A DNA stretch of 64,000 nucleotides. It comes from an uncultured Saccharospirillaceae bacterium. GTDB lineage: Bacteria; Bacteroidota; Bacteroidia; Flavobacteriales_D; CAJJDF01. Position 1 is the stretch's first letter, and every line of letters starts with the position of its first letter. The notes beneath the pieces are model-generated. The model was given only the letters and a program-made list of their open reading frames with translations. It searched no databases and was not told the origin of the DNA. The stretch covers positions 1 to 64,000 of the forward strand of contig CATLPG010000003.1 of assembly GCA_950054195.1 (NCBI GenBank). Direction: 5' to 3'. This document shows positions 1 to 64,000 of the stretch, piece by piece. The position numbers and the translations under genes were made by a program.

Positions 1-53
1 AAAGCTGCGGCAAACAACAAGAGCAAAAAGAGTATTTGTTTTGTTGTTTTCAT
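1..53 (-). CDS. Exported protein, N-terminal fragment only
   Basis: An ATG on the minus strand opens a frame beginning MKTTKQILFLLLFAAA, which is a basic start followed by a hydrophobic core, so a Sec signal peptide. The frame leaves the window after about 17 codons, so no function can be given. It begins 8 bp after the stop of the upstream minus-strand gene and is probably the next gene of the same operon. Confidence 0.55.
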   Translation of the reverse strand, partial: MKTTKQILFLLLLFAAA

Positions 54-61
54 TTAATAAA

Positions 62-841
62 TCAGCGTTCGTATTTAATCAGTTTTTCTTTGTTTAAAAG
101 GTATATTGAGCCCTTACTAACCCAAAAATCAATTAAAAGTACAGATTCTTTAAAGAGGTTTGAATAGTCAAAAGTTTGGGTATTGAACAGGTCAATGTTA
201 GTTTCTGTGTTAAAAACAACCCCTTTTTCGGTTATTTGTACCTTTTTTTTATCCTTTAGTGGGATCTTCTTTTTAAAGTTTCCAAACAGGTCAAATAAAA
301 ATAGTCCGTTCTCCTCATCCCATAAATACAGCGTTTCATTATATTCAATGAGTTGAGTGGGTGATAAATCAACGGATAAAAGCTGTGCAATATTCTTCGT
401 TTTAAGCTGAGTGTTTAATTGGTCATTAACTTTTATAATTGATTGGTCAATGGAACTATAAAACCAAAAAGAATCATCTCTATTCGAAAGGCAAGCTAAA
501 TCTATCCACTCAAACGATTCTGATAAATCAATTTGATTGGTTTCACCAAGCATGTTGTCAAGCATTACAATTTGTTGCTGATCTTTATAAAAAACCATTG
601 TTTGCAAAGCATTCCTAGTATCTAACGAGTGGATATCGCCATAGGCTAGGTTGTTGTAGGTTTGTATAAAAGCTCCTTTTGCTGAATACTTATCAACTAC
701 ACTACCTTTTACGGTGTAAACCTTTTCTAATGGATCAACATAAAGTTTATCAGCAATTATTTCTTTTTGCCAAACAAGCTGTTGATTATATAATAGTGGT
801 GAAAAACAAAAAAGAAGAATAACAAGTAGACTAACCCTCAA
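62..841 (-). CDS. Secreted propeller-like protein of unknown function
   Basis: The frame is open from an ATG at 904, but that start would overlap hflX by 74 bp. A TTG at 841 overlaps hflX by only 11 bp and directly begins a signal peptide (RVSLLVILLFCFSPLLYNQQ), so I prefer it; this gives about 259 residues. The mature part is a series of short strands with recurring turns such as DPLEKVY, DNMLGETNQ, DEENGLFLFD and DLFGNFKKK, in the style of a beta-propeller or six-bladed NHL-like protein without recognisable catalytic residues. It is translated from the same minus-strand operon as hflX. I do not recognise the family; periplasmic or surface location is inferred from the leader. Confidence 0.6.
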   Translation of the reverse strand: MRVSLLVILLFCFSPLLYNQQLVWQKEIIADKLYVDPLEKVYTVKGSVVDKYSAKGAFIQTYNNLAYGDIHSLDTRNALQTMVFYKDQQQIVMLDNMLGETNQIDLSESFEWIDLACLSNRDDSFWFYSSIDQSIIKVNDQLNTQLKTKNIAQLLSVDLSPTQLIEYNETLYLWDEENGLFLFDLFGNFKKKIPLKDKKKVQITEKGVVFNTETNIDLFNTQTFDYSNLFKESVLLIDFWVSKGSIYLLNKEKLIKYER

Positions 842-2042
842 ACTCTTGATATAAAAAGTCGTTATAAGGGAATCGGGTAATATGTATGGCTTTAACTTGA
901 TCATAAAGCTTTTTCCTTAATTCATCAATGTTTTGCTTGTTATGAGCCGATATAAATACAACGTTATCTTCGTTCATACGGGCCATCCACGTTTTCTTTA
1001 AGTCCTCAAGTGAATCATTTTCTCTGGTTCTAGGAGTTAAATCATCTTCTTCTTTAGGAGTAAACGTAAAAGCATCTATTTTATTAAACACCAATATAGT
1101 TGGTTTATTTTGACTTTCAATTTCTTTTAACGTGTCATTAACGGTGTTGTAGTGATCCTCAAAACAAGGATGAGCGATATCCAAAACATGTATTAATAAG
1201 TCTGCTTCGCGAACTTCATCAAGGGTTGACTTAAACGATTCAACTAATTGGTGAGGCAACTTTCTAATAAAACCAACAGTGTCACTAAGCAAAAAAGGAA
1301 TGTTTTGAATCGTCATTTTTCTAACAGTAGTGTCGAGTGTTGCAAATAGCTTATTTTCTGCAAACACATCTGATTTGCTAAGCAGATTCATTATTGTAGA
1401 CTTACCAACATTGGTATATCCTATTAATGCCACACGAACTAATTTTCCTCTGTTTTGACGCTGAGTGTTTTTTTGCTTGTCTATTTTTTCAAGCTTCTTT
1501 TTTAATAAAGAGATCTTATCCTTAATAATCCTACGGTCTGTTTCAATTTGAGTTTCACCAGGACCTCTCATTCCTATCCCCCCTTTTTGACGCTCAAGGT
1601 GAGTCCACATTCGTGTTAATCTAGGCAGTAAGTATTGATACTGGGCAAGTTCAACTTGCGTTTTCGCGTGAGAAGTTTGAGCTCTGCTGGCAAAAATATC
1701 TAGAATTAAATTACTTCTATCAAGAATTTTGCACTCCATAGCTCGCTCAATATTCCTGATTTGAGATGGAGATAGTTCATCATCGAAAATAACCAAGTCA
1801 ATATTATTATTATCTCTAAAGTCAATGATCTCTTGTAGTTTCCCAGAACCTACAAACGTCTTCGGGTTTGGAAATTCTAATTTTTGTGTGAACCGTTTAA
1901 CTGTTTCCGCACCCGATGTTTCCGCTAAAAATGCTAATTCATCTAAATACTCTTCAATTTCCTCCTCGGTATCGTTTTTAGTAACAACTCCAACTAAAAT
2001 AGCCCTTTCTACTAACTCATCTGTATGATTATATCTCCCCAT
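831..2042 (-). CDS. hflX: Ribosome-associated GTPase HflX
   Basis: HflX is a conserved GTPase that binds the 50S subunit and splits stalled ribosomes, mainly under stress. The 403-residue product has the family order: an N-terminal HflX domain (GSGKLQEI, DDELSPSQIRN), a coiled linker with the conserved GPGETQIETDRR segment, then a G domain with G1 GYTNVGKST near residue 207, G3 DTVGF near 252, G4 NKID near 319 and G5 SAHN. Length is normal. It starts 3 bp after the stop of the metallo-hydrolase gene, so the two are cotranscribed, and its 3' end overlaps the start of the propeller-like gene. Confidence 0.96.
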   Translation of the reverse strand: MGRYNHTDELVERAILVGVVTKNDTEEEIEEYLDELAFLAETSGAETVKRFTQKLEFPNPKTFVGSGKLQEIIDFRDNNNIDLVIFDDELSPSQIRNIERAMECKILDRSNLILDIFASRAQTSHAKTQVELAQYQYLLPRLTRMWTHLERQKGGIGMRGPGETQIETDRRIIKDKISLLKKKLEKIDKQKNTQRQNRGKLVRVALIGYTNVGKSTIMNLLSKSDVFAENKLFATLDTTVRKMTIQNIPFLLSDTVGFIRKLPHQLVESFKSTLDEVREADLLIHVLDIAHPCFEDHYNTVNDTLKEIESQNKPTILVFNKIDAFTFTPKEEDDLTPRTRENDSLEDLKKTWMARMNEDNVVFISAHNKQNIDELRKKLYDQVKAIHITRFPYNDFLYQEFEG

Positions 2043-2045
2043 AAA

Positions 2046-2684
2046 TTAACTTAAAAAAGGATTGTTTAATTTTTCAAACCCAATAGTTGTTTCTGGACCA
2101 TGTCCACAATACACCTTTGTGTTATCTGGTAACGTAAACAGTTCCTCTCGAATACTTTTTAATAATAAATCATGATTTCCGCCTGGTAAATCGGTTCTGC
2201 CAATACTGCCGTAAAATAAACAATCACCATTTATAACAAAATTATCAGTTTTACTGTAAAACACAATATGTCCAGGAGCATGACCTGGAACAAACCGAAT
2301 TGCTAATTGGCTACTACCAAAGGTAAGACCATCCTCAAGATTCAAAAAGCTTGTTGGTTCAGGTGAAGGCTTGTAAGGTAAACCATACATTTGAGCAACA
2401 GCTTCACCAGACTGCAAGGTTTGTAGGTCTTCCTTATAAATCTCCAAAGCAATATTATAATGTGAGGTTACAAATTGGTTACCAAGTATATGATCAATAT
2501 GACTATGTGTAGAAACTACTTTTACAGGCGTTAACCCTTCCTCTTTGATAAATGAAGTCAAGGCAAGCTCTTCTTCTTTGTTGGAACAGCCTGGATCAAT
2601 AATAACACACGCTTTGGTTTCATCATATACGATGTAGGTGTTTTCTTGGAAAGGATTAAAAACAAATTTCTTTATAGCAACCAT
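2046..2684 (-). CDS. Metallo-beta-lactamase fold hydrolase (glyoxalase II-like)
   Basis: The 212-residue protein is a cytoplasmic MBL-fold hydrolase of the YcbL/glyoxalase II-like group. The metal-binding signature reads THSHIDHILG, followed by GHAPGHI, the DCLFYGSIGRTDLPGG loop containing the bridging aspartate, and the C-terminal CGHGPETTIGFE histidine. Members hydrolyse thioesters or related substrates using two metal ions, but the physiological substrate of this short form is not settled and cannot be read from the sequence. It is the first gene of the minus-strand run leading into hflX and diverges from the lipoprotein cluster that starts about 110 bp away. Confidence 0.9.
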   Translation of the reverse strand: MVAIKKFVFNPFQENTYIVYDETKACVIIDPGCSNKEEELALTSFIKEEGLTPVKVVSTHSHIDHILGNQFVTSHYNIALEIYKEDLQTLQSGEAVAQMYGLPYKPSPEPTSFLNLEDGLTFGSSQLAIRFVPGHAPGHIVFYSKTDNFVINGDCLFYGSIGRTDLPGGNHDLLLKSIREELFTLPDNTKVYCGHGPETTIGFEKLNNPFLS

Positions 2685-2792
2685 TTTAAACTTTTTTCGT
2701 TAATTATAGTCATACAATGTGTTTCAAGTTGTAAAGGAAATAATTATATTAGACAATTGTCTGGTTAAGACGCTAATAAATGAATAAACAAA

Positions 2793-3689
2793 ATGATTAG
2801 CAGATACTTAATAGTAGGCTTAATAGCCATAGGTGTTCTTGGGTTTTCTTGTAAAAAGAAAACGGTGAATATACACGAAAACTTAATAGTTGAAGGAAAC
2901 ACGCCTCCACCCTACGATGGCGTTTCGTCCACTCAAATTGAGGTTTATGTAAATAAATTACATATTGATTTATTAGGAATACAGGTTAGTGATACTGATT
3001 TGGCAACTTATACACAGTACCTTAAGCAACAAAATCTTTCAGTTGCATCTAGGGACTCGGTTATAGATGTTATTTTATCCAAACAACAATATTACGAACG
3101 TTTATTTGCACTCCTGAGTGGTAGGATGTTGGAAGGTATTAATGAATTTCAGCTTCAAGATGAAATCAATACCTATACTTTTATAACACAGCAATTGTAT
3201 TCCTCAGGAGATACTTTAAATGCTCAAATTGTCGAATATGAAAATGCCAAGTTAATCGCATTAAAACAATCAGACTCTCTATACATGGAAGGCGATATTA
3301 CAGTTAATCAGCTATATGCTGCATTTTCAAATAATGTAATATACGATGAAATTAACATGGGAAGTTTAAACTTTATGATTGCTTGCTTTGAAAACTACTT
3401 GTATCGTTCACCAACTGCACAAGAAACCACTAACGGTACAGAAATGGTTGATGGTCAATCAAGACCAATATTACAAAGTGATGGGGATAGCAAAAATGAC
3501 TTTATAAACATCATTACCACTTGCAATGAATTTTATCAAGGTTTAGTTATAGAAAATTTTACTTCTTATTTATCTAGAAGACCTACTTCTCAAGAAATGT
3601 TTGATTTTACCGAGCTTGTGAAAACATCTAATAATTTGGAGGAGCTTAAAAAGAACATCTTAAATACCGATGAGTATGCAGGCTTTTAA
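2793..3689 (+). CDS. Lipoprotein with DUF1549/DUF4214-like helical repeats
   Basis: The first gene of a plus-strand run codes for a 298-residue lipoprotein (signal peptide with lipobox GFSC, acylated Cys20, then KKK). The rest looks helical and contains three versions of one pattern: a helix, an R-x-P-(S/T) turn with a nearby glutamate, and a second helix ending in an EY/EF motif. Instances are near YLYRSPTAQE, YLSRRPTSQE and the ending NTDEYAGF, with a more distant copy at the N terminus (LLGIQVSD to QQYYERL). This resembles DUF1549 of planctomycete-type surface proteins and DUF4214, but I cannot assign it firmly. The next gene carries the same motif once, so the two probably share a role. 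Confidence 0.7.
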   Translation: MISRYLIVGLIAIGVLGFSCKKKTVNIHENLIVEGNTPPPYDGVSSTQIEVYVNKLHIDLLGIQVSDTDLATYTQYLKQQNLSVASRDSVIDVILSKQQYYERLFALLSGRMLEGINEFQLQDEINTYTFITQQLYSSGDTLNAQIVEYENAKLIALKQSDSLYMEGDITVNQLYAAFSNNVIYDEINMGSLNFMIACFENYLYRSPTAQETTNGTEMVDGQSRPILQSDGDSKNDFINIITTCNEFYQGLVIENFTSYLSRRPTSQEMFDFTELVKTSNNLEELKKNILNTDEYAGF

Positions 3690-3699
3690 TCGTTTAAAT

Positions 3700-4203
3700 A
3701 TGAAATATATAGTGTCAATTTTTGTTGTTTCCTTTCTTCTTACAGCGTGTAAAAAGAAAGTGGATCACATCGTGAATTACGATAATGTCATTTATGAGGT
3801 TAATACACAAACCATTTATTCTTCAAATGCACAAAAAAATAAGCAGAAGTCCCCAGAGTTAATTATCTCAATTATGTATGCTGATATTTTTAATCAAGGA
3901 ATTCAAACAAATAAATTGCTTGAAATTGCTGAAATTTATTTGGCTACTGGTGATAAAACCATGTTTAATGAGTTAATATTTAGTCACTTTTTAAAAGATC
4001 CTTCGGCAATAGTGCCAACTGATGGTCAAATGAGAGCGGATATAGATCAGTTTGTTGAAGATACGTATATAAAGTTCTACCAAAGAGAGCCTAGTGAGTA
4101 CGAAAAACACTACATGATCAACTTAATTGAGAGCGATGCAAATATGACAGTTGAAAATGTTTACACAGCGATAATTTTGTCTAACGAATACTTTTTCTAC
4201 TAG
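3700..4203 (+). CDS. Lipoprotein sharing the R-x-P-S...NEY motif of its neighbour
   Basis: The frame is open from 3670, but the ATG at 3700 avoids overlap with the upstream gene and begins a clear lipoprotein leader (MKYIVSIFVVSFLLTAC, acylated Cys17, then KKK), giving 167 residues. Its C-terminal part, FYQREPSEYEKHYM to LSNEYFFY, repeats the helix-turn-helix pattern seen at the end of the preceding lipoprotein, so the genes may be related by partial duplication. No enzymatic motif is visible. Only 14 bp separate it from the DUF1501-like gene, which supports cotranscription. Exposure on the periplasmic or outer face of a membrane is inferred from the lipobox. Confidence 0.65.
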   Translation: MKYIVSIFVVSFLLTACKKKVDHIVNYDNVIYEVNTQTIYSSNAQKNKQKSPELIISIMYADIFNQGIQTNKLLEIAEIYLATGDKTMFNELIFSHFLKDPSAIVPTDGQMRADIDQFVEDTYIKFYQREPSEYEKHYMINLIESDANMTVENVYTAIILSNEYFFY

Positions 4204-4217
4204 AAAACTTTTTAATT

Positions 4218-5549
4218 ATGAAAAGAAGAGATTTTATAAAAAAAGCAAGTTTAACAACGGCAGGAGCTTTTGTTACACCTTACATACTGCCTAGTGGAAG
4301 ATTGTTTGCTCCAACAGGAACACGTTTAGCAAATCATGTCGTTTTTGTATTATTTGGTGGAGGTATTAGAAATCAAGAGGCTGTTAAAAAAATGTACTTG
4401 GCAGATCAGCAAGGATTTTCATCCACAGGTAATGTAATGAATAACATGTTGACTGGTGCTGCTCCGTCTAGTAATATTGTATATAACCAATGGTCTCCTA
4501 TTTTAGGAACGTCATTGCAAGCTCAAGGGGCACTTTTCCCAGAAATGAGGTATACACAAGGGCCAACGGGTCACTATAACGGGCATACCGTTGCAATGAC
4601 AGGGAACTATACTGAAACAGGACTAAACCTAAACATCAATCCTGAGCACCCAACCATTTTTGAATATTACAGAAAGCATAATAGTCCTTCACAAACAGCT
4701 TTAAAAGCATGGTGGTTATCAGAAGGCTTAGGGCCTTATCCTTCATTAAATTATAGTAGACATCCAGACTATGGAGCAACTTATGGAGCAAACTACATGC
4801 GTCCAAACAGTATTTTTGGAGGTAAAGGGTTCGATTATTTAAACGATGCAACTGTTTACCAGCCAGATGATGTTTCTCGCATAGAAACAATGAAAAACTT
4901 TTTTGATGTTAATTTTGATAAACAAGCATCAGATATTCCTGGAATAATAAATACGAGAGACGACAAAGAAGCAATCAAAAATATGATTGTAAGTACACTT
5001 AATAACCCAACTTCTTTAGACCTAGCCTTACCAAATGGAGCTAGTCCAAGTGAACTAACAGGTGATTTGGTGAATATTTCATCAGCATGGAAAGTGCTCG
5101 AGTCCTTTAAGCCAGAGCTAACTGTAATTAATACATTTAATCTTGATATTTGTCATAGTAATTTTAGTAGCTATATTGAGTTACTTCATAAAGCAGATTA
5201 TGGTGTGGGCTGGTTGTGGAATAAAATTCAAAGTGATCCAGTCTTGGCTAATGATACTGTATTGGTATGTATGCCAGAGCATGGTAGAAATGCACAACCG
5301 AACAGTTTAATAGATGCTAACGGTTTAGCGGCTTTTGATCATACGAGTGATAGTAACTCAAGAGAAGTATTTAGTTTAATTGTTGGTCCTTCTGGCGTAA
5401 TAAACCAAAATCAAAGCTATGGAACTGGAGTAGCCCCAGTTGGAGAAAGTATAGATATTGTACCAACAATAGCTCATATCTTAGGGTTCTATGACGACAT
5501 ACCAGCAGGCTTGCTGCCAGGTAGAGTACTAACGGAAGCATTTGTTTAA
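4218..5549 (+). CDS. DUF1501-like alkaline-phosphatase-fold exported protein
   Basis: This 443-residue protein begins MKRRDFIKKASLTTAGAF, a twin-arginine-type leader, so it is probably exported folded with metal or another cofactor. The body matches the alkaline-phosphatase/sulfatase-like family often annotated DUF1501: an N-terminal VVFVLFGGGIRN strand-loop, a central GHYNGH segment, LDICHSNF, and the C-terminal VCMPEHGRN and FDHTSDSN histidine motifs that would bind metal. The usual nucleophile position near the first strand is not obvious, so activity is uncertain. Such proteins are common next to planctomycete-type cytochrome and DUF1549 proteins, and here it lies between lipoproteins of that kind. 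Substrate unknown. Confidence 0.75.
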   Translation: MKRRDFIKKASLTTAGAFVTPYILPSGRLFAPTGTRLANHVVFVLFGGGIRNQEAVKKMYLADQQGFSSTGNVMNNMLTGAAPSSNIVYNQWSPILGTSLQAQGALFPEMRYTQGPTGHYNGHTVAMTGNYTETGLNLNINPEHPTIFEYYRKHNSPSQTALKAWWLSEGLGPYPSLNYSRHPDYGATYGANYMRPNSIFGGKGFDYLNDATVYQPDDVSRIETMKNFFDVNFDKQASDIPGIINTRDDKEAIKNMIVSTLNNPTSLDLALPNGASPSELTGDLVNISSAWKVLESFKPELTVINTFNLDICHSNFSSYIELLHKADYGVGWLWNKIQSDPVLANDTVLVCMPEHGRNAQPNSLIDANGLAAFDHTSDSNSREVFSLIVGPSGVINQNQSYGTGVAPVGESIDIVPTIAHILGFYDDIPAGLLPGRVLTEAFV

Positions 5550-5558
5550 TAACTTATC

Positions 5559-6536
5559 ATGATGAAAAATTTCTTATATATAACTGTAGTAGGTGTGATT
5601 TTCCTTTCATCTTGTAAGGAAGATATCAATCGTATTGAACCAGATACTAGCTCAATTGCTAATCCTTATGACGGCATAGATTACGGAAATGATCCAACAA
5701 CAGCATTAATAGATTCTTCCTCATACCTTGGATTACACGAATTTATATTTAGTAAAAAATGTGCTGTCCCTGCTTGCCATGATGGAGCTTTTGAGCCAGA
5801 TTTTCGAACAATTGAAGGGTCATATAACAACTTAGTGTACCATACTGTAGTTAAAAACAACTCAACGAATGATTTTACATATCGTGTACTGCCAGGTGAT
5901 ACAGCCATGTCATGGTTGCACGAACGTATCACTACAGATGATGCAGTACTAGGAAAAATGCCGTTGTATGATGTAATGTCTAATCATGAAATCGAACAAA
6001 TTGAAAAATGGATACTTGCTGGAGCAAAGAATGTTTTTGATGTAAATCCTTCTCAGCCAGATATGCAGCCTACAAATGGAGGTGTTCTAGCATTTTTAAA
6101 TGATACATCAGGTGTTAGGTTAGATACCATTAGGGATAACCCAATTATGCCGATGAAACTTCCAAATAATTCAACTGTTGAATTTTGGTTCTTGTTATAT
6201 GATCAAGAAGCCAATGGAGATTTTGTTCCAGGGGCAAGTTTTACCTATAATAAAATTAAAATATCTGACCATCCATTTGAATTTAGTGGAGTTACAGAGA
6301 ATAATTTAACAGTACAATCTGCATTTAGTCCAGCCTATTTACCAGTAGCTTTTGGTGGTAATTTCTTAGCACCATATTATCATAGCTACTCAATTAATAC
6401 AGCAAACTTTACACCAGGAAAAACATATTTTATGCGTATTTACGTAAAAGATGCCGATCATTCTTTTAACACAGAGATTCCAGAAAATGGATCTCAAACC
6501 TATTTACTTACTTACTTTTCTTTTATCGTTCAATAA
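5559..6536 (+). CDS. Haem-binding lipoprotein with a CX4CH site
   Basis: A 325-residue lipoprotein (lipobox ending at Cys19) whose N-terminal domain contains CAVPACH at residues 68-74. The spacing is CX4CH rather than CX2CH; such expanded sites are known to take covalent haem c in some multihaem cytochromes and occur in planctomycete-type cytochrome domains. A downstream GKMPLYDVMS with a conserved methionine and a terminal helix (HEIEQIEKWILAGAKN) fit a class I cytochrome c fold, so the methionine is a candidate axial ligand. The C-terminal half is beta-rich and unassigned. It follows the DUF1501-like gene by 9 bp and abuts the next lipoprotein exactly. Confidence 0.7.
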   Translation: MMKNFLYITVVGVIFLSSCKEDINRIEPDTSSIANPYDGIDYGNDPTTALIDSSSYLGLHEFIFSKKCAVPACHDGAFEPDFRTIEGSYNNLVYHTVVKNNSTNDFTYRVLPGDTAMSWLHERITTDDAVLGKMPLYDVMSNHEIEQIEKWILAGAKNVFDVNPSQPDMQPTNGGVLAFLNDTSGVRLDTIRDNPIMPMKLPNNSTVEFWFLLYDQEANGDFVPGASFTYNKIKISDHPFEFSGVTENNLTVQSAFSPAYLPVAFGGNFLAPYYHSYSINTANFTPGKTYFMRIYVKDADHSFNTEIPENGSQTYLLTYFSFIVQ

Positions 6537-6998
6537 ATGAGAAAGCTATTAACATATACACTTTTATTAGGATTAATAATTACTTCTTGTAAAAAGAAAA
6601 AAGATGAAAATGGACCCTTGCCTCCCGTTTCTGAAACCCCAGAAATCACAGAAGTAAGAGTTTCCAAAACAACTATTAACCAGTTTGATGATTTAGTTTT
6701 CTATATTGATTATATTGATGGAGATGGAAACTTAGGAACAGAGGATGCTGATGTGAAATCAATATTTATTGTCGATAATAGAGATAATAGCATTGTTCAT
6801 GAGTTTCATTTATACCCATTGCTCCCTGTTGATGAAGTAGCGAGTATACAAGGGACTTTAAACGTTAATTTAGAGAATGTAATCTTACTAGATCAAAGTA
6901 ATAACAGTGAAACTGCATCGTTTTCGATTTATATAAAAGATAGATCCAACAAAAAAAGTAATACCATTAATTCAGGTGCAGTAACAATTATTAAATAA
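6537..6998 (+). CDS. Small lipoprotein of unknown function
   Basis: A 153-residue lipoprotein: leader MRKLLTYTLLLGLIITSC with acylated Cys18, a basic KKKK stretch, then a proline-rich linker and a single beta-sandwich-like domain with a DGDGNLGTED loop that could bind calcium (acidic side chains at alternating positions). It starts immediately after the stop of the haem lipoprotein, and its own stop codon overlaps the ATG of the next small gene (TAATG), so translation of this series is coupled. No family recognised. Confidence 0.7.
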   Translation: MRKLLTYTLLLGLIITSCKKKKDENGPLPPVSETPEITEVRVSKTTINQFDDLVFYIDYIDGDGNLGTEDADVKSIFIVDNRDNSIVHEFHLYPLLPVDEVASIQGTLNVNLENVILLDQSNNSETASFSIYIKDRSNKKSNTINSGAVTIIK

Positions 6999-7177
6999 TG
7001 AAAGGAGTATTAAAGTTTATTGTAGCCACAGTAGTGGTAGTTGTTGTATTAATAGCGGGTGTTTTAGCTTACCAAGCATGGGGTGTAAGTGCAGGAGAAG
7101 GAGAGAAAGATGAAATAGATATTGAGCACAAAAATAGTGCTAACGCAGCAGCAGATACTGCAGATATTTTTGACTAA
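6998..7177 (+). CDS. 59-aa single-pass membrane peptide
   Basis: A short frame, too small for common ORF cut-offs, overlaps the previous stop by one base (TAATG) and encodes 59 residues: MKGVLKF, a transmembrane helix rich in valine (IVATVVVVVVLIAGVLAY), then an acidic, alanine-rich tail ending in ADIFD. The coupling to the upstream gene, absence of stops and amphipathic division into basic head, membrane helix and acidic tail all support a real gene. It may be an anchor or small subunit for the surface proteins encoded before it; this is inference. Confidence 0.6.
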   Translation: MKGVLKFIVATVVVVVVLIAGVLAYQAWGVSAGEGEKDEIDIEHKNSANAAADTADIFD

Positions 7178-7182
7178 AAGGT

Positions 7183-8889
7183 TTGTTTCTCCGAAATAGT
7201 ATAGTATATATATCCTTAATTTTCTTAGTTTCTTTACTTCATTCCCAAAATGTTGTTCAAAGCGTTAAAGGTAAGTTTGGAGTTCAAAAAGATGGTAACT
7301 GGTTAGTCTCTCCAAGGTTTGATTCAATTTATGCCTCATCAAGCAACTATTTTACCGCCTATAAAAAGGCTAGAATATTTTACTACACCCCTCAAGGAGA
7401 TAGAATATTTAAAACAAAAAAATCCAAAAAATCATTTGGTACTAGATTTAATAATGGATATGCATTTATAAGAAAAAAAGAATTTTGGGGAGCGATTGAT
7501 GAAAAAGGAGACAATGTCGTTCCATATATCTATAATGTGCAGCCTAACTTAGTAGGTTATCTAGCAGTATTTACTAATGAAACTCAATATTATAAAAAGG
7601 TTGATTTGTATGGTCCTAATTATAAGCGTTTAGCATCTAATTATGATAGCATTAAAGCCTTAAATAATTTGTTACTAGCATTTGGTTCTAAAATTGAAAC
7701 TAAAAGAGTAAAAAGAAAGATAATTGGTACTAAAAAAGTTTCTGTAAATAACCTTTGGACTTCCATTTATGATATCAAAACAGGTGTTTTAATAAATAAA
7801 TATAAAGGGCATAGTTACAAGCAGTTTGGAGCTATGCTACAAGTTGTAAATTACCAAAATCAAAAGACATTAATTGATAGTTTAGGGAATGTATTAGTTG
7901 AGTCTTTTTCTAAAATTAAGCAAAGAGCCAATGGAGATTATTTAATTTATTCAGCAAACAGTGCTCAAACAAACTTTAAAGCCCATGTTTATTTACTTTA
8001 TAAGCATGGCAAACCTTTAATAAACAACAACGGATATCACAAAATCACCTTCAAGGACAGTTCAATTTATGCCTATTATGATGTAAATAGAGCTGATATT
8101 TATTCAAGCAGTTATAAGCTCTTAACCCCAAATGTTAAAATCAAAAATTATCAAATAAATAATTACCACATTTTCGAAAATGATAGTGGCTTTTACCTAG
8201 GAAATGAAACTGGTGTCCGAAAAACAAACTACTATAGTAATATTGATAATTCGTCTGAAAATATGATGCTAATCCAAAAAGACTCATCTTTTGGATATTT
8301 AAACCTAACCACGTTAGTTGAAACCAATTTTCACCCAATTCTTACAGGAATCAGTTATACTTATGGAAGAACAGGCAAAGGGCTAATGAAAATCTTTGGA
8401 ACATCTTACAGAACCGAAACATGGGAGGTTTTATTTGATGGAAGAAATTATAACAATGGCTATGCAATTATAGCATTAAACGCACTTGATAAAGATTATC
8501 AAAAAGGGCGTTCGCTTGATATAGGAGATGAAACAAAACTCAGATACAACTACATAAACAAAGAAGGTCAATTACTCACAAAGGATAAATACAAAGCAGT
8601 TTATCCTTTTAAAAATGGTAAAGCTTGGGTACGGAAAACCAACTATTTCTATATGATCGACACTAATGGTAAAGCAGATTACTCAATAAAAGCAGAGAAA
8701 ATAAATGAAATTGACTCAGACCATTTTGTGTTTAAAAAAGGTGGAGATTGGGGCGTAATAGATCATAATTATAAAATTGTAGTAAAGCCTACTTATTTTC
8801 ACAAACCTTATGTTGTAAAAGGAAAAATTATCCTCAAAGATTCAGGAAACAAACCAGACGAGTTTTATCAGTTACCGATAGAAAAATAG
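7183..8889 (+). CDS. Secreted WG-repeat protein
   Basis: The only possible start after the in-frame stop at 7171 is TTG at 7183, which directly opens a signal peptide (FLRNSIVYISLIFLVSLLHSQ). The 568-residue product contains WG (tryptophan-glycine) repeats, for example KFGVQKDGNWLVSPRFD, EFWGAIDEKGDNVVPYIY, YINKEGQLLTKDKYK and GDWGVIDHNYKIVVKPTY, which form beta-rich binding surfaces in bacterial exported proteins. It lies 5 bp after the membrane peptide, so it may be the last gene of the lipoprotein operon. Ligand and role are unknown. Confidence 0.75.
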   Translation: MFLRNSIVYISLIFLVSLLHSQNVVQSVKGKFGVQKDGNWLVSPRFDSIYASSSNYFTAYKKARIFYYTPQGDRIFKTKKSKKSFGTRFNNGYAFIRKKEFWGAIDEKGDNVVPYIYNVQPNLVGYLAVFTNETQYYKKVDLYGPNYKRLASNYDSIKALNNLLLAFGSKIETKRVKRKIIGTKKVSVNNLWTSIYDIKTGVLINKYKGHSYKQFGAMLQVVNYQNQKTLIDSLGNVLVESFSKIKQRANGDYLIYSANSAQTNFKAHVYLLYKHGKPLINNNGYHKITFKDSSIYAYYDVNRADIYSSSYKLLTPNVKIKNYQINNYHIFENDSGFYLGNETGVRKTNYYSNIDNSSENMMLIQKDSSFGYLNLTTLVETNFHPILTGISYTYGRTGKGLMKIFGTSYRTETWEVLFDGRNYNNGYAIIALNALDKDYQKGRSLDIGDETKLRYNYINKEGQLLTKDKYKAVYPFKNGKAWVRKTNYFYMIDTNGKADYSIKAEKINEIDSDHFVFKKGGDWGVIDHNYKIVVKPTYFHKPYVVKGKIILKDSGNKPDEFYQLPIEK

Positions 8890-8911
8890 GTTTTGTTAAA
8901 GTTTCTTAAAG

Positions 8912-8927
8912 TATGATGGCCGTCATA
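8912..8927. promoter_or_regulatory. 16-bp imperfect palindrome upstream of the act operon
   Basis: TATGATGGCCGTCATA is symmetric about its centre with one G-T mismatch. It lies in the 216-bp gap between the WG-repeat gene and actA, about 140 bp before the promoter-like boxes. It could be a regulator binding site for the respiratory operon or part of the end of the preceding transcript; there is no T-run, so it is not a normal terminator. Confidence 0.3.
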
Positions 8928-9049
8928 AACCTTGATAATAAAGGGAATGCTTACAGATCATGCCGTATTTGGGTTTTACAAGGAACACAAAGCTTATTTA
9001 GAATCATTATAAATTATAAAGAGCCTAGTCAAAAAAAGCTTAAAATGTC

Positions 9050-9079
9050 TTTGAAAATATACCCCTACTTTTAACTTTG
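9050..9079 (+). promoter_or_regulatory. Bacteroidota-type promoter of the act-cox operon
   Basis: TTTG at 9050-9053 is followed after 18 bp by TAACTTTG at 9072-9079, matching the known Bacteroidota sigma factor consensus (TTTG, about 19 bp, TAnnTTTG). Transcription would begin around 9085, about 25 bp before actA. No other gene start competes for it. Confidence 0.65.
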
Positions 9080-9111
9080 TTGCCTAAACTAGTCGATAAG
9101 CCTACGTGAAC

Positions 9112-10452
9112 ATGAACAATTTTTATCATAGCTTTTTGAGAATCAGCAAGCTAGTAATGCTAGCAAGTTTTTTGTCAATCTCTGTACTTTTCGGACAAGA
9201 TGGATCAGCTTTATTTAAACAAAACTGCGCCTCTTGCCATCACCCAGTAAAAAATGGAACTGGTCCTGCATTAAAAGGGGCTAAAGCTAAGTGGGAAGCT
9301 GCTGGTGATAATATTTATGAATGGGTTAGAAACCCCCAAGCTCAGTATGAAGCGGGTGTTAAAAGCGCATTAGCTATTCAGTATAATGTTGGGGGAATGA
9401 ATGGTCAAGCAGTTTCTGATGAAGAAATTGATGCCATTTTCGAATATGTAGAGGCTTATAACCCTCCACCACCACCTGACGGAGGCGATACAGCTGGTGG
9501 TCCAGGAGCAGGGAGTGATAGAGAGTCAAGTTCTTGGTTTTGGTTTTTAGTAATCGGTCTTATTTTAATTTCAATTATTGTTTCTCTTTGGGGAGTTCGT
9601 AGACAATTAAAGTATGCTAACCAAGAGAAAGAAGGTGAAAAAGTAGAGGAGCAAGATTTAAAAGAAGAATTAGGTTCTTGGGCTTGGAGAAATTTAAAAC
9701 TTGTAAGCGTTTTAGGTTTTATAGCTACTTGTGCACTTGTGTACTGGTTGGCAGAAAGAGGTTACCAGGTAGGCGTGTTTGAGGATTATGTTCCAGACCA
9801 ACCAATAGCTTTCAATCACTCAATACATGCAGGTGATAATGAAATAGATTGTCAGTATTGTCATAACTCAGCTTCAAAAAGTAAGCATGCGGGTATTCCA
9901 ACTGTTAATGTGTGTATGAACTGTCATAAAGCAATCAAAGAGGGAAGAAGTGCTGCTGGTACTGCAGAGATAGCTAAAATCCATGAGGCTGCAGGTTTTA
10001 ATCCTGAAACAAATAAGTATACTGGTGAAACAGAGCCTATCAAATGGATTAAAGCACATAACTTACCAGATCACGTATATTTTAGCCATGCGCAACACGT
10101 TGAGGTAGGTAAAATAGAGTGTGAAAACTGCCATGGTCCTGTTAAAACATATACTGTTGGTAGAACAGCTAATTCAGAAATGATTAATGAAATGGCAATT
10201 ACTGGAGAAGGATTGAGAGATCCTCAAACGCAAAAATCAAAAATCATTCAATTAGAAAATCAAGTTTTAACAATGGGATGGTGTATCGAGTGCCATAACA
10301 AAGCAGAAGTTAAAATGGAAGGAAGTGAGTACTATGATGATATTCACGAAAGATTAAAAAGAGATAAGGAATTGTATAAAAGTGTAATGGAAGACGGAAA
10401 AGTAAACGTGAAAGAGTTTGGTGGATGGGAATGTGCTAAATGTCATTACTAA
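9112..10452 (+). CDS. actA: Alternative complex III multihaem cytochrome c subunit ActA
   Basis: ActA carries the c-type haems of alternative complex III, a quinol oxidoreductase that replaces cytochrome bc1 and hands electrons toward the oxidase. Six CXXCH motifs are visible: CASCH near residue 39 in a separate N-terminal monohaem domain behind a signal peptide, then, after two membrane helices (FWFLVIGLILISIIVSLWG and LVSVLGFIATCALVYWL), CQYCH, CMNCH, CENCH, CIECH and CAKCH. The last five form the classic pentahaem module; the first is an additional domain. A GTG six bases upstream (9106) is an alternative start. First gene of the operon. Confidence 0.93.
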   Translation: MNNFYHSFLRISKLVMLASFLSISVLFGQDGSALFKQNCASCHHPVKNGTGPALKGAKAKWEAAGDNIYEWVRNPQAQYEAGVKSALAIQYNVGGMNGQAVSDEEIDAIFEYVEAYNPPPPPDGGDTAGGPGAGSDRESSSWFWFLVIGLILISIIVSLWGVRRQLKYANQEKEGEKVEEQDLKEELGSWAWRNLKLVSVLGFIATCALVYWLAERGYQVGVFEDYVPDQPIAFNHSIHAGDNEIDCQYCHNSASKSKHAGIPTVNVCMNCHKAIKEGRSAAGTAEIAKIHEAAGFNPETNKYTGETEPIKWIKAHNLPDHVYFSHAQHVEVGKIECENCHGPVKTYTVGRTANSEMINEMAITGEGLRDPQTQKSKIIQLENQVLTMGWCIECHNKAEVKMEGSEYYDDIHERLKRDKELYKSVMEDGKVNVKEFGGWECAKCHY

Positions 10453-10477
10453 TAATTCTAAAATTGTATTTACATAT

Positions 10478-13400
10478 ATGAGTAAGGTAAAAACATATTG
10501 GAAAGGATTTGAAGAGAAAGAGCAAACTAGTGAGTTTCTAGAAGCAACTCAAAATGAGTTTACTCAAAATCTTCCAACTACAGACTTTTTAGGAAATAGT
10601 AAATTAGAAGAAACTTCTACACCAAGAAGGGACTTTCTAAAGTTTATGGGGTTCAGCGTTGCAGCAGCTACGCTAGCAGCTTGTGAAGCTCCTGTAATTA
10701 AATCTATTCCTTATGTAAACAAGCCAGAAGAAATAACTCCTGGTGTTGCTAATTGGTACGCATCTACATATTGGGATGGTAATGATTATGCTAGCATTTT
10801 AATTAAAACAAGAGAGGCAAGACCAATTTTCGTAAAGGGAAATAAGGATTTTGGTATAAATAATGGTGCTGTAACTCCAAGAATTACAGCTTCAGTACTT
10901 TCTTTATATAATGGCGCTAGACTTAAAAACCCAACAGTTAATGGAGAGTCATCTACATGGGCTAAAGTCGATAGCCAAATAGGTGAAAAGTTAAAAGATA
11001 TCAAAGCTAAAGGCGGTTCAATTAGAATATTAACCAACACCATAGCTAGCCCATCTACTAAAAAGGCATTAGGTGAGTTTGTTCAATCTTTAGGAGGAAC
11101 TATTTCCGAAGATGGTGAAGTTACTGGAGGTGCAAATGTAGAAGTAATAACGTATGACGCTATTTCTTATACTGGTTTATTAAAGGCTAATAAAGCATCT
11201 TTTGGAAGAGCATTGTTTCCAGATTACCATTTCAATAAAGCTAAAACTATCGTTTCTATCGGAGCAGACTTCCTAACTAACTGGGGGTTAAGCACAGATT
11301 ACGTTAGCGATTACGCAGAAAATAGAAGACCAGAAGGAGATTGGATGTCAAGACATTTCCAGTTTGAGTCTGTTGTAACAACTTCTGGAACTAGTGCGGA
11401 TGTTAGAATACCAATTAAACCATCTGAAGAAGGTTTAGTTGTAGCTGCATTATATAAATACATTGTTGGTCCAGTAGCAGTTGATGTTACTCCATCAATC
11501 ATGAGTAAAACTGAAAAAGTTGCTCAAGAATTAAAAGCTAGTAAAGGAAAAGCATTAGTTGTAGCAGGAAAAAACTGTGAAGGAACTCAATTACTAGTTA
11601 ATGAAATTAATAAAGCCTTAGGAGCTATAGGAAATACTGTAGATCCTTCTAATGGAGTATATGTTGCCGAAGGTGACGATACTGCTGTTGAGAAATTAGT
11701 TAATGAAGTAAACGGAGGTAAAGTTGATGCTTTATTACTTTATGGTGTAAATCCTGTTTATACATTACCTAATGGAAATGCTTTTGGTGATTCTCTTAAG
11801 AAAATCAACTTAACAGTATCTTTCTCACAGTTTGCAGATGAAACAGCTTCAAAATGCCAATTCGTTTGTCCTGACAATCATTTTATGGAGTCATGGAATG
11901 ACTATCAAATAAAAGATAATCACTATGCAATAGCTCAGCCAGTTATTCGTCCACTTTACGATACTGCTCAAGCTCAAGAAACATTTTTAGTGTGGGCTGG
12001 TAAAGCTAAGAGAGGCGGTAAAGATTCTACAGTTTATTATAACTACATAAAATCATCTTTTGCGGGTGATTGGAATTCATTAGTACACAATGGTTCAGTA
12101 AATGCTGCTCCGTTAATGCCATTTGTTAATGAAATCGAGACTCAAACTGATTTAGCGAAAGTTGCTAAGCATATCAACAGTCATGCTAGTGAAAAAGGAG
12201 AGTTTGAAGTAGTATTCTACCAAAAGAATGCTATTGGAGCAGGAGAGCAGGCTGCTAATCCATGGTTACAAGAATTACCAGATCCAATAACGAAAGTTAC
12301 TTGGGATAACTATATTACAATATCTAGAGCGGACGCTATAGAAAAAGGTTTAACTACTGATAACGGAGGAGGAATCATCTTAGGTGAAAAGTGGCCGGCT
12401 GATTTACGTACAATTAAAGTAAATGGTCAAGAACTAACACTTCCTTTATTTGTATTACCAGGTCAAGCAAAAGGTACTTTAGGAATTCCTTACGGTTATG
12501 GTAGGGGAGAAAACCAAGAAAATATTGGTGATGCTGCTTACCAAACAAAAGAGTACGGTAATTATGTGCTTGATGAAAATGGAAACAAAACTCCTATTGG
12601 AAAGAATGCATTTAAACTAACTACTTTTAAAAGTGGATTGGTATCTAATGCTGCACCAGCTAGTTTATCTGGTTCTGTAGGACAGTATCCATTAGCTTGT
12701 ACACAAACGCATCATACATTTATGGGTAGAACATCTATTGTTCGTGAAACCACATTCGATGTGTTTAAGCATTCTGGTAAAGAAGCCTATAACCCAGAAC
12801 ATACGTTAGTTGCTCATGAAAAAGGGAAAACAGTAAAGAAAAATATTCGTGAGTTTGATTTATGGGAAGATCACCCAGTAGAAAATGTTGGTCATAGATG
12901 GGGACTATCAATTGATCTTTCATCTTGTATCGGTTGTGGAAACTGTGTAGTAGCTTGTCATGCTGAAAATAACGTGCCAGTTGTTGGTAAGGATGAGATT
13001 AGAAGAGGAAGAGACATGCACTGGCTAAGAATTGACCGTTACTTCTCATCTGATGAGCAAGAAATCAGAGAGATTTCTATGGATCACCAAAGCGTTGGTT
13101 TTCAAAACGTGGAAAACGAAAAAGATATCGTTGTATTCGGTCTTAAAGAAGAAGAGAAAATTGCGGAATATAGATCAAACGATCAATATAAAGAAATTAC
13201 AGACTTTAGCTACTTAGAACTTGAAGTTCCTGAAGCACAACCTACTGTTGTTTACATGCCAGTTATGTGTCAACACTGTAATCACGCACCATGTGAAACT
13301 GTTTGTCCGGTTGTTGCAACTACACATAGTAATGAAGGGTTAAACCAAATGACTTATAACAGATGTATCGGTACAAGATATTGTGCAAACAACTGTCCTT

Positions 13401-13822
13401 ATAAAGTAAGAAGATTTAACTGGTTTAACTACCCAACAAACGATCGTTTCGTACACTTCAATCCATCACAAATGGATATGGGAAGAATGGTGTTAAATCC
13501 AGATGTTACAGTTAGAGCAAGAGGGGTAATGGAGAAATGTAGCATGTGTGTACAACAAATACAAGCAGGTAAGTTAGAAGCTAAAAAAGCAGGCAAACCA
13601 GTTCAAGATGGAGCTATACAAACAGCTTGTTCAACGTCTTGTCCAACAGAAGCTATTACTTTCGGTGATTTAAACGACTTTAAATCGCACGAAGGTAAAG
13701 GATCAAAAATCAGACAACAAGCTGACAACGATAGAGCTTACCATATTTTAGAAGAAGTAGGTACTCAACCGAATATTTATTACCAGGTGAAAGTATCAAA
13801 TAGAACAGAAGCAGAAGCTTAA
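10478..13822 (+). CDS. actB: Alternative complex III iron-sulfur subunit ActB
   Basis: ActB joins a molybdopterin-oxidoreductase-like domain that has lost its cofactor to a ferredoxin-like domain, on the periplasmic side of the complex. The ATG at 10478 gives 1114 residues and a 25-bp gap after actA; an earlier in-frame start would overlap actA. A twin-arginine motif (RRDFLKFMGF, near residue 50) precedes a lipobox-like Cys69. The large central domain follows, then the cluster-binding cysteines: CIGCGNCVVAC near 817, CQHCNHAPC near 931, CIGTRYCANNC near 963 and CSMC near 1021 with CSTSC near 1051, the pattern for three [4Fe-4S] and one [3Fe-4S] cluster. Confidence 0.95.
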   Translation: MSKVKTYWKGFEEKEQTSEFLEATQNEFTQNLPTTDFLGNSKLEETSTPRRDFLKFMGFSVAAATLAACEAPVIKSIPYVNKPEEITPGVANWYASTYWDGNDYASILIKTREARPIFVKGNKDFGINNGAVTPRITASVLSLYNGARLKNPTVNGESSTWAKVDSQIGEKLKDIKAKGGSIRILTNTIASPSTKKALGEFVQSLGGTISEDGEVTGGANVEVITYDAISYTGLLKANKASFGRALFPDYHFNKAKTIVSIGADFLTNWGLSTDYVSDYAENRRPEGDWMSRHFQFESVVTTSGTSADVRIPIKPSEEGLVVAALYKYIVGPVAVDVTPSIMSKTEKVAQELKASKGKALVVAGKNCEGTQLLVNEINKALGAIGNTVDPSNGVYVAEGDDTAVEKLVNEVNGGKVDALLLYGVNPVYTLPNGNAFGDSLKKINLTVSFSQFADETASKCQFVCPDNHFMESWNDYQIKDNHYAIAQPVIRPLYDTAQAQETFLVWAGKAKRGGKDSTVYYNYIKSSFAGDWNSLVHNGSVNAAPLMPFVNEIETQTDLAKVAKHINSHASEKGEFEVVFYQKNAIGAGEQAANPWLQELPDPITKVTWDNYITISRADAIEKGLTTDNGGGIILGEKWPADLRTIKVNGQELTLPLFVLPGQAKGTLGIPYGYGRGENQENIGDAAYQTKEYGNYVLDENGNKTPIGKNAFKLTTFKSGLVSNAAPASLSGSVGQYPLACTQTHHTFMGRTSIVRETTFDVFKHSGKEAYNPEHTLVAHEKGKTVKKNIREFDLWEDHPVENVGHRWGLSIDLSSCIGCGNCVVACHAENNVPVVGKDEIRRGRDMHWLRIDRYFSSDEQEIREISMDHQSVGFQNVENEKDIVVFGLKEEEKIAEYRSNDQYKEITDFSYLELEVPEAQPTVVYMPVMCQHCNHAPCETVCPVVATTHSNEGLNQMTYNRCIGTRYCANNCPYKVRRFNWFNYPTNDRFVHFNPSQMDMGRMVLNPDVTVRARGVMEKCSMCVQQIQAGKLEAKKAGKPVQDGAIQTACSTSCPTEAITFGDLNDFKSHEGKGSKIRQQADNDRAYHILEEVGTQPNIYYQVKVSNRTEAEA

Positions 13823-13853
13823 ATATATAGTTATAGTAATATAAAGCATAAGC

Positions 13854-15653
13854 ATGAGCGCAGTTAAAGAAGCAGACATTAGAGAACCCTTAATATTAGG
13901 TGATAAAACTTTTCATCAGATTACTGAAGATGTTTGTCAGCCTATTGAAAATCCTGCACCAAGAGGGTGGTATATCCTACTAGGGATAGCATCAATCATA
14001 GCTCTTTATGGTATTGGTTGTATTTTATACTTGTTAGCTGAAGGTATTGGAACTTGGGGGCTTAACAATAGTGTAGACTGGGCTTGGGATATTACCAACT
14101 TTGTATGGTGGGTAGGTATAGGTCACGCAGGAACACTTATATCAGCTGTACTTTTATTATTCCGTCAAAAATGGAGAATGGCGGTTAACCGTTCTGCAGA
14201 AGCAATGACAATTTTTGCCGTAATGATGGCAGCAGTTTTCCCTGGTATTCACATGGGACGTATTTGGGTTTCTTATTGGGTATTACCTTTACCAAACCAA
14301 TTTGGTTCTTTATGGGTAAACTTTAACTCTCCACTTCTTTGGGATGTATTTGCAATTTCAACATATTTCTCTGTATCACTTGTTTTCTGGTACATTGGTT
14401 TAATCCCAGATTTTGCTACAATTAGAGATAGACTAACTAAACCTCTTCCAAAAAAGATTTATGGTATCTTAAGCTTTGGATGGTCTGGTAGAGCTAAACA
14501 TTGGAACAGATTCGAAATTGTATCATTAGTATTAGCAGGTATTGCAACGCCACTTGTATTCTCTGTACACTCGATTGTATCGTTTGACTTTGCTACATCG
14601 GTTATTCCAGGATGGCATACAACAATTTTTCCTCCTTACTTCGTAGCAGGAGCGGTATTCTCTGGTTTTGCCATGGTACAAACACTTATGCTAATTGTGC
14701 GTAAGGTTATGAAACTAGAGGCTTACATTCACACAAAGCACGTGGAGTACATGAACATTGTAATCATGGTTACAGGATCATTAGTAGGTATTGCTTATAT
14801 CACTGAGCTTTTCATGGCTTGGTATTCAGGTGTAGAATATGAGCAGTATGCATTCATTAACAGAGCAACAGGGCCAATGGCTTGGGCATATTGGGTAATG
14901 ATGACTTGTAACGTAATTTCTCCACAGTTAATGTGGTGGAAAAGTTTAAGAAGAAACTTAATGTTCACTTTTATCATGTCTATCGTAGTAAACGTAGGGA
15001 TGTGGTTCGAGCGTTTCGTAATTATTGTTACTTCACTTTACAGAGGTCACATGCCATCTACTTGGGTGCACTTTTTCCCAACATGGGTTGATGTAGGTGT
15101 ATTTGTTGGTACAATGGGTATCTTCTCAGTATTATATTTATTATATGCTCGTTTCTTCCCAGTTTTAGCAATAAGTGAGGTTAAAACCATCCTTAAGTCT
15201 TCAGGAGAAAACTATAAAAATGATTTTGGAGCAGGTGAAGGTTATTACAACCAACAACACGATCACGAAGTTCATGATACAGATGTAGAGGTAGAATCTT
15301 TTGAAGAAGTTTCTGTTACAGAAACAAAAGAAGCTACTCATGTAGAAGTTACTGCCGAAAAAGAAGTAACTAATGAACTATCTGCTGAGGAGTTTGACGC
15401 TAAAAAAGAAGAGTTAATTCAAAAGCTTGGTGAAGCAAGTGCCGAAAATGCTGATGATCTTAAAAAGATTAGTGGTGTAGGTCCAGTTTTTGAACAAACA
15501 CTTAATAGCATTGGAATTTTTACTTTCGAACAAGTAAGTAAAATGACTAAAGAAGAATACGACTTGTTAGATTCGCTTACTAAAGCTTTCCCAGGAAGAG
15601 CTGAGAGAGACGATTGGGCTGGTCAGGCAAAAAAATTAATGGATAATAATTAA
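13854..15653 (+). CDS. actC: Alternative complex III membrane subunit ActC with C-terminal helix-hairpin-helix domain
   Basis: ActC is the NrfD/PsrC-like integral membrane subunit that binds menaquinol. The first about 470 residues show the usual helices and family stretches such as FVWWVGIGHAGTLISA, HMGRIWVSYW and VHSIVSFDFA. Unlike typical ActC it is 599 residues long: after an acidic linker comes a domain at about residues 535-599 containing LKKISGVGPVFEQTLNSIGI, FTFEQVSKM and FPGRAERDDWAGQAKKL. That sequence type is the helix-hairpin-helix tail better known at the ends of ribosomal protein L21 and NuoE in alphaproteobacteria. Its role on a respiratory subunit is unknown. It lies 31 bp after actB. 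Confidence 0.93.
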   Translation: MSAVKEADIREPLILGDKTFHQITEDVCQPIENPAPRGWYILLGIASIIALYGIGCILYLLAEGIGTWGLNNSVDWAWDITNFVWWVGIGHAGTLISAVLLLFRQKWRMAVNRSAEAMTIFAVMMAAVFPGIHMGRIWVSYWVLPLPNQFGSLWVNFNSPLLWDVFAISTYFSVSLVFWYIGLIPDFATIRDRLTKPLPKKIYGILSFGWSGRAKHWNRFEIVSLVLAGIATPLVFSVHSIVSFDFATSVIPGWHTTIFPPYFVAGAVFSGFAMVQTLMLIVRKVMKLEAYIHTKHVEYMNIVIMVTGSLVGIAYITELFMAWYSGVEYEQYAFINRATGPMAWAYWVMMTCNVISPQLMWWKSLRRNLMFTFIMSIVVNVGMWFERFVIIVTSLYRGHMPSTWVHFFPTWVDVGVFVGTMGIFSVLYLLYARFFPVLAISEVKTILKSSGENYKNDFGAGEGYYNQQHDHEVHDTDVEVESFEEVSVTETKEATHVEVTAEKEVTNELSAEEFDAKKEELIQKLGEASAENADDLKKISGVGPVFEQTLNSIGIFTFEQVSKMTKEEYDLLDSLTKAFPGRAERDDWAGQAKKLMDNN

Positions 15654-15663
15654 TAAAGTACAA

Positions 15664-16200
15664 ATGGCAGATACTATTTTATATGCAATGTACGATGACG
15701 ATGATAAAGTCCTAAGAGCAGCTAAGAAATTAGTTGGTAAAGGAGTTCACGTTAATGAGATTTTTTCACCAATGCCTATTCACGGTATTGATGATATTAT
15801 TGGTGTTCGTCATACACGTCTTGGTATTGCAGCATTTTTATATGGGTTAACAGGATTAATGCTTGCTACACTTGGAATGAAGTATTTCATGATCGATGAC
15901 TGGCCAATGAACATTGGTGGTAAGCCTAGCTTTTCTTACTTAGAAAACCTACCAGCGTTTATTCCAATTTCATTTGAGTTTACAGTTTTATGTGCAGCAC
16001 ACGGAATGTCTATTACTTATTTATTAAGAAACAAAACATTACCAGGTATGCCAGCTCAAAATCCAGATCCAAGAACAACAGACGATCGTTTTGTTATGGA
16101 ATTGAGAGTTTCTGAAAACAGCCAGTTTACAGCTCAAGAATTAACACAAATGATTCAAGAGACGGAGATTGTTGAATTAGACGAAAAACAAACCAAGTAA
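15664..16200 (+). CDS. actD: Alternative complex III membrane subunit ActD (DUF3341)
   Basis: The 178-residue protein matches the DUF3341/ActD family: a soluble N-terminal ferredoxin-fold-like part (MYDDDDKVLRAAKKL, EIFSPMPIHGID), two transmembrane helices (GIAAFLYGLTGLMLATLGM and FIPISFEFTVLCAAHGMSITY) and a cytoplasmic C-terminal tail with DDRFVMEL. In known complexes it packs against ActC and ActF without cofactors. It begins 10 bp after actC and ends 5 bp before actE, which fixes its place in the operon. Confidence 0.93.
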   Translation: MADTILYAMYDDDDKVLRAAKKLVGKGVHVNEIFSPMPIHGIDDIIGVRHTRLGIAAFLYGLTGLMLATLGMKYFMIDDWPMNIGGKPSFSYLENLPAFIPISFEFTVLCAAHGMSITYLLRNKTLPGMPAQNPDPRTTDDRFVMELRVSENSQFTAQELTQMIQETEIVELDEKQTK

Positions 16201-16205
16201 TTATT

Positions 16206-16913
16206 ATGAAAGGATTTATTAATAAAATAGTTGCAGGAAGTTTCTTGGTTTTAGCAGTTTCATCATGTGTTAAAGATGAGAATAGCCCAGGTTACGAATA
16301 CATGCCAGATATGTATCGTTCTCCAGCTATTGAAGCTTATGTTGATTATGGTGAGGTTAGAACTTGGATTCCAAATGATTCATTGAAAAACACACAAACA
16401 GCAAAGTTACCTCCATTCGGTACCATTCCTTACCAAGGAACTGAAGAAGTTTATTTACCATATAGTAGAAAGCCAGATCTTAAAATGGATGAAACGCATG
16501 GTATACGTAGTCTTGAATTTAGCTCAGCTACTCAAGAGGAATACAATGCCTCTGTAGCAGATGTTAGCCCTATTGCTTTTAATAATGAAAATGCTGAAAA
16601 GGGTCAAGTATTATATAATCGTTTTTGTGATCACTGCCATGGTGCAACAGGTCAAGGTGATGGTAAAGTATCGGTAGCATCTGATGGATTAATAGCACCA
16701 CCTAGTGATGCTTTTTCGAGACCAGAAGGACAAATGTTTTATGTAATAACTTATGGGAAAGGAGCTATGGGATCACATGCTTCTCAGTTGAATCAAAAAG
16801 AACGTTGGGAAGTAGTACAGTATTTAAAAGTTTTAAATATAGGTGAGTTCCCTCAAGAGCCAACAACTGATACAACAGAAAATACTGTTGATACCGTAGG
16901 AGTTAGTATTTAA
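16206..16913 (+). CDS. actE: Alternative complex III monohaem lipoprotein ActE
   Basis: ActE is the monohaem cytochrome c that can pass electrons from complex III to the oxidase. The 235-residue product has a lipoprotein leader with acylated Cys21, the ActE-type segment YMPDMYRSPAIEAY, a haem c motif FCDHCHGATGQGDG and a later GAMGSHA with a methionine likely to be the sixth haem ligand. The C-terminal 20 residues are acidic and threonine-rich. Spacing to actD is 5 bp. Anchoring by a lipid on the periplasmic face is inferred from the lipobox. Confidence 0.94.
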   Translation: MKGFINKIVAGSFLVLAVSSCVKDENSPGYEYMPDMYRSPAIEAYVDYGEVRTWIPNDSLKNTQTAKLPPFGTIPYQGTEEVYLPYSRKPDLKMDETHGIRSLEFSSATQEEYNASVADVSPIAFNNENAEKGQVLYNRFCDHCHGATGQGDGKVSVASDGLIAPPSDAFSRPEGQMFYVITYGKGAMGSHASQLNQKERWEVVQYLKVLNIGEFPQEPTTDTTENTVDTVGVSI

Positions 16914-16944
16914 TATTTTATAGCATTAAAAAAGAAGAAATTCT

Positions 16945-18837
16945 ATGAATTTTCAATTTACAAGTAAACTAAAAATAACTGCCTTTGCCTTGATGGGAAT
17001 TGGAGTAGTTTTATTTGTGTTAGGTTTTTTTACTGAAAAGAGCCACGTATATGTAACACCATACACAAATGAAGGATTAGCTTTATTGCAAAAAAATAGT
17101 TTTGGAAAGCTGTCTCACGAAGAAAAAATCAGATTTGAAGAAATTGGAAATGGTTCTTCAATAGAAGATGCTTCTCTTTTGCTAGTAGAGTATTATCATG
17201 ATGATTTTCCTATGACTAAGGAAGCGTTTCAAGATGCCATCACTGCAAAAGCCAAGGAAGAAAACGTTATTGTTACATTTAGTGATTTTAAATCTCACGC
17301 TGTAGGTCATGCACATGGGCATGATGAAACTCATTCGCATAGCCATTCGCATGGATTAGCTGAGCACGACCATGAACATGCAACAAATGACGAAGAAAAT
17401 CATATGCATGATCATGAGGAAATGCTAAATGAAGCTCATGAGCATGGTCACGAGCATGAAGATGGAACAGAGCACGAACACATGCATGAAACTTCAGATG
17501 AAGAAAATCATGCACATGATCACCAAGAAGGAAATGCAGAAGAAGCAGAAAAGCACAGAGAAGCTCATCATGCAGACCATGGAATGGCATTTATCGCAAT
17601 GGCTACTGCAGGAGAAGAAAAACATCATGATGAAGCACATGGTGATGAACATGGTGGTCACCACGGAGGTCATGGAGAAGTTCATCATTCACCAATTGAA
17701 ACAGTAGAGCATATCATTCATGAGCAAGGAACTTTTAATGATAAGCATCATGGAAGAACTTGGTCGAATCTACTTGTTAATGCATTCTTTTTCTTTGGTA
17801 TTGGTTTAGGGGCTTTATTCTTTATTGGGTTACAGTATGCAACAGAATCAGGTTGGGGTGTTACAACTAAAAGAATTTTAGAAGCAATTACAGGATATTT
17901 ACCAATTGGTATGATTCCTTTATTAATTGTATTTATTGGAGCAAGTCTTCATTGGAACCACATTTATCACTGGATGGATCCTGAAGTTACTGACCCTAAC
18001 AGTCCTCATTACGATGGAATCATCGCTGGAAAGCAACCATTTTTAGGAAATACATTCTTTTGGATTATGAATGTGGTATACTTTGCTGTGTATTTATTCT
18101 TTGCAAGGTTCTTTAGAAAAAGATCATTAAGGGAGGATATCGAAGGAGGAACGAAACTTCACATGGGTAACTATGCTTGGGGAGCTGTTTTCTTAGTGTT
18201 CTTTGGTTATTTATCGTCAGTTATGTCTTGGCATTGGATTATGTCAATCGATACACACTGGTTTAGTACTTTATTCGGTTGGTATGTATTCTCAGGAATT
18301 TGGATTTCTGGAACAATAACAATCTTATTAATCATCTTCTACCTAAAGAGTAAAGGATATGCTGATTTTATAAATGAAAGTCATATTCACGATTACGGTA
18401 AATGGTTATTTGCAGGTAGTGTATTGTGGGCTTACTTATTCTTCTCACAGTTCATGTTGATTTGGTATGCTGATATACCTGAGGAAGTTACATACTACGT
18501 AGCTAGATTTACCGATTACAAGTATATTTTATGGACTACTTTTGCAATTAACTTAATCTTACCATTAGTAATGTTAATGTCAAGAGAAGCTAAAAGAAGT
18601 AAAACAACTATCGTAATAATAGGAACTATCTTATTAATTACACACTGGCTAGATGTTTTCATCATGGTGATGCCAGGAACAGTATTTGATCATTGGGATA
18701 TCGGAGCATTAGAGGTTGGTATGTTCCTTTTCTTTGCAGGAATGTTTATTTATGTGGTGTTCTCATCACTTGCAAAAGCACCGTTGTTAGTGAAAAATCA
18801 TCCTTATTTGGAAGAAAACTTACACCAACACACCTAA
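16945..18837 (+). CDS. actF: Alternative complex III membrane subunit ActF with histidine-rich insert
   Basis: ActF is an ActC paralogue-like integral membrane subunit. The 630-residue protein has one N-terminal helix (ITAFALMGIGVVLFVLGFF), an about 90-residue soluble part, and from about residue 280 the usual set of helices with motifs such as WNHIYHWMDP and MSWHWIMSIDTHWFSTLFGW. Between them, residues about 118-270, lies an insert with roughly 40 histidines plus many Glu and Asp, including two related copies of DEENHxHDH. Typical ActF proteins are shorter and lack this. The insert is expected to be unstructured without metal and could bind copper, zinc or nickel. The low-complexity codons create long meaningless frames on other strands. 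Confidence 0.92.
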   Translation: MNFQFTSKLKITAFALMGIGVVLFVLGFFTEKSHVYVTPYTNEGLALLQKNSFGKLSHEEKIRFEEIGNGSSIEDASLLLVEYYHDDFPMTKEAFQDAITAKAKEENVIVTFSDFKSHAVGHAHGHDETHSHSHSHGLAEHDHEHATNDEENHMHDHEEMLNEAHEHGHEHEDGTEHEHMHETSDEENHAHDHQEGNAEEAEKHREAHHADHGMAFIAMATAGEEKHHDEAHGDEHGGHHGGHGEVHHSPIETVEHIIHEQGTFNDKHHGRTWSNLLVNAFFFFGIGLGALFFIGLQYATESGWGVTTKRILEAITGYLPIGMIPLLIVFIGASLHWNHIYHWMDPEVTDPNSPHYDGIIAGKQPFLGNTFFWIMNVVYFAVYLFFARFFRKRSLREDIEGGTKLHMGNYAWGAVFLVFFGYLSSVMSWHWIMSIDTHWFSTLFGWYVFSGIWISGTITILLIIFYLKSKGYADFINESHIHDYGKWLFAGSVLWAYLFFSQFMLIWYADIPEEVTYYVARFTDYKYILWTTFAINLILPLVMLMSREAKRSKTTIVIIGTILLITHWLDVFIMVMPGTVFDHWDIGALEVGMFLFFAGMFIYVVFSSLAKAPLLVKNHPYLEENLHQHT

Positions 18838-18878
18838 TAGAAATTTAAAAGAAGATAGAAGATTAAAATATTTAGAGA

Positions 18879-20489
18879 ATGGAATTATTAGTTGTCATAC
18901 TTATCATCTTAGCTTTAGTTGCTCTAGCTCAAATCATGAAGGTATATGAGCTTTCGTCTAAACTGCGTAACAAAAGCGAAGCTGACGTCACTAAAGATGA
19001 GACAAACTTTAATGCATCAATGATGATTGTATTTATGGTTGTTTTTTTAGTAGGGAGTGTTTATTTAATTATCAAATATCCTTCAACCGTTGTAGGACCA
19101 GTAGCCTCATTACATGGTGCTGATATTGATTGGTTATATTGGATAAACTGGGTAATCCTTTTAGTTGTATTTTACATTACACAACCAATCCTATTTATTT
19201 TTGCCTACAAGTATAGAAAGCAAGAAGGTGTTAAGGCTACTTTCTTTGCACACTCTAATAAACTAGAGTTAATATGGACTGTAGTACCAGCGGTAGTTTT
19301 GGCTATAATCATTACACTAGGTATTTTTTACTGGAACAATATTACAAACGATAAAGATTTTTATGTGCAAGCAAAAAAATCACATATTATTGAAAATGGT
19401 AATGTATTAACAGAAAAAGAGTTTAAAGAAAAGGTTGATGAAGAATCTATGTACGAATACATTCGTTTATTAGGAGAAGAAAGCCACTACATCAAGTTTA
19501 ATGATTTTTTAAATTTTAGAAAATACTTTAATAGCGAAGACGAAGCAAAATCCTTTGTAGAAGCTAATGAAGAATACTCAAAAACAATTGATAGAACTGA
19601 GTATATTGAATTATACGCTTATCAATTTGGCTGGTTTGCAAGGTATGCAGGTAATGATTATACGTTAGGTAAATCAGATTTTAAAGTTTTAGATGAAGGA
19701 GCTAATCCACTCGCTGTTTTGACTAGTGATGTCATAAAAGAAAAGGAAGAAGCTTGGACTAAAGAAATTGAAGATTTAAAGAAAGAGATAGAGGGTAATG
19801 ATCTGATTTCTGATGCCAAGGTTGCATCAGTAGAATCTAAAATTGCTAGGTTAGAGAGACAATTAAAGAGGTTAGAGCCATTGGCTAAAGCTCAAACTGA
19901 GGAGGAGGATTTAGCTGCATTAAATGATATTATCGTTAAAGAACTTGTACTAATAAAAGGGCAAAACTATCAGTTTAAATTTAGAAGTAGAGATGTTATC
20001 CATAGTGCTTTCTTCCCACACTTTAGAGCACAAATGAACTGCGTTCCTGGTATGGTTACGAAATTTAATTTTACACCAACTGTTACTACTGATGAAGCAA
20101 GAAATAATCCAGAAATTATTGCTCATTACAAGGATGTAAATGATAGAAGAATAGCTAAAGGTGAAGAACCAATTGACTTTGATTTCCTTTTATTATGTAA
20201 TAAAATTTGTGGAGCTTCTCACTACAACATGCAAATTAAAATTACTGTTGTAGAAGATAAAGCTGCTTACCAAAGATGGTATAATGAGCAAATTGGAGGA
20301 AAATCATTTGCATCTGCAAGAGGTAAAAACGAATTAGAAATTGCAGAAATCTTCAACATGAGTTTAGAGGAGATTTATGGAGTAGATAAAGCCAAAGAAA
20401 TTAAAAAGAAATTTGGACTACTAGTTGAAGAGGATGCAACAGCTGAGGGTGTTGTAGGAGATACTACATTACAAGCAGCAAACGATTAA
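18879..20489 (+). CDS. coxB: Cytochrome c oxidase subunit II with extra helix and coiled-coil insert
   Basis: Subunit II takes electrons into the oxidase through the binuclear CuA site. The CuA ligands are present: HSAFFPHF and, near the C-terminal third, LCNKICGASHYNMQ, in which the second cysteine, histidine and methionine are kept and the common CxE is CNK, a form I recall from flavobacterial enzymes. Three membrane helices are seen, one more than the usual two. At 536 residues it is longer than usual: a charged segment before the LYAYQFGW strand and a coiled coil (about residues 285-345, KEIEDLKKEI, VESKIARLERQLKRLEP) are inserted within the cupredoxin domain. It lies 41 bp after actF. 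Confidence 0.93.
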   Translation: MELLVVILIILALVALAQIMKVYELSSKLRNKSEADVTKDETNFNASMMIVFMVVFLVGSVYLIIKYPSTVVGPVASLHGADIDWLYWINWVILLVVFYITQPILFIFAYKYRKQEGVKATFFAHSNKLELIWTVVPAVVLAIIITLGIFYWNNITNDKDFYVQAKKSHIIENGNVLTEKEFKEKVDEESMYEYIRLLGEESHYIKFNDFLNFRKYFNSEDEAKSFVEANEEYSKTIDRTEYIELYAYQFGWFARYAGNDYTLGKSDFKVLDEGANPLAVLTSDVIKEKEEAWTKEIEDLKKEIEGNDLISDAKVASVESKIARLERQLKRLEPLAKAQTEEEDLAALNDIIVKELVLIKGQNYQFKFRSRDVIHSAFFPHFRAQMNCVPGMVTKFNFTPTVTTDEARNNPEIIAHYKDVNDRRIAKGEEPIDFDFLLLCNKICGASHYNMQIKITVVEDKAAYQRWYNEQIGGKSFASARGKNELEIAEIFNMSLEEIYGVDKAKEIKKKFGLLVEEDATAEGVVGDTTLQAAND

Positions 20490-20522
20490 TTAATAAAACG
20501 TATTATAATACTATAAAACTCA

Positions 20523-22301
20523 ATGGGAGCACACAGTACACACGCACACGGACACCATCATCACGAAAGTTTTATAACCAAGTATATCTTTAGTCAAGAT
20601 CACAAAATGATCTCTAAGCAGTTCTTGATTACTGCTATGGTCATGGGTGTTTTTGCAGTAATTTTATCTGTATTATTTAGATTACAAATTGCTTGGCCAG
20701 AAGAATCTTTCGAATCAATGAAATTCTTTTTAGGTGAAGATTATGTTGATCAAAATGGATTATTAAAGCCAGATAGGTATTTAGCATTAGTAACAATTCA
20801 TGGTACTATCATGGTATTCTTTGTACTAACTGGAGGATTAAGTGGTACATTCTTTAACTTACTTATTCCACTTCAAGTTGGAGCAAGAGATATGGCATCT
20901 GGTTTCTTAAACATGTTGTCATATTGGTTATTTGCATTAGCTAGTGCAGTTATGTTATTTTCTTTATGGGTTGAATCAGGGCCAGCATCAGCAGGTTGGA
21001 CAATTTACCCTCCACTCTCTATCCTGGAGGAAGCAATTCCTGGATCTGGACTAGGTATGACACTTTGGTTAGTGAGTATGACTATGTTTATCGCTTCGTC
21101 TTTATTAGGTGGACTTAATTATGTTGTTACTATCATTAACTTGAGAACAGTAGGTATGAAAATGACACGTATGCCATTAACCATGTGGGCGTTTTTAACT
21201 ACTGCTATTCTTGGGGTACTTTCATTCCCCGTGTTAGTTTCTGCGGTAGCGCTTTTATTAATGGATAAATCATTTGGTACATCTTTCTACTTGTCAGATA
21301 TATTTGTAGGAGGAGAAGCTTTAGATGCTTCTGGAGGTAGCCCAATTTTATTCCAACACTTATTTTGGTTCTTAGGTCACCCAGAAGTATATATTGTACT
21401 ATTACCAGCTTTAGGTATCACATCTGAGATCGTAGCAACTAACTCAAGAAAGCCAATTTTTGGTTACAGAGCGATGATCGGTTCTATCTTAGCTATTGGT
21501 TTCTTATCATTCATCGTATGGGGTCACCATATGTTTGTAACTGGTATGAATCCATTTATAGGAGGTGTATTCGTATTTACAACATTGCTTATTGCGATTC
21601 CATCTGCGGTAAAGGCTTTTAACTACATCACAACGCTATGGAAAGGTAGTATACATTACACACCAGCAATGTTATTTTCCATTGGTTTAGTATCAACATT
21701 TATTACTGGAGGTTTAACAGGAATTATCCTAGCGGATGCAACATTAGATATTCCAGTACATGACACGTATTTTGTGGTTGCTCACTTCCATATTGTAATG
21801 GGGTTATCTGCCATCTATGGAATGTTTGCCGGAGTTTATCATTGGTTCCCTAAAATGTATGGACGAATGATGAATAAGAAATTAGGATACCTTCACTTTT
21901 GGTTAACTATGATTTGTGGATATGGGGTATTCTTCCCAATGCATTTTGTTGGTTTAGCAGGTTCTCCTAGAAGATATTATTCATACACTGAATTTCCATT
22001 TTTAGACCACGTTCAAGATTTAAATGAGGTTATTACATTCTTCGCAATTATTGGAGGTTTAGCTCAAATTGTTTTCTTCTATAATTATTTTTACAGTATT
22101 TGGAATGGACCAAAAGCGACTAAAAACCCATGGAGATCTAACACATTAGAGTGGACAACACCAGTAAACCCAGGACATGGTAACTGGGATGGACCTTTAC
22201 CAGTTGTTCACAGATGGGCATATGATTATTCAAACCCAGAGCATGAAGAAGATTTTGTGCCACAAACAGTTCCTTTAAAAGAAGGAGAACACGGTCACTA
22301 A
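20523..22301 (+). CDS. coxA: Cytochrome c oxidase subunit I
   Basis: Subunit I of a haem-copper oxidase, 592 residues with about 12 helices. Visible landmarks are GHPEVYI, which includes the D-channel glutamate of A1-type oxidases and the first CuB histidine and tyrosine, WGHHMFVTGM with two further CuB histidines, and HDTYFVVAHFHIVMG with both haem-binding histidines. The D-channel aspartate is in GARDMA. The N terminus is histidine-rich (HSTHAHGHHHH). The usual K-channel lysine appears to be histidine in GSIHYTPAMLF. It is the last gene of the operon and subunits III and IV are not next to it. Confidence 0.95.
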   Translation: MGAHSTHAHGHHHHESFITKYIFSQDHKMISKQFLITAMVMGVFAVILSVLFRLQIAWPEESFESMKFFLGEDYVDQNGLLKPDRYLALVTIHGTIMVFFVLTGGLSGTFFNLLIPLQVGARDMASGFLNMLSYWLFALASAVMLFSLWVESGPASAGWTIYPPLSILEEAIPGSGLGMTLWLVSMTMFIASSLLGGLNYVVTIINLRTVGMKMTRMPLTMWAFLTTAILGVLSFPVLVSAVALLLMDKSFGTSFYLSDIFVGGEALDASGGSPILFQHLFWFLGHPEVYIVLLPALGITSEIVATNSRKPIFGYRAMIGSILAIGFLSFIVWGHHMFVTGMNPFIGGVFVFTTLLIAIPSAVKAFNYITTLWKGSIHYTPAMLFSIGLVSTFITGGLTGIILADATLDIPVHDTYFVVAHFHIVMGLSAIYGMFAGVYHWFPKMYGRMMNKKLGYLHFWLTMICGYGVFFPMHFVGLAGSPRRYYSYTEFPFLDHVQDLNEVITFFAIIGGLAQIVFFYNYFYSIWNGPKATKNPWRSNTLEWTTPVNPGHGNWDGPLPVVHRWAYDYSNPEHEEDFVPQTVPLKEGEHGH

Positions 22302-22307
22302 AAATTT

Positions 22308-22335
22308 AAAAAGCACTCGATAGAGTGCTTTTTTT
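22308..22335 (+). terminator. Intrinsic terminator of the act-cox operon
   Basis: A run of A residues, the stem GCACTC, loop GATA, matching GAGTGC and then seven T residues, starting 6 bp after the coxA stop codon. The A-run and T-run extend the stem. This is a standard rho-independent terminator for the plus-strand operon. Confidence 0.92.
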
Positions 22336-22396
22336 GTATAGTTACAAAGCAACCTCTTGATTTATCTTTCGTATCTTTATTAAGCATTACACACTT

Positions 22397-25300
22397 ATGT
22401 TAAGATATTTATTAGTCCTTTTTATATCCTTATTAATTAGTTCAACTATTAATGCACAAAATTTTGTAGTAATTAATAGCCAAGTAGCTAACACGGTTAA
22501 CTTGTGTAACGAACAAAAAACGTTTCGCGTATCCATAGAAAACCCCTCTAGTTTTAATGCTAGTAATGTTTCCGTAACCATAACTTTGCCAACAGGAGTC
22601 AATTATGTGCCGTCATCTTTAACTGTTGGAACCGAACAAAATATTACTAATTTAGAGCAACCTGTTTTTTCTTTTCCCGATATAAATGTTTTAACCACAA
22701 CAACTTTTCAGTACGATGTCGAAGCCAATTGTGATGCAATAGCCTTTTTAAGTGGTGGTGGAATTCCATCTAATGCAGTATCGGTTAATTACACAGCGAA
22801 TGGGAATAACATCACACAAAATCATACAACGAGTGACTATAATGTTAGTGTTCCTAACTTATCTGTTTCTTCGTTTACAAATCAAGTAGAGCCTTCAGGA
22901 AGTATTGGGTCTAGTTATAATAGATGTATTACCATAACAAATGGAGGAGTAGGTTATTTATCTTCTTTTACTTTAGAAAATACACATGGTGATGGAATTC
23001 AAATTGATAATATTAGTGCAGGAACAAGAAGCACAGTAGGGCTGGTGGATACGTATGTTTTAGATGGTACTGATTTTACATCTATAGGAGATGGTGATGC
23101 ATTTTTCGAAACAGGAGAATCAATTACAATTTGCGAGGATTACACGGTTTTAAACTGTGTTAACGTACTTTCTGAATACGAAGCATTTTGGGGGTGTAAC
23201 GGAGCTAACTGTCAAGTAGTAACAACTACATCAAACGTGCTATTTGGAAACACTAGTCCTTTAATTGAAGGAGTAAGTGTTATTAGTGATAATAGTACTT
23301 GTCATGGAAGCGGAGTTACAAGAACAGAAGGGTTTGTTGTTACAAATAATGGTAATGGTTTAGCTATAAATTCTGAGTTTAATATTTTTCAAAGTTGGAC
23401 TAGTTCCGGCTTTAGAAGTACCTGGTACAGTTCTATTGACACTTCTTCAGTAATGGTTACAGTTAATGGAGGAACTCCTTTTCATGTAGCTCCTTTTCAA
23501 GTTACAAATAACACCATTCCTCACGCAGGTGATATGTCTAGTTGCCCGCCTGACAATATTGGAGAGTTTTGGGTGAGGTTAGATACGATAGAACCAACTG
23601 ATACGGTTGAAATTACATGGCAAGTAACAGAATGTGATCCCGTTGGTTGTTATTCTTCTCGAAGACATACACTTGGATGGTTTTACGAAGTAGCTTACGA
23701 AAATATTTGTCAAAATGATTTCTTGATGGAGCCTATTAGAGGAAGAGTGTACGATTACTTCAGAGAAACATTAGCATCTAACCTCGCTCCAGCAAATATA
23801 ATAAGTGGTGAAACACTTAATTTTAATTACTTAATAGCTGTACAAGAAAAAGCAGTAAGAAGAGATGTTAATAATGATCAATACGTATATAAATTGGTCT
23901 TACCTGCATGTTTATCATATACTGGAGGTTCATTAACTGTTTTAAATGAGGATAATAGTGTTTTGGCTAATGAAATAAGTAGTTATGTGAATGGCGACAC
24001 AACATTTATAACTGTAGAGTATGGGGGGGCAGGAAACTTTGTAAATGGTCAGTTAACTTTTGATTTAACAGCAGATTGTTCTGGTTGTGGAAACGTTTCT
24101 GGAGCATATCCAATCGAAATTTATTCTACTTACAATTCTGATACTACATGTCCAAGTAATATAGATATACAATTAGCATGTTTTACCACACAAGTATACG
24201 TGTTGTGTCCATCTAGTTGTGATGGTTACAATTTTACATCCTTTGATGTTGCAAGAACCAATTTAGGTCAGTCAGATAATGATAACGATGGTCTTCCAGA
24301 TACGCCTAATGCATTAGATATGTCGTTAATTCGTGATGATCGTGCGATGTTCGCTGATACAATCGAAATGGTTTATGGAGGAGAAATTACGGTCAATGGA
24401 GGAACTCCTAATTTTGATTATTTTACTATTAATAGTGAAATCGATTACGGTATTTATTTAACTTATTTAGACGGAGAGATAAGATTTTTTGATCAATCAA
24501 CAGGAGTAACACATGTTGCTACTGGAATTCTACCTCAATCAGATAATGTTACTGGTCATATTCGAGAAATTGTTTTTGAGGAACAAATATCTACGCTTGC
24601 CTTTACCCCAGCTTTACCTGGAGGCTTTACAATTGAAAACACAGACTCATTATGGTTTGATGCTAACTACAGAGTATCATCTAACCCAACAAGCAACATA
24701 GGAGGATCTGGTGCTAATACAGGAAATAACATTCTAGAAAGTAAAATTTCATCGGTAACTTATTTGTCTGATGTGCCAAATGCAGCACCTGCAGATCAAT
24801 ACGGATGTAATGATTTAGAAGGTTACATTTCTTTAATTGGTTATTATCATACAAATTCTGGAGCAATTGACATAAATCATGATAATTGTGACACTGTTGA
24901 ATTAACTCGATTGACTTACTATTCAGTTGGACCATGTTGTAGTAACTATGCAGGGGGTAACTTATTTCCTTTTGAATATCGTAATTGGGTAATTGATGAT
25001 TCCTTAATCATAGATTTACCTGGAGAGTACGAAATAGCAGATGTTACTTATCAACTTTATAGATCTACTGGTTATGGTATAACAGCTGAACCCTTAATAC
25101 CAATATCTCCAATCGGAGGAAGTACAACAGGAGACCGTTTTACTTTTGATATAGCACAGTATTATAATAATGGAACACTAGTGCCTAGTGATGAAGGTCA
25201 CTACTCATATACTCGACTCAAATTAGTACCAACATGTAATACACCAAAAGCTGTACAACAACGAGCTAATTTTTACTTCAAGAGATTAGAGTCTTATTTA

Positions 25301-28300
25301 GGTAACGCTGTAAATACTAGAAATCCGTGGGTGAATTTGAGGTATGATGGTCCAGAATTAAATATTCAAACGGCTTTACCAACTGTTAATGCCTTTGATA
25401 GTATTGGAAGATGGGATGTTACATTATCCAACAACTCTAATATTTCATCGGCAGAATATACCTGGATAACACTTCCTCCAACAGGTACAATGTCTATTAA
25501 AAGTATTGATACTTCGGGAGTTCCAATTCTACCAGATGCTAATGGATTTTATCAATTAGGGATGCTTCCTTTTGGGGAAAGTATTGATTTGCATATAGAA
25601 GGACGATATACTTCCTGCTCTAGAGATTCCATCGAGTTTTACTCTGGGTGGAGTTGTTCGGGATATCCTACTGCATTATCAAACTACCCATGTGTTCCCG
25701 ATAGTATAACACTATTCGTAGTCCCTCAACTTCCTAATTTAGAAACAAGTATACCTTTCCATACAGATACGTTAGGTTTATGTGATACAGGAACTATTGA
25801 GGTTAGTGTACGTAACGTGCAAACAGGTTTTGGGTATAATGTAACATTAACAGGAACTATACCAGAAGGAGCAGATATAATACCTGGCTCAACCGAATAT
25901 AAAGCGCCTGATTCATCAACATTTGTTTCTGTAGCAGATCCAACAAATTTAGTGGCAACTACTTGGTTATGGGATTTTGGCACTGATGAACTAAAAGGCA
26001 TTAATGTTGGAGGTAACGAAGGTGTTATTAGATTTCAGTTTGTAACTACTTGTGAATACACATCTGGAAGTCAGTTTAATTTTTATAGTGAGGCCGATGC
26101 TGCTTGTCCTTATTCAAATAGAAGTTTTACTACAAGTTCAAGTCCAACAATCATTGATGATGCTATTTTACCTTATGAAACAACAGTAAAAATTGTTACA
26201 GATTTTATTTCCCCTTGTAAAGGAGCTACAGATGTTCAGGTAATTGTAATTAATAACGGACCTCAAGTTGTTACTCCTCAAGACTCAATAATTATAAGAA
26301 TTCCAAGTGGGGTAGATTATGTTTCAAACTCTTTTTCTCCAGTATATAATGCACCAGTCAATGGGTCTCCGGTAACTGGTGATTTTGGAACTTACAAAGA
26401 AGTTTCTTGGAAAATTCCAGCAGGTACAGCGGTAGGAGATAGTTCTATTTTTGATATACAATTACGAGGGAATAAAGATTCACTCGATTGTTCTATCGTA
26501 ACACTAGATATTTTCTCAACAAGTACGGTGGTTTCCAACTGTTCAAGCTCAGGTAGTCCGTGTAGTATTAGTACCATCACAGGAGATACAGTAAGAAATG
26601 TATTCATTTTTAAATCGTATGTAACACTTCAAAACGATGAATCAACATCAATAATTAACGGTCCAACAGGAGAAATTGGTTATGTTGATTTCGAGGTGTA
26701 TAATACGGGAGATACTATAGCCGATTCTAACGATTCATTCATTTCCTATTATTTTGATGCTGATAATAACGGTATACTTTCTCTAGGAGATAGCAATTTC
26801 CATACATCACTAAAAAACTTAACCATTTTAGGTAATAATGGAACTACACAAATATTAGATACAATCAATATACCTGCAGGCTTTGCTTGTGGAGTTATAG
26901 CCGTTTTAGACTCAAGTGAAAATGCATGTATTTGTTCTTCTACTCAACTACCTCTTAATTTTAAGTTAGTGTCTAATCTACCTGATACTTCTACTTGCTC
27001 TGATGTTGTAACGCTTTATGATGCTGTTGATTCGGTTGATGGATATACCTATTCATGGACACCAGTTGCATCTTTAGATAATTCAGCGAAGGCTCAACCA
27101 ATCTTTCAAAAAAATAACCCAGGTGCAACCCCAGATGTTAATGAGTATTATTTAGAAATTGATCGAGGAGGATGTTTTGGCTATGACACGATTGAGATTG
27201 TAGTACTTCCGGATGTAACAGCAAATGCCGGATTAGATGATTCTTTATGTGGTACATACTCGTATACCTTAAATGGTAATGTCCCAAATAGTGTTTATCT
27301 ACAGCAAGGTCTTTGGACTGGGGCAGCTACTAATCCATCTACAGTAAATTTTGTTGATCCTTCTGATGCTTTAACTACAGTTAGTAATTTATATGAAGGA
27401 ACATATGAATTATACTGGCAGGTATTTACACATTGTGATACTGCTGTAGACACATTAGTATTAGAAATTTATGATGAACCTACAGCTAACGCAGGGCCAA
27501 ACGATACCCTTTGCAATACATATGATTATACCTTAGGGGGTAACTTCCCTAATGGAAGATCAACAGGGCAGTGGATTGCAGAACCTACCAATCCATCAGC
27601 AACAACTTTTGCTGATGCTAGTGTTAATACAACTGTTGTTAGTGGTATGATTGAAGGTACCTACCAGTTTTACTGGGTTGTAAGTAATGGAAACTGTACG
27701 CCAGCTAGGGATACTGTTATTATTGATGTATTTGATAGTGCCGTTTCAAATGCTGGTCCAGATGATAGTATTTGTAGTGTTTATACCTACGCATTAGCAG
27801 GTAGTTTACCTGCAGGAAGATCAACAGGGCAGTGGGTAGCTGAAACTTCTAATCCATCTGTAACAAGTTTTGATGATGCTAGTGTTAATAATACTACCGT
27901 AAGAGACTTAATTGAAGGGACATATAATTTTTACTGGGTTGTATCTAATGGTAATTGCCCAGATGTAATTGATACCATAGTTCTTGATGTATTTGACACT
28001 CCTTTTGCAGATGCAGGGTTGGATGATAGCCTTTGTAATACATATGAATACACGCTAAATGGAAATTTCCCAGCTGGAAGATCAACGGGTGAATGGATAG
28101 CAGAGACTGCTAACCCATCTGTAACTACTTTTGATGATTCAAGTATAAATAATACAACTGTTAGGGGTATGATTGAGGGTACTTATTATTACTATTGGAT
28201 GGTTAGCAATGGTAATTGTGCTTCAGTTGTTGACACTGTTATGATAGATGTATTTGATAGTGCAGTATCAAATGCTGGTCCAGATGACAGCTTGTGTAAT

Positions 28301-30358
28301 GTTTATACGTATACCTTTAATGCTAATCAGCCAGTTGGTAGAGCCAGAGGTTTATGGACAGTTGATGGTGCAAATGCTCCAGTAACGTTTGATTACGATA
28401 CAGCTTTTGATGCTACAATAACAGGATTAGCAGAAGGTACTTATATTTTCTACTGGACGGTTAGCAATGGAAGCTGTCCGGATGCTATAGATACCATGGT
28501 GCTAGATGTTTTCGATACACCATTTGCAGATGCTGGGTTAGATGATAGCATATGTGATGTTTATACCTATCAATTTAGTGGTAATAATCCAGTTGGAAGA
28601 TCAACAGGAGAGTGGACTGCAGAAGCAGCTAATCCATCTACAACTACTTTTGATGATGCGACACTTTACAATGCAACTGTAAGTAATTTAATTGAGGGAA
28701 CATATACGTTTTATTGGACAGTTAGTAACGGTAATTGTATATCAGTAACTGATACAATGGTACTAGATGTGTTTGATTTACCTGTTTCAATTGCGGGAGA
28801 TAATGATAGTTTGTGTGGATCTTACTTTTATACGATGAGGGGAAATGTGGCAGTTGGTAGATCAACTGGTTTATGGACTGAAGCTACTTCAAATCCAACA
28901 CCAACTGTTTTTGCTGATCCAACAGTTAATAATACAGCAATATCTGGACTTATTGAAGGGACGTATAAATATTACTGGACAGTTAGTAATGGTAATTGTG
29001 TACCAGCTGTTGATTCTGTAATAATTGATGTTTATGATATCCCAGTTTCTGATGCGGGACCAAATGATACGCTATGTAATATATATACTTATACCTTTAA
29101 TGCGAATGTTCCAGTAGGAAGGTCTCAAGGGGAATGGGTGCACAGTGTTTCAAATCCTAGTTCAGTTATATTTTCTGATAATAATTCGCCAAACGCTACT
29201 ATTAGTAATTTAATTGAGGGTACATATGAGTTTTCTTGGGTAGTATCCAATGGAAATTGTGCAGATGCTGTTACTTCTATAATTATTGATGTTTATGATC
29301 AGCCAACGATAAGCGTTGGAGCAGGAGATTTACTGTGTGATGAAAGTGAATTCCTACTAATAGGAACAAACCCTAAAGGTAGGTCGCAAGGTTTATGGAC
29401 AGTATCTCCTAATAGTCCACAAGCAACTATTTTTTCTAATCCAACAAATTCTCCAAATATGGTAAGTAATTTGGTTAGGGGAGATTATCGTTTCTATTAC
29501 ACGATTAGCAATGATGGTTGTCCTTCAGTAATAGACTCTGTAGATGTACAGGTTCGACCTAACCCTATTGCCGAAGCCTTAACTTCTGATCAAGAAATCT
29601 GTGAAACAGATTGTATTAACTTTGTAGGGGCTAATAGTTCGGTGTCAAACGTTTTAGGAGATCAAATTATAGAATATCAATGGTTGTTTGGAGATGGAGC
29701 ATCATCCGATAATGTTGACGGAACTTATTGTTACCCAACCGAAGGATTATATGATGTAGAACTTGTTGTTAGTACTAATAATGGATGTACAGATACTGTT
29801 GTTTTACAGAATCACGTTAGAGTTCATCCATTACCTACGGCAGACTTTTCTTACACTCCAGATCAACCAAAAATCTATGAAGTAATAACCTTTAATGATT
29901 TATCATACGATGACATAGAAAATAGAACGTTTACTTTTAGTGATGGTGTAGTAAAAACTACGGATGAGTTTATTAAAACGTTCCCAGACACAGGGTATTT
30001 CAATTTAGATTTACTTGTAGAAACAATTCATGGTTGCTTGGATAGTCTTTCAACCCAAATCTATATCAAAAATGAGTTTGCAACGTTTGTTCCGAGTGCC
30101 TTCTCTCCAAACGGAGATGGTGTAAATGATGAATTTTTACCAATTTTCCATAATATAGAATTTGAGAACTATCATTTTTATGTGTTTGATCGCTGGGGTG
30201 AAGTTGTGTTTGAAACCGAAGAACGAAATAAACCTTGGGATGGTATGTTTAAGTCATTGCCTGTAAAACTAGGAGTTTATATATGGAGAGTTGAATATAA
30301 GAAAAAGGATTCCAGTGTAGAAGGTGAAGTAACAGGTCATATTACGGTGATTAAATAG
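22397..30358 (+). CDS. Giant type IX secreted surface protein with CHU_C domain
   Basis: A 2653-residue protein with a signal peptide (MLRYLLVLFISLLISSTINAQ). Roughly the first 1600 residues are DUF11-like beta-sandwich repeats, recognisable by units such as ITNGGVGYLSSFTLEN and NNGNGLAINSEFNI. Residues about 1606-2386 are nine tandem repeats of about 87 residues (see repeat entry). Two PKD-like domains follow (WLFGDGASS, FTFSDGV). The last about 90 residues are the gliding-motility C-terminal domain: FVPSAFSPNGDGVNDEF, VFDRWGEVVFET, WDG and GVYIWRVEY, a type B sorting signal of the type IX secretion system. It is therefore expected on the cell surface or released, acting as an adhesin; the target is unknown. 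Confidence 0.88.
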   Translation: MLRYLLVLFISLLISSTINAQNFVVINSQVANTVNLCNEQKTFRVSIENPSSFNASNVSVTITLPTGVNYVPSSLTVGTEQNITNLEQPVFSFPDINVLTTTTFQYDVEANCDAIAFLSGGGIPSNAVSVNYTANGNNITQNHTTSDYNVSVPNLSVSSFTNQVEPSGSIGSSYNRCITITNGGVGYLSSFTLENTHGDGIQIDNISAGTRSTVGLVDTYVLDGTDFTSIGDGDAFFETGESITICEDYTVLNCVNVLSEYEAFWGCNGANCQVVTTTSNVLFGNTSPLIEGVSVISDNSTCHGSGVTRTEGFVVTNNGNGLAINSEFNIFQSWTSSGFRSTWYSSIDTSSVMVTVNGGTPFHVAPFQVTNNTIPHAGDMSSCPPDNIGEFWVRLDTIEPTDTVEITWQVTECDPVGCYSSRRHTLGWFYEVAYENICQNDFLMEPIRGRVYDYFRETLASNLAPANIISGETLNFNYLIAVQEKAVRRDVNNDQYVYKLVLPACLSYTGGSLTVLNEDNSVLANEISSYVNGDTTFITVEYGGAGNFVNGQLTFDLTADCSGCGNVSGAYPIEIYSTYNSDTTCPSNIDIQLACFTTQVYVLCPSSCDGYNFTSFDVARTNLGQSDNDNDGLPDTPNALDMSLIRDDRAMFADTIEMVYGGEITVNGGTPNFDYFTINSEIDYGIYLTYLDGEIRFFDQSTGVTHVATGILPQSDNVTGHIREIVFEEQISTLAFTPALPGGFTIENTDSLWFDANYRVSSNPTSNIGGSGANTGNNILESKISSVTYLSDVPNAAPADQYGCNDLEGYISLIGYYHTNSGAIDINHDNCDTVELTRLTYYSVGPCCSNYAGGNLFPFEYRNWVIDDSLIIDLPGEYEIADVTYQLYRSTGYGITAEPLIPISPIGGSTTGDRFTFDIAQYYNNGTLVPSDEGHYSYTRLKLVPTCNTPKAVQQRANFYFKRLESYLGNAVNTRNPWVNLRYDGPELNIQTALPTVNAFDSIGRWDVTLSNNSNISSAEYTWITLPPTGTMSIKSIDTSGVPILPDANGFYQLGMLPFGESIDLHIEGRYTSCSRDSIEFYSGWSCSGYPTALSNYPCVPDSITLFVVPQLPNLETSIPFHTDTLGLCDTGTIEVSVRNVQTGFGYNVTLTGTIPEGADIIPGSTEYKAPDSSTFVSVADPTNLVATTWLWDFGTDELKGINVGGNEGVIRFQFVTTCEYTSGSQFNFYSEADAACPYSNRSFTTSSSPTIIDDAILPYETTVKIVTDFISPCKGATDVQVIVINNGPQVVTPQDSIIIRIPSGVDYVSNSFSPVYNAPVNGSPVTGDFGTYKEVSWKIPAGTAVGDSSIFDIQLRGNKDSLDCSIVTLDIFSTSTVVSNCSSSGSPCSISTITGDTVRNVFIFKSYVTLQNDESTSIINGPTGEIGYVDFEVYNTGDTIADSNDSFISYYFDADNNGILSLGDSNFHTSLKNLTILGNNGTTQILDTINIPAGFACGVIAVLDSSENACICSSTQLPLNFKLVSNLPDTSTCSDVVTLYDAVDSVDGYTYSWTPVASLDNSAKAQPIFQKNNPGATPDVNEYYLEIDRGGCFGYDTIEIVVLPDVTANAGLDDSLCGTYSYTLNGNVPNSVYLQQGLWTGAATNPSTVNFVDPSDALTTVSNLYEGTYELYWQVFTHCDTAVDTLVLEIYDEPTANAGPNDTLCNTYDYTLGGNFPNGRSTGQWIAEPTNPSATTFADASVNTTVVSGMIEGTYQFYWVVSNGNCTPARDTVIIDVFDSAVSNAGPDDSICSVYTYALAGSLPAGRSTGQWVAETSNPSVTSFDDASVNNTTVRDLIEGTYNFYWVVSNGNCPDVIDTIVLDVFDTPFADAGLDDSLCNTYEYTLNGNFPAGRSTGEWIAETANPSVTTFDDSSINNTTVRGMIEGTYYYYWMVSNGNCASVVDTVMIDVFDSAVSNAGPDDSLCNVYTYTFNANQPVGRARGLWTVDGANAPVTFDYDTAFDATITGLAEGTYIFYWTVSNGSCPDAIDTMVLDVFDTPFADAGLDDSICDVYTYQFSGNNPVGRSTGEWTAEAANPSTTTFDDATLYNATVSNLIEGTYTFYWTVSNGNCISVTDTMVLDVFDLPVSIAGDNDSLCGSYFYTMRGNVAVGRSTGLWTEATSNPTPTVFADPTVNNTAISGLIEGTYKYYWTVSNGNCVPAVDSVIIDVYDIPVSDAGPNDTLCNIYTYTFNANVPVGRSQGEWVHSVSNPSSVIFSDNNSPNATISNLIEGTYEFSWVVSNGNCADAVTSIIIDVYDQPTISVGAGDLLCDESEFLLIGTNPKGRSQGLWTVSPNSPQATIFSNPTNSPNMVSNLVRGDYRFYYTISNDGCPSVIDSVDVQVRPNPIAEALTSDQEICETDCINFVGANSSVSNVLGDQIIEYQWLFGDGASSDNVDGTYCYPTEGLYDVELVVSTNNGCTDTVVLQNHVRVHPLPTADFSYTPDQPKIYEVITFNDLSYDDIENRTFTFSDGVVKTTDEFIKTFPDTGYFNLDLLVETIHGCLDSLSTQIYIKNEFATFVPSAFSPNGDGVNDEFLPIFHNIEFENYHFYVFDRWGEVVFETEERNKPWDGMFKSLPVKLGVYIWRVEYKKKDSSVEGEVTGHITVIK
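27212..29555 (+). repeat. Nine tandem 261-bp coding repeats in the giant adhesin
   Basis: Repeat units start at about 27212, 27479, 27740, 28001, 28262, 28520, 28781, 29042 and 29303. Distances are 267, then 261 for every step except one of 258. Each unit has the form N/DAGxDDSLC, YTYxxNGN, P-x-GRSTGxW, NPS, IEGTYxFYWxVSNGNC and ends in DVFD. Consecutive units alternate between an AVSNAGPDDS and a PFADAGLDDS version in the middle of the array. Paired cysteines per unit could form a disulfide. Confidence 0.9.
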
Positions 30359-30378
30359 TTAGTTCAAGAGGAAACATT

Positions 30379-30386
30379 TATCTTTG
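30379..30386 (+). promoter_or_regulatory. TATCTTTG promoter -7 box next to the holB start
   Basis: TATCTTTG matches the Bacteroidota -7 consensus TAnnTTTG and ends 4 bp before the ATG of the delta-prime gene. No good TTTG box was found at the usual distance upstream, so this is a half-supported promoter. If real, the transcript would be nearly leaderless. Confidence 0.35.
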
Positions 30387-30390
30387 AAGC

Positions 30391-31506
30391 ATGCTATTCA
30401 AGGATGTTATAGGGCTAAATGAAGTTAAGGCCAGACTTATCGAGTCTGTGAAGTCTGATAGGATTAGTCATGCTCAGCTTTTTTTAGAAAATGAAGGGAA
30501 TGGAGCCTTTCAATTGGCTTTAGCCTACTCTCGTTATATTTTATGCAGCAACAAAGCAGAAAATGATAGCTGTGGTAAATGCCCATCGTGTTTAAAAATT
30601 AACCAGCTTTCTCATCCCGATTTACATTTTTCATTTCCAGTTCAATTATCCTCAAAAGGAAAAACATCGGATGTTTATTTGAACGAATGGAAAGAGATGG
30701 TTAAAGGGAAGCCTTATTTTTCTGAAAGTGAATGGAATAAATTTTTGGGAAATGAGAATAAAAAAGGTGTTATTGGAAAGGACGAGAGTCAAAATATTTT
30801 AAAAAAATTACAGCTTAAATCGTATGAGGGATCATACAAGATAGTCATCATTTATGGAGCTGAAACATTAAACCCCTCAGCATCAAATAAGCTTTTAAAA
30901 TTAATTGAAGAGCCACCTAATAAAACTATATTTTTACTCACAACTACTTCTCTTGAAAATATATTACCAACAATACAATCTCGAACTCAATTAGTAAAGA
31001 TTAATCCTCCAAAAATAGAAGCTATACTTTCTTTTTTGGAAAACAATGGGAGTAACAGCAATCAAGCGCAAGAAATAGCCTATCAAGCCAATGGCAATAT
31101 GGCTAAGGTTTTACAATTGATGGATAATGAAGATCCACAGCAAGAGTATTTTCAGTTTTTTGTTGAATGGATGCGTATCTGTTTTAGTAGAGATGTTGCA
31201 AAGGCAATTGAATTTAGTACCAGCCTAGCTTCTATTGGAAGAGAAAAACAAAAAGGATTTTTATCGTTTAGTCTTGAGGTTTTCCAAAAGTCACTGCAAG
31301 GGAACTATTTGACCTTAGACAATGTTCATGTGAGTCCGTCACAAAAAGGGTTTTTAGAAAAATTCATGCCTTTTATTACCCCTTCAAATGTTTTAAAGTT
31401 GCACGAACATATCACGGATGCACATTACCATGTAGATAGAAATGCGAATCCTAAAATTTTGTTTTTAGACGTATCTTTTAAACTGTTTTCTTTGATTAAA
31501 AGGTAG
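30391..31506 (+). CDS. holB: DNA polymerase III delta-prime subunit
   Basis: The 371-residue protein is a clamp-loader AAA+ subunit. Visible marks are the N-terminal VIGLNEVKARLIESV with RISHAQLF, a zinc-binding cysteine cluster (C-x8-CGKCPSC), a loose Walker A region (ENEGNGAFQLA) as expected for the non-hydrolysing delta-prime, the KIVIIYGAETLNPSASNKLLKLIEEPP stretch of the family around the sensor and SRC-like motif (here IQSRTQL). It works with the tau/gamma and delta subunits to load the sliding clamp. It starts 32 bp after the giant adhesin gene and converges with the next gene. Confidence 0.9.
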   Translation: MLFKDVIGLNEVKARLIESVKSDRISHAQLFLENEGNGAFQLALAYSRYILCSNKAENDSCGKCPSCLKINQLSHPDLHFSFPVQLSSKGKTSDVYLNEWKEMVKGKPYFSESEWNKFLGNENKKGVIGKDESQNILKKLQLKSYEGSYKIVIIYGAETLNPSASNKLLKLIEEPPNKTIFLLTTTSLENILPTIQSRTQLVKINPPKIEAILSFLENNGSNSNQAQEIAYQANGNMAKVLQLMDNEDPQQEYFQFFVEWMRICFSRDVAKAIEFSTSLASIGREKQKGFLSFSLEVFQKSLQGNYLTLDNVHVSPSQKGFLEKFMPFITPSNVLKLHEHITDAHYHVDRNANPKILFLDVSFKLFSLIKR

Positions 31507-31510
31507 TGAT

Positions 31511-31933
31511 TTAACTTATTTTATGCGGATCATCATGGTCGGTTTGAATTTCATTTTTCACTAGCTGAATGTTAAAAGCCACCATAGCAAAATCTCTTTC
31601 ATTTTTTAGTAGCCAGTTCATCGAGGAGTTTTCCCCGTCAGCAGCCAAAGCTATATGATAAAGAAGTGTGAAATTGTTTTCTTGTAACCACCTAAGTGCT
31701 TGCTCGTTTCTCTCTACGCCCTGAATTAGAGCTAATAAATGAGGAAACTTATTTTTTATTAACCAATCGCGAGCCTCTTCTTTTAAATGGAGTGCGTAAA
31801 TAAACGTGTAAAGCTCCGGGTAACCGTTATGAGCTAGCCAATCCCTAATTTTAGCATTTCCTTTAATGGCCTCTGCCCAAGCAATAATAACTTTTGCAGG
31901 GTATACAAGTGGTTTAAATTTGACAGGTTTCAT
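31511..31933 (-). CDS. Small protein made of four WL helical repeats
   Basis: The 140-residue protein has no signal peptide and no known family that I recognise. After a short head it consists of four units of about 25 residues built on the pattern R-x-WL-x-x-N-x-F/Y-x-x-L: RDWLAHNGYPEL, RDWLIKNKFPHL, LRWLQENNFTLL and MNWLLKNERDF. Each unit is probably a helix pair, so the whole may be a small solenoid that binds another protein. It is convergent with holB (4 bp apart) and is followed at a distance of 55 bp by the TonB receptor on the same strand. Confidence 0.6.
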   Translation of the reverse strand: MKPVKFKPLVYPAKVIIAWAEAIKGNAKIRDWLAHNGYPELYTFIYALHLKEEARDWLIKNKFPHLLALIQGVERNEQALRWLQENNFTLLYHIALAADGENSSMNWLLKNERDFAMVAFNIQLVKNEIQTDHDDPHKIS

Positions 31934-31988
31934 ATTGCAGCTAGGTTTTTTATCTCATGTGATCAGAAAAGAAAGAGAACCATCACGG

Positions 31989-34370
31989 TTAAAAATCTAC
32001 TCGATAAAAGAATAACGGTAAAAATCCAAGTTGCGTATTTTCAACTATACGATCAGGATCAGATGGAGTAGGAGCATACGTTAAATTTAACAAGTTTCTT
32101 GTGTTAAAAATGTTTACCAAATCTAGTCCAATTTCATGCGTTAGTTTTTTTGTGTTAATACGATAGTTCAACTTAATATCAGCTCTAAAATAGTCTCTAA
32201 ACTGTAGTTCATTAAAGGCACTATCTCTAAAAATTACCTCTCGTTGTTGAGCAGATTGTAGCGTATCAATAACACCGTAACGCTTACCTCCAGCCCAGGT
32301 TACTTTTGCTCCAATGTTAAAATTACTTCGTTTGCCTACTTTAAATTCCTTACCAATTAAAAAATTTGCAGCATAATTACCATTGTAACTTGTGTTTCTT
32401 TGTACGTCATCACTACCTGTATACTTAGAGTCAAAAACAGCACCTGTCACCATCATAAAGAAGCTCTTACTAAAAGCTTTTCTAACGGTCACTTCAATTC
32501 CGTAGTTTTCTCCAGTTCCCTCATTTACCAGCGTGTCTGGGAAAAAACGAGCAAATGTACCTCCTTGATTTACTAAAGAGAATGAAGATGGTTGTTTTGT
32601 AACAGGAATATTAAACAAACTTTGGTAATAAACTTCAGTTTTAAACTGGAATCCTCTACCTCCAGTAGCATAACCAAGCACGTAGTGCATACTTTTAGAC
32701 ATGCCAATATCAAAGTTGTGTAATCCAGCAGAGTCATTGAATTTATAAAAATGGATATAAGGAGGCTGGATTTGACTATGTAAACCAACTCCTCCATTTA
32801 GTACTTGTTTCTCATCAATATTCCATCTAAAACTAGCCCTAGGTTCAATAAGTGATGACGTATTGTTTAAGGTATAATATTGGCTATGTAATCCCAAGTT
32901 AATAGCTAATACTTCAGAAAATTTATGTTTCCATTGGATATACGGTTGGATTAATGCACCGCTTGCTTGTGCATCCCAGCGGTTTTGCCAAGTAAAGCTA
33001 ACTTGGTCATCAAAAATACTGTCTTGGAAATTAAAAAGATAATAATCTGTATTAATACCATATTTTAATACATCTCTTTTAGTAACCTTTTTGTTTATGA
33101 AGGAGGATAAGCTAAATTTTGCCTGTCCGAAGTTATATCTTAAAAAAGGATAAATGGTGTCTAATTGATATTCACCATTTACAATTGTTCTATCAAAAAT
33201 ATTATGATCGGCATCTTGAGATTCGTAAGAAGCAGCAATTGATGTTTTAAAGAATGTTTTAGGGTTTATAGGTTTAATGTAAGTCATACCTAACACTCCC
33301 ATCCCTGTTCCAAAGTATTGGTCTCTATCTTGCTCTCCAAAAACATCGATGCTAGGATCCTTATCATCACTTAGTACAATATCAATGTTACTCAATCCCG
33401 ATATCCCAAATACACTTATACTCCCTCCTTTTTTCTGAGGAAAGTTTAATTTAAATGATAAATCTTGGTATTGAGGAATGGCGTTTGTTCCAATTGGTAC
33501 TCCTAACCCACCAAATAGAGCTAAAGTAGAGTATCGATAGGCAAAAAGATAAGAAGAACCTTTTTTTCTAGACAAAGGACCTTCACCCATTAACTCTGTT
33601 CCTAAAAAACCTAACTGAAAGGTATATTCGTGTTTTTCATTGTTTCCATTCCTAAGTTTAAGGTCAAATACTCCTGCAGTACTATTCCCATATTCAGCAG
33701 GAAAAGCTCCAGTAAAAAAATCAGAATTAGACATTAGTTTATTATTCAAAATACTAACAGGTCCTCCAGAGGCTCCTGCAATTGAAAAGTGATTTGGGTT
33801 AGGGATGTCTATACCCTCAACTCTCCACAATACACCTAGCGGTGAATTTCCTCTAATGATAATGTCATTTCTTGAATCATCATTTCCTTGAATACCTGCA
33901 AAGTTACTTGCCATACGAGCAGGGTCGCCTCTACTACCAGCATATTTATCTGTTTCTTCAACCGAAAAAGAAGTAACACTTACTAAAGCCATGTCGTTCT
34001 TTACACCACCGTTTTCATCACCTGCTTTTATCTCTACGGCTTTCATTTCGATAGTAGACTCTTCTAACTCTACATTTAAAATAAGCTCTTTCCCAGCATT
34101 AACCAGTACTGGAATTATTTTATCGTAATACCCTACTGATGAAATTCTAATTTTATGTCTGCCTAGTTTTACTCCTTCAATTCGGTAGTTTCCATCCAAA
34201 TCAGTAGCAGCTCCCAATGGCTTTAATGTATCTGTAATAACTAAGATATTAGCACCTATTAATGGGTACTTTGATTCTTTATCAACAACTTTACCTCTAA
34301 CAGTTTGTGTTACTTGGGCAAAAATGCTCGAAAAGCATAATGTTACAAATAACAAAAATAAATTTCTCAT
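31989..34370 (-). CDS. TonB-dependent receptor with carboxypeptidase-like domain
   Basis: A 793-residue outer-membrane receptor. After the signal peptide (MRNLFLLFVTLCFSSIFAQ) comes a carboxypeptidase regulatory-like domain (VRGKVVDKESKYPLIGANILV, GRHKIRISSVGY), then a plug domain (DIIIRGNSPLGVLWRVEGIDIPNP, EYGNSTAGVFDL) and a 22-strand-type barrel ending in the aromatic YRVDF. Substrate is not evident; no SusD partner is adjacent, so it is not a classic SusCD pair. It follows the PorP/SprF gene by 48 bp on the same strand, and a TACCTTTA box in that gap could give it its own promoter. Confidence 0.92.
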   Translation of the reverse strand: MRNLFLLFVTLCFSSIFAQVTQTVRGKVVDKESKYPLIGANILVITDTLKPLGAATDLDGNYRIEGVKLGRHKIRISSVGYYDKIIPVLVNAGKELILNVELEESTIEMKAVEIKAGDENGGVKNDMALVSVTSFSVEETDKYAGSRGDPARMASNFAGIQGNDDSRNDIIIRGNSPLGVLWRVEGIDIPNPNHFSIAGASGGPVSILNNKLMSNSDFFTGAFPAEYGNSTAGVFDLKLRNGNNEKHEYTFQLGFLGTELMGEGPLSRKKGSSYLFAYRYSTLALFGGLGVPIGTNAIPQYQDLSFKLNFPQKKGGSISVFGISGLSNIDIVLSDDKDPSIDVFGEQDRDQYFGTGMGVLGMTYIKPINPKTFFKTSIAASYESQDADHNIFDRTIVNGEYQLDTIYPFLRYNFGQAKFSLSSFINKKVTKRDVLKYGINTDYYLFNFQDSIFDDQVSFTWQNRWDAQASGALIQPYIQWKHKFSEVLAINLGLHSQYYTLNNTSSLIEPRASFRWNIDEKQVLNGGVGLHSQIQPPYIHFYKFNDSAGLHNFDIGMSKSMHYVLGYATGGRGFQFKTEVYYQSLFNIPVTKQPSSFSLVNQGGTFARFFPDTLVNEGTGENYGIEVTVRKAFSKSFFMMVTGAVFDSKYTGSDDVQRNTSYNGNYAANFLIGKEFKVGKRSNFNIGAKVTWAGGKRYGVIDTLQSAQQREVIFRDSAFNELQFRDYFRADIKLNYRINTKKLTHEIGLDLVNIFNTRNLLNLTYAPTPSDPDRIVENTQLGFLPLFFYRVDF

Positions 34371-34418
34371 GATTTAGATATTGTAGATTAGTTAATAGTA
34401 GTAATTACTATAAAGGTA

Positions 34419-35363
34419 TTAGTTAAATGTAGGACAAGAATATTGGCTTTTTCCTTTTCTATTTCCGCATGGATTAATACTCAAAATTATTTCATGGGAG
34501 TTAGATGCAGCATTTTGAATTTTTGATAAGGTATAATCAAACGCATAGCCTAGCGTAAAGTTATCCAGAAAATCAAATTTAATTAAAGCTGCCACAGCAT
34601 CTACGTTTCTATAGGTCACACCAAAAGCAAATGTTCTATTGTATTCTGCCATAATATTTAAATCAATGGCAAATGGAGCAGCAGGGGCAATTTTTAATAA
34701 AGCGGATGGCGTATATATCCATTTCTTGTTGTCCAAGCTCATACCTACCATTAAATTTCCATGGCGAACTAGTTTACTTTCTGATGTACCAATTGCTTTT
34801 ACTTCATTCGAAATTAATTGGGTAATCGAAGCTCCAGCAAACCATTTTTGATTTTGCAAAAATATACCTGGACTAATCTCGGGAACAATAACAGCAGAAG
34901 ATGCTTGCCCAATAGCAGGGTCATTAAAATTTATAAGGGTAACTTCTCCAGATCTAAAACTCAATTGTTCAACACCAACAAATAACCCGGCAGACATAAA
35001 CACTTTTCTATTTAGAGGAAAATGGTAAGCATAAGCCAACTTTAGTTTTGCTCTACTAAAAGGACCGTATCTGTCTGTCTCAATTAAGGCTCCAATTGCA
35101 TGTTTTTTTGGTGATCCAAACTTATTTTGTCCAATGGTAGCATGTATACTACCAAAAGCAGTTTTTGGAGCACCTTCAAAACCAACCCATTGGTTTCGGT
35201 AGCCAAACGTTGCGTCTAAGCAATCTTTACTACCAGCAACAGCTGGGTTTATAGCAAAATGGTTGAAAATATAATGCGTATACTGAGCTTGCTGTTGACT
35301 ATTAAGCTTTAGCGAAACCAGAATAAATATTAAATAAATAAATTTTTTCACGTTAATATACAA
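34419..35363 (-). CDS. PorP/SprF-family type IX secretion membrane protein
   Basis: This 314-residue protein belongs to the PorP/SprF family, outer-membrane beta-barrel-like proteins that accompany CHU_C-tailed cargo in type IX secretion. Evidence is the signal peptide, the family start QQAQYTHYIFNHFAINPAVAGSKDC, the YRNQWVGFEGAPKT motif, the later GAL(I)xTDRYGPFSR and the barrel-like C terminus. It overlaps the preceding adhesin gene by 11 bp, so the two are translated together, and the usual genome logic is that it handles export or anchoring of that adhesin. Confidence 0.92.
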   Translation of the reverse strand: MYINVKKFIYLIFILVSLKLNSQQQAQYTHYIFNHFAINPAVAGSKDCLDATFGYRNQWVGFEGAPKTAFGSIHATIGQNKFGSPKKHAIGALIETDRYGPFSRAKLKLAYAYHFPLNRKVFMSAGLFVGVEQLSFRSGEVTLINFNDPAIGQASSAVIVPEISPGIFLQNQKWFAGASITQLISNEVKAIGTSESKLVRHGNLMVGMSLDNKKWIYTPSALLKIAPAAPFAIDLNIMAEYNRTFAFGVTYRNVDAVAALIKFDFLDNFTLGYAFDYTLSKIQNAASNSHEIILSINPCGNRKGKSQYSCPTFN

Positions 35364-36597
35364 TTGTAACTGATCCAGTAACTAGTTTAGATTCGTCCCC
35401 ATCATTATTAGGGTCAATAATATAGTAATAAGTAGAAGCTGGTAATTTGCTTCCTCCTTTAGTACCGTCCCATTGTTTTGAAGTAGGGTATCCAATTGTT
35501 TTATAAACTTCTTGTCCCCATCTGTCATAAACAGTTATTTTAATCGTTGGAAAACTAGCTACACGAAGAATTTCCCAAGTGTCATTAAAACCATCACCAT
35601 TAGGTGTAAATGTATTTGGAACGATAATCGTATCAACAACAGTTACTGTAACAGAGTCACTAAATGTACATCCATTACCATCAGTAACAGTTAAAGTATA
35701 GGTCGTAGTAGTTTGTGGACTTGCATTTGGCGAATAAGAGGTCGGATCACTAAGTCCATTCGCAGGAGTCCATAAAGGAGTAGTTCCTCCACTACCGTTT
35801 AATACGGTGCTACCACCACCAGGAATAATCGCATCTGGACCAGCGTCAGCTACACTTGAAAAGGTACTCATTGTAATTGAGTTACTTGTCGCAGGTGTTC
35901 CAGCACAGGCGCAATTTGCTTCAACCTGAACATTGTCTCCATTCGTTAAAGTAGAGGTAGTATATGTATTTGTGTTAGTTGTACTAACTACAACACCATT
36001 AACTAACCAATCGTAAGTTGGCGTTGCACAATCAACAACATTAGCTGTAAATGTTACAGGAGTTTGTTCACAAACAGTTCCTCCAGTATTGTCCGTTATG
36101 GAAACACTAGGAGTAGTAGAGCTACTTAAACCAGGACCTAAAGCTTCTATATCAAAAGAACAATCTTTACCAGAAGTAATGAGTACATAAAAGGTTCCAT
36201 TAGGAGCTAACCCATTTGCTGTTAAAGAGAAACCAACAGTACTACCGGTTTCACAATTAGAAACTACGTTGTATGTTGATGCATCACATGGAGTGCCCGG
36301 TTGATATATTATTCCAGATAAATTATTGCCATTTCCAGTACAGTTAACATTAGTAACATTTACGGATACATTTCCACCAGTGTTGTTAGTACTAAAACTG
36401 TACCAAACAGTTTTTTCAAAAGGAAAACAAGTTAATCCAGCAGTTCCGTCTTCACCATTACTTGAACTAGCACCAGCAGTATTACCAGTTAAAGGCGTTC
36501 CTCCACAAAGTGATTCTGCAGAATTACAACCATCATTTCCTGTTTGAGCATATACAAAAGAAGAACAGCCTAAAAGAATGAATAGAAATCTTATCAT
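35353..36597 (-). CDS. CHU_C-tailed secreted protein (PorP/SprF cargo)
   Basis: A 414-residue exported protein: signal peptide (MIRFLFILLGCSSFVYAQ), a jelly-roll-like domain with paired cysteines (CNSAESLCGG to EALGPG), one or two Ig-like/PKD-like domains (VCEQTPVTFTANVVD, ADAGPDAIIPGGGST), and the type B sorting domain VPNTFTPNGDGFNDTWEI, VYDRWGQEVYKT, WDG and STYYYIID. It begins within the last codons of the CBS gene and its end overlaps the PorP/SprF gene, so the three form a coupled transcript. Probably a surface protein; ligand unknown. Confidence 0.88.
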   Translation of the reverse strand: MIRFLFILLGCSSFVYAQTGNDGCNSAESLCGGTPLTGNTAGASSSNGEDGTAGLTCFPFEKTVWYSFSTNNTGGNVSVNVTNVNCTGNGNNLSGIIYQPGTPCDASTYNVVSNCETGSTVGFSLTANGLAPNGTFYVLITSGKDCSFDIEALGPGLSSSTTPSVSITDNTGGTVCEQTPVTFTANVVDCATPTYDWLVNGVVVSTTNTNTYTTSTLTNGDNVQVEANCACAGTPATSNSITMSTFSSVADAGPDAIIPGGGSTVLNGSGGTTPLWTPANGLSDPTSYSPNASPQTTTTYTLTVTDGNGCTFSDSVTVTVVDTIIVPNTFTPNGDGFNDTWEILRVASFPTIKITVYDRWGQEVYKTIGYPTSKQWDGTKGGSKLPASTYYYIIDPNNDGDESKLVTGSVTIVY

Positions 36598-37256
36598 AAA
36601 TCTAAAAATTTCATTAAATGATCATACCTGTTTTTGATATCATCAACACCATCACTTTCTTGGTAAGATTCAACAACAACATATTCATATCGATCAAACG
36701 TAGCTAATATTCGCGTTAAATCCTGTTTGTTTACCTTAATTGTGATTTCCATTTTCATGGAGTCCGGAGATGAAGTAATAAACGAACTTAAAATTCTAGC
36801 ATTATTACTTTCTACTATTTGGGCTATTTGAGCTAACGAATAATCATTTTGATTTACTTCCAAAACAATAACTCCTCCTGGTTCTTTAACCGAAGTAGTG
36901 TTAGTTGTTAACGCCATAATATGAGGTAACGTAGAAGCCCCTAAGTAATTTTCATCACTATCTAAAATAGGAATAACTGATAAATTGTTTTCAGACATTA
37001 AGCTCATTACCTCAAAAATATGTTGATCAGCAGTAGCAAAAACATCAATAAAATTACAATCAGCGTTTCTCAGCGTTTCTTCCTCGTCATTCAAGTCATA
37101 CAACTCCTCTTCGGAAATAATTCCTACCAATTGATGACCATCAACAACAGGAAGATGAGACAACTTAAACTCATTCATCCAACGAATAGCTTTAGCACAC
37201 GTGTCTGTAGGTTTAAGCGGTGGTAATAAGTCAACTATTAATTCTGCGGCTATCAT
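36594..37256 (-). CDS. CBS-domain protein
   Basis: The 220-residue soluble protein contains two CBS motifs (LSHLPVVDGHQLVGIISEEELYD and NLSVIPILDSDENYLGASTL) followed by an ACT-like C-terminal domain (PGGVIVLEVNQNDYSLAQIAQIVE). CBS pairs bind adenosine nucleotides and act as regulatory sensors. No enzyme domain is attached. Its stop overlaps the start of the CHU_C gene by 4 bp; it is widely conserved in Bacteroidota next to pdxJ-type genes, so the coupling to the adhesin may be incidental. The start lies about 100 bp from divergent pdxJ. Confidence 0.85.
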   Translation of the reverse strand: MIAAELIVDLLPPLKPTDTCAKAIRWMNEFKLSHLPVVDGHQLVGIISEEELYDLNDEEETLRNADCNFIDVFATADQHIFEVMSLMSENNLSVIPILDSDENYLGASTLPHIMALTTNTTSVKEPGGVIVLEVNQNDYSLAQIAQIVESNNARILSSFITSSPDSMKMEITIKVNKQDLTRILATFDRYEYVVVESYQESDGVDDIKNRYDHLMKFLDL

Positions 37257-37277
37257 ATTCCTTAAAAAATTGTAAAA

Positions 37278-37310
37278 GCACTATCTTTAAGCAGGTTGTA
37301 AATATAGTGC
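37278..37310. promoter_or_regulatory. Inverted repeat between the CBS gene and pdxJ
   Basis: GCACTAT at 37278-37284 and its complement ATAGTGC at 37304-37310 are separated by 19 bp, in the 100-bp gap of a divergent gene pair. This could be an operator or a transcript hairpin in the pdxJ leader. Nothing else supports a function. Confidence 0.3.
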
Positions 37311-37357
37311 AACTCGCAACAATATTACGAAATAAAGAATTAACTTATTGTTATTTT

Positions 37358-38065
37358 ATGACAAAACTTAGTGTCAACATCAATAAAATAGCCACTTTAA
37401 GGAACGCTAGAGGAGGTGAAATTCCTAACCTTGTTAAAATGGCTACTGATATTGAAAAATTTGGAGCTGATGGTATCACCGTTCATCCTCGACCTGATGC
37501 CAGACATATAACTTATCAAGATGTTTATGATCTAAGCAAAGTTGTAACAACTGAATTTAATATAGAAGGGTACCCAAGTAAAGATTTTATTTCTCTTGTG
37601 AAAGAAGTAAAACCAACACAAGTAACATTGGTTCCCGATCCTCCAGGAGTTTTAACATCGAGTGAAGGGTGGGACACTAAAGAACAAAAATCACTTTTAA
37701 AACCAATTATTGCAGGGTTCAAAGAAGAGGGTATAAGAGTTTCTATTTTTTTAGAACCTAATGAAGAAATGGTTGAGCATGCAAAAGCTTGTGGAACAGA
37801 TAGAATTGAATTCTACACAGGACATTATGCAGCCAACTATCATCAAAAAGAAAAAGAGGTGTTACCTTATGTACAAGCATGTAAAAAAGCAGTTGATTGC
37901 GGTTTGGGAATAAATGCTGGACATGATTTAAGCTTAGAAAACTTAGCTTTTTTTATAAAACAAATGGCAAGAGTAGATGAAGTTTCTATAGGACATGCCC
38001 TTATAGCAGATGCGTTGTATTATGGGATGGAAGAAACGATTAAAAAATATAAAGCACAATTATAA
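37358..38065 (+). CDS. pdxJ: Pyridoxine 5'-phosphate synthase
   Basis: PdxJ condenses 1-deoxyxylulose 5-phosphate with 3-amino-1-hydroxyacetone phosphate to give pyridoxine phosphate, the last ring-forming step of the DXP-dependent vitamin B6 route. The frame is open from 37220, overlapping the divergent CBS gene, but the ATG at 37358 starts the conserved MTKLSVNINKIATLRNARGG and gives 235 residues, the usual length. Family marks include DGITVHPRPDARHI, the VPDPPGVLTSSEGW segment, FLEPNEEMVEHA, EFYTGHYA and GINAGHDL. It shares one base with kdsB (TAATG). Confidence 0.95.
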   Translation: MTKLSVNINKIATLRNARGGEIPNLVKMATDIEKFGADGITVHPRPDARHITYQDVYDLSKVVTTEFNIEGYPSKDFISLVKEVKPTQVTLVPDPPGVLTSSEGWDTKEQKSLLKPIIAGFKEEGIRVSIFLEPNEEMVEHAKACGTDRIEFYTGHYAANYHQKEKEVLPYVQACKKAVDCGLGINAGHDLSLENLAFFIKQMARVDEVSIGHALIADALYYGMEETIKKYKAQL

Positions 38066-38841
38066 TGAACGTTTTAGGAGTTATACCCTCTCGGTTTGGA
38101 GCAACCAGATTACCAGGAAAACCTTTGGAGTTAATTGGAGATAAATCAGTAATTCAACGAGTATATGAACAGTGCGTAGTAGCTGAACTATTCGATAAAG
38201 TAATTGTTGCTACCGATGATGATAGAATTTTTAGTCATGTTAAAAGCTTTAATGGAGAAGTTATGATGACTGGTGAATACCATGAGTCTGGTACGCAACG
38301 ATGCGGGGAGGTTCTTATGAACTTAGAGGATGTTGGTGAAGAGTACGATGTTATTGTAAATATTCAAGGTGATGAACCCTTTATTAATCCAAAACAGTTA
38401 GAAATTGTATTATCCGTTTTTGATGAGGATCCTGAAGCAGAGGTAGTAACACTCGCTAAAAAAATAACTTCTTTGGATGAGTTGTTGGCTCCCCATACAG
38501 TAAAGGTTGTTATGACTGATTTGGAAGAAGATGAAATTGCTAGAGATGCACTTTACTTTAGTAGACAACCTATTCCATACCTTAGAGGTGTTGACCAAAA
38601 AGATTGGCTTACAAAAGAAACATACTACAAACACATAGGTGTATATGCTTTTTCAGTAGAAGAATTTCATCAAATTATTCAGCTAGAACCATCGCCTTTA
38701 GAAGCAGCTGAAGGATTAGAGCAACTTCGTTGGGTAGCCAATCATTTTACTATCCAAGTAGCAGAAACAGACCTAGAAACAATTGGAATTGATACTCCAG
38801 AAGATTTAGAAAGAGCAAGAAAATTAATAGAACAGGATTAA
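38065..38841 (+). CDS. kdsB: 3-deoxy-manno-octulosonate cytidylyltransferase
   Basis: KdsB activates Kdo as CMP-Kdo for lipopolysaccharide inner-core synthesis. The 258-residue protein starts with the nucleotide-binding VIPSRFGATRLPGKPL, and has VATDD, the SGTQRCGEV motif, NIQGDEPFI, the YFSRQPIPY segment and LEAAEGLEQLRW, all typical of the family. It overlaps pdxJ by one base, so translation is coupled. Cytoplasmic. Presence of kdsB shows that the organism makes a Gram-negative outer membrane. Confidence 0.96.
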   Translation: MNVLGVIPSRFGATRLPGKPLELIGDKSVIQRVYEQCVVAELFDKVIVATDDDRIFSHVKSFNGEVMMTGEYHESGTQRCGEVLMNLEDVGEEYDVIVNIQGDEPFINPKQLEIVLSVFDEDPEAEVVTLAKKITSLDELLAPHTVKVVMTDLEEDEIARDALYFSRQPIPYLRGVDQKDWLTKETYYKHIGVYAFSVEEFHQIIQLEPSPLEAAEGLEQLRWVANHFTIQVAETDLETIGIDTPEDLERARKLIEQD

Positions 38842-38856
38842 AGATATTGTTTGCTC

Positions 38857-38877
38857 GCTAAAAATAGTTATTTTAGC
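38857..38877 (+). promoter_or_regulatory. Hairpin before the HU/SPOR gene
   Basis: GCTAAAA and TTTTAGC form a perfect 7-bp stem around a 7-nt loop, between the kdsB stop and the next ATG. There is no T-run, so it is a poor terminator; it could be a leader structure. Confidence 0.25.
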
Positions 38878-38885
38878 TGTCCTTT

Positions 38886-39950
38886 ATGTTATCAGTAGGA
38901 AACCATATCGCCCATTTACTTCATCATCACGAATGTGTTATCATTCCTGATTTTGGAGGCTTTATTGGTAATAAAAAAGACGGATTTTTAAACCAAAAAG
39001 ATCATCTTTTCCATCCTTCTTATTTGCAAGTGAGTTTTAATAAAAACCTCATTAACAATGATGGTTTATTAGCAAATCAAGTTTCTAAAAGTGAAGGAGT
39101 CGACTATCAAGAGGCTAACGCATTTATTCAAACATTTAAAGATGCTTGCTACGCAAAGCTCAATGAAGAAGGACGGTTAGAAATTGAAAAAGTAGGTGTG
39201 TTGTTTTTTGATGAGGAAAAAAACATCCAGTTTCAGCAATCAAGCAAAAACTATTTGTTGTCATCTTTTGGTTTACAGCCTCAATTTATTCAGCCTTTAG
39301 TTCAAGAAGAAGTTAAAGTAGTTCCTATACCTACAAAGCAAGAAAAGCTAGTAGCGCGTGTTGCAACTACTAAAGTTGACCGACCTGCTGAAAAAGTAGA
39401 AAAGCAAGCTAAAAAAGTTAAAAGGAACAGAGCAAGAAGAGGCTTGGCTTACGGATTGTTAGTTCCTGTTTTTATAGGAGGAATATTTTTAGGAAATCAA
39501 CTAACTCTAGTTAATCGAGGAGATGTAAATTTATCTGCTTTTGGAGGTTTTATTCAGCCTAACATAAAAACGTATACACCAAGGGAAATAGTTACTCCTA
39601 TTCAATCTACAGACACTACTGAAACTCCAGCTCAAACGGAAGTAAAACCTAAATCAATTATAGAGGTTAATGAACCATCAGCTTCTAATACAGCTGAAGT
39701 AACTGCAGAGCCAGTAACATCAAAAAATCTAAATTACCATGTAATAGCAGGTTGTTTTGGTGATAAATCAAATGCTGAAGATTTCGTAAGCGAAAATAAG
39801 GCTAACGGATATGCTTCTCAAATAATCGATAAAAAGGGTAGTTTGTACCGTGTATCTATACAAAGTTTTGAAACTAGAAAAGAAGCTATAGCTCTTAAAA
39901 ATGAGCTTAAAAATCAACAAGATTTATCTTCTTGGGTGCTTAAAAAGTAA
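38886..39950 (+). CDS. CCDC81-type HU domain and SPOR domain membrane protein
   Basis: The 354-residue protein begins with the paired prokaryotic CCDC81-like HU domains (IAHLLHHHECVIIPDFGGFIGN, FNKNLINNDGLLANQV, EEGRLEIEKVGVLFFDE), then has a basic region and one membrane helix (GLAYGLLVPVFIGGIFLGN), a threonine/proline-rich linker, and a C-terminal SPOR domain (YHVIAGCFGDKSNAEDFV to LSSWVLKK) that binds denuded peptidoglycan. This architecture is characteristic of Bacteroidota and suggests a link between the nucleoid or cytoplasmic DNA and septal peptidoglycan; the link itself is inference. It follows kdsB by 44 bp. Confidence 0.88.
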   Translation: MLSVGNHIAHLLHHHECVIIPDFGGFIGNKKDGFLNQKDHLFHPSYLQVSFNKNLINNDGLLANQVSKSEGVDYQEANAFIQTFKDACYAKLNEEGRLEIEKVGVLFFDEEKNIQFQQSSKNYLLSSFGLQPQFIQPLVQEEVKVVPIPTKQEKLVARVATTKVDRPAEKVEKQAKKVKRNRARRGLAYGLLVPVFIGGIFLGNQLTLVNRGDVNLSAFGGFIQPNIKTYTPREIVTPIQSTDTTETPAQTEVKPKSIIEVNEPSASNTAEVTAEPVTSKNLNYHVIAGCFGDKSNAEDFVSENKANGYASQIIDKKGSLYRVSIQSFETRKEAIALKNELKNQQDLSSWVLKK

Positions 39951-40012
39951 CTTCTCTCACAGACAACCTAACCACTTCTTATTTCGTATATTAGCTAAGG
40001 AATCAACACGTT

Positions 40013-43000
40013 TTGAATATACTCTTTAGTTACATATTTTTTATTCTTTTGTTTGCGGGTAATTTACTTGCTCAGCACACAGATTACCCTTTTGTGGAGA
40101 ATAAAGGGCAATGGGATTCAAGAATAAATTATAGATACGACTTGGGTTCGGGGTATTTATTTTTAGAGGACAAGGGGTTTACTTATTCACTGATGGATAA
40201 ATCATACATTCATCAAATTCACCAAGATAAAATTGTTGAAGCCCCTGATTATATCCAGGCTCATGCAATAAAAACTACTTTTTTAAATGCTAATGACAAC
40301 GCCTCTATAAAGAGAAACAATCCATCTTCACATTATTATAATTACATCTTAGGAAAAGATACTGTGAAATGGAAAAGTTTTGTACGATCGTATAGTGAAA
40401 TAGTCTATCAAGAACTATACCAGGGTATTAATTTAAAAATGTATCAGTCTGGTGGAGTGCTCAAATATGATTTTCATGTTAGTCCAGCGGGAAATCCTTC
40501 GGAAATTAAAGTTGTTTATCAAGGGCATGATGCGATGTTTATCAATGAAGGGAATTTAATAGTCATTAATCAAGTAAATGATTTAATAGAACAAAAGCCC
40601 TTTGCATACCAATGGGTAGATGGGTACAAATTAAAAGTACCATGTAGTTATGAGTTAAGCGGAGATACATTAAGTTATCGTTTTCCAAAAGGCTATGATC
40701 GAACAAAGGAACTCATTATCGATCCAGTAATTGTTTTTTCATCTTTTAGTGGAAGTACGGCTGATAATTTTGGTTTTACCGCTACTTACGATGCCGATCA
40801 AAATGCGTATGGAGGTGGGATCGTTTATGAACTTGGACAATATCCAACCACAGTCGGTGCTTATCAATTAGCGTTTAATACTGGAACAGCAGGAATGGTA
40901 GATATGGGGATCTCTAAATTTACTGCGGATGGTTCTTCACTCATCTACTCCACTTATTTGGGAGGGGGATTAAGTAGTGATGCGCCTCACAGTTTAGTTG
41001 TAAACAATAACAACGAGCTTTATATTTTTGGAACTACGGGTTCTGCAGATTATCCCGTAACTCCTAATGCTTATGATACATCATTTAATGGAGGAGCAGG
41101 GGTGAGTCCTTTGTATTCGGGAGTTACCTTTAGTTCAGGGTCGGATATTGTTGTTTCTAAATTAAGTGCAGATGGTTCTACTTTGTTAGCTTCAACATTT
41201 GTGGGGGGAACGGCAAATGATGGGTTAAACAACGATTTAGCTTTAAGTTATATTTACGGAGATGCTTTTCGAGGGGAAATTCTAGTAGACGATACAGGAA
41301 GCTGTTACGTTACTTCAACAACAAACTCAGCAGATTTCCCTATTGATTCTAATGCGATACAATCCTCTTATGGAGGCGGTTTTTCTGATGGGATTAGTTT
41401 TCAAATGAATGATTCGTTAACTGCCATTACGTGGGGAACGTTTATTGGAGGTTCAGGATCAGATGCAGCTTATGGTTCTCAGTTTAATTCATCAGGTGAC
41501 TTATATATCACAGGAGGAACTGCAAGTGCAGATCTACCCATGGATAATAAAGGCTATGATTCTACACACAACGGACAAGAAGATGGTTTTTTAATTCGGT
41601 ATAATGTTGCCCAAGACACCATGCTAGCTAGTACTTTCCTAGGAACAGCTGGTTACGATCAAACATATTTTGTGCAAATTGATGTTAGTGATGATGTATA
41701 CGTTTTAGGTCAATCCAATGGAGGGTATCCTGTACAAGGCAGTGTTTATAGCAACCCAAACAGTGGACAGTTTATCCATAAATTAGGAGCAAACCTAGAT
41801 ACTTCCATATGGAGTACGGTTGTAGGTTCTGGAAGTGGACAAGTAGATCTTTCACTAACCGCATTTTTGGTGAATAATTGCGGGTATGTGTATTTATCTG
41901 GCTGGGGAGGATCACTTGCAGGAATTGGTTTATACCGTGCGGATTTTAGTAGCACAAATAACTTACCCTTATCGGCAGATGCTTATCAAAGCACAACTGA
42001 TGGAACAGATTTTTATTTAATGGTATTAAATAATGATGCGACCAATCTTCTTTTCGGAACTTATTTTGGAGGAGGAATCAGCATGGAACATGTAGATGGC
42101 GGTACGAGTCGATTTGATAAGCAAGGAAATGTTTACCAAGCTGTGTGTGCAGGTTGTGGAGGAAACAGTGATTTTCCAACTACCTCAGGTGCATGGTCTA
42201 CTACAAACCCAAGTACCAATTGCAATTTAGGCGTTTTTAAATTCAACTTAGAGTATATTGATAATTTGGCATCTGTTCCAGTACCTTTTATTTGCTTACC
42301 AGACTCGGTAACGTTCCAAAACAATAGTAGTGGAGGTAATACCTATTATTGGAGTTTTGGCGATGGAGATACTTCTGTGCTTCAAGAACCTAGTCATGTT
42401 TACCAAGATACAGGAACTTACGAGGCTTTTTTAATTGTTTCTGACTCTACAGGATGTATGCCTCCAGACACGGCATATATGACTATCGAAGTGTACCGAC
42501 CAGAATTAATTACAATTAACCCCGTGGATACTATTTGTCCGGGTGATACTGTTCAAATTCAAGCAGTGGGCGGACAAGTATTTTCTTGGACTCCTTCACA
42601 TTCTATTGTAAATGATACGGTAGAATCTCCTTTTGTTTTTCCTGATACTACAACTACTTATCAATTTATAAGTTCTCATTACTGTAATACCGATACAGGA
42701 TATGTTACCGTTCCAGTTCAAAGCGATGTAACAGCTATTGATAACGATACGGTTATTTGTAGAGGGTCAAGCGTACAGCGATCGGCTTATGGAGGTGTTT
42801 CTTACGATTGGTATCCTTTGATTGATATTGTTAACGAAACATCAGCTACACCAACATTTACACCAAGTGTTCCACGAATGTACTATGTAGATATTACCAC
42901 ACCAAGAGGTTGTGTATTTACTGACTCAGTTTTCATTAATCATTTTGTGGATACCATTTCAACTATCGATGATACATCAGTCTGTATTTACCAATCAGTA

Positions 43001-44584
43001 GAATTATTTGCACAAGGAGGAGGAACATACACATGGACACCAGCTGCTACTTTATCAGATACCACTAGTTCAAATCCATTAGCGTCACCTTTAGTTAATA
43101 CAGCTTATTTTGTTGAGGTTGTAACACCTAATGGATGCTATTATTCTGATAGTATTCGAGTGGATGTGATTGAAGATACTTATTCAGTAATACCAGACAC
43201 AACAGTATGCTTGAACGATACCGCTTTTTTATGGGCTTCGGGAGGAATTAATTATAATTGGACATCTGCAGCTTTTATTGATTCTGTAACAAGTGATCAA
43301 CCAAAACTGTTTTCAAGTAGTTCTTCGGCAGCTTATGTGACTATTGGATTTGCTTCTGGTTGTACAAGAACGGATAGTACTTACGTAACGATAGTAGATG
43401 ATCCTGTTTCTGTTGGGAATGGAGGAACTATTTGCCTGGGAGAATCTTTTCAGTTATCTGCAAATGGAGGTGTGAATTATGCTTGGAATCCTTCAGTAAC
43501 ATTAGATAATCCTTTATCTGATAGTCCTATAGCAACACCAAGTGTAACCACTACTTATGTTGCGGATATTACGACTCCGAATGGATGTACAAAGCAAGAT
43601 TCTGTAGAAGTAATTGTTGATACGCTCGTTCCTAATCCACAATTAAGTAATGATACCATTATTTGCTTGGGTGATTCAGTGAACTTATTTGCCAGTGGAG
43701 CGCAACAATATACTTGGGAACCTTATACATCGCTTAGTACTCCCGTTGGAAGTCAAACTACTGCTTACCCAACTGCATCAACTAATTATGTGGTTAATTT
43801 TACAAATTCTTGTGGTACGGAAATCGATAGTGTAGAGGTGGTAGTGAATGAAGTAAATGGAGCTACTAGTGGGAATCAACTTATTTGTAGAGGAGATTCT
43901 ATTTGGTTGTGGGCTAGTGGAGGAGAGGAGTACCTATGGTTTTCTTCAGGAGGAAATTTTTTAACGCCTACGGATAGCTCAAGTGTGCTCGTACAGCCTA
44001 ATGGATTAACTGTTTATTATGTTACCGTTACTGATTCTTTAGGGTGTGAAGAAACGTATTCGTTACGAATTACTTTTTATCCTGAGTCTTGGGTAGATGC
44101 AGGAGAAGACAAAACAATTACCTACGGAAATTATACCGTTTTGGATGGTACAGGAAGTTTGGGAGCTATTCGTTGGACACCCGCTAATGGATTGTCTTGC
44201 GATACATGTTTTACCCCAATTGCTATTCCTGATGGAAATACGGTTTACACTATTTTGCTAACCGATAGTAATGGTTGTGAAGCAATAGACTCTGTGCTTA
44301 TATCTTTAGATGGTATTTTGTATGTTCCCAATACGTTTACGCCTAATGGCGATGGCATGAATGATTACTTTTTTGCTAAAGGAGAAAACATTACGCTATT
44401 TAAATTGTTTGTCTTTAACCGCTGGGGAGAACTCCTTTTTGAAACAGAAGACATTAGTAAAACATGGGACGGTACTCACAAAGGAAAACTCCTAAAAACC
44501 GATACCTATGTTTGGCGGATTATCTATAAAAAACAAAATGGCGATACCCAAGAAGTAACTGGGCATGTTAATTTGTTGAGGTAG
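40013..44584 (+). CDS. Large CHU_C secreted protein with SBBP and Ig-like repeats
   Basis: The only start after the in-frame stop at 39992 is TTG at 40013, which opens a signal peptide ending LLAQ. The 1523-residue protein has, in order: a region typical of SBBP-repeat proteins (FVENKGQWDSRINYRYDL), an SBBP beta-propeller (units like STYLGGGLSSDAPHSLVVN and SADYPVTPNAYDT, to about residue 750), a PKD domain (WSFGDGDTSVLQEPSHVYQDTG), about eight Ig-like repeats of about 75 residues, and the type B sorting domain YVPNTFTPNGDGMNDYF, VFNRWGELLFET, WDG, DTYVWRIIY. Expected to be exported by type IX secretion to the surface, likely in adhesion or gliding. Confidence 0.88.
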   Translation: MNILFSYIFFILLFAGNLLAQHTDYPFVENKGQWDSRINYRYDLGSGYLFLEDKGFTYSLMDKSYIHQIHQDKIVEAPDYIQAHAIKTTFLNANDNASIKRNNPSSHYYNYILGKDTVKWKSFVRSYSEIVYQELYQGINLKMYQSGGVLKYDFHVSPAGNPSEIKVVYQGHDAMFINEGNLIVINQVNDLIEQKPFAYQWVDGYKLKVPCSYELSGDTLSYRFPKGYDRTKELIIDPVIVFSSFSGSTADNFGFTATYDADQNAYGGGIVYELGQYPTTVGAYQLAFNTGTAGMVDMGISKFTADGSSLIYSTYLGGGLSSDAPHSLVVNNNNELYIFGTTGSADYPVTPNAYDTSFNGGAGVSPLYSGVTFSSGSDIVVSKLSADGSTLLASTFVGGTANDGLNNDLALSYIYGDAFRGEILVDDTGSCYVTSTTNSADFPIDSNAIQSSYGGGFSDGISFQMNDSLTAITWGTFIGGSGSDAAYGSQFNSSGDLYITGGTASADLPMDNKGYDSTHNGQEDGFLIRYNVAQDTMLASTFLGTAGYDQTYFVQIDVSDDVYVLGQSNGGYPVQGSVYSNPNSGQFIHKLGANLDTSIWSTVVGSGSGQVDLSLTAFLVNNCGYVYLSGWGGSLAGIGLYRADFSSTNNLPLSADAYQSTTDGTDFYLMVLNNDATNLLFGTYFGGGISMEHVDGGTSRFDKQGNVYQAVCAGCGGNSDFPTTSGAWSTTNPSTNCNLGVFKFNLEYIDNLASVPVPFICLPDSVTFQNNSSGGNTYYWSFGDGDTSVLQEPSHVYQDTGTYEAFLIVSDSTGCMPPDTAYMTIEVYRPELITINPVDTICPGDTVQIQAVGGQVFSWTPSHSIVNDTVESPFVFPDTTTTYQFISSHYCNTDTGYVTVPVQSDVTAIDNDTVICRGSSVQRSAYGGVSYDWYPLIDIVNETSATPTFTPSVPRMYYVDITTPRGCVFTDSVFINHFVDTISTIDDTSVCIYQSVELFAQGGGTYTWTPAATLSDTTSSNPLASPLVNTAYFVEVVTPNGCYYSDSIRVDVIEDTYSVIPDTTVCLNDTAFLWASGGINYNWTSAAFIDSVTSDQPKLFSSSSSAAYVTIGFASGCTRTDSTYVTIVDDPVSVGNGGTICLGESFQLSANGGVNYAWNPSVTLDNPLSDSPIATPSVTTTYVADITTPNGCTKQDSVEVIVDTLVPNPQLSNDTIICLGDSVNLFASGAQQYTWEPYTSLSTPVGSQTTAYPTASTNYVVNFTNSCGTEIDSVEVVVNEVNGATSGNQLICRGDSIWLWASGGEEYLWFSSGGNFLTPTDSSSVLVQPNGLTVYYVTVTDSLGCEETYSLRITFYPESWVDAGEDKTITYGNYTVLDGTGSLGAIRWTPANGLSCDTCFTPIAIPDGNTVYTILLTDSNGCEAIDSVLISLDGILYVPNTFTPNGDGMNDYFFAKGENITLFKLFVFNRWGELLFETEDISKTWDGTHKGKLLKTDTYVWRIIYKKQNGDTQEVTGHVNLLR
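42527..44095 (+). repeat. Seven tandem Ig-like repeats of about 75 codons
   Basis: Units start at about 42527, 42746, 42971, 43196, 43421, 43652 and 43874, spaced 219, 225, 225, 225, 231 and 222 bp. Each carries D-T-x-I/V-C-x-G-(D/E)-S, then ASGG-x-x-Y-x-W-x-P and TYxVxxTxxxGC. A degenerate eighth unit leads into the CHU_C domain. The repeats are more diverged than those of the 2653-aa protein. Confidence 0.85.
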
Positions 44585-44654
44585 GATTTTTATAATATAT
44601 TGCATTAGCAGTAATGATATTTCTATTATTTAATCTCAAAATGGCAACGACCTT

Positions 44655-44681
44655 TTGACATTAATAATTTCATGCTGTCAA
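44655..44681. promoter_or_regulatory. Inverted repeat before the PIN-like gene
   Basis: TTGACA and its complement TGTCAA are separated by 15 bp, about 46 bp before the start codon of the solitary gene. It could be an operator; the first half also resembles a -35 box of other phyla, without a matching -10. Confidence 0.25.
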
Positions 44682-44727
44682 TGATCTCAAATTTATTACT
44701 TTAGTTAAAGTCTTATTAATTTTAGTT

Positions 44728-46713
44728 ATGCCAATTTCACTCAGAGAAAAAAAACTATTTTTTCTATTTTCTAAATTGAATAGTGTCAATAATAGGAATG
44801 TCAGATTTACTCTTGTCGTAGATTATTTTTTAAACAATCAAAATAAATCTACAAACTTAATTGAAGTTCATTCTGAATTAGATAAAAAAATAGGGCTGAA
44901 CTCTTCACCTGAATCACTAAAAAGAGATATTTCAAATAGTGATTTAATGCACTATTTTCATGGGTTTTCTAAAAAACAAAAAATTGAAAAGGAGTTTAAT
45001 CTAAACCAAAAGCTCTATAAAACTTTAATTTCTTACGAGGAAAATACAGATGTTCTCGAAGAATTGATAACAGAATTCTTATTTAAGAAACAAGAAGATC
45101 CTATTAAGTATAAGGTTATACTTGAAATTTTTTATGAAGCATTAATAGAAAGAAATCTGATGTTTTTGAGACAAGCATCTAGTATGAAAGAAATAGGAGG
45201 CTTGACAAAACAATTACAAATTGACTTAAAAAAAGTACATTCTAAACATGAAAATGCAGATTTATTACTCTACAATGAATTCATTTTAAATAGTGATAAA
45301 AAATTCAATGATATTTTAAGAGTTTTAGTGAATAAAGTGTTCGAATTTATGCAGCTTCATTATGATCCAACACTTGATAAGCATAATAACAAAGCTTTCA
45401 AAAACAAGATATTTTATCTTGATAGCTCTTTTATAATGAGACTTTTTGGGTTTAATGATTTGATTCGCAGAGATAGAGCACTTGAACTAATAAAGATATT
45501 AAAAACTATTCCGAACGTTAAGTTTGTTGTCCATCAAGAAACAATAAATGAAACTAACAATGCAATTACAAACATTGTAAATAATGCCGAAAAATATATT
45601 AATAATCAAAGAGCTTTAATAGATAAGATTGGAAGATATTCAAAATGTAAACTCCATGCTTTAGAACTTTTTGATGACTTAAAAGCAAGTAAAAAAATCA
45701 GCTCTTACAAGGAGTTTAAGTTATATTATGGGAATGTAAGTAAAGTATTAAAACGAATATTTGGTAATGACTTTGAGCTAAATGATGAAAAATTTGAAAC
45801 TCCTGACCCAGACGTAAAATATAAAGATTTAGAGGATGAGATTTTTAAATTTGAATGGAAATCAGCAAATAGGTCAAGACACATTGCTGGTCTAATAACA
45901 TATCTAGCTGGCTTAAGAGGCTCTAATAATGTTAATTTATATGATATTCATCATTGGTTAATAACAACAGATCAAACAACCTTAAAAATTGATTTAGACC
46001 TTTGTTTTGCGGATGGATTTAAGAGTAAACCTGTTTGTATCTTACCGACAGAATTATTGACTGCATTGTCAGAACATAAAGATCTTGACGGAGAATATGT
46101 AGAGGTATTTAAGAAGTTTATGCTGTATTCAAATGTTTTTGAGAAGGAATATTCTGATGATGATCTCCTTATAATTAATGGCGTTATAGACTTAGTCGAA
46201 GAATATAAAACCACAGATTATAACCCTGATATAATGATTGATGCTTTAATAGAAGAAGATTTTTTGTCAGAAGTAAAAAAAAGATTTATTAAAGCTGAAA
46301 ATAAAACTAGCAAGAGAAAAAAAATTGCTGAATTTTTTGTAGAGCATTACAATAGGACTTATAAGGGTAAATACAATAAATTTATTAGTGCCAGATTTTC
46401 GATAAATTATAGAAACATAAAGCTTCTTTTCAGATTACCAGCTATAGTTCTCACTGGATGGTTTTGCTTTTTATTATTAAATTGGTCAGGATTCGAATTA
46501 GCTGATCCGAAAACATGGATTAAGATTGAAGAATGGGGAGAATTAGAAGCTGTTTTTACTATTATAGTTTCATCAGTTTGGTATATTACAAGAGTTATTT
46601 TTAAAAAAAGAATTCCTTTAAAAATTTCCACTTGGTATATGATTAAAAAATATAATTTAGATAAAAAAGAAGCTGAAAGCTTTGTTTCTCTCAATTTTAA
46701 AATTGATAAGTAA
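44728..46713 (+). CDS. Membrane-anchored PIN-like nuclease candidate, unknown function
   Basis: A solitary 661-residue gene, visibly more AT-rich than its neighbours. Residues 1-220 are helical and charged. The stretch KIFYLDSSFIMRLFG (Asp232), HQETINE (Glu271/Glu275), NLYDIHHWLITTDQTTL (Asp406, Asp415) has the order and context of the acidic metal-binding residues of PIN-domain nucleases, including the terminal TTD. The spacing between the second and third acids is long because of an inserted helical region. Two C-terminal membrane helices lie at about residues 567-588 and 608-625. I do not recognise the family. No partner gene is adjacent. A role in phage defence or RNA cleavage at the membrane is a guess; assignment of the PIN fold is moderate. 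Confidence 0.7.
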   Translation: MPISLREKKLFFLFSKLNSVNNRNVRFTLVVDYFLNNQNKSTNLIEVHSELDKKIGLNSSPESLKRDISNSDLMHYFHGFSKKQKIEKEFNLNQKLYKTLISYEENTDVLEELITEFLFKKQEDPIKYKVILEIFYEALIERNLMFLRQASSMKEIGGLTKQLQIDLKKVHSKHENADLLLYNEFILNSDKKFNDILRVLVNKVFEFMQLHYDPTLDKHNNKAFKNKIFYLDSSFIMRLFGFNDLIRRDRALELIKILKTIPNVKFVVHQETINETNNAITNIVNNAEKYINNQRALIDKIGRYSKCKLHALELFDDLKASKKISSYKEFKLYYGNVSKVLKRIFGNDFELNDEKFETPDPDVKYKDLEDEIFKFEWKSANRSRHIAGLITYLAGLRGSNNVNLYDIHHWLITTDQTTLKIDLDLCFADGFKSKPVCILPTELLTALSEHKDLDGEYVEVFKKFMLYSNVFEKEYSDDDLLIINGVIDLVEEYKTTDYNPDIMIDALIEEDFLSEVKKRFIKAENKTSKRKKIAEFFVEHYNRTYKGKYNKFISARFSINYRNIKLLFRLPAIVLTGWFCFLLLNWSGFELADPKTWIKIEEWGELEAVFTIIVSSVWYITRVIFKKRIPLKISTWYMIKKYNLDKKEAESFVSLNFKIDK

Positions 46714-46813
46714 TTAAAAAGCTTTTGCTAATAAGATATAGTTCATTGCTTTTGACGTTCACATAATAAAATTTCCGTCCACCATTAATTACATAAGTAA
46801 AGTAATTCCTTCA

Positions 46814-48169
46814 CTAAAAATAAATCACATACCCAATTAAAAAGTAGATCAATAAACCTACAACATCATTGGCAGTTGTAATAAACGGACCAGTAGCTAA
46901 GGCAGGGTCAATTTTTCGTTTGTGAAGTACAAGAGGTACGAGTGTTCCAAACAATCCCGCAAAAATGATAACAGCCATCAAGGAGATACTAACAGTTGTA
47001 CCTAGTTTTAAATCTTGCTGGATACCCCAAATAATAAAAAAGATGGCAACAGAACAAGCTAAACCATTAATTAATGCTATACCAAATTCTTTAAGCAGTT
47101 TGGTGTAGGTGTTGCCCATATCAATAGAATTAGTAGCTAAACTTTGCACAATAATAGCTGAAGATTGTACCCCAACATTACCTCCCATAGCGGCAATTAG
47201 GGGAATAAAAAAGGCCATTTCTGGAAAAGTACCTAATTGATGTTCAAACAGTCCTATAACTTGTGCGCCTAGCACCCCTCCAACTAAACCAACCATTAAC
47301 CAAGGAAGCCGTGCTTTGGTAATTGCCCAAATACTATCGTTTGACTCAATTTTTTCGGAGATACCACTCGCCATTTGATAATCCTTTACAGCCTCATCTT
47401 CCATTACATCAACAATATCGTCAATTGTAATTCTACCGAGTAGGAGGTTGTCATCACTTACAACCGGTATGGCAACTAAATCATATTTTTTCATGGATTT
47501 AGCTACTTCTTCAATGTCCTCATTTACATTTACCGAAATCACATCCGTCATGTAAAGGTCTTTCACTAAATCGTTATCCTTCGCAAAAAGTAAGCTTTTT
47601 AAAGAGAACATACCGATCAGTTGCTTGCCTTTGTCTATAACGTAAATGGTGTACACGTAGCTTACGTCTTCTGCTTGTTTTCTAAGTTCTGAGATACATT
47701 GTGTAACGTTCCAATCGTCTTTAACAGCAATAAACTCTGTTGCCATCCAAGCACCAGCTGTGTTTTCCTCATAGGCCATTAACGAAGCGATAGACTGTGC
47801 TTGTGCTTTGTCTTCAATTTGAGAAATTACACTTTGCTGCTTTTCTAGTGGTAACTCCGAGATGATATCAGCAGCATCATCAGAGTCCATATTGTCGATT
47901 TGTTCAGCGATTTCTTTAGCAGAAAATGCTTTCAAAAATATCTCACGAACATCTTCATCAAGTTCTACAATTACATCCGAAGCTAATTCATCCGTTAGTC
48001 TGCGAAAAATAAATTTAGCTTCCTCCAAGTTAACCACATCAAGGATTTCAGCAATATCGGCAGGGTGCATATTTACAACCTTCTCTTGAATGCTTTGCTC
48101 GTCTCCTTGATCAACCAGTAGTTGTAGTTGTTCAATAAACTCTTTATCTATTTTAATATGGTCAGACAT
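46814..48169 (-). CDS. mgtE: Magnesium transporter MgtE
   Basis: MgtE is a gated Mg2+ channel of the inner membrane. The 451-residue protein shows the N-terminal superhelical domain (MHPADIAEILDVV, DSDDAADIISELP), the CBS pair (VIDKGKQLIGMFSL, YDLVAIPVVSDDNLLLGRITIDDIVDVME) and five membrane helices with the GNVGVQSSA pore motif and PALATGPFITTANDVVGLLIYF. The first CBS lead-in reads ENTAGAWM where many have ENTAGRIM. It is the last gene of a minus-strand run with the polyprenyl synthase (4 bp apart) and rfbA. No terminator with a T-run was seen downstream. Confidence 0.95.
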   Translation of the reverse strand: MSDHIKIDKEFIEQLQLLVDQGDEQSIQEKVVNMHPADIAEILDVVNLEEAKFIFRRLTDELASDVIVELDEDVREIFLKAFSAKEIAEQIDNMDSDDAADIISELPLEKQQSVISQIEDKAQAQSIASLMAYEENTAGAWMATEFIAVKDDWNVTQCISELRKQAEDVSYVYTIYVIDKGKQLIGMFSLKSLLFAKDNDLVKDLYMTDVISVNVNEDIEEVAKSMKKYDLVAIPVVSDDNLLLGRITIDDIVDVMEDEAVKDYQMASGISEKIESNDSIWAITKARLPWLMVGLVGGVLGAQVIGLFEHQLGTFPEMAFFIPLIAAMGGNVGVQSSAIIVQSLATNSIDMGNTYTKLLKEFGIALINGLACSVAIFFIIWGIQQDLKLGTTVSISLMAVIIFAGLFGTLVPLVLHKRKIDPALATGPFITTANDVVGLLIYFLIGYVIYF

Positions 48170-48173
48170 TCGC

Positions 48174-49121
48174 TTATTTTTCTCTGCCTTTTAGTAAGCG
48201 TGTAAAATTATTAAAAATCTCGGTTGGGTAATCGTTTATTTGGCTAAGGTATTTGTCTGCTTCTGTATAATATTCATTAATAAGCTTTTCGCATGATTCT
48301 TTTATGTTTACTTTTTCGAACGCTTTGATCGTATTACTCACAGTCTCCTCATTATTCGGAGCGTTTAAAATTGATATGATTTCTTCTTTATTTTCACTTT
48401 TAAGTCCAAGAAGAAGGGGTAGAGCCTTTTTTCTATTTAAAATATCTCCTCCAACTACTTTTCCCATGCCTACACTTTTAGGATATAAATCCAAGTAATC
48501 ATCTTGAAGTTGAAAGGCTAATCCTAAGTTTAATCCGTACTGATAAATGTTTTTTGTAGAAGTTTCATCTGCATTAGAAAGGATAGCTCCAGCTTTTAAA
48601 CAAAAAGCCAATAAAACAGAAGTTTTGTTTTTGATCATTTCCAAGTATTCTGGTAAATCAACAAAATCTCGTTTTTCAAAATCCATATCGTCTTGTTGTC
48701 CCTCGCACAACCAAACAGCCATTTTATTGAAGGCTTTGAGTATTTTTGGTTGGTGTTGGATGGGTAAATCTTCGATTAACTGATAGGCTAGAATGAGCAT
48801 CACATCTCCCGACAAAATTGCCGCGTTTTCGTCCCATTTTTTATGCACAGTAGGCTTTCCTCTTCTCAAATCAGATTTATCCATGATATCATCATGCAAC
48901 AACGTGAAATTATGAAAAACTTCAACGGCAAGCGCCAGTGGAATAGCATCATCGGTATTTCCACCAAAGGCTTCCACAGTTTGTAAGAGTAAAGCGGGTC
49001 TAATTCGCTTACCATCTAATTGAAGAATGTATTTAACAGGGGCGTATAAGTTATGATCCTTAAGCGACTCTTGAAATTTTACTAATTCTTCATTTATTTG
49101 TTGTGTGATTGTAGTTGTCAA
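48174..49121 (-). CDS. Polyprenyl diphosphate synthase
   Basis: A 315-residue trans-type prenyltransferase that extends allylic diphosphates with isopentenyl diphosphate for quinone or other isoprenoid synthesis. Both aspartate-rich motifs are present: LLHDDIMDKSDLRRG near residue 85 and LQDDYLDLY near 205, together with the N-terminal GKRIRPALLL and the KTSVLLAFCLKAGA segment. Chain length cannot be decided here; farnesyl or geranylgeranyl are the usual products in this clade. Its ATG adjoins the stop of rfbA. Confidence 0.9.
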   Translation of the reverse strand: MTTTITQQINEELVKFQESLKDHNLYAPVKYILQLDGKRIRPALLLQTVEAFGGNTDDAIPLALAVEVFHNFTLLHDDIMDKSDLRRGKPTVHKKWDENAAILSGDVMLILAYQLIEDLPIQHQPKILKAFNKMAVWLCEGQQDDMDFEKRDFVDLPEYLEMIKNKTSVLLAFCLKAGAILSNADETSTKNIYQYGLNLGLAFQLQDDYLDLYPKSVGMGKVVGGDILNRKKALPLLLGLKSENKEEIISILNAPNNEETVSNTIKAFEKVNIKESCEKLINEYYTEADKYLSQINDYPTEIFNNFTRLLKGREK

Positions 49122-49988
49122 TTAATCTTCTTTTACTAAACTCATTAAATAATCTCCGTAACCGCTTTTAAGTAGTGGCTTTGCTATTTCTTTTAGTTGG
49201 TCTTTATCAATAAATCCTCTTCTATAAGCAACAGCTTCTATACATCCAATTTTTAGTCCTTGACGATCTTCAATTACTTGCACAAACTGACTAGCTTGTA
49301 TAAGTGATTGAAAAGTTCCTGTATCGAGCCAAGCTGTACCAATATCTAATACCGAAACACTAAGTTTTCCTTGCTTGAGGTATTCGTTATTTACATCGGT
49401 AATTTCGTACTCACCTCTAGCACTAGGCTTTATGTTTTTAGCAATTTCAACTACGCTATTATCGTAAAAATAAAGTCCTGGAACTGCATAGTTTGATTTT
49501 GGTTTGGTTGGTTTTTCTTCAATGGATAGTGCTTTCATATCATCATCAAACTCAACAACTCCATACCTTTCTGGATCTGAAACGTGGTAGGCAAAAACAA
49601 CACCACCATCAGGATCAACCTGTTGTTGGAGCATTTTTGATAAATCTGTTCCGTAAAAAATATTGTCTCCTAGTACCAATGCTACAGAATCATCGCCAAT
49701 AAATTCTTCTCCTAAAACGAATGCTTGTGCTAGTCCGTTAGGGACTTCTTGTACTTGGTAGCTAAATTTACACCCAAGGTGACTACCATCTCCTAATAAT
49801 TTTTCGAAGTTTGGGAGGTCATGTGGAGTAGATATAATTAAGATTTCATTAATTCCAGCACTCATTAAGGTAGAGAGTGGGTAATAAATCATTGGTTTGT
49901 TGTATATGGGCATCAGTTGTTTACTTACTGCCAATGTCAGTGGGTGTAGTCTGGTTCCTGCACCACCAGCTAAAATAATTCCTTTCAT
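49122..49988 (-). CDS. rfbA: Glucose-1-phosphate thymidylyltransferase
   Basis: RfbA/RmlA makes dTDP-glucose, the first step to dTDP-L-rhamnose and related sugars of surface polysaccharide. The 288-residue protein starts with [18 protein letters not shown], followed by [30 protein letters not shown], a VVEFDD segment and GTAWLDTGT, all diagnostic. Other rml genes are not next to it. The intergenic gap upstream contains a palindromic repeat element. Confidence 0.96.
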
Positions 49989-50067
49989 ACGCTTAAAATA
50001 AAATAACTACTTATTAATATGATTCCTGATTTAATCATGGTGATTGTTGTTGGCTCAGTTATTGTAG

Positions 50068-50107
50068 CCCACCTGACTGCCGTTAGGCAAGTTCATGGGC
50101 TTTCATA
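50068..50107. repeat. 40-bp palindromic repeat, copy A
   Basis: In the 291-bp gap between rlmN and rfbA. It matches copy B (58970-59009, opposite orientation) at 36 of 40 positions. It folds as an outer stem GCCCA/TGGGC (50067-50071 with 50096-50100) and an inner hairpin TGCC-GTTA-GGCA. The outer closing pair is G-C here and C-G in copy B, a compensatory change. It is probably a REP-like dispersed element. The rest of this gap shows nothing else that I can identify. Confidence 0.6.
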
Positions 50108-50279
50108 GTGATAATTTACGTGTGTAAACGAAAATACCATTTAATACGATAAAAGAGAAATCTTAATGGATTAAGAATGGGTTAAGTGATTGAAGAACTT
50201 ATTTCCGAAAAAAATCAAGTTCGCACATTTTGTTCGTTGCAACCCCACTTTTTGAAATTATAACCTTGGGTCTTAAATA

Positions 50280-51326
50280 TTAATTTTTATTTGCCAGTTG
50301 ACCACAGGCAGCGTCAATGTCTTTACCTCTACTTCTTCGTATGCTTGCTGGAACTTTGTGTTTTCTCAAATAGTTTGCAAATTGGTCTGTAACCTCATCG
50401 GATGAGCGTCTAAAAATGCCATCATCAATAGCATTGTATTCGATAAGGTTTACTTTACAAGGAACGTGTTTAGCAAAAGAAATAAGGTTCTTTGCATCAT
50501 CGAGTGTATCGTTATAATCTTTGAAAAGACAGTATTCGTAGGTTACTTTTTTACCTGTTTCTTTGTGATAATAGATAAGTGCTTCTGCAAGTGATTCTAA
50601 AGAGTTTTGCTCATTGATCGCCATTATTTTATCACGCTTTTCATCGTTTGCTGCATGAAGAGACAGAGCAAGATTTACTTTTACTCCATCATCAGCTAGT
50701 TTTTTAATCATTTTAGCAATACCAGCGGTAGAAATTGTAATTCTTCTTGAAGCCATGTTTAAACCATCTGGTGAAGTAATTTTTTCGATAGATGTTAAGG
50801 TGTTTTTATAGTTAAGGAGCGGTTCTCCCATGCCCATATAAACGATATTTGTTAGTCCTTCACCGTATTTTTCTTTTGTAATACGATTTATTTCGACTAC
50901 TTGATCGTAAATTTCATCATAGGAGAGGTTTCTTACGCGTTTGAGCTTTCCTGTAGCACAAAACTCACAAGCAAGGCTACAGCCAACTTGTGTAGAGATA
51001 CATGCTGTTTTTCTATCTTTTGTAGGAATCATTACTCCTTCAACAATGTTATTGTCGTATAAAGAAAAAGCTATTTTAATGGTGCCATCACTACTTACTT
51101 GCTTGCTTTTAATATCAAGGGTGTTGAAGGTATAGTGTTGAGCAAGGAGGTCACGTGTGTTTTTAGAGATGTTAGTCATTTCATCAAAGGAGACCAACGA
51201 TTTTTTCCATACCCACTCATGAACTTGCTTGGCTCTAAAAGCTTTTTCGCCATTAGCAAGAAAAAAGGCAGTTAAGTCTTCTAAGGAAGTGGTGCGAATA
51301 TTTTTTTTAGGGTTTTCTGTAATCAT
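50280..51326 (-). CDS. rlmN: 23S rRNA / tRNA adenine C2-methyltransferase RlmN
   Basis: A radical-SAM enzyme that methylates C2 of A2503 in 23S rRNA and A37 of some tRNAs. The 348-residue protein has the SAM-cluster motif GCSLACEFCATG, the GMGEPLLNY motif, the ISTAG and ALSLHA segments, and a C-terminal AACGQL cysteine that forms the methyl-carrying or disulfide site with the conserved upstream cysteine. Length normal. It is the last gene of a minus-strand run after the SPOR protein, 6 bp away. Confidence 0.96.
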   Translation of the reverse strand: MITENPKKNIRTTSLEDLTAFFLANGEKAFRAKQVHEWVWKKSLVSFDEMTNISKNTRDLLAQHYTFNTLDIKSKQVSSDGTIKIAFSLYDNNIVEGVMIPTKDRKTACISTQVGCSLACEFCATGKLKRVRNLSYDEIYDQVVEINRITKEKYGEGLTNIVYMGMGEPLLNYKNTLTSIEKITSPDGLNMASRRITISTAGIAKMIKKLADDGVKVNLALSLHAANDEKRDKIMAINEQNSLESLAEALIYYHKETGKKVTYEYCLFKDYNDTLDDAKNLISFAKHVPCKVNLIEYNAIDDGIFRRSSDEVTDQFANYLRKHKVPASIRRSRGKDIDAACGQLANKN

Positions 51327-51332
51327 GAACTC

Positions 51333-51869
51333 CTATGGGATTTTAGGGAGTTCAATTTGATCTTTAACTACAATAGCATAAGGAAAAGCATTTTTTAACT
51401 CATTTTGTAGTTTTTGTGCTTCGAGTTTTGTTCTAAAATCACCAACACGTAGCCTGAAATTTGGCTGATCATACTTCATATATGGCCTAACAGATGGGTA
51501 AGAAGCAACAAATTTAGCTCGTTCTCCAACTACTAAATCTTTATTGCTAGATGCAATAATTTGTAGTCTGTAACCATCTATTTGAATATTTGCTTTACCT
51601 GGTTTAGTAGTCCCTAGCTCTTTAACTAAAGCATCAATTCTTTCATCTTTATTAATAGTAACTTCACCTTTAGATTCTGTAGGAATTAGCTCATTAATTA
51701 CTTTAATAGGAGATTCTTTTTTAACGGTATCCTTTTGTAAAAGAGAGTAATCCTTTTTGAGGATAGCATTAGGATGCTGACTAGCAGGGAACAATCTCCA
51801 ATCCCCGTTTTCTTGTGAAAGAGCGGTATTAATTGTTAATAAGCAAAATATGTAAATAAAAATCTTCAT
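51333..51869 (-). CDS. Exported SPOR-domain protein
   Basis: A 178-residue protein with a signal peptide (MKIFIYIFCLLTINTALSQ), a central linker and a C-terminal SPOR domain (YRLQIIASSNKDLVVGERAKF to LKNAFPYAIVVKD) that should bind septal peptidoglycan. Family known widely in Bacteroidota, role presumably in cell-envelope organisation. A TACCTTTA box 3 bp before the ATG may be an internal promoter. Located between the OmpA lipoprotein and rlmN. Confidence 0.85.
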   Translation of the reverse strand: MKIFIYIFCLLTINTALSQENGDWRLFPASQHPNAILKKDYSLLQKDTVKKESPIKVINELIPTESKGEVTINKDERIDALVKELGTTKPGKANIQIDGYRLQIIASSNKDLVVGERAKFVASYPSVRPYMKYDQPNFRLRVGDFRTKLEAQKLQNELKNAFPYAIVVKDQIELPKIP

Positions 51870-51901
51870 AGTTAAAGGTACTTCAAAAACGAAGCCAAAA
51901 A

Positions 51902-52885
51902 TTAATTATTTGAAATAATCTCAAAAAGCTTGTTCAAGTTTGGAGTTAAAATAACTTCAATTCTTCTGTTTTTAGCTTTGTCTTCGCTTACTGGTAAATA
52001 CTCACTTCTACCAGCTGCAGTTAATATTTTAGGATCAATCGTAGAGTTAGCTGTCATTATTTCAACAACTGCTGTAGCTCTTAAAACACTGAGTTCCCAG
52101 TTGTTTTTTGGGTGAACACTAGACGATAGTTTATCAGTATCAGTATGGCCTTCAACTACTATTTCTAATTCATCTTCGCTTTCTAGTGCTTTAGCTAAGT
52201 CGATAATAGCTAGTTTACCTTTGCTATCTACTTTTGTACTTCCGCTAGGGAACAGAAGCTTTGCTTCTAGGCTTACATAGACTTTACCATTTTTTTGCTC
52301 TACAGTTAATCCTTTGTCCTTGTAGGCTAATAAAGCAGTTTGAATTTTTTCTTTAAGTGCATTAACAGCAGCATCTTTTTCAGCAATAATTTGCTCAAGT
52401 TCTTTTACACGAGCCTCTCTTTCTGCTAATGCCTTTTCTTTAGCTTCAAGTTGCTTTCTAAGAGTTTCTAGTTCGCTTTCAAGTTTGTTTAATCGGTCTT
52501 CTTTTTGCTGAAGAGATAGTTGTGTTTGCTCTAGGGATGAAGAAAGCGTAGAGTTTTCTTTATCTGTACTTGCTAATAACCTGTCGTATCTTTTTAATAC
52601 GGCATCGTATAAGTTCTCCAGTTTATCGTACTGATCTTCTTTGTCTTTAAATCTTCTTTTAATATCAGTTAATTCCGTTTGCGTTGAAATAACTTCTCTT
52701 TGTGAAGCTTTAAGTTTTTGAGTTAACTCTTTATTTTCAGCTGCTAAACCTTGTTGTCCAGATTTAAGCTCATTTAATTCTTTTTCACATTTTTCTGCTT
52801 TGGCTTTTAAATCTTCATATTTTCTTGCAGGAATACAAGAGATTAAGCCAGCTAAAACAAAAATTGGTAGTGTTTTCTTAATCAT
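51902..52885 (-). CDS. OmpA-family lipoprotein with coiled coil
   Basis: The 327-residue protein has a lipobox (acylated Cys17, LISC), a long coiled coil of about residues 25-185 (EKCEKELNELKS to EKIQTAL) and a C-terminal OmpA-like peptidoglycan-binding domain with LFPSGSTKVDSKGK, VVEGHTDTD, LSVLRATAVVEIM and KNRRIEVIL. It is expected to tether the outer membrane to peptidoglycan across the periplasm. It lies 4 bp after the substrate-binding protein gene. Confidence 0.9.
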   Translation of the reverse strand: MIKKTLPIFVLAGLISCIPARKYEDLKAKAEKCEKELNELKSGQQGLAAENKELTQKLKASQREVISTQTELTDIKRRFKDKEDQYDKLENLYDAVLKRYDRLLASTDKENSTLSSSLEQTQLSLQQKEDRLNKLESELETLRKQLEAKEKALAEREARVKELEQIIAEKDAAVNALKEKIQTALLAYKDKGLTVEQKNGKVYVSLEAKLLFPSGSTKVDSKGKLAIIDLAKALESEDELEIVVEGHTDTDKLSSSVHPKNNWELSVLRATAVVEIMTANSTIDPKILTAAGRSEYLPVSEDKAKNRRIEVILTPNLNKLFEIISNN

Positions 52886-52889
52886 TTTT

Positions 52890-54530
52890 TTATTCTTTAA
52901 TGTAAACTTCTCTAAAGTCTCTATAGTCTAGAGGGTTTGCATGGAAATTTTCTACTCTCTTAGTAGTTAAAAACTCAAGGTCATTATAAAGTAGTGGAAT
53001 TAAAGCAGCATCATCAATTAGTACTTGATCAGCTTTTTTGTACGTACTCAATCTTGCATTTAAATCTTGTTCCATTGCTGCTTGTTCTAATAACTTTGTG
53101 TATGTTTCATTTTTATAGTCAGAGAAGTTGTTTTTAGAATATAATTGCAAGAAATTTTCTGGACTAACAAAGTCTGCTATCCATCCATAACGATAAATAT
53201 CTAAATCATTGTTTTCGCTTCTAACTCTATTGGTCAATTCAGACTGTGTCATAGAAGCATCAAATTTCACATTAATGTTTAAGTTTTTGTTAAGCATTTC
53301 TACTACTTCTCCCATGTAAACGGAGTCTACTCTAACACGTCTAGTATGTAAGGTGATTTCAGGGAATCCAACTCCATTAGGATAACCAGCTTTAGCTATG
53401 TGTTCTTTTGCTTTTACTGGATCGTATTTAAACCCTTTGAAATCAGTATTGTTAAATATTTCTAATGTAGGCACAATACCTCCATGAGCAGGTTTAAAAT
53501 CTCCTTGAAGGGCTGAGTCTGCAATATGCTGCTTATTGATAGCATAGTTAAATGCTTTTCGAACATCAATATTGTTAAATACCTCATTTCTGAAATTGAA
53601 GCTGATGATTTTAATCGTTAAACCAGGAAAAGATGTATAATTAAAATCATTGTTTTTTCCTGCTCTAGCTTCTTCAATAGAAGGCAAGATGTTCCCTAGT
53701 TGGCTACTTGGTACTTCACGTATAAAGTCTAACTTACCATCTCTAAAGTTGTTGATTTCAGTGGTTTTATCAGAAAAAGTATAGTTAAGACCATCAAGAT
53801 AGGGAAGTGCATTACCTTCGGCATCAGTTTTCCAATAGTTTTCGTTCTTAACTAATTCAATCTTTTCATTATCAACTACCGTTTTAACCTTAAAAGGTCC
53901 CGTTCCTATAGCTTTAGTAAAATCACCATCAGCTAGCGCGTCAGCTACTTCTGGTGGATACACAACATAAGAAGCAATATTCATAAAGCTAAGAAAATCG
54001 CTAAAAGGTTTTTTAAGCTCGAATTGGATTATTGAATCATTTAAAATTTTAATACCATCAACATTGCTTGTTCCATCTTTAACACCAGATATTTTATCAC
54101 AAAATTGATCTCCGTAATCATTTCTTCTATTTGACCCTAATTGGCAAAGCTTATCAAAGCACGCTTTAACATCTTCTATTGTTACTTTTCGCTTTTTGAA
54201 GTCTGGAGTTTCATGGAAATAAACATCCTTTCTAAGGGTAAAAGTGAAAACGGTATTGTTTTCATTGGCTTCCCATTTTGTAGCTAGAGCAGGCTCAATT
54301 TCTAAGGTTTTAGGGTTAAGTTTTACGAGTCCTTCATAAATTTGAGTAGACACTGCCATCGACTCATAGTTAAGAATTTTTGGAGGGAATAAAGTCGTTA
54401 TTTCTCCCCCTAAATTCAGGCGAAGGGTACCCCCGTTTTTATCTGATTGTTTTTTTGTTGTTTTGGTTGAATCACAAGCGATTAAAACAACCATTGAAAC
54501 TAAAATAAATGCTATTTTTTTCATACTCAT
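52890..54530 (-). CDS. Family 5 peptide/oligo-ligand ABC transporter binding lipoprotein
   Basis: An extracytoplasmic solute-binding protein of the OppA/DppA type (SBP_bac_5). The frame opens with TTG at 54539, but the ATG at 54530 (or 54524) begins the lipoprotein leader KKIAFILVSMVVLIAC, so I use the ATG. The body shows LNLGGEITTLFPP, a paired QIYEGLVKLNPKTLEIEPAL and WEANENNTVFTFTLRKDVYFH, AIGTGPFKV and the later DLDIYRYGWIADF. No permease or ATPase gene follows; instead envelope proteins and rlmN, so it is an orphan or acts elsewhere. About 546 residues. Confidence 0.9.
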   Translation of the reverse strand: MSMKKIAFILVSMVVLIACDSTKTTKKQSDKNGGTLRLNLGGEITTLFPPKILNYESMAVSTQIYEGLVKLNPKTLEIEPALATKWEANENNTVFTFTLRKDVYFHETPDFKKRKVTIEDVKACFDKLCQLGSNRRNDYGDQFCDKISGVKDGTSNVDGIKILNDSIIQFELKKPFSDFLSFMNIASYVVYPPEVADALADGDFTKAIGTGPFKVKTVVDNEKIELVKNENYWKTDAEGNALPYLDGLNYTFSDKTTEINNFRDGKLDFIREVPSSQLGNILPSIEEARAGKNNDFNYTSFPGLTIKIISFNFRNEVFNNIDVRKAFNYAINKQHIADSALQGDFKPAHGGIVPTLEIFNNTDFKGFKYDPVKAKEHIAKAGYPNGVGFPEITLHTRRVRVDSVYMGEVVEMLNKNLNINVKFDASMTQSELTNRVRSENNDLDIYRYGWIADFVSPENFLQLYSKNNFSDYKNETYTKLLEQAAMEQDLNARLSTYKKADQVLIDDAALIPLLYNDLEFLTTKRVENFHANPLDYRDFREVYIKE

Positions 54531-54639
54531 TTCTTGCAAGCTACTAATATATCACTTTTGTTTTAGCAAGTAAAAAGAAAAGCAATGAATTTGACTATAA
54601 AAGCCATTATCTATCCATTGAAATTTAGCAAACTATAAT

Positions 54640-55818
54640 TTAAGAAGATTTTCTTCTTTTAATTTCCTTGGAAATGAGGTTTAATTCTCTGCTTGTTTGA
54701 CCTGCAACAGCCGTGTTTTCTTCTGCTCTACGGATTAAGTATGGAATTACCTCTTTGATAGGACCATAAGGCACATATTTTGCCACGTTGTAATTAGCGT
54801 TTGATAAGTTAAAGCTAATATGATCACTCATGCCTAACAATTGAGAAAAATAAACTCTTTTGTCATCTAGTGCCACATCGTGTTGTCCCATTAATTCTGT
54901 AAGATAAATTGAGCTTTGTTCGTTATGAGTCCCAGCACAAATTGCTATATCATTTAAGTTATTCATGCAGTACTCTAGGGCTTGGTTGTATAGGCTGTCT
55001 GTTTCTTCTTTTGATTTGTTAATTGGAGATTCGTAGCCTTTTTCCTTTGCTCTTGCTCTTTCTTTTTCCATGTAGGCTCCACGAACAATTTTTAAACCTA
55101 ATTTAAAACCTTGTTTATTGGCTCTTTGATGTAGTTCTTTTATATAATCTAATCGATCATGGCGATACATTTGTGCGGTATTGTAAACGATAGGTTTCTC
55201 TTTATTATACTTAACCATCATCATTTCTGCAATCCAATCGATAGTAGCTTGAATCCAGCTTTCTTCAGCATCAATAAAAATAGGGGTGTTCGTTTCAAAT
55301 GACGCTTTACATAGTTGGTCTACACGATCTAATATTTTTAAAAATTCTTTATCGTCTTTTTGATCTTCAATTTTCTTTTCTAATACCTTGAAAGACCCTA
55401 AACCACTTACTTTGAATACACTGAATGGAACTCGTTTATCTCCATGGGCTTTTTCAACTGCTTTTAATAACTCATTAGTGGTTTGATCAAATTGTTTATT
55501 GGTAGTTTTTCCTTCTACTGAATAATCAAGGATAGTTCCAACATTATATTCGTGTAATGATTGAATGGTTGCTTCGCATTCAGGAATAGTTTCTCCTCCA
55601 CAAAACTGAGCGAAAATGGTTTTTTTTACAATGCCTTTAATTGGTAAGTGAATTGCTAATGCAAAATTTGTAAGCCATTTACCAAGCTTTACCATAAAAT
55701 TATTGCCAATTAACTTAAATAAACGTTCAGCCCACTTAAGCTCTTTATCAGATTTGCTTGAAAAGGCAACAGCTGTGTTGTCAAAAGAGAGTTTCAATCC
55801 TTGTTTGGGTGTTATCAT
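54640..55818 (-). CDS. Proline dehydrogenase
   Basis: A FAD-dependent enzyme oxidising proline to pyrroline-5-carboxylate and feeding electrons to the quinone pool. The 392-residue protein lacks the fused P5C dehydrogenase domain of PutA and is of the bacterial monofunctional kind. Visible are the barrel motifs FIDAEESW, RGAYMEKER, AGTHNEQSS, FSQLLGMSD and the C-terminal YLIRRAEENTAV that binds the substrate carboxylate with arginines. It stands 100 bp before the binding-protein gene and about 70 bp after the trmN6-like gene. Confidence 0.93.
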   Translation of the reverse strand: MITPKQGLKLSFDNTAVAFSSKSDKELKWAERLFKLIGNNFMVKLGKWLTNFALAIHLPIKGIVKKTIFAQFCGGETIPECEATIQSLHEYNVGTILDYSVEGKTTNKQFDQTTNELLKAVEKAHGDKRVPFSVFKVSGLGSFKVLEKKIEDQKDDKEFLKILDRVDQLCKASFETNTPIFIDAEESWIQATIDWIAEMMMVKYNKEKPIVYNTAQMYRHDRLDYIKELHQRANKQGFKLGLKIVRGAYMEKERARAKEKGYESPINKSKEETDSLYNQALEYCMNNLNDIAICAGTHNEQSSIYLTELMGQHDVALDDKRVYFSQLLGMSDHISFNLSNANYNVAKYVPYGPIKEVIPYLIRRAEENTAVAGQTSRELNLISKEIKRRKSS

Positions 55819-55888
55819 TAATTAATATTAAGAAAAATTTAAGAAAAGCCCAGTTATCTCTTATTTATTCTACTTAATCATCTGATAA

Positions 55889-56599
55889 TTAAAGTAGTTT
55901 GTGGCTGTAAAATTTTTCTGTAAGTGCAATATATTCTTTTGAATAACTGTTTTGTTTATCATGAATGATAAGTTGCTTGAAATCAGATGATGACTTTTTT
56001 TTATTAAATGATAAGCAAATGAGTTTCGGTGTAGTATTTGTTTTCGTTTTTATTACCAGTTGATTCGAATGAAACAAATTATGTTGTTTTGCGATAGAGA
56101 TGATATTCTCATGTTCGATGTAAGGAATAATTATGCTAAGTGTTCCTAATAAGCTTAAGTGTTGACTTGAAAAACTGAGTAATTGATTATAGGTTAGTTC
56201 GGTTTGGTGGCGAGCATGTTTTCTCCTCTCATTGTTAGAATGTAAGCTGTTCTCAAAATATGGAGGATTTGCTATGATTAAGTCGTAAGAAGTAGTTGGT
56301 GTGAACTTAGTTATATTTTCATTGAACAATGTTATTCGATTACTCCAAGGAGATAATGAAAAGTTTTTTTGGGCATCTTTGGATGCTAAATTGTTTATTT
56401 CTACAGCATCTATTTTTGCAGTCGAAAATTTTTGAGACATCATTAAAGCTAGTATTCCATTTCCTGAGCCAATATCTAAAATAGTTTTTGGAGAGGAAAT
56501 AGGATTAGTCCAAGAGCCAAGAATAATTGAATCGGTAGTTACTTTTTGAGGACTATTGTGATGATAAATTTTGAATTCTTTGGCTTGAAAGTAATCCAT
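55889..56599 (-). CDS. tRNA1(Val) adenine-37 N6-methyltransferase-like protein
   Basis: A class I SAM-dependent N6-adenine methyltransferase of the TrmN6/YfiC type. The SAM-binding DIGSGNGILALMM, the acidic AVEINNLA and the catalytic NPPYFE motif (IIANPPY) are in the expected order. The frame opens at 56611, which would overlap rimM by 11 bp, whereas the second ATG at 56599 removes the overlap and starts MDYFQAKEFKIYHH, typical for the family (236 residues). Substrate in this phylum is inferred from homology. Confidence 0.88.
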   Translation of the reverse strand: MDYFQAKEFKIYHHNSPQKVTTDSIILGSWTNPISSPKTILDIGSGNGILALMMSQKFSTAKIDAVEINNLASKDAQKNFSLSPWSNRITLFNENITKFTPTTSYDLIIANPPYFENSLHSNNERRKHARHQTELTYNQLLSFSSQHLSLLGTLSIIIPYIEHENIISIAKQHNLFHSNQLVIKTKTNTTPKLICLSFNKKKSSSDFKQLIIHDKQNSYSKEYIALTEKFYSHKLL

Positions 56600-56600
56600 T

Positions 56601-57113
56601 TTAAAGATCAAAAATTCCTTTTGGAATTTCTATAATAAGTGATTTTTCCTCTTTGTTTACCTCTATTAGCAGGTTTAACGGAAGTAAAACTTCTTTTTTA
56701 TTGACTATAGTAGCAACTAATGGGTTTGAGGGAAGGTCATAAATGGTAGAGACTTTTCCAATTAGTTCTTCATTTTCATTATAAATATCGAATCCTTCTA
56801 TTTCATGAAAATAGAACTCGTCTTTATCCAGTTTAGGTAAAAACGAATCTGGAAGATAAATGTTACTTCTAACAATAGCTTTTGCTTGATCTTCGGTATC
56901 TATTCCTTGGAGTTTAACTTTAAGAAAGTTCTGTTTTTGAAAACTTAGATCTTCAATTAAAAAAGGGACCAAAGCATCTCCTTTCTCGATAAAAATAGTT
57001 TTGAGATTAGCGAGTATTTCTGGGTAGTTAACATCTATTCGAAGAATAACCTCTCCCTTAAAACTAAAAACCTTGGAGATGACTCCAAGGTTAAAGTATT
57101 CATTAAAGTTCAT
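56601..57113 (-). CDS. rimM: Ribosome maturation factor RimM
   Basis: RimM assists assembly of the 30S head by binding S19 and helping 16S maturation. The 170-residue protein starts with an N-terminal barrel (LGVISKVFSFKGEVILRI) and has the PRC barrel portion with EFYFHEIEGFDIYNENEELIGKV and VLLPL. It follows rpsP by 15 bp on the same strand, the arrangement seen in many bacteria (rpsP-rimM). Confidence 0.95.
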   Translation of the reverse strand: MNFNEYFNLGVISKVFSFKGEVILRIDVNYPEILANLKTIFIEKGDALVPFLIEDLSFQKQNFLKVKLQGIDTEDQAKAIVRSNIYLPDSFLPKLDKDEFYFHEIEGFDIYNENEELIGKVSTIYDLPSNPLVATIVNKKEVLLPLNLLIEVNKEEKSLIIEIPKGIFDL

Positions 57114-57128
57114 ATGGAACTTTTTAAT

Positions 57129-57638
57129 TTATTCTGCAGAATCATCAGCTGTAGCCTCTGCTTCTTCAGCAACTGGCTCAGGAGCATTAGCAGCAGCAAT
57201 AGCTTTAGCTCTTGCTTCGTTGATTTCTTTCTCAGCAGCTAATCTTTGTGCTTTATCATCAGCGATAGCTTTTGCTAAACCGTCTTTTTGAGCGTTAACC
57301 TTAGCTTCTTTAGCAGTAACCCACTCTTCGAATTTCTTGTCAGCTTCTTCTTGAGAGAAAGCACCTTTAGTAACACCTCTTTGTAAGTGTTTTTTGTACA
57401 TAACACCTTTGTAAGAAAGGATTGTTCTAGCTGTATCCGTTGGTTGAGCACCATTATGTAACCACTTTAATGAAGCGTCAACATCAAGTGTAATCGAAGC
57501 TGGCGTTGTTACAGGGTTGTAAGTTCCTAGTTTTTCTAGGTATCTTCCATCTCTTTTTGATCTGCTATCAGCAGCTACAATGTAGTAAAAAGGTCTTTTC
57601 TTTCTTCCTTGTCTACTTAGTCTAATTTTTACTGGCAT
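57129..57638 (-). CDS. rpsP: 30S ribosomal protein bS16 with long C-terminal tail
   Basis: The first about 85 residues are the S16 core (VKIRLSRQGRKKRPFYYIVAADSR, RDGRYLEKLGTYNP, and the ALKWLHNGAQPTDTARTIL segment). The protein continues to 169 residues with an alanine-, lysine- and glutamate-rich tail, longer than the about 80-90 residues of model bacteria; such tails occur in Bacteroidota. Leader: a TTG box 19 bp from a GATATTTG box suggests its promoter, and a GGGG/CCCC hairpin precedes the start codon. Confidence 0.95.
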   Translation of the reverse strand: MPVKIRLSRQGRKKRPFYYIVAADSRSKRDGRYLEKLGTYNPVTTPASITLDVDASLKWLHNGAQPTDTARTILSYKGVMYKKHLQRGVTKGAFSQEEADKKFEEWVTAKEAKVNAQKDGLAKAIADDKAQRLAAEKEINEARAKAIAAANAPEPVAEEAEATADDSAE

Positions 57639-57650
57639 AGATTAAATTTT

Positions 57651-57667
57651 TGGGGGCCGAAACCCCA
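57651..57667 (-). promoter_or_regulatory. GC-rich hairpin in the rpsP leader
   Basis: On the minus strand TGGGG pairs with CCCCA around a 7-nt loop, ending about 13 bp before the ATG. Its GC content stands out from the surrounding AT-rich leader. It could control ribosome loading or RNA stability; no T-run follows in the gene direction, so it is not a terminator. Confidence 0.4.
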
Positions 57668-57688
57668 GGTTATTAATTTTTCGGACTG

Positions 57689-57718
57689 CAAATATCGGTG
57701 TTTTTCTTTAAAAAGCAA
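57689..57718 (-). promoter_or_regulatory. Putative rpsP-rimM promoter
   Basis: Reading the minus strand, TTG (57718-57716) is followed after 19 bp by GATATTTG (57696-57689), one base from the Bacteroidota consensus TAnnTTTG. The start of transcription would be about 45 bp before the rpsP ATG. Confidence 0.45.
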
Positions 57719-57731
57719 GAATTGAATATAA

Positions 57732-58898
57732 TTATTTGGGATTTGCATAACGAATAACCTCTTCCGCAGTTATTTTTTGATCGCATAAAATAGTTAATCG
57801 CTCAATAATATTTCTTAACTCACGAATGTTACCGGTCCAATTAGCTTGTTTTAACTCTTCTAAAGCTTGGGGTTCAAACTCTTTTAAAGCAACACCCTGT
57901 TCTTCACAAATAATTTTTAGGAAATGTTCTGCTAGTAAAGGAATATCATCTCTTCTGTCATTTAAAGAAGGAACATGAATAAGGATAACTGCTAAACGGT
58001 GATATAAGTCTTCTCTAAATTTATTGTCGGCAATTTCCTTAACTAAATCTTTGTTGGTAGCTGCTACTACACGAACATCTACAGAAATATCCTTATCACC
58101 ACCAACACGTGTGATTTTATTTTCTTGCAGTGCTCTTAGTACTTTAGCTTGTGCAGATAAACTCATGTCACCGATTTCATCAAGAAAAATCGTTCCTCCT
58201 TGTGCTTGTTCAAACTTCCCTTGGCGTTGTTTTACGGCAGATGTAAAAGCCCCTTTTTCATGTCCGAAAAGTTCACTTTCAATTAACTCTGCTGGGATAG
58301 CTGCACAGTTAACTTCAATAAATGGGCCTTTTGCACGGTTACTTTTTTCATGTAATTGACGAGCAACAAGTTCTTTTCCTGTACCATTTCCACCTGTAAC
58401 TAACACTCGCGCATCAGAAGCGGCAACTTTATGAATCATTTCTTTGATCTGTTCTATGCCTTCTGATTCTCCAATAATTTCAGTTATTTTGTTTTTAGAA
58501 AGTTTACGCTTTAATGTTTTTGTTTCTTCAACCAAATCTGAGCGCTCAAAGGCATTTCTAATGCTCACTAACGTTCTATTAAGGTCTAATGGTTTTTGAA
58601 TAAAATCGTATGCTCCTTTTTGGAGTGCATCAACGGCAGTATCGATAGTACCATGACCAGAAATCATAATGATGGGAGTTTCTACCCCTTCCGATTGAAG
58701 TTTATCTAATACCTCAATTCCATCCATTTCGGGCATTTTAATGTCGCAAAGGATAACATCATACTTGTTTTTCAATGCTAGATCAAGTCCTAGTTTACCA
58801 TTTTCAGCATCGTCTACTTTAAATTTTTCGTTTTCTAAAATATCTCTAAGTACGCTCCTAATCGGACGTTCATCGTCTATAATAAGTACCTTGGTCAT
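57732..58898 (-). CDS. Sigma-54-dependent response regulator without DNA-binding tail
   Basis: A 388-residue NtrC-like regulator: receiver domain (phospho-acceptor Asp in LCDIKMPEMDG, MISGHG, IQKPLD), then an AAA+ sigma-54 activator domain with Walker A GGNGTGKE, the GAFTSA loop (canonical GAFTGA), Walker B GGTIFLDEIGDM and LRNIIERL. It ends at residue 388 with EEVIRYANPK, so the usual Fis-type helix-turn-helix is absent or unrecognisable; that truncated form is common in Bacteroidota. No histidine kinase gene is adjacent. Its partner and promoters are unknown. Confidence 0.92.
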   Translation of the reverse strand: MTKVLIIDDERPIRSVLRDILENEKFKVDDAENGKLGLDLALKNKYDVILCDIKMPEMDGIEVLDKLQSEGVETPIIMISGHGTIDTAVDALQKGAYDFIQKPLDLNRTLVSIRNAFERSDLVEETKTLKRKLSKNKITEIIGESEGIEQIKEMIHKVAASDARVLVTGGNGTGKELVARQLHEKSNRAKGPFIEVNCAAIPAELIESELFGHEKGAFTSAVKQRQGKFEQAQGGTIFLDEIGDMSLSAQAKVLRALQENKITRVGGDKDISVDVRVVAATNKDLVKEIADNKFREDLYHRLAVILIHVPSLNDRRDDIPLLAEHFLKIICEEQGVALKEFEPQALEELKQANWTGNIRELRNIIERLTILCDQKITAEEVIRYANPK

Positions 58899-58969
58899 AG
58901 TTTTGTTTGTAAGTTAATGTACTATTTTTCAAAAATAACTGTTTAACTTAAACATGACAATTATTATGC

Positions 58970-59009
58970 CATGAAACCCCATGAACTTGCCCAACGGTAG
59001 TCAGGTGGG
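58970..59009. repeat. 40-bp palindromic repeat, copy B
   Basis: Opposite orientation to copy A (50068-50107), 36 of 40 identical. It lies in the 193-bp gap between the divergent sigma-54 regulator and the sulfatase-modifying-factor-fold gene. Outer stem closes with C-G (59010 with 58977) where copy A has G-C; the inner stem keeps a G-T wobble. Compare copy A. Confidence 0.6.
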
Positions 59010-59091
59010 GGGAACTAAAAATTAAGCCAACGCCAGCTACCATGATTAGTACAAGAGACATATTGCTAAAGACCTATTCTATTTTAAATAA

Positions 59092-60561
59092 ATGAGAACG
59101 GTAGCGTACATATCGTTTTGTTTCAATCTTTTGCTTTTTTCACCAGCTCATACCCAAAAGGAAGTGTTATTTCGAGGGGATTATCTGTTGATGTCACCTA
59201 CTGAAGTTTCGAATAAGGAATATCGAGAGTTTTTAGAAGGTGTAAGAAACACTAGTTATTACGGGGATGTTTTACCAGATACTTTGGTGTGGAGAAGAAA
59301 AAACAGTTATGGTGAGCCATATATCGAATATTATTTAAGACATCCAGCTTACGATAATTACCCCATGGTTGGTGTGAGCTATGAGCAAGCTGTGGCTTTT
59401 TGTGAATGGAAGGAAGATCAGCTCAACAAGATAGATACAAGTAGGGTCGTAATTGTTCGGTTACCAACGGAAGAAGAATGGGAATATGCAGCTAGCGCTG
59501 GAGGTTCTTACCCCATATATCCTTGGGAGGGAAATGATATGATTGATAAAAAAGGTAAGTCTAGAGCAAATTTTGTTCAGGGAAGAGGTGATTATATGGG
59601 GTTAGCGGGCAGCAGCTTAGGTGATAATGCAGATATTACTGCTCCAGTAAAATCTTACAAGCCTAACAAATTAGGACTTTACACTATGGCAGGTAATGTT
59701 GCTGAGATGGTTGCTGAAAAAGGTGTTGCGAAAGGAGGAAGCTGGAACGACCGAGCGGATGATTTAAAAATTAAAGCTAGGCAACTGTATGATAAACCAT
59801 CTTCTGAAATTGGTTTTAGGTATTTGGTTGAAGTAGTAGATGAAAAACGGGTAATTGATAAAGAGCTAAAAAAAAGACAATTAAGGAAGCTGTTTGCTAA
59901 GTTGGGTGATTCTGTACGTGTGTCTAAAACAGAGATAACCAATAAGCTTTACCAGCAGTTTTTAAATGAAAAAGGGGAGGAGTATGCTCCAAATTGTCAT
60001 TTATGGACAAACTTATTTACTTACAGTAATTACTATGCTAATAATTACCGTTTTTTTGAAGATTATCCTGTTGTGAATGTTTCTAAAAGTGATGCTTTAG
60101 CTTTTTGTGATTGGCTTGAAACTAAATATGAGAACTTTTTTAATAAAAAAGTAACTGTTCGTTTACCAACAAAGGAAGAGTATGTGTTTTTGTATCAAAA
60201 GCATGCTCCTATAGATGTAAATTTACGAGATAATAAAGGCAACTATGTTGTTAATTTTAATGCAAAAGGACAGTTGTTTGACCCAATGAAACGTCAATCG
60301 TTTAATGATTTACATGATTTTGATGGATATGCATTAACCAATCCGGTGAAATCCTTTACTGATTTTAATGGAGTTTATGGTGTTATTGGAAATGTTTCAG
60401 AAATTGTAGGAGATGAAAATATCGTTATTGGAGGAACTTGGTTAAGTTCGGATAGGGAGTTAAGTTATGATCGTTCGCAGATAGCGTTTAAAGAAGAAGA
60501 AAAAAGTCCGCTGGTAGGGTTCCGGGTGGTTTTGGTGGAGTATAATAGTTTAATGAGATAA
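59092..60561 (+). CDS. Exported protein with two sulfatase-modifying-factor (FGE-like) domains
   Basis: A 489-residue protein with a signal peptide (VAYISFCFNLLLFSPAHTQ). It holds two tandem copies of the FGE/SUMF1 fold. Copy 1 (about residues 25-245) has SPTEVSNKEYREFL, YPMVGVSYEQAVAFCEWKE, VRLPTEEEWEYAASAG, AGNVAEMV and GGSWNDR. Copy 2 (about 275-489) has KTEITNKLYQQFL, YPVVNVSKSDALAFCDWLE, VRLPTKEEYVFL, IGNVSEIV and IGGTWL. The family includes gliding proteins GldJ and GldK, which are single-domain; I do not see their lipobox here. Whether either domain is catalytic is unknown. Confidence 0.8.
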   Translation: MRTVAYISFCFNLLLFSPAHTQKEVLFRGDYLLMSPTEVSNKEYREFLEGVRNTSYYGDVLPDTLVWRRKNSYGEPYIEYYLRHPAYDNYPMVGVSYEQAVAFCEWKEDQLNKIDTSRVVIVRLPTEEEWEYAASAGGSYPIYPWEGNDMIDKKGKSRANFVQGRGDYMGLAGSSLGDNADITAPVKSYKPNKLGLYTMAGNVAEMVAEKGVAKGGSWNDRADDLKIKARQLYDKPSSEIGFRYLVEVVDEKRVIDKELKKRQLRKLFAKLGDSVRVSKTEITNKLYQQFLNEKGEEYAPNCHLWTNLFTYSNYYANNYRFFEDYPVVNVSKSDALAFCDWLETKYENFFNKKVTVRLPTKEEYVFLYQKHAPIDVNLRDNKGNYVVNFNAKGQLFDPMKRQSFNDLHDFDGYALTNPVKSFTDFNGVYGVIGNVSEIVGDENIVIGGTWLSSDRELSYDRSQIAFKEEEKSPLVGFRVVLVEYNSLMR

Positions 60562-60565
60562 AATG

Positions 60566-61033
60566 CTACAATAACTTTTTTTCTAATGAATGAATTTTAC
60601 GCCAAAGCTCTTTGGTGTGTTGATTATCATGTGTTTTTAAGAGCTGTTTGTATAAAAGAATTATTTCTTTTTTTAAAGTTACTTTATCCAACAAAATAGT
60701 TTCTCCAGAGAAGTTCTTCTTATACCTAGTTGTTTCAAATTTTTCTTTATCAGAAGGTCGATACATAGTATAATATGCTTCGAAATTTTCTCTAGCCTCT
60801 TTAAGCGAATAATTTGAATTAGGACCTCCCCATACTTCATTTTCATGAGGAGTTTCTTGCCCGTCATCTTCCCATGAACAAAGTGGACATATTTCATGCC
60901 CTCCTCTTTCAGATAATGTAGGAAAGCTGCAACATGGACAAAGAAAGTACTCCCCAAATTTTTTATGGTCATACTTTGACGAACTATCAATACGATCAAA
61001 GTATTTATTAAACCATTTTTCTTTGGATGACAT
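60566..61033 (-). CDS. CPCC-type cysteine-rich protein
   Basis: The 155-residue soluble protein has the cysteine-rich CPCC family signature: FLCPCCSFPTLSERGGHEICPLCSWEDDGQ, with two CPxC-type pairs likely to bind one zinc, followed by YSLKEARENFEAYYTMYRPSD. A second half is charged and helical. This domain occurs in many bacterial proteins of unknown function, some linked to polymorphic toxins as immunity-type partners; no toxin gene is nearby. It converges with the FGE-like gene (4 bp apart). Confidence 0.85.
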   Translation of the reverse strand: MSSKEKWFNKYFDRIDSSSKYDHKKFGEYFLCPCCSFPTLSERGGHEICPLCSWEDDGQETPHENEVWGGPNSNYSLKEARENFEAYYTMYRPSDKEKFETTRYKKNFSGETILLDKVTLKKEIILLYKQLLKTHDNQHTKELWRKIHSLEKKLL

Positions 61034-61061
61034 AGTTATATTAAGAAAATCTAACTATTGG

Positions 61062-61676
61062 TTAAAACAACCCATTAATCTCTCCTTCCACATCGGTGAT
61101 GATTTTACCAAGGTCTTCTGGATCGTCTCTAAAGTTGTTGTTGTCTACGTCTACAATTAATAGATTCCCTTTGTTGTAGGTGGAAATCCAAGCTTCGTAG
61201 CGTTCATTTAATCTTTTTAGATAATCCAAACGGATGCTTTCTTCGTAATCACGGCCTCTTTGAGCGATTTGGTTTACCAAAGTAGGTACGCTAGCTCTTA
61301 AGTGAATTAATAAATCTGGAGCAGAAATAAACGATTCCATTAGGTTAAAAAGAGAGAAATAATTTTCAAAATCTTTTGTAGACATTAAACCCATAGCGTG
61401 TAGGTTTGGAGCGAAAATGAACGCATCTTCGTAAATCGTACGATCTTGAATAACGGTTTTTTCGCTTTTCTTGATTTCTTGAATTTGCGTGAATCGACTA
61501 TTCAAGTAAAAAATTTGAAGATTGAATGACCAACGCTGCATGTCGTCATAAAAATCATTGAGGTAAGGATTGTTTTCTACGTCTTCGAAATGGGTGTCCC
61601 AATTGAAGTGTTTTGCTAATAACTTTGTTAATGTGGTTTTACCCGCTCCTATATTTCCTGAGATTGCAACGTGCAT
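61062..61676 (-). CDS. Deoxynucleoside kinase
   Basis: A 204-residue P-loop kinase of the deoxyadenosine/deoxyguanosine kinase family, used in nucleotide salvage. Motifs: GNIGAGKTTLTKLL (Walker A, residue 7 onward), DVENNPYLNDFY, DRTIYEDAFIFA (the substrate-base/sugar binding arginine, here DRT rather than DRS), and the lid sequence RGRDYEESIRLDYLKRLNERY. Base preference is not determined. It stands 28 bp after the CPCC gene and may share its transcript. Confidence 0.9.
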   Translation of the reverse strand: MHVAISGNIGAGKTTLTKLLAKHFNWDTHFEDVENNPYLNDFYDDMQRWSFNLQIFYLNSRFTQIQEIKKSEKTVIQDRTIYEDAFIFAPNLHAMGLMSTKDFENYFSLFNLMESFISAPDLLIHLRASVPTLVNQIAQRGRDYEESIRLDYLKRLNERYEAWISTYNKGNLLIVDVDNNNFRDDPEDLGKIITDVEGEINGLF

Positions 61677-62112
61677 GTTCTTCCCTTTTTGTTGGCTTGA
61701 AGTTAAAAAACCTAGTGGTTTTAGGGAAATTAAATGTTTGAATAGTTATTAACATTGGCTAATAGATGAGAAGGAAAGGACTTTTAGTGTTGTGTTCTTC
61801 ATTTTCTCCTTGATGAAAAAACGAAGCAAAAAAATCAAGAATGTTTGGAGGAAATTTTTGTGATTGGGTAATCACAAAATCACTAAAAAATACATCACTT
61901 CATGCATTTTTCTGTTTCACAGAAAGCAATTCCGTTTGATTTTTAGTTATTTCTGCAAACATTCGGAGAAAGGAACCGGTTTGTTGATTTGGTTTTTTGA
62001 GGAAGGACTATTCGTGTTGTGTTCTTTATTTTTGTTTTTGAAAAAAACAATCTATTCGTAATCAAGTTGATTAAAAACAAAGGTGTTTCATAATAGAACA
62101 ACAAGTTTATGA
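61677..62112. other. Repeat-rich noncoding gap of 436 bp
   Basis: This is the only gap over 300 bp. A 65-codon frame at 61864-62061 has no plausible start context or family and is treated as noise. The gap holds a direct repeat (61773-61805 and 62001-62032, about 29 of 32 matching with one gap), a perfect 10-bp hairpin at 61856-61879, an inverted repeat GAATGTTTG/CAAACATTC (61839-61847 and 61956-61964) and a TTTCTG/CAGAAA hairpin at 61909-61925. It could be a decayed miniature mobile element or a structured RNA. Confidence 0.45.
61856..61879. repeat. Perfect 10-bp hairpin
   Basis: TTTTGTGATT and AATCACAAAA pair around GGGT, in the middle of the 436-bp gap. The symmetric AT-rich ends mean it could terminate transcription in either direction or be the core of a small element. 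Confidence 0.45.
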
Positions 62113-62117
62113 ATGTG

Positions 62118-62125
62118 TACCTTTG
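62118..62125 (+). promoter_or_regulatory. TACCTTTG promoter -7 box at the MATE gene
   Basis: TACCTTTG matches TAnnTTTG and ends 5 bp before the GTG at 62131. It lies inside the frame if the ATG at 62113 were used, which supports the GTG as the real start and a nearly leaderless transcript. No TTTG box was found at the right distance upstream. Confidence 0.35.
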
Positions 62126-62130
62126 TCATC

Positions 62131-63468
62131 GTGAGTGAAAAAATTCCATTTAAAGAGATCAATCGTTTAGCAATCCCTGCTATTTTTGCTGGTATAGCCG
62201 AACCTTTAATTGGAATTGTAGATACGGGAATTGTTGGTCACTTTGAAACAAACTCAGCTGTTAGTCAGTCGGCAGTGGGTTTAGGGTCATCCTTTTATTC
62301 AATTATTCTTTGGAGCTTACTACAAATTAGAACGTCTATTTCTGCTATTGTTTCTCAGTATGTGGGAAAAAACAAATTGCAGGTTATCCACACGCTTATT
62401 CCACAAACACTACTGTTTGGTGTGCTGTTAGGGTTGGTCTTTGGAGGCTTGGGCTACTACTATGCGGCTGGTATTTTTAGAAATTTTTATGGTGTAGATG
62501 CTTATAAAGTAGAGTTGCTCGATCAAACGGTAGCTTATTTCAGAATTAGAGCAGTTGGATTACCTATTTCGATGATTGTTTTTATTTGTTTTGGAATTTT
62601 TAGAGGGTTTCAAAATACCATGTGGATCATGAAAGCCAGCTTAGTTGGTGCTCTATTCAATGTGGTTCTCGACTATACCCTAGTATATGGAATAGGCAGT
62701 TTTAAACCGGATATGGGGATAGAAGGGATTGCATGGGCAAGTGTTATTGCACAAGTTTGTATGATGACTGTCGCTATTTTCTTTTTAAAGAGAAAAACAC
62801 CGTTTCCAGTATTGCCATCGTTTAAGTTAAATCCAGTTTTTGGCAAAATGATTGCTATGTCGGGAAATATGATTTTACGCTCATTAGCGCTTAATTTCGT
62901 GTTTTATTTAGCTAATAACTACGCAGAGGATTACGGGAAGGATTATTTAGCAGCCCACACCATCATACTTCAGTTTTGGGTATTTTCTTTCTTCTTTATT
63001 GATGGTTATTCCAATGCAGGAAATGCATTAGCAGGAAAGTTATATGGAGGCAATGATTTAAAACGAATGAAATTATTGATTAGAGATTTAGTAAAAGTGA
63101 ATCTTTTAGTTGCGGGTATCTTGGCAGGTATGTTTTTAATAGGTTATCCTTTTTTAGGGGAGGTATTTAGTAATAAAGCTCTAGTTGCACAGCATTTTAA
63201 TGAAGGGTTTTGGGTAATTATTGTTGCCCAATTTATAAATTCAATAACGTTTACTTATGACGGTATTTTTAAAGGACTTGGAGAAACAGCCTATTTGAGA
63301 AATACACTGTTTATTGCTTCGTTTGGTATCTTTTGGCCAGCACTTATCTTTTTCGATTATTTAGAATTTAAGATTTTAGCCATTTGGTTCTCGTTTATTT
63401 TATGGAATAGTTTTAGAGGTGCCACATTAATCTATAAGTATAGGCGTGTATATAATGTTGAATTATAA
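62131..63468 (+). CDS. MATE-family multidrug/cation efflux protein
   Basis: A 12-helix inner-membrane antiporter of the MATE (DinF-like) family, about 445 residues. The start RLAIPAIFAGIAEPLIGIVDTGIVGHF and the internal repeat half (NPVFGKMIAMSGNMILRSLALNF) are typical; members export cationic drugs or metabolites in exchange for Na+ or H+. I prefer GTG at 62131 (MSEKIPFKE) because a promoter-like box precedes it; an ATG at 62113 in frame adds six residues. It stands alone, with the next gene 43 bp later on the same strand. Confidence 0.9.
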   Translation: MSEKIPFKEINRLAIPAIFAGIAEPLIGIVDTGIVGHFETNSAVSQSAVGLGSSFYSIILWSLLQIRTSISAIVSQYVGKNKLQVIHTLIPQTLLFGVLLGLVFGGLGYYYAAGIFRNFYGVDAYKVELLDQTVAYFRIRAVGLPISMIVFICFGIFRGFQNTMWIMKASLVGALFNVVLDYTLVYGIGSFKPDMGIEGIAWASVIAQVCMMTVAIFFLKRKTPFPVLPSFKLNPVFGKMIAMSGNMILRSLALNFVFYLANNYAEDYGKDYLAAHTIILQFWVFSFFFIDGYSNAGNALAGKLYGGNDLKRMKLLIRDLVKVNLLVAGILAGMFLIGYPFLGEVFSNKALVAQHFNEGFWVIIVAQFINSITFTYDGIFKGLGETAYLRNTLFIASFGIFWPALIFFDYLEFKILAIWFSFILWNSFRGATLIYKYRRVYNVEL

Positions 63469-63469
63469 G

Positions 63470-63477
63470 TATCTTTG
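63470..63477 (+). promoter_or_regulatory. TATCTTTG box before the ParA-type gene
   Basis: TATCTTTG fits the Bacteroidota -7 consensus, 34 bp before the ATG of the ParA-type gene. Without a matching upstream box it is weakly supported. Confidence 0.35.
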
Positions 63478-63511
63478 TGGCAAGTTTATGTATGGCTAGG
63501 TAATTAACTTT

Positions 63512-64000
63512 ATGACGCAAGTAATATCTTTTATTAGTAGAAAGGGGGGCACTGGTAAAACAACCAATGCTGTTAACCTTGCTAATTACCTACATAGTAA
63601 AGGGAAAAAAATTGTATTAGTAGAAACTGATACAAATTATACGATTAATTCTTTACGTCAAATAGAACTCTATAAAACCAAGAAAAATATTTCTGATTAT
63701 TTTCACATTGTAGCTTCCGAAGATCATGTGGTAGCCGATGAAATTAAGAAACTCAAAACATTAGGCGATTACGAATATATTTTAGTTGATAGTGCTGGAA
63801 AAACGACTGATAAAGGAATTAGGGCTTTGGTTTTAGTTACAGATTTGGCTTGCGTAACAACAAGCATTGATCAACACGATTTATTGGTAACATATCAAAC
63901 TATTCAGGATTTAAAGCCAGCTCAAGAGGTAAATAAGAAGCTCAATATTTTGTTGATTCCAAACCGAATAGGAGAGAATTTTGGCAGAAGAGCCATTAGA
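63512..64000 (+). CDS. ParA-type ATPase (partial)
   Basis: An open frame running past the window edge; 163 codons are seen. It begins MTQVISFISRKGGTGKTT with a deviant Walker A (KGGTGKT) of the MinD/ParA superfamily, then VNLANYL, VETDTNYTINSLR and the Walker B-like ILVDSAGKTTDKG. Such proteins position DNA, plasmids or cargo. No ParB gene or origin motif is seen in the window, so a segregation role is unproven. Confidence 0.85.
   Translation, partial: MTQVISFISRKGGTGKTTNAVNLANYLHSKGKKIVLVETDTNYTINSLRQIELYKTKKNISDYFHIVASEDHVVADEIKKLKTLGDYEYILVDSAGKTTDKGIRALVLVTDLACVTTSIDQHDLLVTYQTIQDLKPAQEVNKKLNILLIPNRIGENFGRRAIR

What the first reader, a model, noticed from the sequence alone, without database searches (positions are those of the whole stretch)
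17299..17750. Histidine-rich insert of about 150 residues in ActF
About 40 histidines mixed with Glu and Asp lie in the soluble loop between the first helix and the rest of ActF, with internal duplication of a DEENHxHDH unit. The next gene products need CuA and CuB, and CoxA also starts with a histidine-rich tail. A metal store or copper-delivery loop physically tied to the supercomplex is an appealing hypothesis.
Basis: partly seen in the sequence, partly recalled or inferred. Interest (0 to 1): 0.6.

Follow-up and report, generated by a model that had tools for sequence, protein, structure and literature searches.

The report
Histidine-rich periplasmic arms on ActF
A protein of this bacterium's respiratory chain carries two long, floppy, histidine-packed arms on the outer side of the inner membrane; related bacteria keep histidines at the same place, and the arms probably bind protons or metal ions, which is untested.

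Summary
ActF (window 16945-18837) has 40 His and 40 Asp+Glu in residues 119-269, far above chance. It is not one insert. Two His arms flank a short hydrophobic strand. In sister families they are loops of a small ββαβ-[arm 1]-β-[arm 2]-α domain between TMH1 and TMH2. Published topology puts this loop in the periplasm.

The feature is the extreme of a class-wide trait. His stays at 12-17% of this loop from 7 to 245 residues. 115 of 166 class Bacteroidia ActF loops have at least 2 His, against 0 of 20 from other classes of the phylum. Families with His-free loops carry a His arm in another periplasmic loop. His is kept better than codon-matched Asp and Asn. The CoxA His tail is also class-wide (113 of 117 versus 1 of 16) but lies on the cytoplasmic side.

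Copper delivery is possible: the side is right, and Cox11 and PCuAC were not found in 20 of 20 relatives. It is not specifically supported. I slightly prefer proton buffering; metal reservoir is the close rival. Neither was tested biochemically.

The parts
16945..18837 (+). actF, 630 aa, second NrfD-like subunit of alternative complex III; ten hydrophobic segments
   Evidence: Best solved match 6btm_F (F. johnsoniae ACIII subunit F), E 4.1e-108 over residues 201-629; Foldseek 6btm_F E 7.4e-23; ten hydropathy peaks.
16975..17031 (+). TMH1 (residues 11-29), cytoplasm to periplasm
   Evidence: Hydropathy peak 2.5; helix 7-30 in the AlphaFold2 model.
17038..17289 (+). Non-His-rich start of the periplasmic insert (residues 32-115); aligns with strands 1-2, helix 1 and strand 3 of the mini-domain of the sister family
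   Evidence: Alignment of 34 loops; fold predicted on relative L050, pLDDT blocks 76-90. In the window protein itself this stretch is predicted at only pLDDT 46-63, without strands.
17293..17580 (+). His arm 1 (residues 117-212), about 28 His, low confidence and probably disordered
   Evidence: Counts; pLDDT under 50 at residues 113-252.
17389..17415 (+). First copy of the duplicated unit DEENHMHDH
17497..17523 (+). Second copy of the duplicated unit DEENHAHDH, 36 residues later
17581..17613 (+). Hydrophobic strand between the arms (GMAFIAMATAG), the counterpart of strand 4
   Evidence: Counterpart 'HHGPTFxWxVHI' of the f3 family; strand 71-79 of the L050 model. The counterpart in this protein is assigned by position and by eye.
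17614..17688 (+). His arm 2 (residues 224-248)
17689..17766 (+). Conserved approach helix to TMH2 (SPIETVEHIIHEQG...RTWS)
   Evidence: Alignment; helix 250-299 runs into TMH2.
20523..20573 (+). CoxA N-terminal His tail (8 His in 17 residues), cytoplasmic side; related trait, not physically part of the arm
   Evidence: charge bias of the 12-helix topology.
9106..16913 (+). actA-actE, upstream genes of the same run
   Evidence: ORFs; ActD Pfam PF11821 E 3.4e-51; ActC NrfD PF03916 E 1.1e-18. The names ActA, ActB and ActE rest on gene order and on hits to related QrcA/QrcB/QrcC and cytochrome families.
18879..22301 (+). coxB and coxA, subunits II and I of the aa3-type oxidase
   Evidence: Pfam COX2_TM E 1.9e-07, COX2 E 0.0011 (under its cut-off), COX1 E 4.3e-137.

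Best explanation
SHOWN BY SEQUENCE: ActF of this lineage carries, in the periplasmic loop between TMH1 and TMH2, two flexible His- and acid-rich arms. In the sister family these are the strand 3-4 and strand 4-helix 2 loops of a small inserted domain. They are the most enlarged form of a His-enriched periplasmic element found through class Bacteroidia. His content, not length, order or exact place, is what is kept. INFERRED: the arms act as a tethered bank of ionisable groups with pKa near neutral on the proton-release side of the ACIII-aa3 supercomplex. They would take up and hand on protons released by quinol oxidation and pumping, a periplasmic proton antenna or buffer. The arms will also bind Zn2+, Cu2+ or Ni2+ to some extent, as any such sequence does.
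For: Side: R. marinus ActF termini are cytoplasmic with 10 TMHs; N-side loops hold 9-34% K+R and P-side loops 0-8.5% over 154 ActF. His% is 12.1, 13.2, 12.1, 16.5 and 13.6 in five length bins of 149 distinct loops, 7 to 245 aa. In 7 close pairs His was kept at 112 and changed at 14 positions; Asp+Asn, same codon type, kept 105 and changed 38; Fisher P 0.0018. Convergence: six loci of family f16 (L128, L233-L237) and L134 have His-free TM1-2 loops and an 11-12-His arm in the TM3-4 loop, also periplasmic. Rare elsewhere in what was sampled: ActF and CoxA are first and joint second of 364 ORFs for His density. The N-terminal part of F0 subunit a, a proton channel without copper, is His-richer in the class (9.8%, 17 loci) than outside (5.5%, 9 loci; Mann-Whitney P 7e-5 on the densest 30 residues). 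No Cys in the window loop; HH and HxH pairs are depleted across 34 representative loops, which suits well-spaced titratable groups more than chelate motifs.
Against: No pKa, proton-flux or metal measurement exists. The window's own arms, unlike the pooled set, have an excess of HxH and HxxxH (z 2.6 and 3.4), a pattern of metal-binding tracts. In family f3 some His sit at fixed places beside strand 4 (28, 27 and 25 of 29), which suggests a defined site rather than a mere buffer. 14 of 166 class loops have no His and the short ones have 1-4, too few for much buffering. Proton release to the periplasm is not known to be rate-limiting. The F0 comparison is small and the enrichment mild. The cytoplasmic ActF C-terminus is equally His-rich (13.7%).
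Confidence: 0.38

Rival explanations
1. Metal reservoir or copper hand-over: the arms bind Cu (or Zn) in the periplasm and raise its local concentration for loading CuA and CuB of the attached oxidase.
For: Right side of the membrane. Cox11, PCuAC and Caa3_CtaG not found in 20 of 20 relatives while Sco1 is in 20 of 20, so CuB insertion lacks its usual agent; Cox11's soluble domain faces the periplasm (PMC6696091, passages). HxH and HxxxH excess in the window arms. Fixed His beside strand 4 in f3. Genes lie next to coxB-coxA.
Against: No Cys in the window loop and little Met, whereas known periplasmic copper carriers use Cys or Met+His (PMC6696091 passages). Relatives with 7-20-aa loops lack Cox11 as well, so the arm does not substitute for it in a size-dependent way. 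Caa3_CtaG is missing equally outside the class, where loops are not His-rich (1 of 36 genomes). In R. marinus the oxidase sits next to ActC, and ActF is peripheral (PMC5928083 passages).
Confidence: 0.32
2. Electrostatic or mechanical element: acidic, flexible arms that help dock the mobile cytochrome domain of ActA, a soluble cytochrome c, or the oxidase; His is kept for pH- or metal-dependent stickiness.
For: Asp+Glu are 20% of the long loops. In F. johnsoniae the chain is 464 residues but the structure library holds 402, consistent with an unresolved loop of about this size.
Against: Does not explain why His is better kept than Asp in close pairs or why short loops keep His.
Confidence: 0.15
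3. No specific function: a tolerated low-complexity expansion of CAT/GAA codons.
For: Arms evolve fastest (pooled pN/pS 0.36, against 0.24 scaffold and 0.11 core), vary in length, and hold a recent-looking 36-residue duplication.
Against: His retention above codon-matched Asp/Asn, constant His share over a 30-fold length range, recurrence on at least 7 changes of the tree, and relocation to another periplasmic loop.
Confidence: 0.1

Closest known systems
ActF of Flavobacterium johnsoniae ACIII (PDB 6btm chain F)
   Same: Same subunit, 44% identity in the Foldseek alignment; also a His-rich TM1-TM2 loop, about 13 His by my count from the printed alignment.
   Different: Shorter loop without the inserted mini-domain; 402 of 464 residues are in the structure library, so the loop is probably not modelled (inference).
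ActF of Rhodothermus marinus ACIII (PDB 6f0k chain F)
   Same: Same fold, 10 TMHs, termini in the cytoplasm (PMC5928083 passages).
   Different: 417-residue chain, so no large insert. Its loop sequence was not seen; the 20 other-class loci read here have 6-11-aa loops with 0-1 His.
His-rich loops of zinc and copper proteins (ZnuA, CDF/ZIP transporters; recalled, no call)
   Same: Flexible His/Asp/Glu-rich loop on a membrane or periplasmic protein.
   Different: ActF is a respiratory-complex subunit with no known metal or transport role; metal binding untested.
Proton-collecting antennae of His/Asp/Glu on proton-moving membrane proteins (idea recalled; search listing only)
   Same: Clusters of titratable residues at the mouth of a proton path.
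   Different: Those are surface patches of a few residues; here up to 44 His on mobile arms.
Cox11/CtaG and PCuAC copper inserters
   Same: Periplasmic and act on the same oxidase type.
   Different: No Cys-x-Cys or Met/His cupredoxin site and no sequence match; neither family found in 20 relatives.

Membership tests
ActF of alternative complex III | Sequence match to solved ActF chains | tested here: met
   6btm_F E 4e-108, 6f0k_F 4e-47, 8k9e_F 4e-37, 6lod_F 2e-29.
ActF of alternative complex III | Ten transmembrane helices, N- and C-termini in the cytoplasm | tested here: met
   Ten hydropathy peaks and K+R bias of loops; model helices; orientation from papers.
ActF of alternative complex III | Encoded in an actABCDEF cluster | tested here: met
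   Order of ORFs, ActD PF11821, NrfD ActC.
ActF of alternative complex III | No quinol site | not tested
   Reported for R. marinus (PMC5928083); residues not checked here.
Periplasmic copper chaperone (Cox11, PCuAC, Sco) | Family sequence match or Cys/Met copper site | tested here: not met
   No such Pfam hit in ActF or its loop; no Cys in the loop.
His-rich metal-binding loop (works like) | Dense His tract, flexible, on the metal-exposed side | tested here: met
   side.
His-rich metal-binding loop (works like) | Measured metal binding in the physiological range | not testable with these tools
   Needs protein.
Ferredoxin-like/ACT/S6-like fold (mini-domain) | Significant structural match to a solved member | tested here: inconclusive
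   Foldseek: 0 of 932 matches at E<=0.001; VIA Z at most 5.5 to ribosomal S6, ACT-like and others.

The most novel reading that the evidence does not exclude
Class Bacteroidia equipped its respiratory chain with His-rich proton-handling arms: on the periplasmic side of both the proton source (ActF of the ACIII-aa3 supercomplex) and the proton sink (subunit a of ATP synthase), and on the cytoplasmic uptake side of CoxA. Tethered buffers would then speed local proton hand-over along the membrane. ActF of this lineage is its most extreme form.
Probability: 0.15. Interest if true: 0.78.

Novelty: new variant of a known kind. Interest (0 to 1): 0.5.

Why it matters
ActF is the one NrfD-like subunit without a quinol site, and whether and how ACIII moves protons is open. 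A kept, class-restricted ionisable arm on the proton-release side of that subunit gives a direct handle: it can be deleted in a genetically tractable species. If instead it stores copper, it could fill a gap, since the usual CuB inserter Cox11 was not found in the 20 relatives searched.

Tried and rejected
Rejected: a single 150-residue insert (it is two arms around a strand). Rejected: the CoxA tail as support for periplasmic copper delivery (wrong side). Rejected: general His-richness of the proteome (1.64% His; 8 of 364 sampled ORFs have 6 or more His in 30 aa).

Led nowhere: Pfam on the loop (only sub-threshold Strabismus and PAS_13); NCBIfam on ActF (none). Foldseek and VIA on the mini-domain gave no significant match, which does not show a new fold. 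The AlphaFold2 model of window ActF did not fold the mini-domain (pLDDT 46-63, helices only); the model with strands is of relative L050 with 4 sequences. A test whether CoxA keeps its His tail without ACIII failed: of 25 genomes without an ActF hit, 9 gave a clear CoxA match (E 4e-21 or better), 6 of the 9 beginning within 1,200 bases of a contig start, so a missing actF there may be a contig break. Paper searches for His-rich + ACIII, His-rich loop + oxidase + Bacteroidetes, His-rich + aa3 + Flavobacterium gave 0 papers; 'histidine-rich' with proton, buffer, ATP synthase and Bacteroidetes gave 2 off-topic ones (listing only). The F. johnsoniae ACIII structure paper (Sun et al. 2018) is not held, so I cannot say whether it mentions the loop.

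Rows dropped and biases: L124, L130 and L001 dropped from the counts (false upstream extension, or no ActF); L012 and L061 cut at the N-terminus. In one search, 4 of 30 AtpB loci (L256, L267, L274, L281) were not counted. The class sample is not random: Flavobacteriales, long-ORF cases and close relatives are over-represented. The pairs share members, and MAFFT favours aligning His with His.

Full report
WHAT IS THERE. actF lies at 16945-18837 (+), 630 aa, in a run actA-B-C-D-E-F-coxB-coxA. It is ActF: 6btm_F, the F. johnsoniae ACIII subunit, matches residues 201-629 at E 4.1e-108. ActD is PF11821 and ActC is NrfD. The genome is a Flavobacteriales-like one: the nearest named loci are Flavobacteriales MAGs at 58% identity in the core; the window's own record is not named.

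OBSERVATION. Residues 119-269 hold 40 His and 40 Asp+Glu in 151. Base shuffles give 4.1 His on average, 12 at most of 2000. The whole TM1-TM2 loop has 245 residues and 44 His, no Cys, 6 Met. The DEENHxHDH duplication is real, 36 residues apart. In 464 kb of this genome (window plus 20 stretches), of 364 ORFs ActF is first for His in 30 residues (11) and CoxA is joint second (8) with one unidentified ORF.

ANATOMY. An alignment of 34 long loops from families f1 (own) and f3 shows the shared plan. Part 1: about 45-85 residues, not His-rich. Part 2: His arm 1, very variable. Part 3: a short conserved hydrophobic strand (f3: HHGPTFxWxVHI; here GMAFIAMATAG). Part 4: His arm 2. Part 5: a conserved helix running into TMH2. 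AlphaFold2 on the short-armed relative L050 (116 aa, 4 sequences) gives strand-strand-helix-strand-[arm 1]-strand-[arm 2]-helix, mean pLDDT 74, scaffold blocks mostly 83-91, arms 54-58. The same method on the window ActF left residues 113-252 under 50 and did not fold part 1. So for the window protein the mini-domain rests on alignment to f3 and is an inference. No solved structure matches it clearly.

SIDE OF THE MEMBRANE. R. [quoted passage not shown] passages seen), so the TM1-TM2 and TM3-TM4 loops are periplasmic. The K+R content of loops over 154 ActF agrees. The CoxA N-terminus is by charge bias on the cytoplasmic side: even segments 21 K+R, odd 7. The two His-rich elements are on opposite sides.

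RELATIVES. ActF was found in 59 of 60 relatives, 142 of 150 genomes of the order, 181 of 198 of the class and 84 of 118 of the phylum. Loops were read from loci. In 149 distinct loops the His share is 12.1% (up to 12 aa), 13.2% (13-22), 12.1% (23-60), 16.5% (61-110) and 13.6% (over 110); 13 of 149 have no His. On a FastTree tree of 186 cores, loops over 60 aa need at least 7 changes; the f1+f3 clade of 33 has support 80. Outside the class, 20 loci have loops of 6-11 aa; 7 of 20 have one His and 0 of 20 have two, against 152 of 166 with one or more and 115 of 166 with two or more in the class. CoxA tails with 3 or more His: 113 of 117 in the class, 1 of 16 outside. The class sample leans to Flavobacteriales and to cases picked for long ORFs, so these are not frequencies of the class.

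A RELOCATED ARM. L128 and five more loci of family f16 (L233-L237), and L134, have His-free TM1-TM2 ends but an insertion-bearing TM3-TM4 stretch of 106-109 residues with 11-12 His, also periplasmic. The f16 and L134 inserts look alike, so this may be one event.

SELECTION. In 7 close pairs, over whole loops without His-based masking, His was kept at 112 and changed at 14 positions; Asp plus Asn kept 105, changed 38; P 0.0018, or 0.0043 away from gaps. Pooled pN/pS is 0.36 in arms, 0.24 in scaffold, 0.11 in core over 25 overlapping pairs, some saturated. In f3, 11 loop columns are His in at least 60% of 29 rows; the three best, beside strand 4, in 28, 27 and 25.

COPPER CONTEXT. Sco1 was found in 20 of 20 relatives; Cox11, PCuAC and Caa3_CtaG each in 0 of 20, with some control genomes positive each time. 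Cox11 normally makes CuB and faces the periplasm (PMC5829832 and PMC6696091 passages). That leaves CuB insertion unassigned here. But short-loop relatives lack Cox11 as well, and Caa3_CtaG is nearly absent on both sides of the class boundary (1 of 36 genomes).

HIS SPACING. In 34 representative loops HH and HxH are fewer than in shuffles (z -4.8 and -5.7) and HxxH more frequent (z 3.4). In the window alone HxH and HxxxH are in excess (z 2.6 and 3.4).

ANOTHER PROTON MACHINE. The N-terminal part of F0 subunit a before its first conserved helix (exported by the look of it) has 9.8% His in 17 class loci and 5.5% in 9 others; densest 30 residues, median 5 versus 4, P 7e-5. One locus (L272) has an ActF-like arm. 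The difference is small in most rows.

JUDGEMENT. Real, kept for its His, class-wide, extreme here. Proton buffering or antenna (0.38) and metal reservoir (0.32) are close; the data favour the first mainly through the F0 and CoxA parallels, the missing Cys and the spread-out His. Nothing here is biochemical.

Noticed in passing
20523-20573 and CoxA starts in loci L004-L215: CoxA begins with a His-rich tail ahead of the conserved KYIFSxDHK in 113 of 117 class loci and 1 of 16 others, on the cytoplasmic side; function unknown.
   Followed up: partly
L128, L233-L237, L134: His-rich insertion moved to the TM3-TM4 periplasmic loop of ActF (stretch of 106-109 residues) while the TM1-TM2 loop has no His.
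   Followed up: yes
L253-L282 (AtpB); own copy L277: The N-terminal part of ATP synthase subunit a is His-richer in class Bacteroidia than in other classes of the phylum; L272 has a dense His arm.
   Followed up: partly
13854-15653: ActC carries a C-terminal extension whose residues 487-597 match the tail of NADH dehydrogenase NuoE, L21 and PhaH models (E 8.7e-23), a helix-hairpin-helix-like module after the last membrane helix.
   Followed up: no
18879-20489: CoxB has a long coiled-coil-like stretch (by eye) inside or before its CuA domain; Pfam COX2 matches only residues 354-399, below its cut-off.
   Followed up: no
22397-30358: Directly downstream of coxA lies a 2653-aa repeat protein that ends like a type IX secretion cargo (by eye), not an oxidase assembly gene.
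   Followed up: no
own genome and 19 relatives: Cox11, PCuAC and Caa3_CtaG each found in 0 of 20, Sco1 in 20 of 20: how CuB is loaded in this group is open.
   Followed up: partly

Follow-up and report, generated by a model that had tools for sequence, protein, structure and literature searches.

We propose that the gene described here, which lies in a window of 64,000 nucleotides (the whole stretch of DNA that was analysed), probably encodes an accessory effector of the PIN-nuclease type that is anchored to the membrane and consists of a single gene product. It would belong to a mobile, defence-associated protein family, of which the window copy is an acquired and fast-evolving member with isoleucine (Ile386) at the position of the third catalytic acid.

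The gene was confirmed as a real open reading frame of 661 aa whose frame is intact over all 661 codons, and its coordinates and length agreed with those given in an earlier note on this DNA. Its G+C content was 26.9%, the lowest among the 45 genes of the window and 3.3 standard deviations under the mean of the 44 others (34.7%, standard deviation 2.3), which bears out the remark that it is visibly more AT-rich than its neighbours. The gene was also correctly described as solitary: a large gliding-type secreted protein is encoded on its left (40013-44584, plus strand), and an MgtE-type transporter is encoded on the other side in the opposite orientation (46814-48169, minus strand). No defence genes were found near the gene. 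The small inverted repeat ahead of it, to which the note had attached meaning, did not hold up as a feature, since 0.88 such sites per window (with at most one mismatch) are expected in shuffled sequence. The features of the gene are listed in Table 1.

Table 1 Features of the window gene and of the UBA5422 relative.
Feature	Position	Strand	Basis
Whole gene, 661 aa	44728..46713	+	ORF call; leave-one-out family profile (E 6.5e-14)
Small inverted repeat ACTTTA-GT-TAAAGT ahead of the gene	44698..44711	.	Chance level, probably not a feature
Residues 1-220, helical N-terminal region, closing with the invariant F185 segment	44728..45387	+	Low-confidence model
Residues 225-293, PIN-like domain part 1 (b1, a1, a2, b2, a3)	45400..45606	+	AlphaFold core model, Foldseek, Pfam PIN matches of relatives here
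D232, first PIN acid (Asp after b1), 17/17 members	45421..45423	+	Family alignment
E275, second PIN acid (Glu after b2), 17/17 members	45550..45552	+	Family alignment
Residues 294-379, mostly helical insert within the PIN-like domain	45607..45864	+	Family alignment/core model
Residues 380-448, PIN-like domain part 2	45865..46071	+	Core model, family alignment
I386 (ATT) at the third PIN acid position; Asp in 16/16 relatives	45883..45885	+	Family alignment, codon read
D415 of the ITTD motif, fourth PIN acid	45970..45972	+	Family alignment
Membrane helix 1, about residues 566-586	46423..46485	+	Hydropathy
Membrane helix 2, about residues 606-627	46543..46608	+	Hydropathy
UBA5422 member, MCU-like C-terminal hairpin, GWEIMEP	L027:1462-3537 = L043:4944-7019

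When the window protein alone was used, no credible family was obtained from Pfam, NCBIfam or PADLOC. In Pfam, no PIN match was observed, and the matches to At2g31720-like, RTTN_N and antitermQ were dismissed as weak and senseless; in PADLOC-DB 2.0.0, no model of a catalogued anti-phage protein matched. As a single query, the protein retrieved no relative from plasmids, phages, viral contigs or genome contigs. Homologues were likewise absent from 59 related genomes, among them the sole other species of the genus and four from the family, and from 394 other genomes of the phylum, and a class-level search with E-values up to 1 gave chance matches only. No empty site was seen in the genus-mate, where the homologue of the left neighbour stops at the contig edge and different genes follow the MgtE gene. 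The gene is probably acquired: it is rare, AT-rich and missing from the genus-mate and the family-mates. The earlier idea of an acquired accessory gene was supported, and the gene is not universal in the genus.

Among 399 genomes searched at the order level, one distant homologue was detected, in Flavobacteriales bacterium UBA5422 (residues 13-498, E 2e-6). With the UBA5422 protein as the next query, two Hymenobacter plasmids were found, and a profile then added three further genomes (G259, G196 and G308). The G308 protein as query led to plasmids of Pantoea, Klebsiella, Enterococcus, Sporosarcina, Arthrobacter and Hymenobacter and to a Listeria fragment, and members were also found in two viral contigs and in two of 5426 E. 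coli genomes. Altogether, 16 distant relatives with approximately 16-22% identity were gathered from Bacteroidota, Firmicutes, Enterobacterales and Actinobacteria. A profile built from these 16 relatives, with the window protein omitted, recovered the window protein at E 6.5e-14, versus E 64 for the best of 500 shuffled sequences. Hence, we concluded that the window protein truly belongs to the family. The relatives were covered by no PADLOC or NCBIfam model, and ten of them gave just weak coiled-coil or chance matches against PADLOC-DB 2.0.0; they may be described in a preprint about defence systems that lie within immune loci (doi 10.1101/2024.01.29.577857, cited in PMC13092281). Scattered 'hypothetical proteins' of prophages, plasmids and restriction operons in several phyla are thus joined into one family with a common plan.

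This plan, shared by all members, begins with a helical N-terminal part; a PIN-like domain interrupted by a helical insert comes next, then a charged coiled coil and, at the C-terminus, a hairpin of two helices. The N-terminal region appeared winged-helix-like in several relatives, as judged by eye on a low-confidence model. The hairpin is present in all members, yet the hairpins differ widely. Sub-threshold Pfam matches to PIN families were observed in four relatives, all at the same place: PIN_3 in those of Arthrobacter (E 3.6e-4) and Enterococcus (E 5.9e-4), PIN_12 in one of Hymenobacter (E 0.0068) and PIN in G196 (E 0.015). The model of the full-length window protein was poor (pLDDT 46), and the AlphaFold model of the core (residues 214-452) reached a pLDDT of 72 and a pTM of 0.74, with strands and helices in PIN order. 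In a Foldseek search of the core against the PDB, nine of the ten best matches were PIN-fold nucleases (HARP RNase P, Nmd4 and VapC), with E-values no better than 0.02. A fold search of BFVD gave just weak PIN/FEN-like matches, and sequence profiles of the entire family or of the core retrieved only coiled-coil and chance matches from the PDB. The profile matches of the relatives, the core model and the Foldseek result are weak singly, and we regard them as jointly convincing evidence for a predicted PIN-type fold. The PIN fold with a large helical insert that the earlier note had suggested was therefore borne out at the family level. By its lack of PIN profile similarity, the window protein taken singly would have refuted the note's idea, and only the sub-threshold matches in the four relatives overcame this. 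The two C-terminal membrane helices of the note were supported by hydropathy, and these and the helical N-terminal region are common to the family.

The family alignment predicts which residues matter. D232, E275 and R397 are invariant in all 17 members. The third acid is an Asp of the helix that precedes the last motif; both clades of the 16 relatives keep it, and Ile is found only in the window protein, with the 11-residue distance from Ile386 to R397 as in the relatives that have Asp. The position of D415 is occupied by Asp in the clade of the window protein, and members of the other clade carry Asn or Thr there. The acids proposed earlier (D232, E271, E275, D406 and D415) were all located at these residues of the protein. 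Among them, only D232, E275 and D415 aligned with catalytic PIN positions; E271 is not conserved in the family, and D406 is shared by no more than 7 of the 17 members. D406 is also unlikely to replace the missing acid, as it sits ahead of strand b4 and would hardly reach the pocket, whereas D415 follows b4. A sequencing error at Ile386 is unlikely as well, since two base changes would be needed to turn ATT into an Asp codon and the frame is intact.

PIN enzymes generally need all three acids. The nuclease activity of the window copy is therefore doubtful, and little or none would be expected from its sequence; the intact nuclease assumed in the earlier note is at odds with the loss of the third Asp, which no other member has undergone. 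In addition, the window protein forms the longest branch of the family tree. Of the 15 core positions at which its five clade sisters are invariant, it has lost 5; the losses of any one sister amount to at most 2 of 12. The long branch and the lost positions fit relaxed or changed selection after the loss of the catalytic Asp, and by its sequence the window copy is a fast-evolving family member with a broken triad. It might still be a working nuclease, in which one metal bound by D232, E275 and D415 is enough and Ile386 alters only the rate or the metal preference; the intact frame of 661 codons would agree with this, as would the retention of D232, E275 and D415, the last of which is the acid missing in half of the family. 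We consider this unlikely, since the third Asp is kept in 16 of 16 relatives from both clades, the window copy evolves fastest and the enzymes of this type generally require three acids. Judged from the alignment, decay or a non-cutting role seems more likely than an intact weapon, and the window copy may represent an antiviral weapon that was disarmed or put to another use. The natural change from Asp to Ile offers a ready-made comparison between decay and a new role of a dead copy.

The genomic neighbourhoods of the relatives point to conflict with phages. In G259, type I restriction genes enclose the member, in the order hsdM, hsdS, a hypothetical gene, an OLD-type ATPase gene, the PIN gene, an AlbA/RecG-like gene and hsdR; in G308, the PIN gene lies immediately after the type I restriction genes hsdR-hsdM-hsdS and near an AAA_15 ATPase gene. 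An uncharacterised 489-aa gene of a type I restriction operon (L050:4908-6377), located between hsdS and an OLD-type ATPase gene and without a clear Pfam match, is possibly another defence gene. The PIN gene of Hymenobacter monticola lies just ahead of Qat genes, that of H. qilianensis adjoins TIR, SIR2 and Piwi genes (short-Argonaute/SIR2/TIR), and that of Sporosarcina occurs a little before a set of nucleotidyltransferase, ThiF, Mov34 and SAVED genes, that is, CBASS. Upstream of both Hymenobacter plasmid members (L044:3493-5192 and L045:3475-5323), an HTH gene and a P63C-domain gene were observed, possibly a linked regulator pair; one of the HTH genes showed a weak M78-peptidase match.

Several members are located in prophages. 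In E. coli FDAARGOS_1337, the member is carried by a P2-like prophage, with the sheath gene on one side and tail-fibre genes on the other, which in P2 is where the exclusion gene fun lies. The gene fun has been described as part of a second P2 locus rich in defence genes (PMC9519451). An intact E. coli member from a P2 prophage is located at NZ_CP070026.1, 4009886-4011862. The accessory exclusion genes of P2 (old, tin and fun) resemble the family in their P2-like prophage position; no sequence relation was seen. In E. coli MEI7BO1-21 and in viral contig L060, likewise P2-like prophages, the member lies between the Ogr-like and D genes, and in viral contig L061 it lies right before the prophage terminase genes. 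Other members occur singly on plasmids, with recombinases and insertion sequences as neighbours, and the G196 member adjoins copper-resistance genes; in three contexts, those of the window and G196 among them, no defence genes were seen nearby. At the level of the family, the defence association suggested earlier is plausible, given its restriction, Qat, CBASS and Argonaute neighbours and its carriage by prophages and plasmids.

Alternatively, the family might not be directed against phages and might serve its carriers otherwise, for instance in the maintenance of plasmids or prophages or in the control of host RNA turnover. The many members that are alone on plasmids or prophages, and the copper-resistance genes beside that of G196, would be compatible with such a role. 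However, repeated insertion into restriction operons and beside Qat, CBASS and Argonaute genes argues against it, as does the member at the P2 fun position (PMC9519451), and neither an adjacent antitoxin gene nor any other partner gene was conserved across the loci of the family. A role outside phage defence is thus rather improbable, though slightly less so than a working nuclease in the window.

For the preferred reading, an antiviral effector of the PIN type, we propose the following working. The coiled coil and the C-terminal two-helix hairpin would tether the family protein to the membrane, and its own N-terminal and insert regions would hold the nuclease inactive by auto-inhibition. Phage infection would release this latent membrane-bound nuclease, and the freed PIN domain would then cut RNA, so that phage production stops. 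The window copy may be decaying, or may be reused as a non-cutting sensor or competitor. Sequence-derived features suggest this mechanism, namely family membership, the PIN-type fold, conservation of the D-E-D acids, the predicted hairpin, mobility and the defence neighbours; we infer nuclease and antiviral activity of the family from them. Overall, the idea of the earlier note largely holds for the family and is partly wrong for the window copy. If true, a membrane-tethered single-gene PIN effector without an antitoxin would join the few known PIN-based phage defences.

The closest functional parallel, compared by description, would be DS-3, a one-protein phage defence of E. coli that works without an antitoxin. 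Its PIN domain is split, and protection is lost when the catalytic residues are mutated (DefensePredictor, PMC13092281). DS-3 and the present family are alike in being single proteins with a PIN domain interrupted in sequence, no antitoxin and presumed auto-inhibition. The PIN domain of DS-3 is said to be split between the N- and C-terminus, whereas that of the family is central and followed by the membrane hairpin. VapC toxins, whose structures were among the best Foldseek matches, share the PIN-type fold and acids; however, they are small, soluble and paired with VapB, whereas the family proteins are approximately 660 aa, membrane-anchored and unpaired. The window gene itself does not resemble a VapBC module, as it encodes 661 aa and no short gene lies directly beside it. 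HARP, the minimal protein-only RNase P, gave the best fold matches of the core, and both have a PIN domain with a helical insertion. It is a small soluble tRNA-processing enzyme, unlike the membrane-anchored family, and no sequence similarity between them was found.

The C-terminal membrane region of the UBA5422 relative matched the mitochondrial calcium uniporter-type family MCU (PF04678) at E 5.6e-13 and 49.8 bits, over the Pfam cut-off of 30.8. This C-terminus also aligned with solved calcium uniporters at E 4e-8 over the coiled coil, TM1, the IMEP motif and TM2, with its GWEIMEP paired with WDIMEP of the uniporters. In the window protein, the aligned segment reads GFELADP, without the IME core and well before helix 2, and the protein showed neither a significant match to PF04678 nor a DIME motif. 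The order of coiled coil, TM1, EIMEP and TM2 was matched by the UBA5422 relative only; an MCU assignment for the whole family was therefore rejected, and the MCU-like part is treated as a putative module of one branch and as a lead. The literature searched yielded no description of a PIN-MCU fusion. The UBA5422 relative would place a channel that is best known from mitochondria in the context of bacterial conflict.

In another reading, the real effector would be the membrane hairpin, acting as a calcium-uniporter-related pore or channel, and the PIN-like part would serve as a sensor or dead scaffold. The UBA5422 match and alignment speak for this, as do GFELADP and the broken PIN site of the window protein. 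It is nevertheless very unlikely, since MCU is matched in no other member, the hairpins vary widely, the window motif is without the IME core and well ahead of helix 2, and the D-E-D acids are conserved in the other members. Equally speculative, and to be given little credence, is the idea that the family couples a PIN nuclease and a membrane pore in one polypeptide, at least one branch having a true calcium-uniporter-like channel. Infection would then both cut RNA and open the membrane, and the window copy, its cutting site lost, would act via its membrane part or as a dominant regulator.

Two other loci were observed in the window. An ordinary respiratory cluster occupies 9106-22301, in which genes of the alternative complex III type for cytochrome c and molybdopterin/iron-sulphur subunits come first and those for cytochrome oxidase subunits follow. 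A 2653-aa secreted protein with many similar repeats of approximately 85 residues (AGPNDSLC...) and a gliding-type C-terminal end is encoded at 22397-30358.
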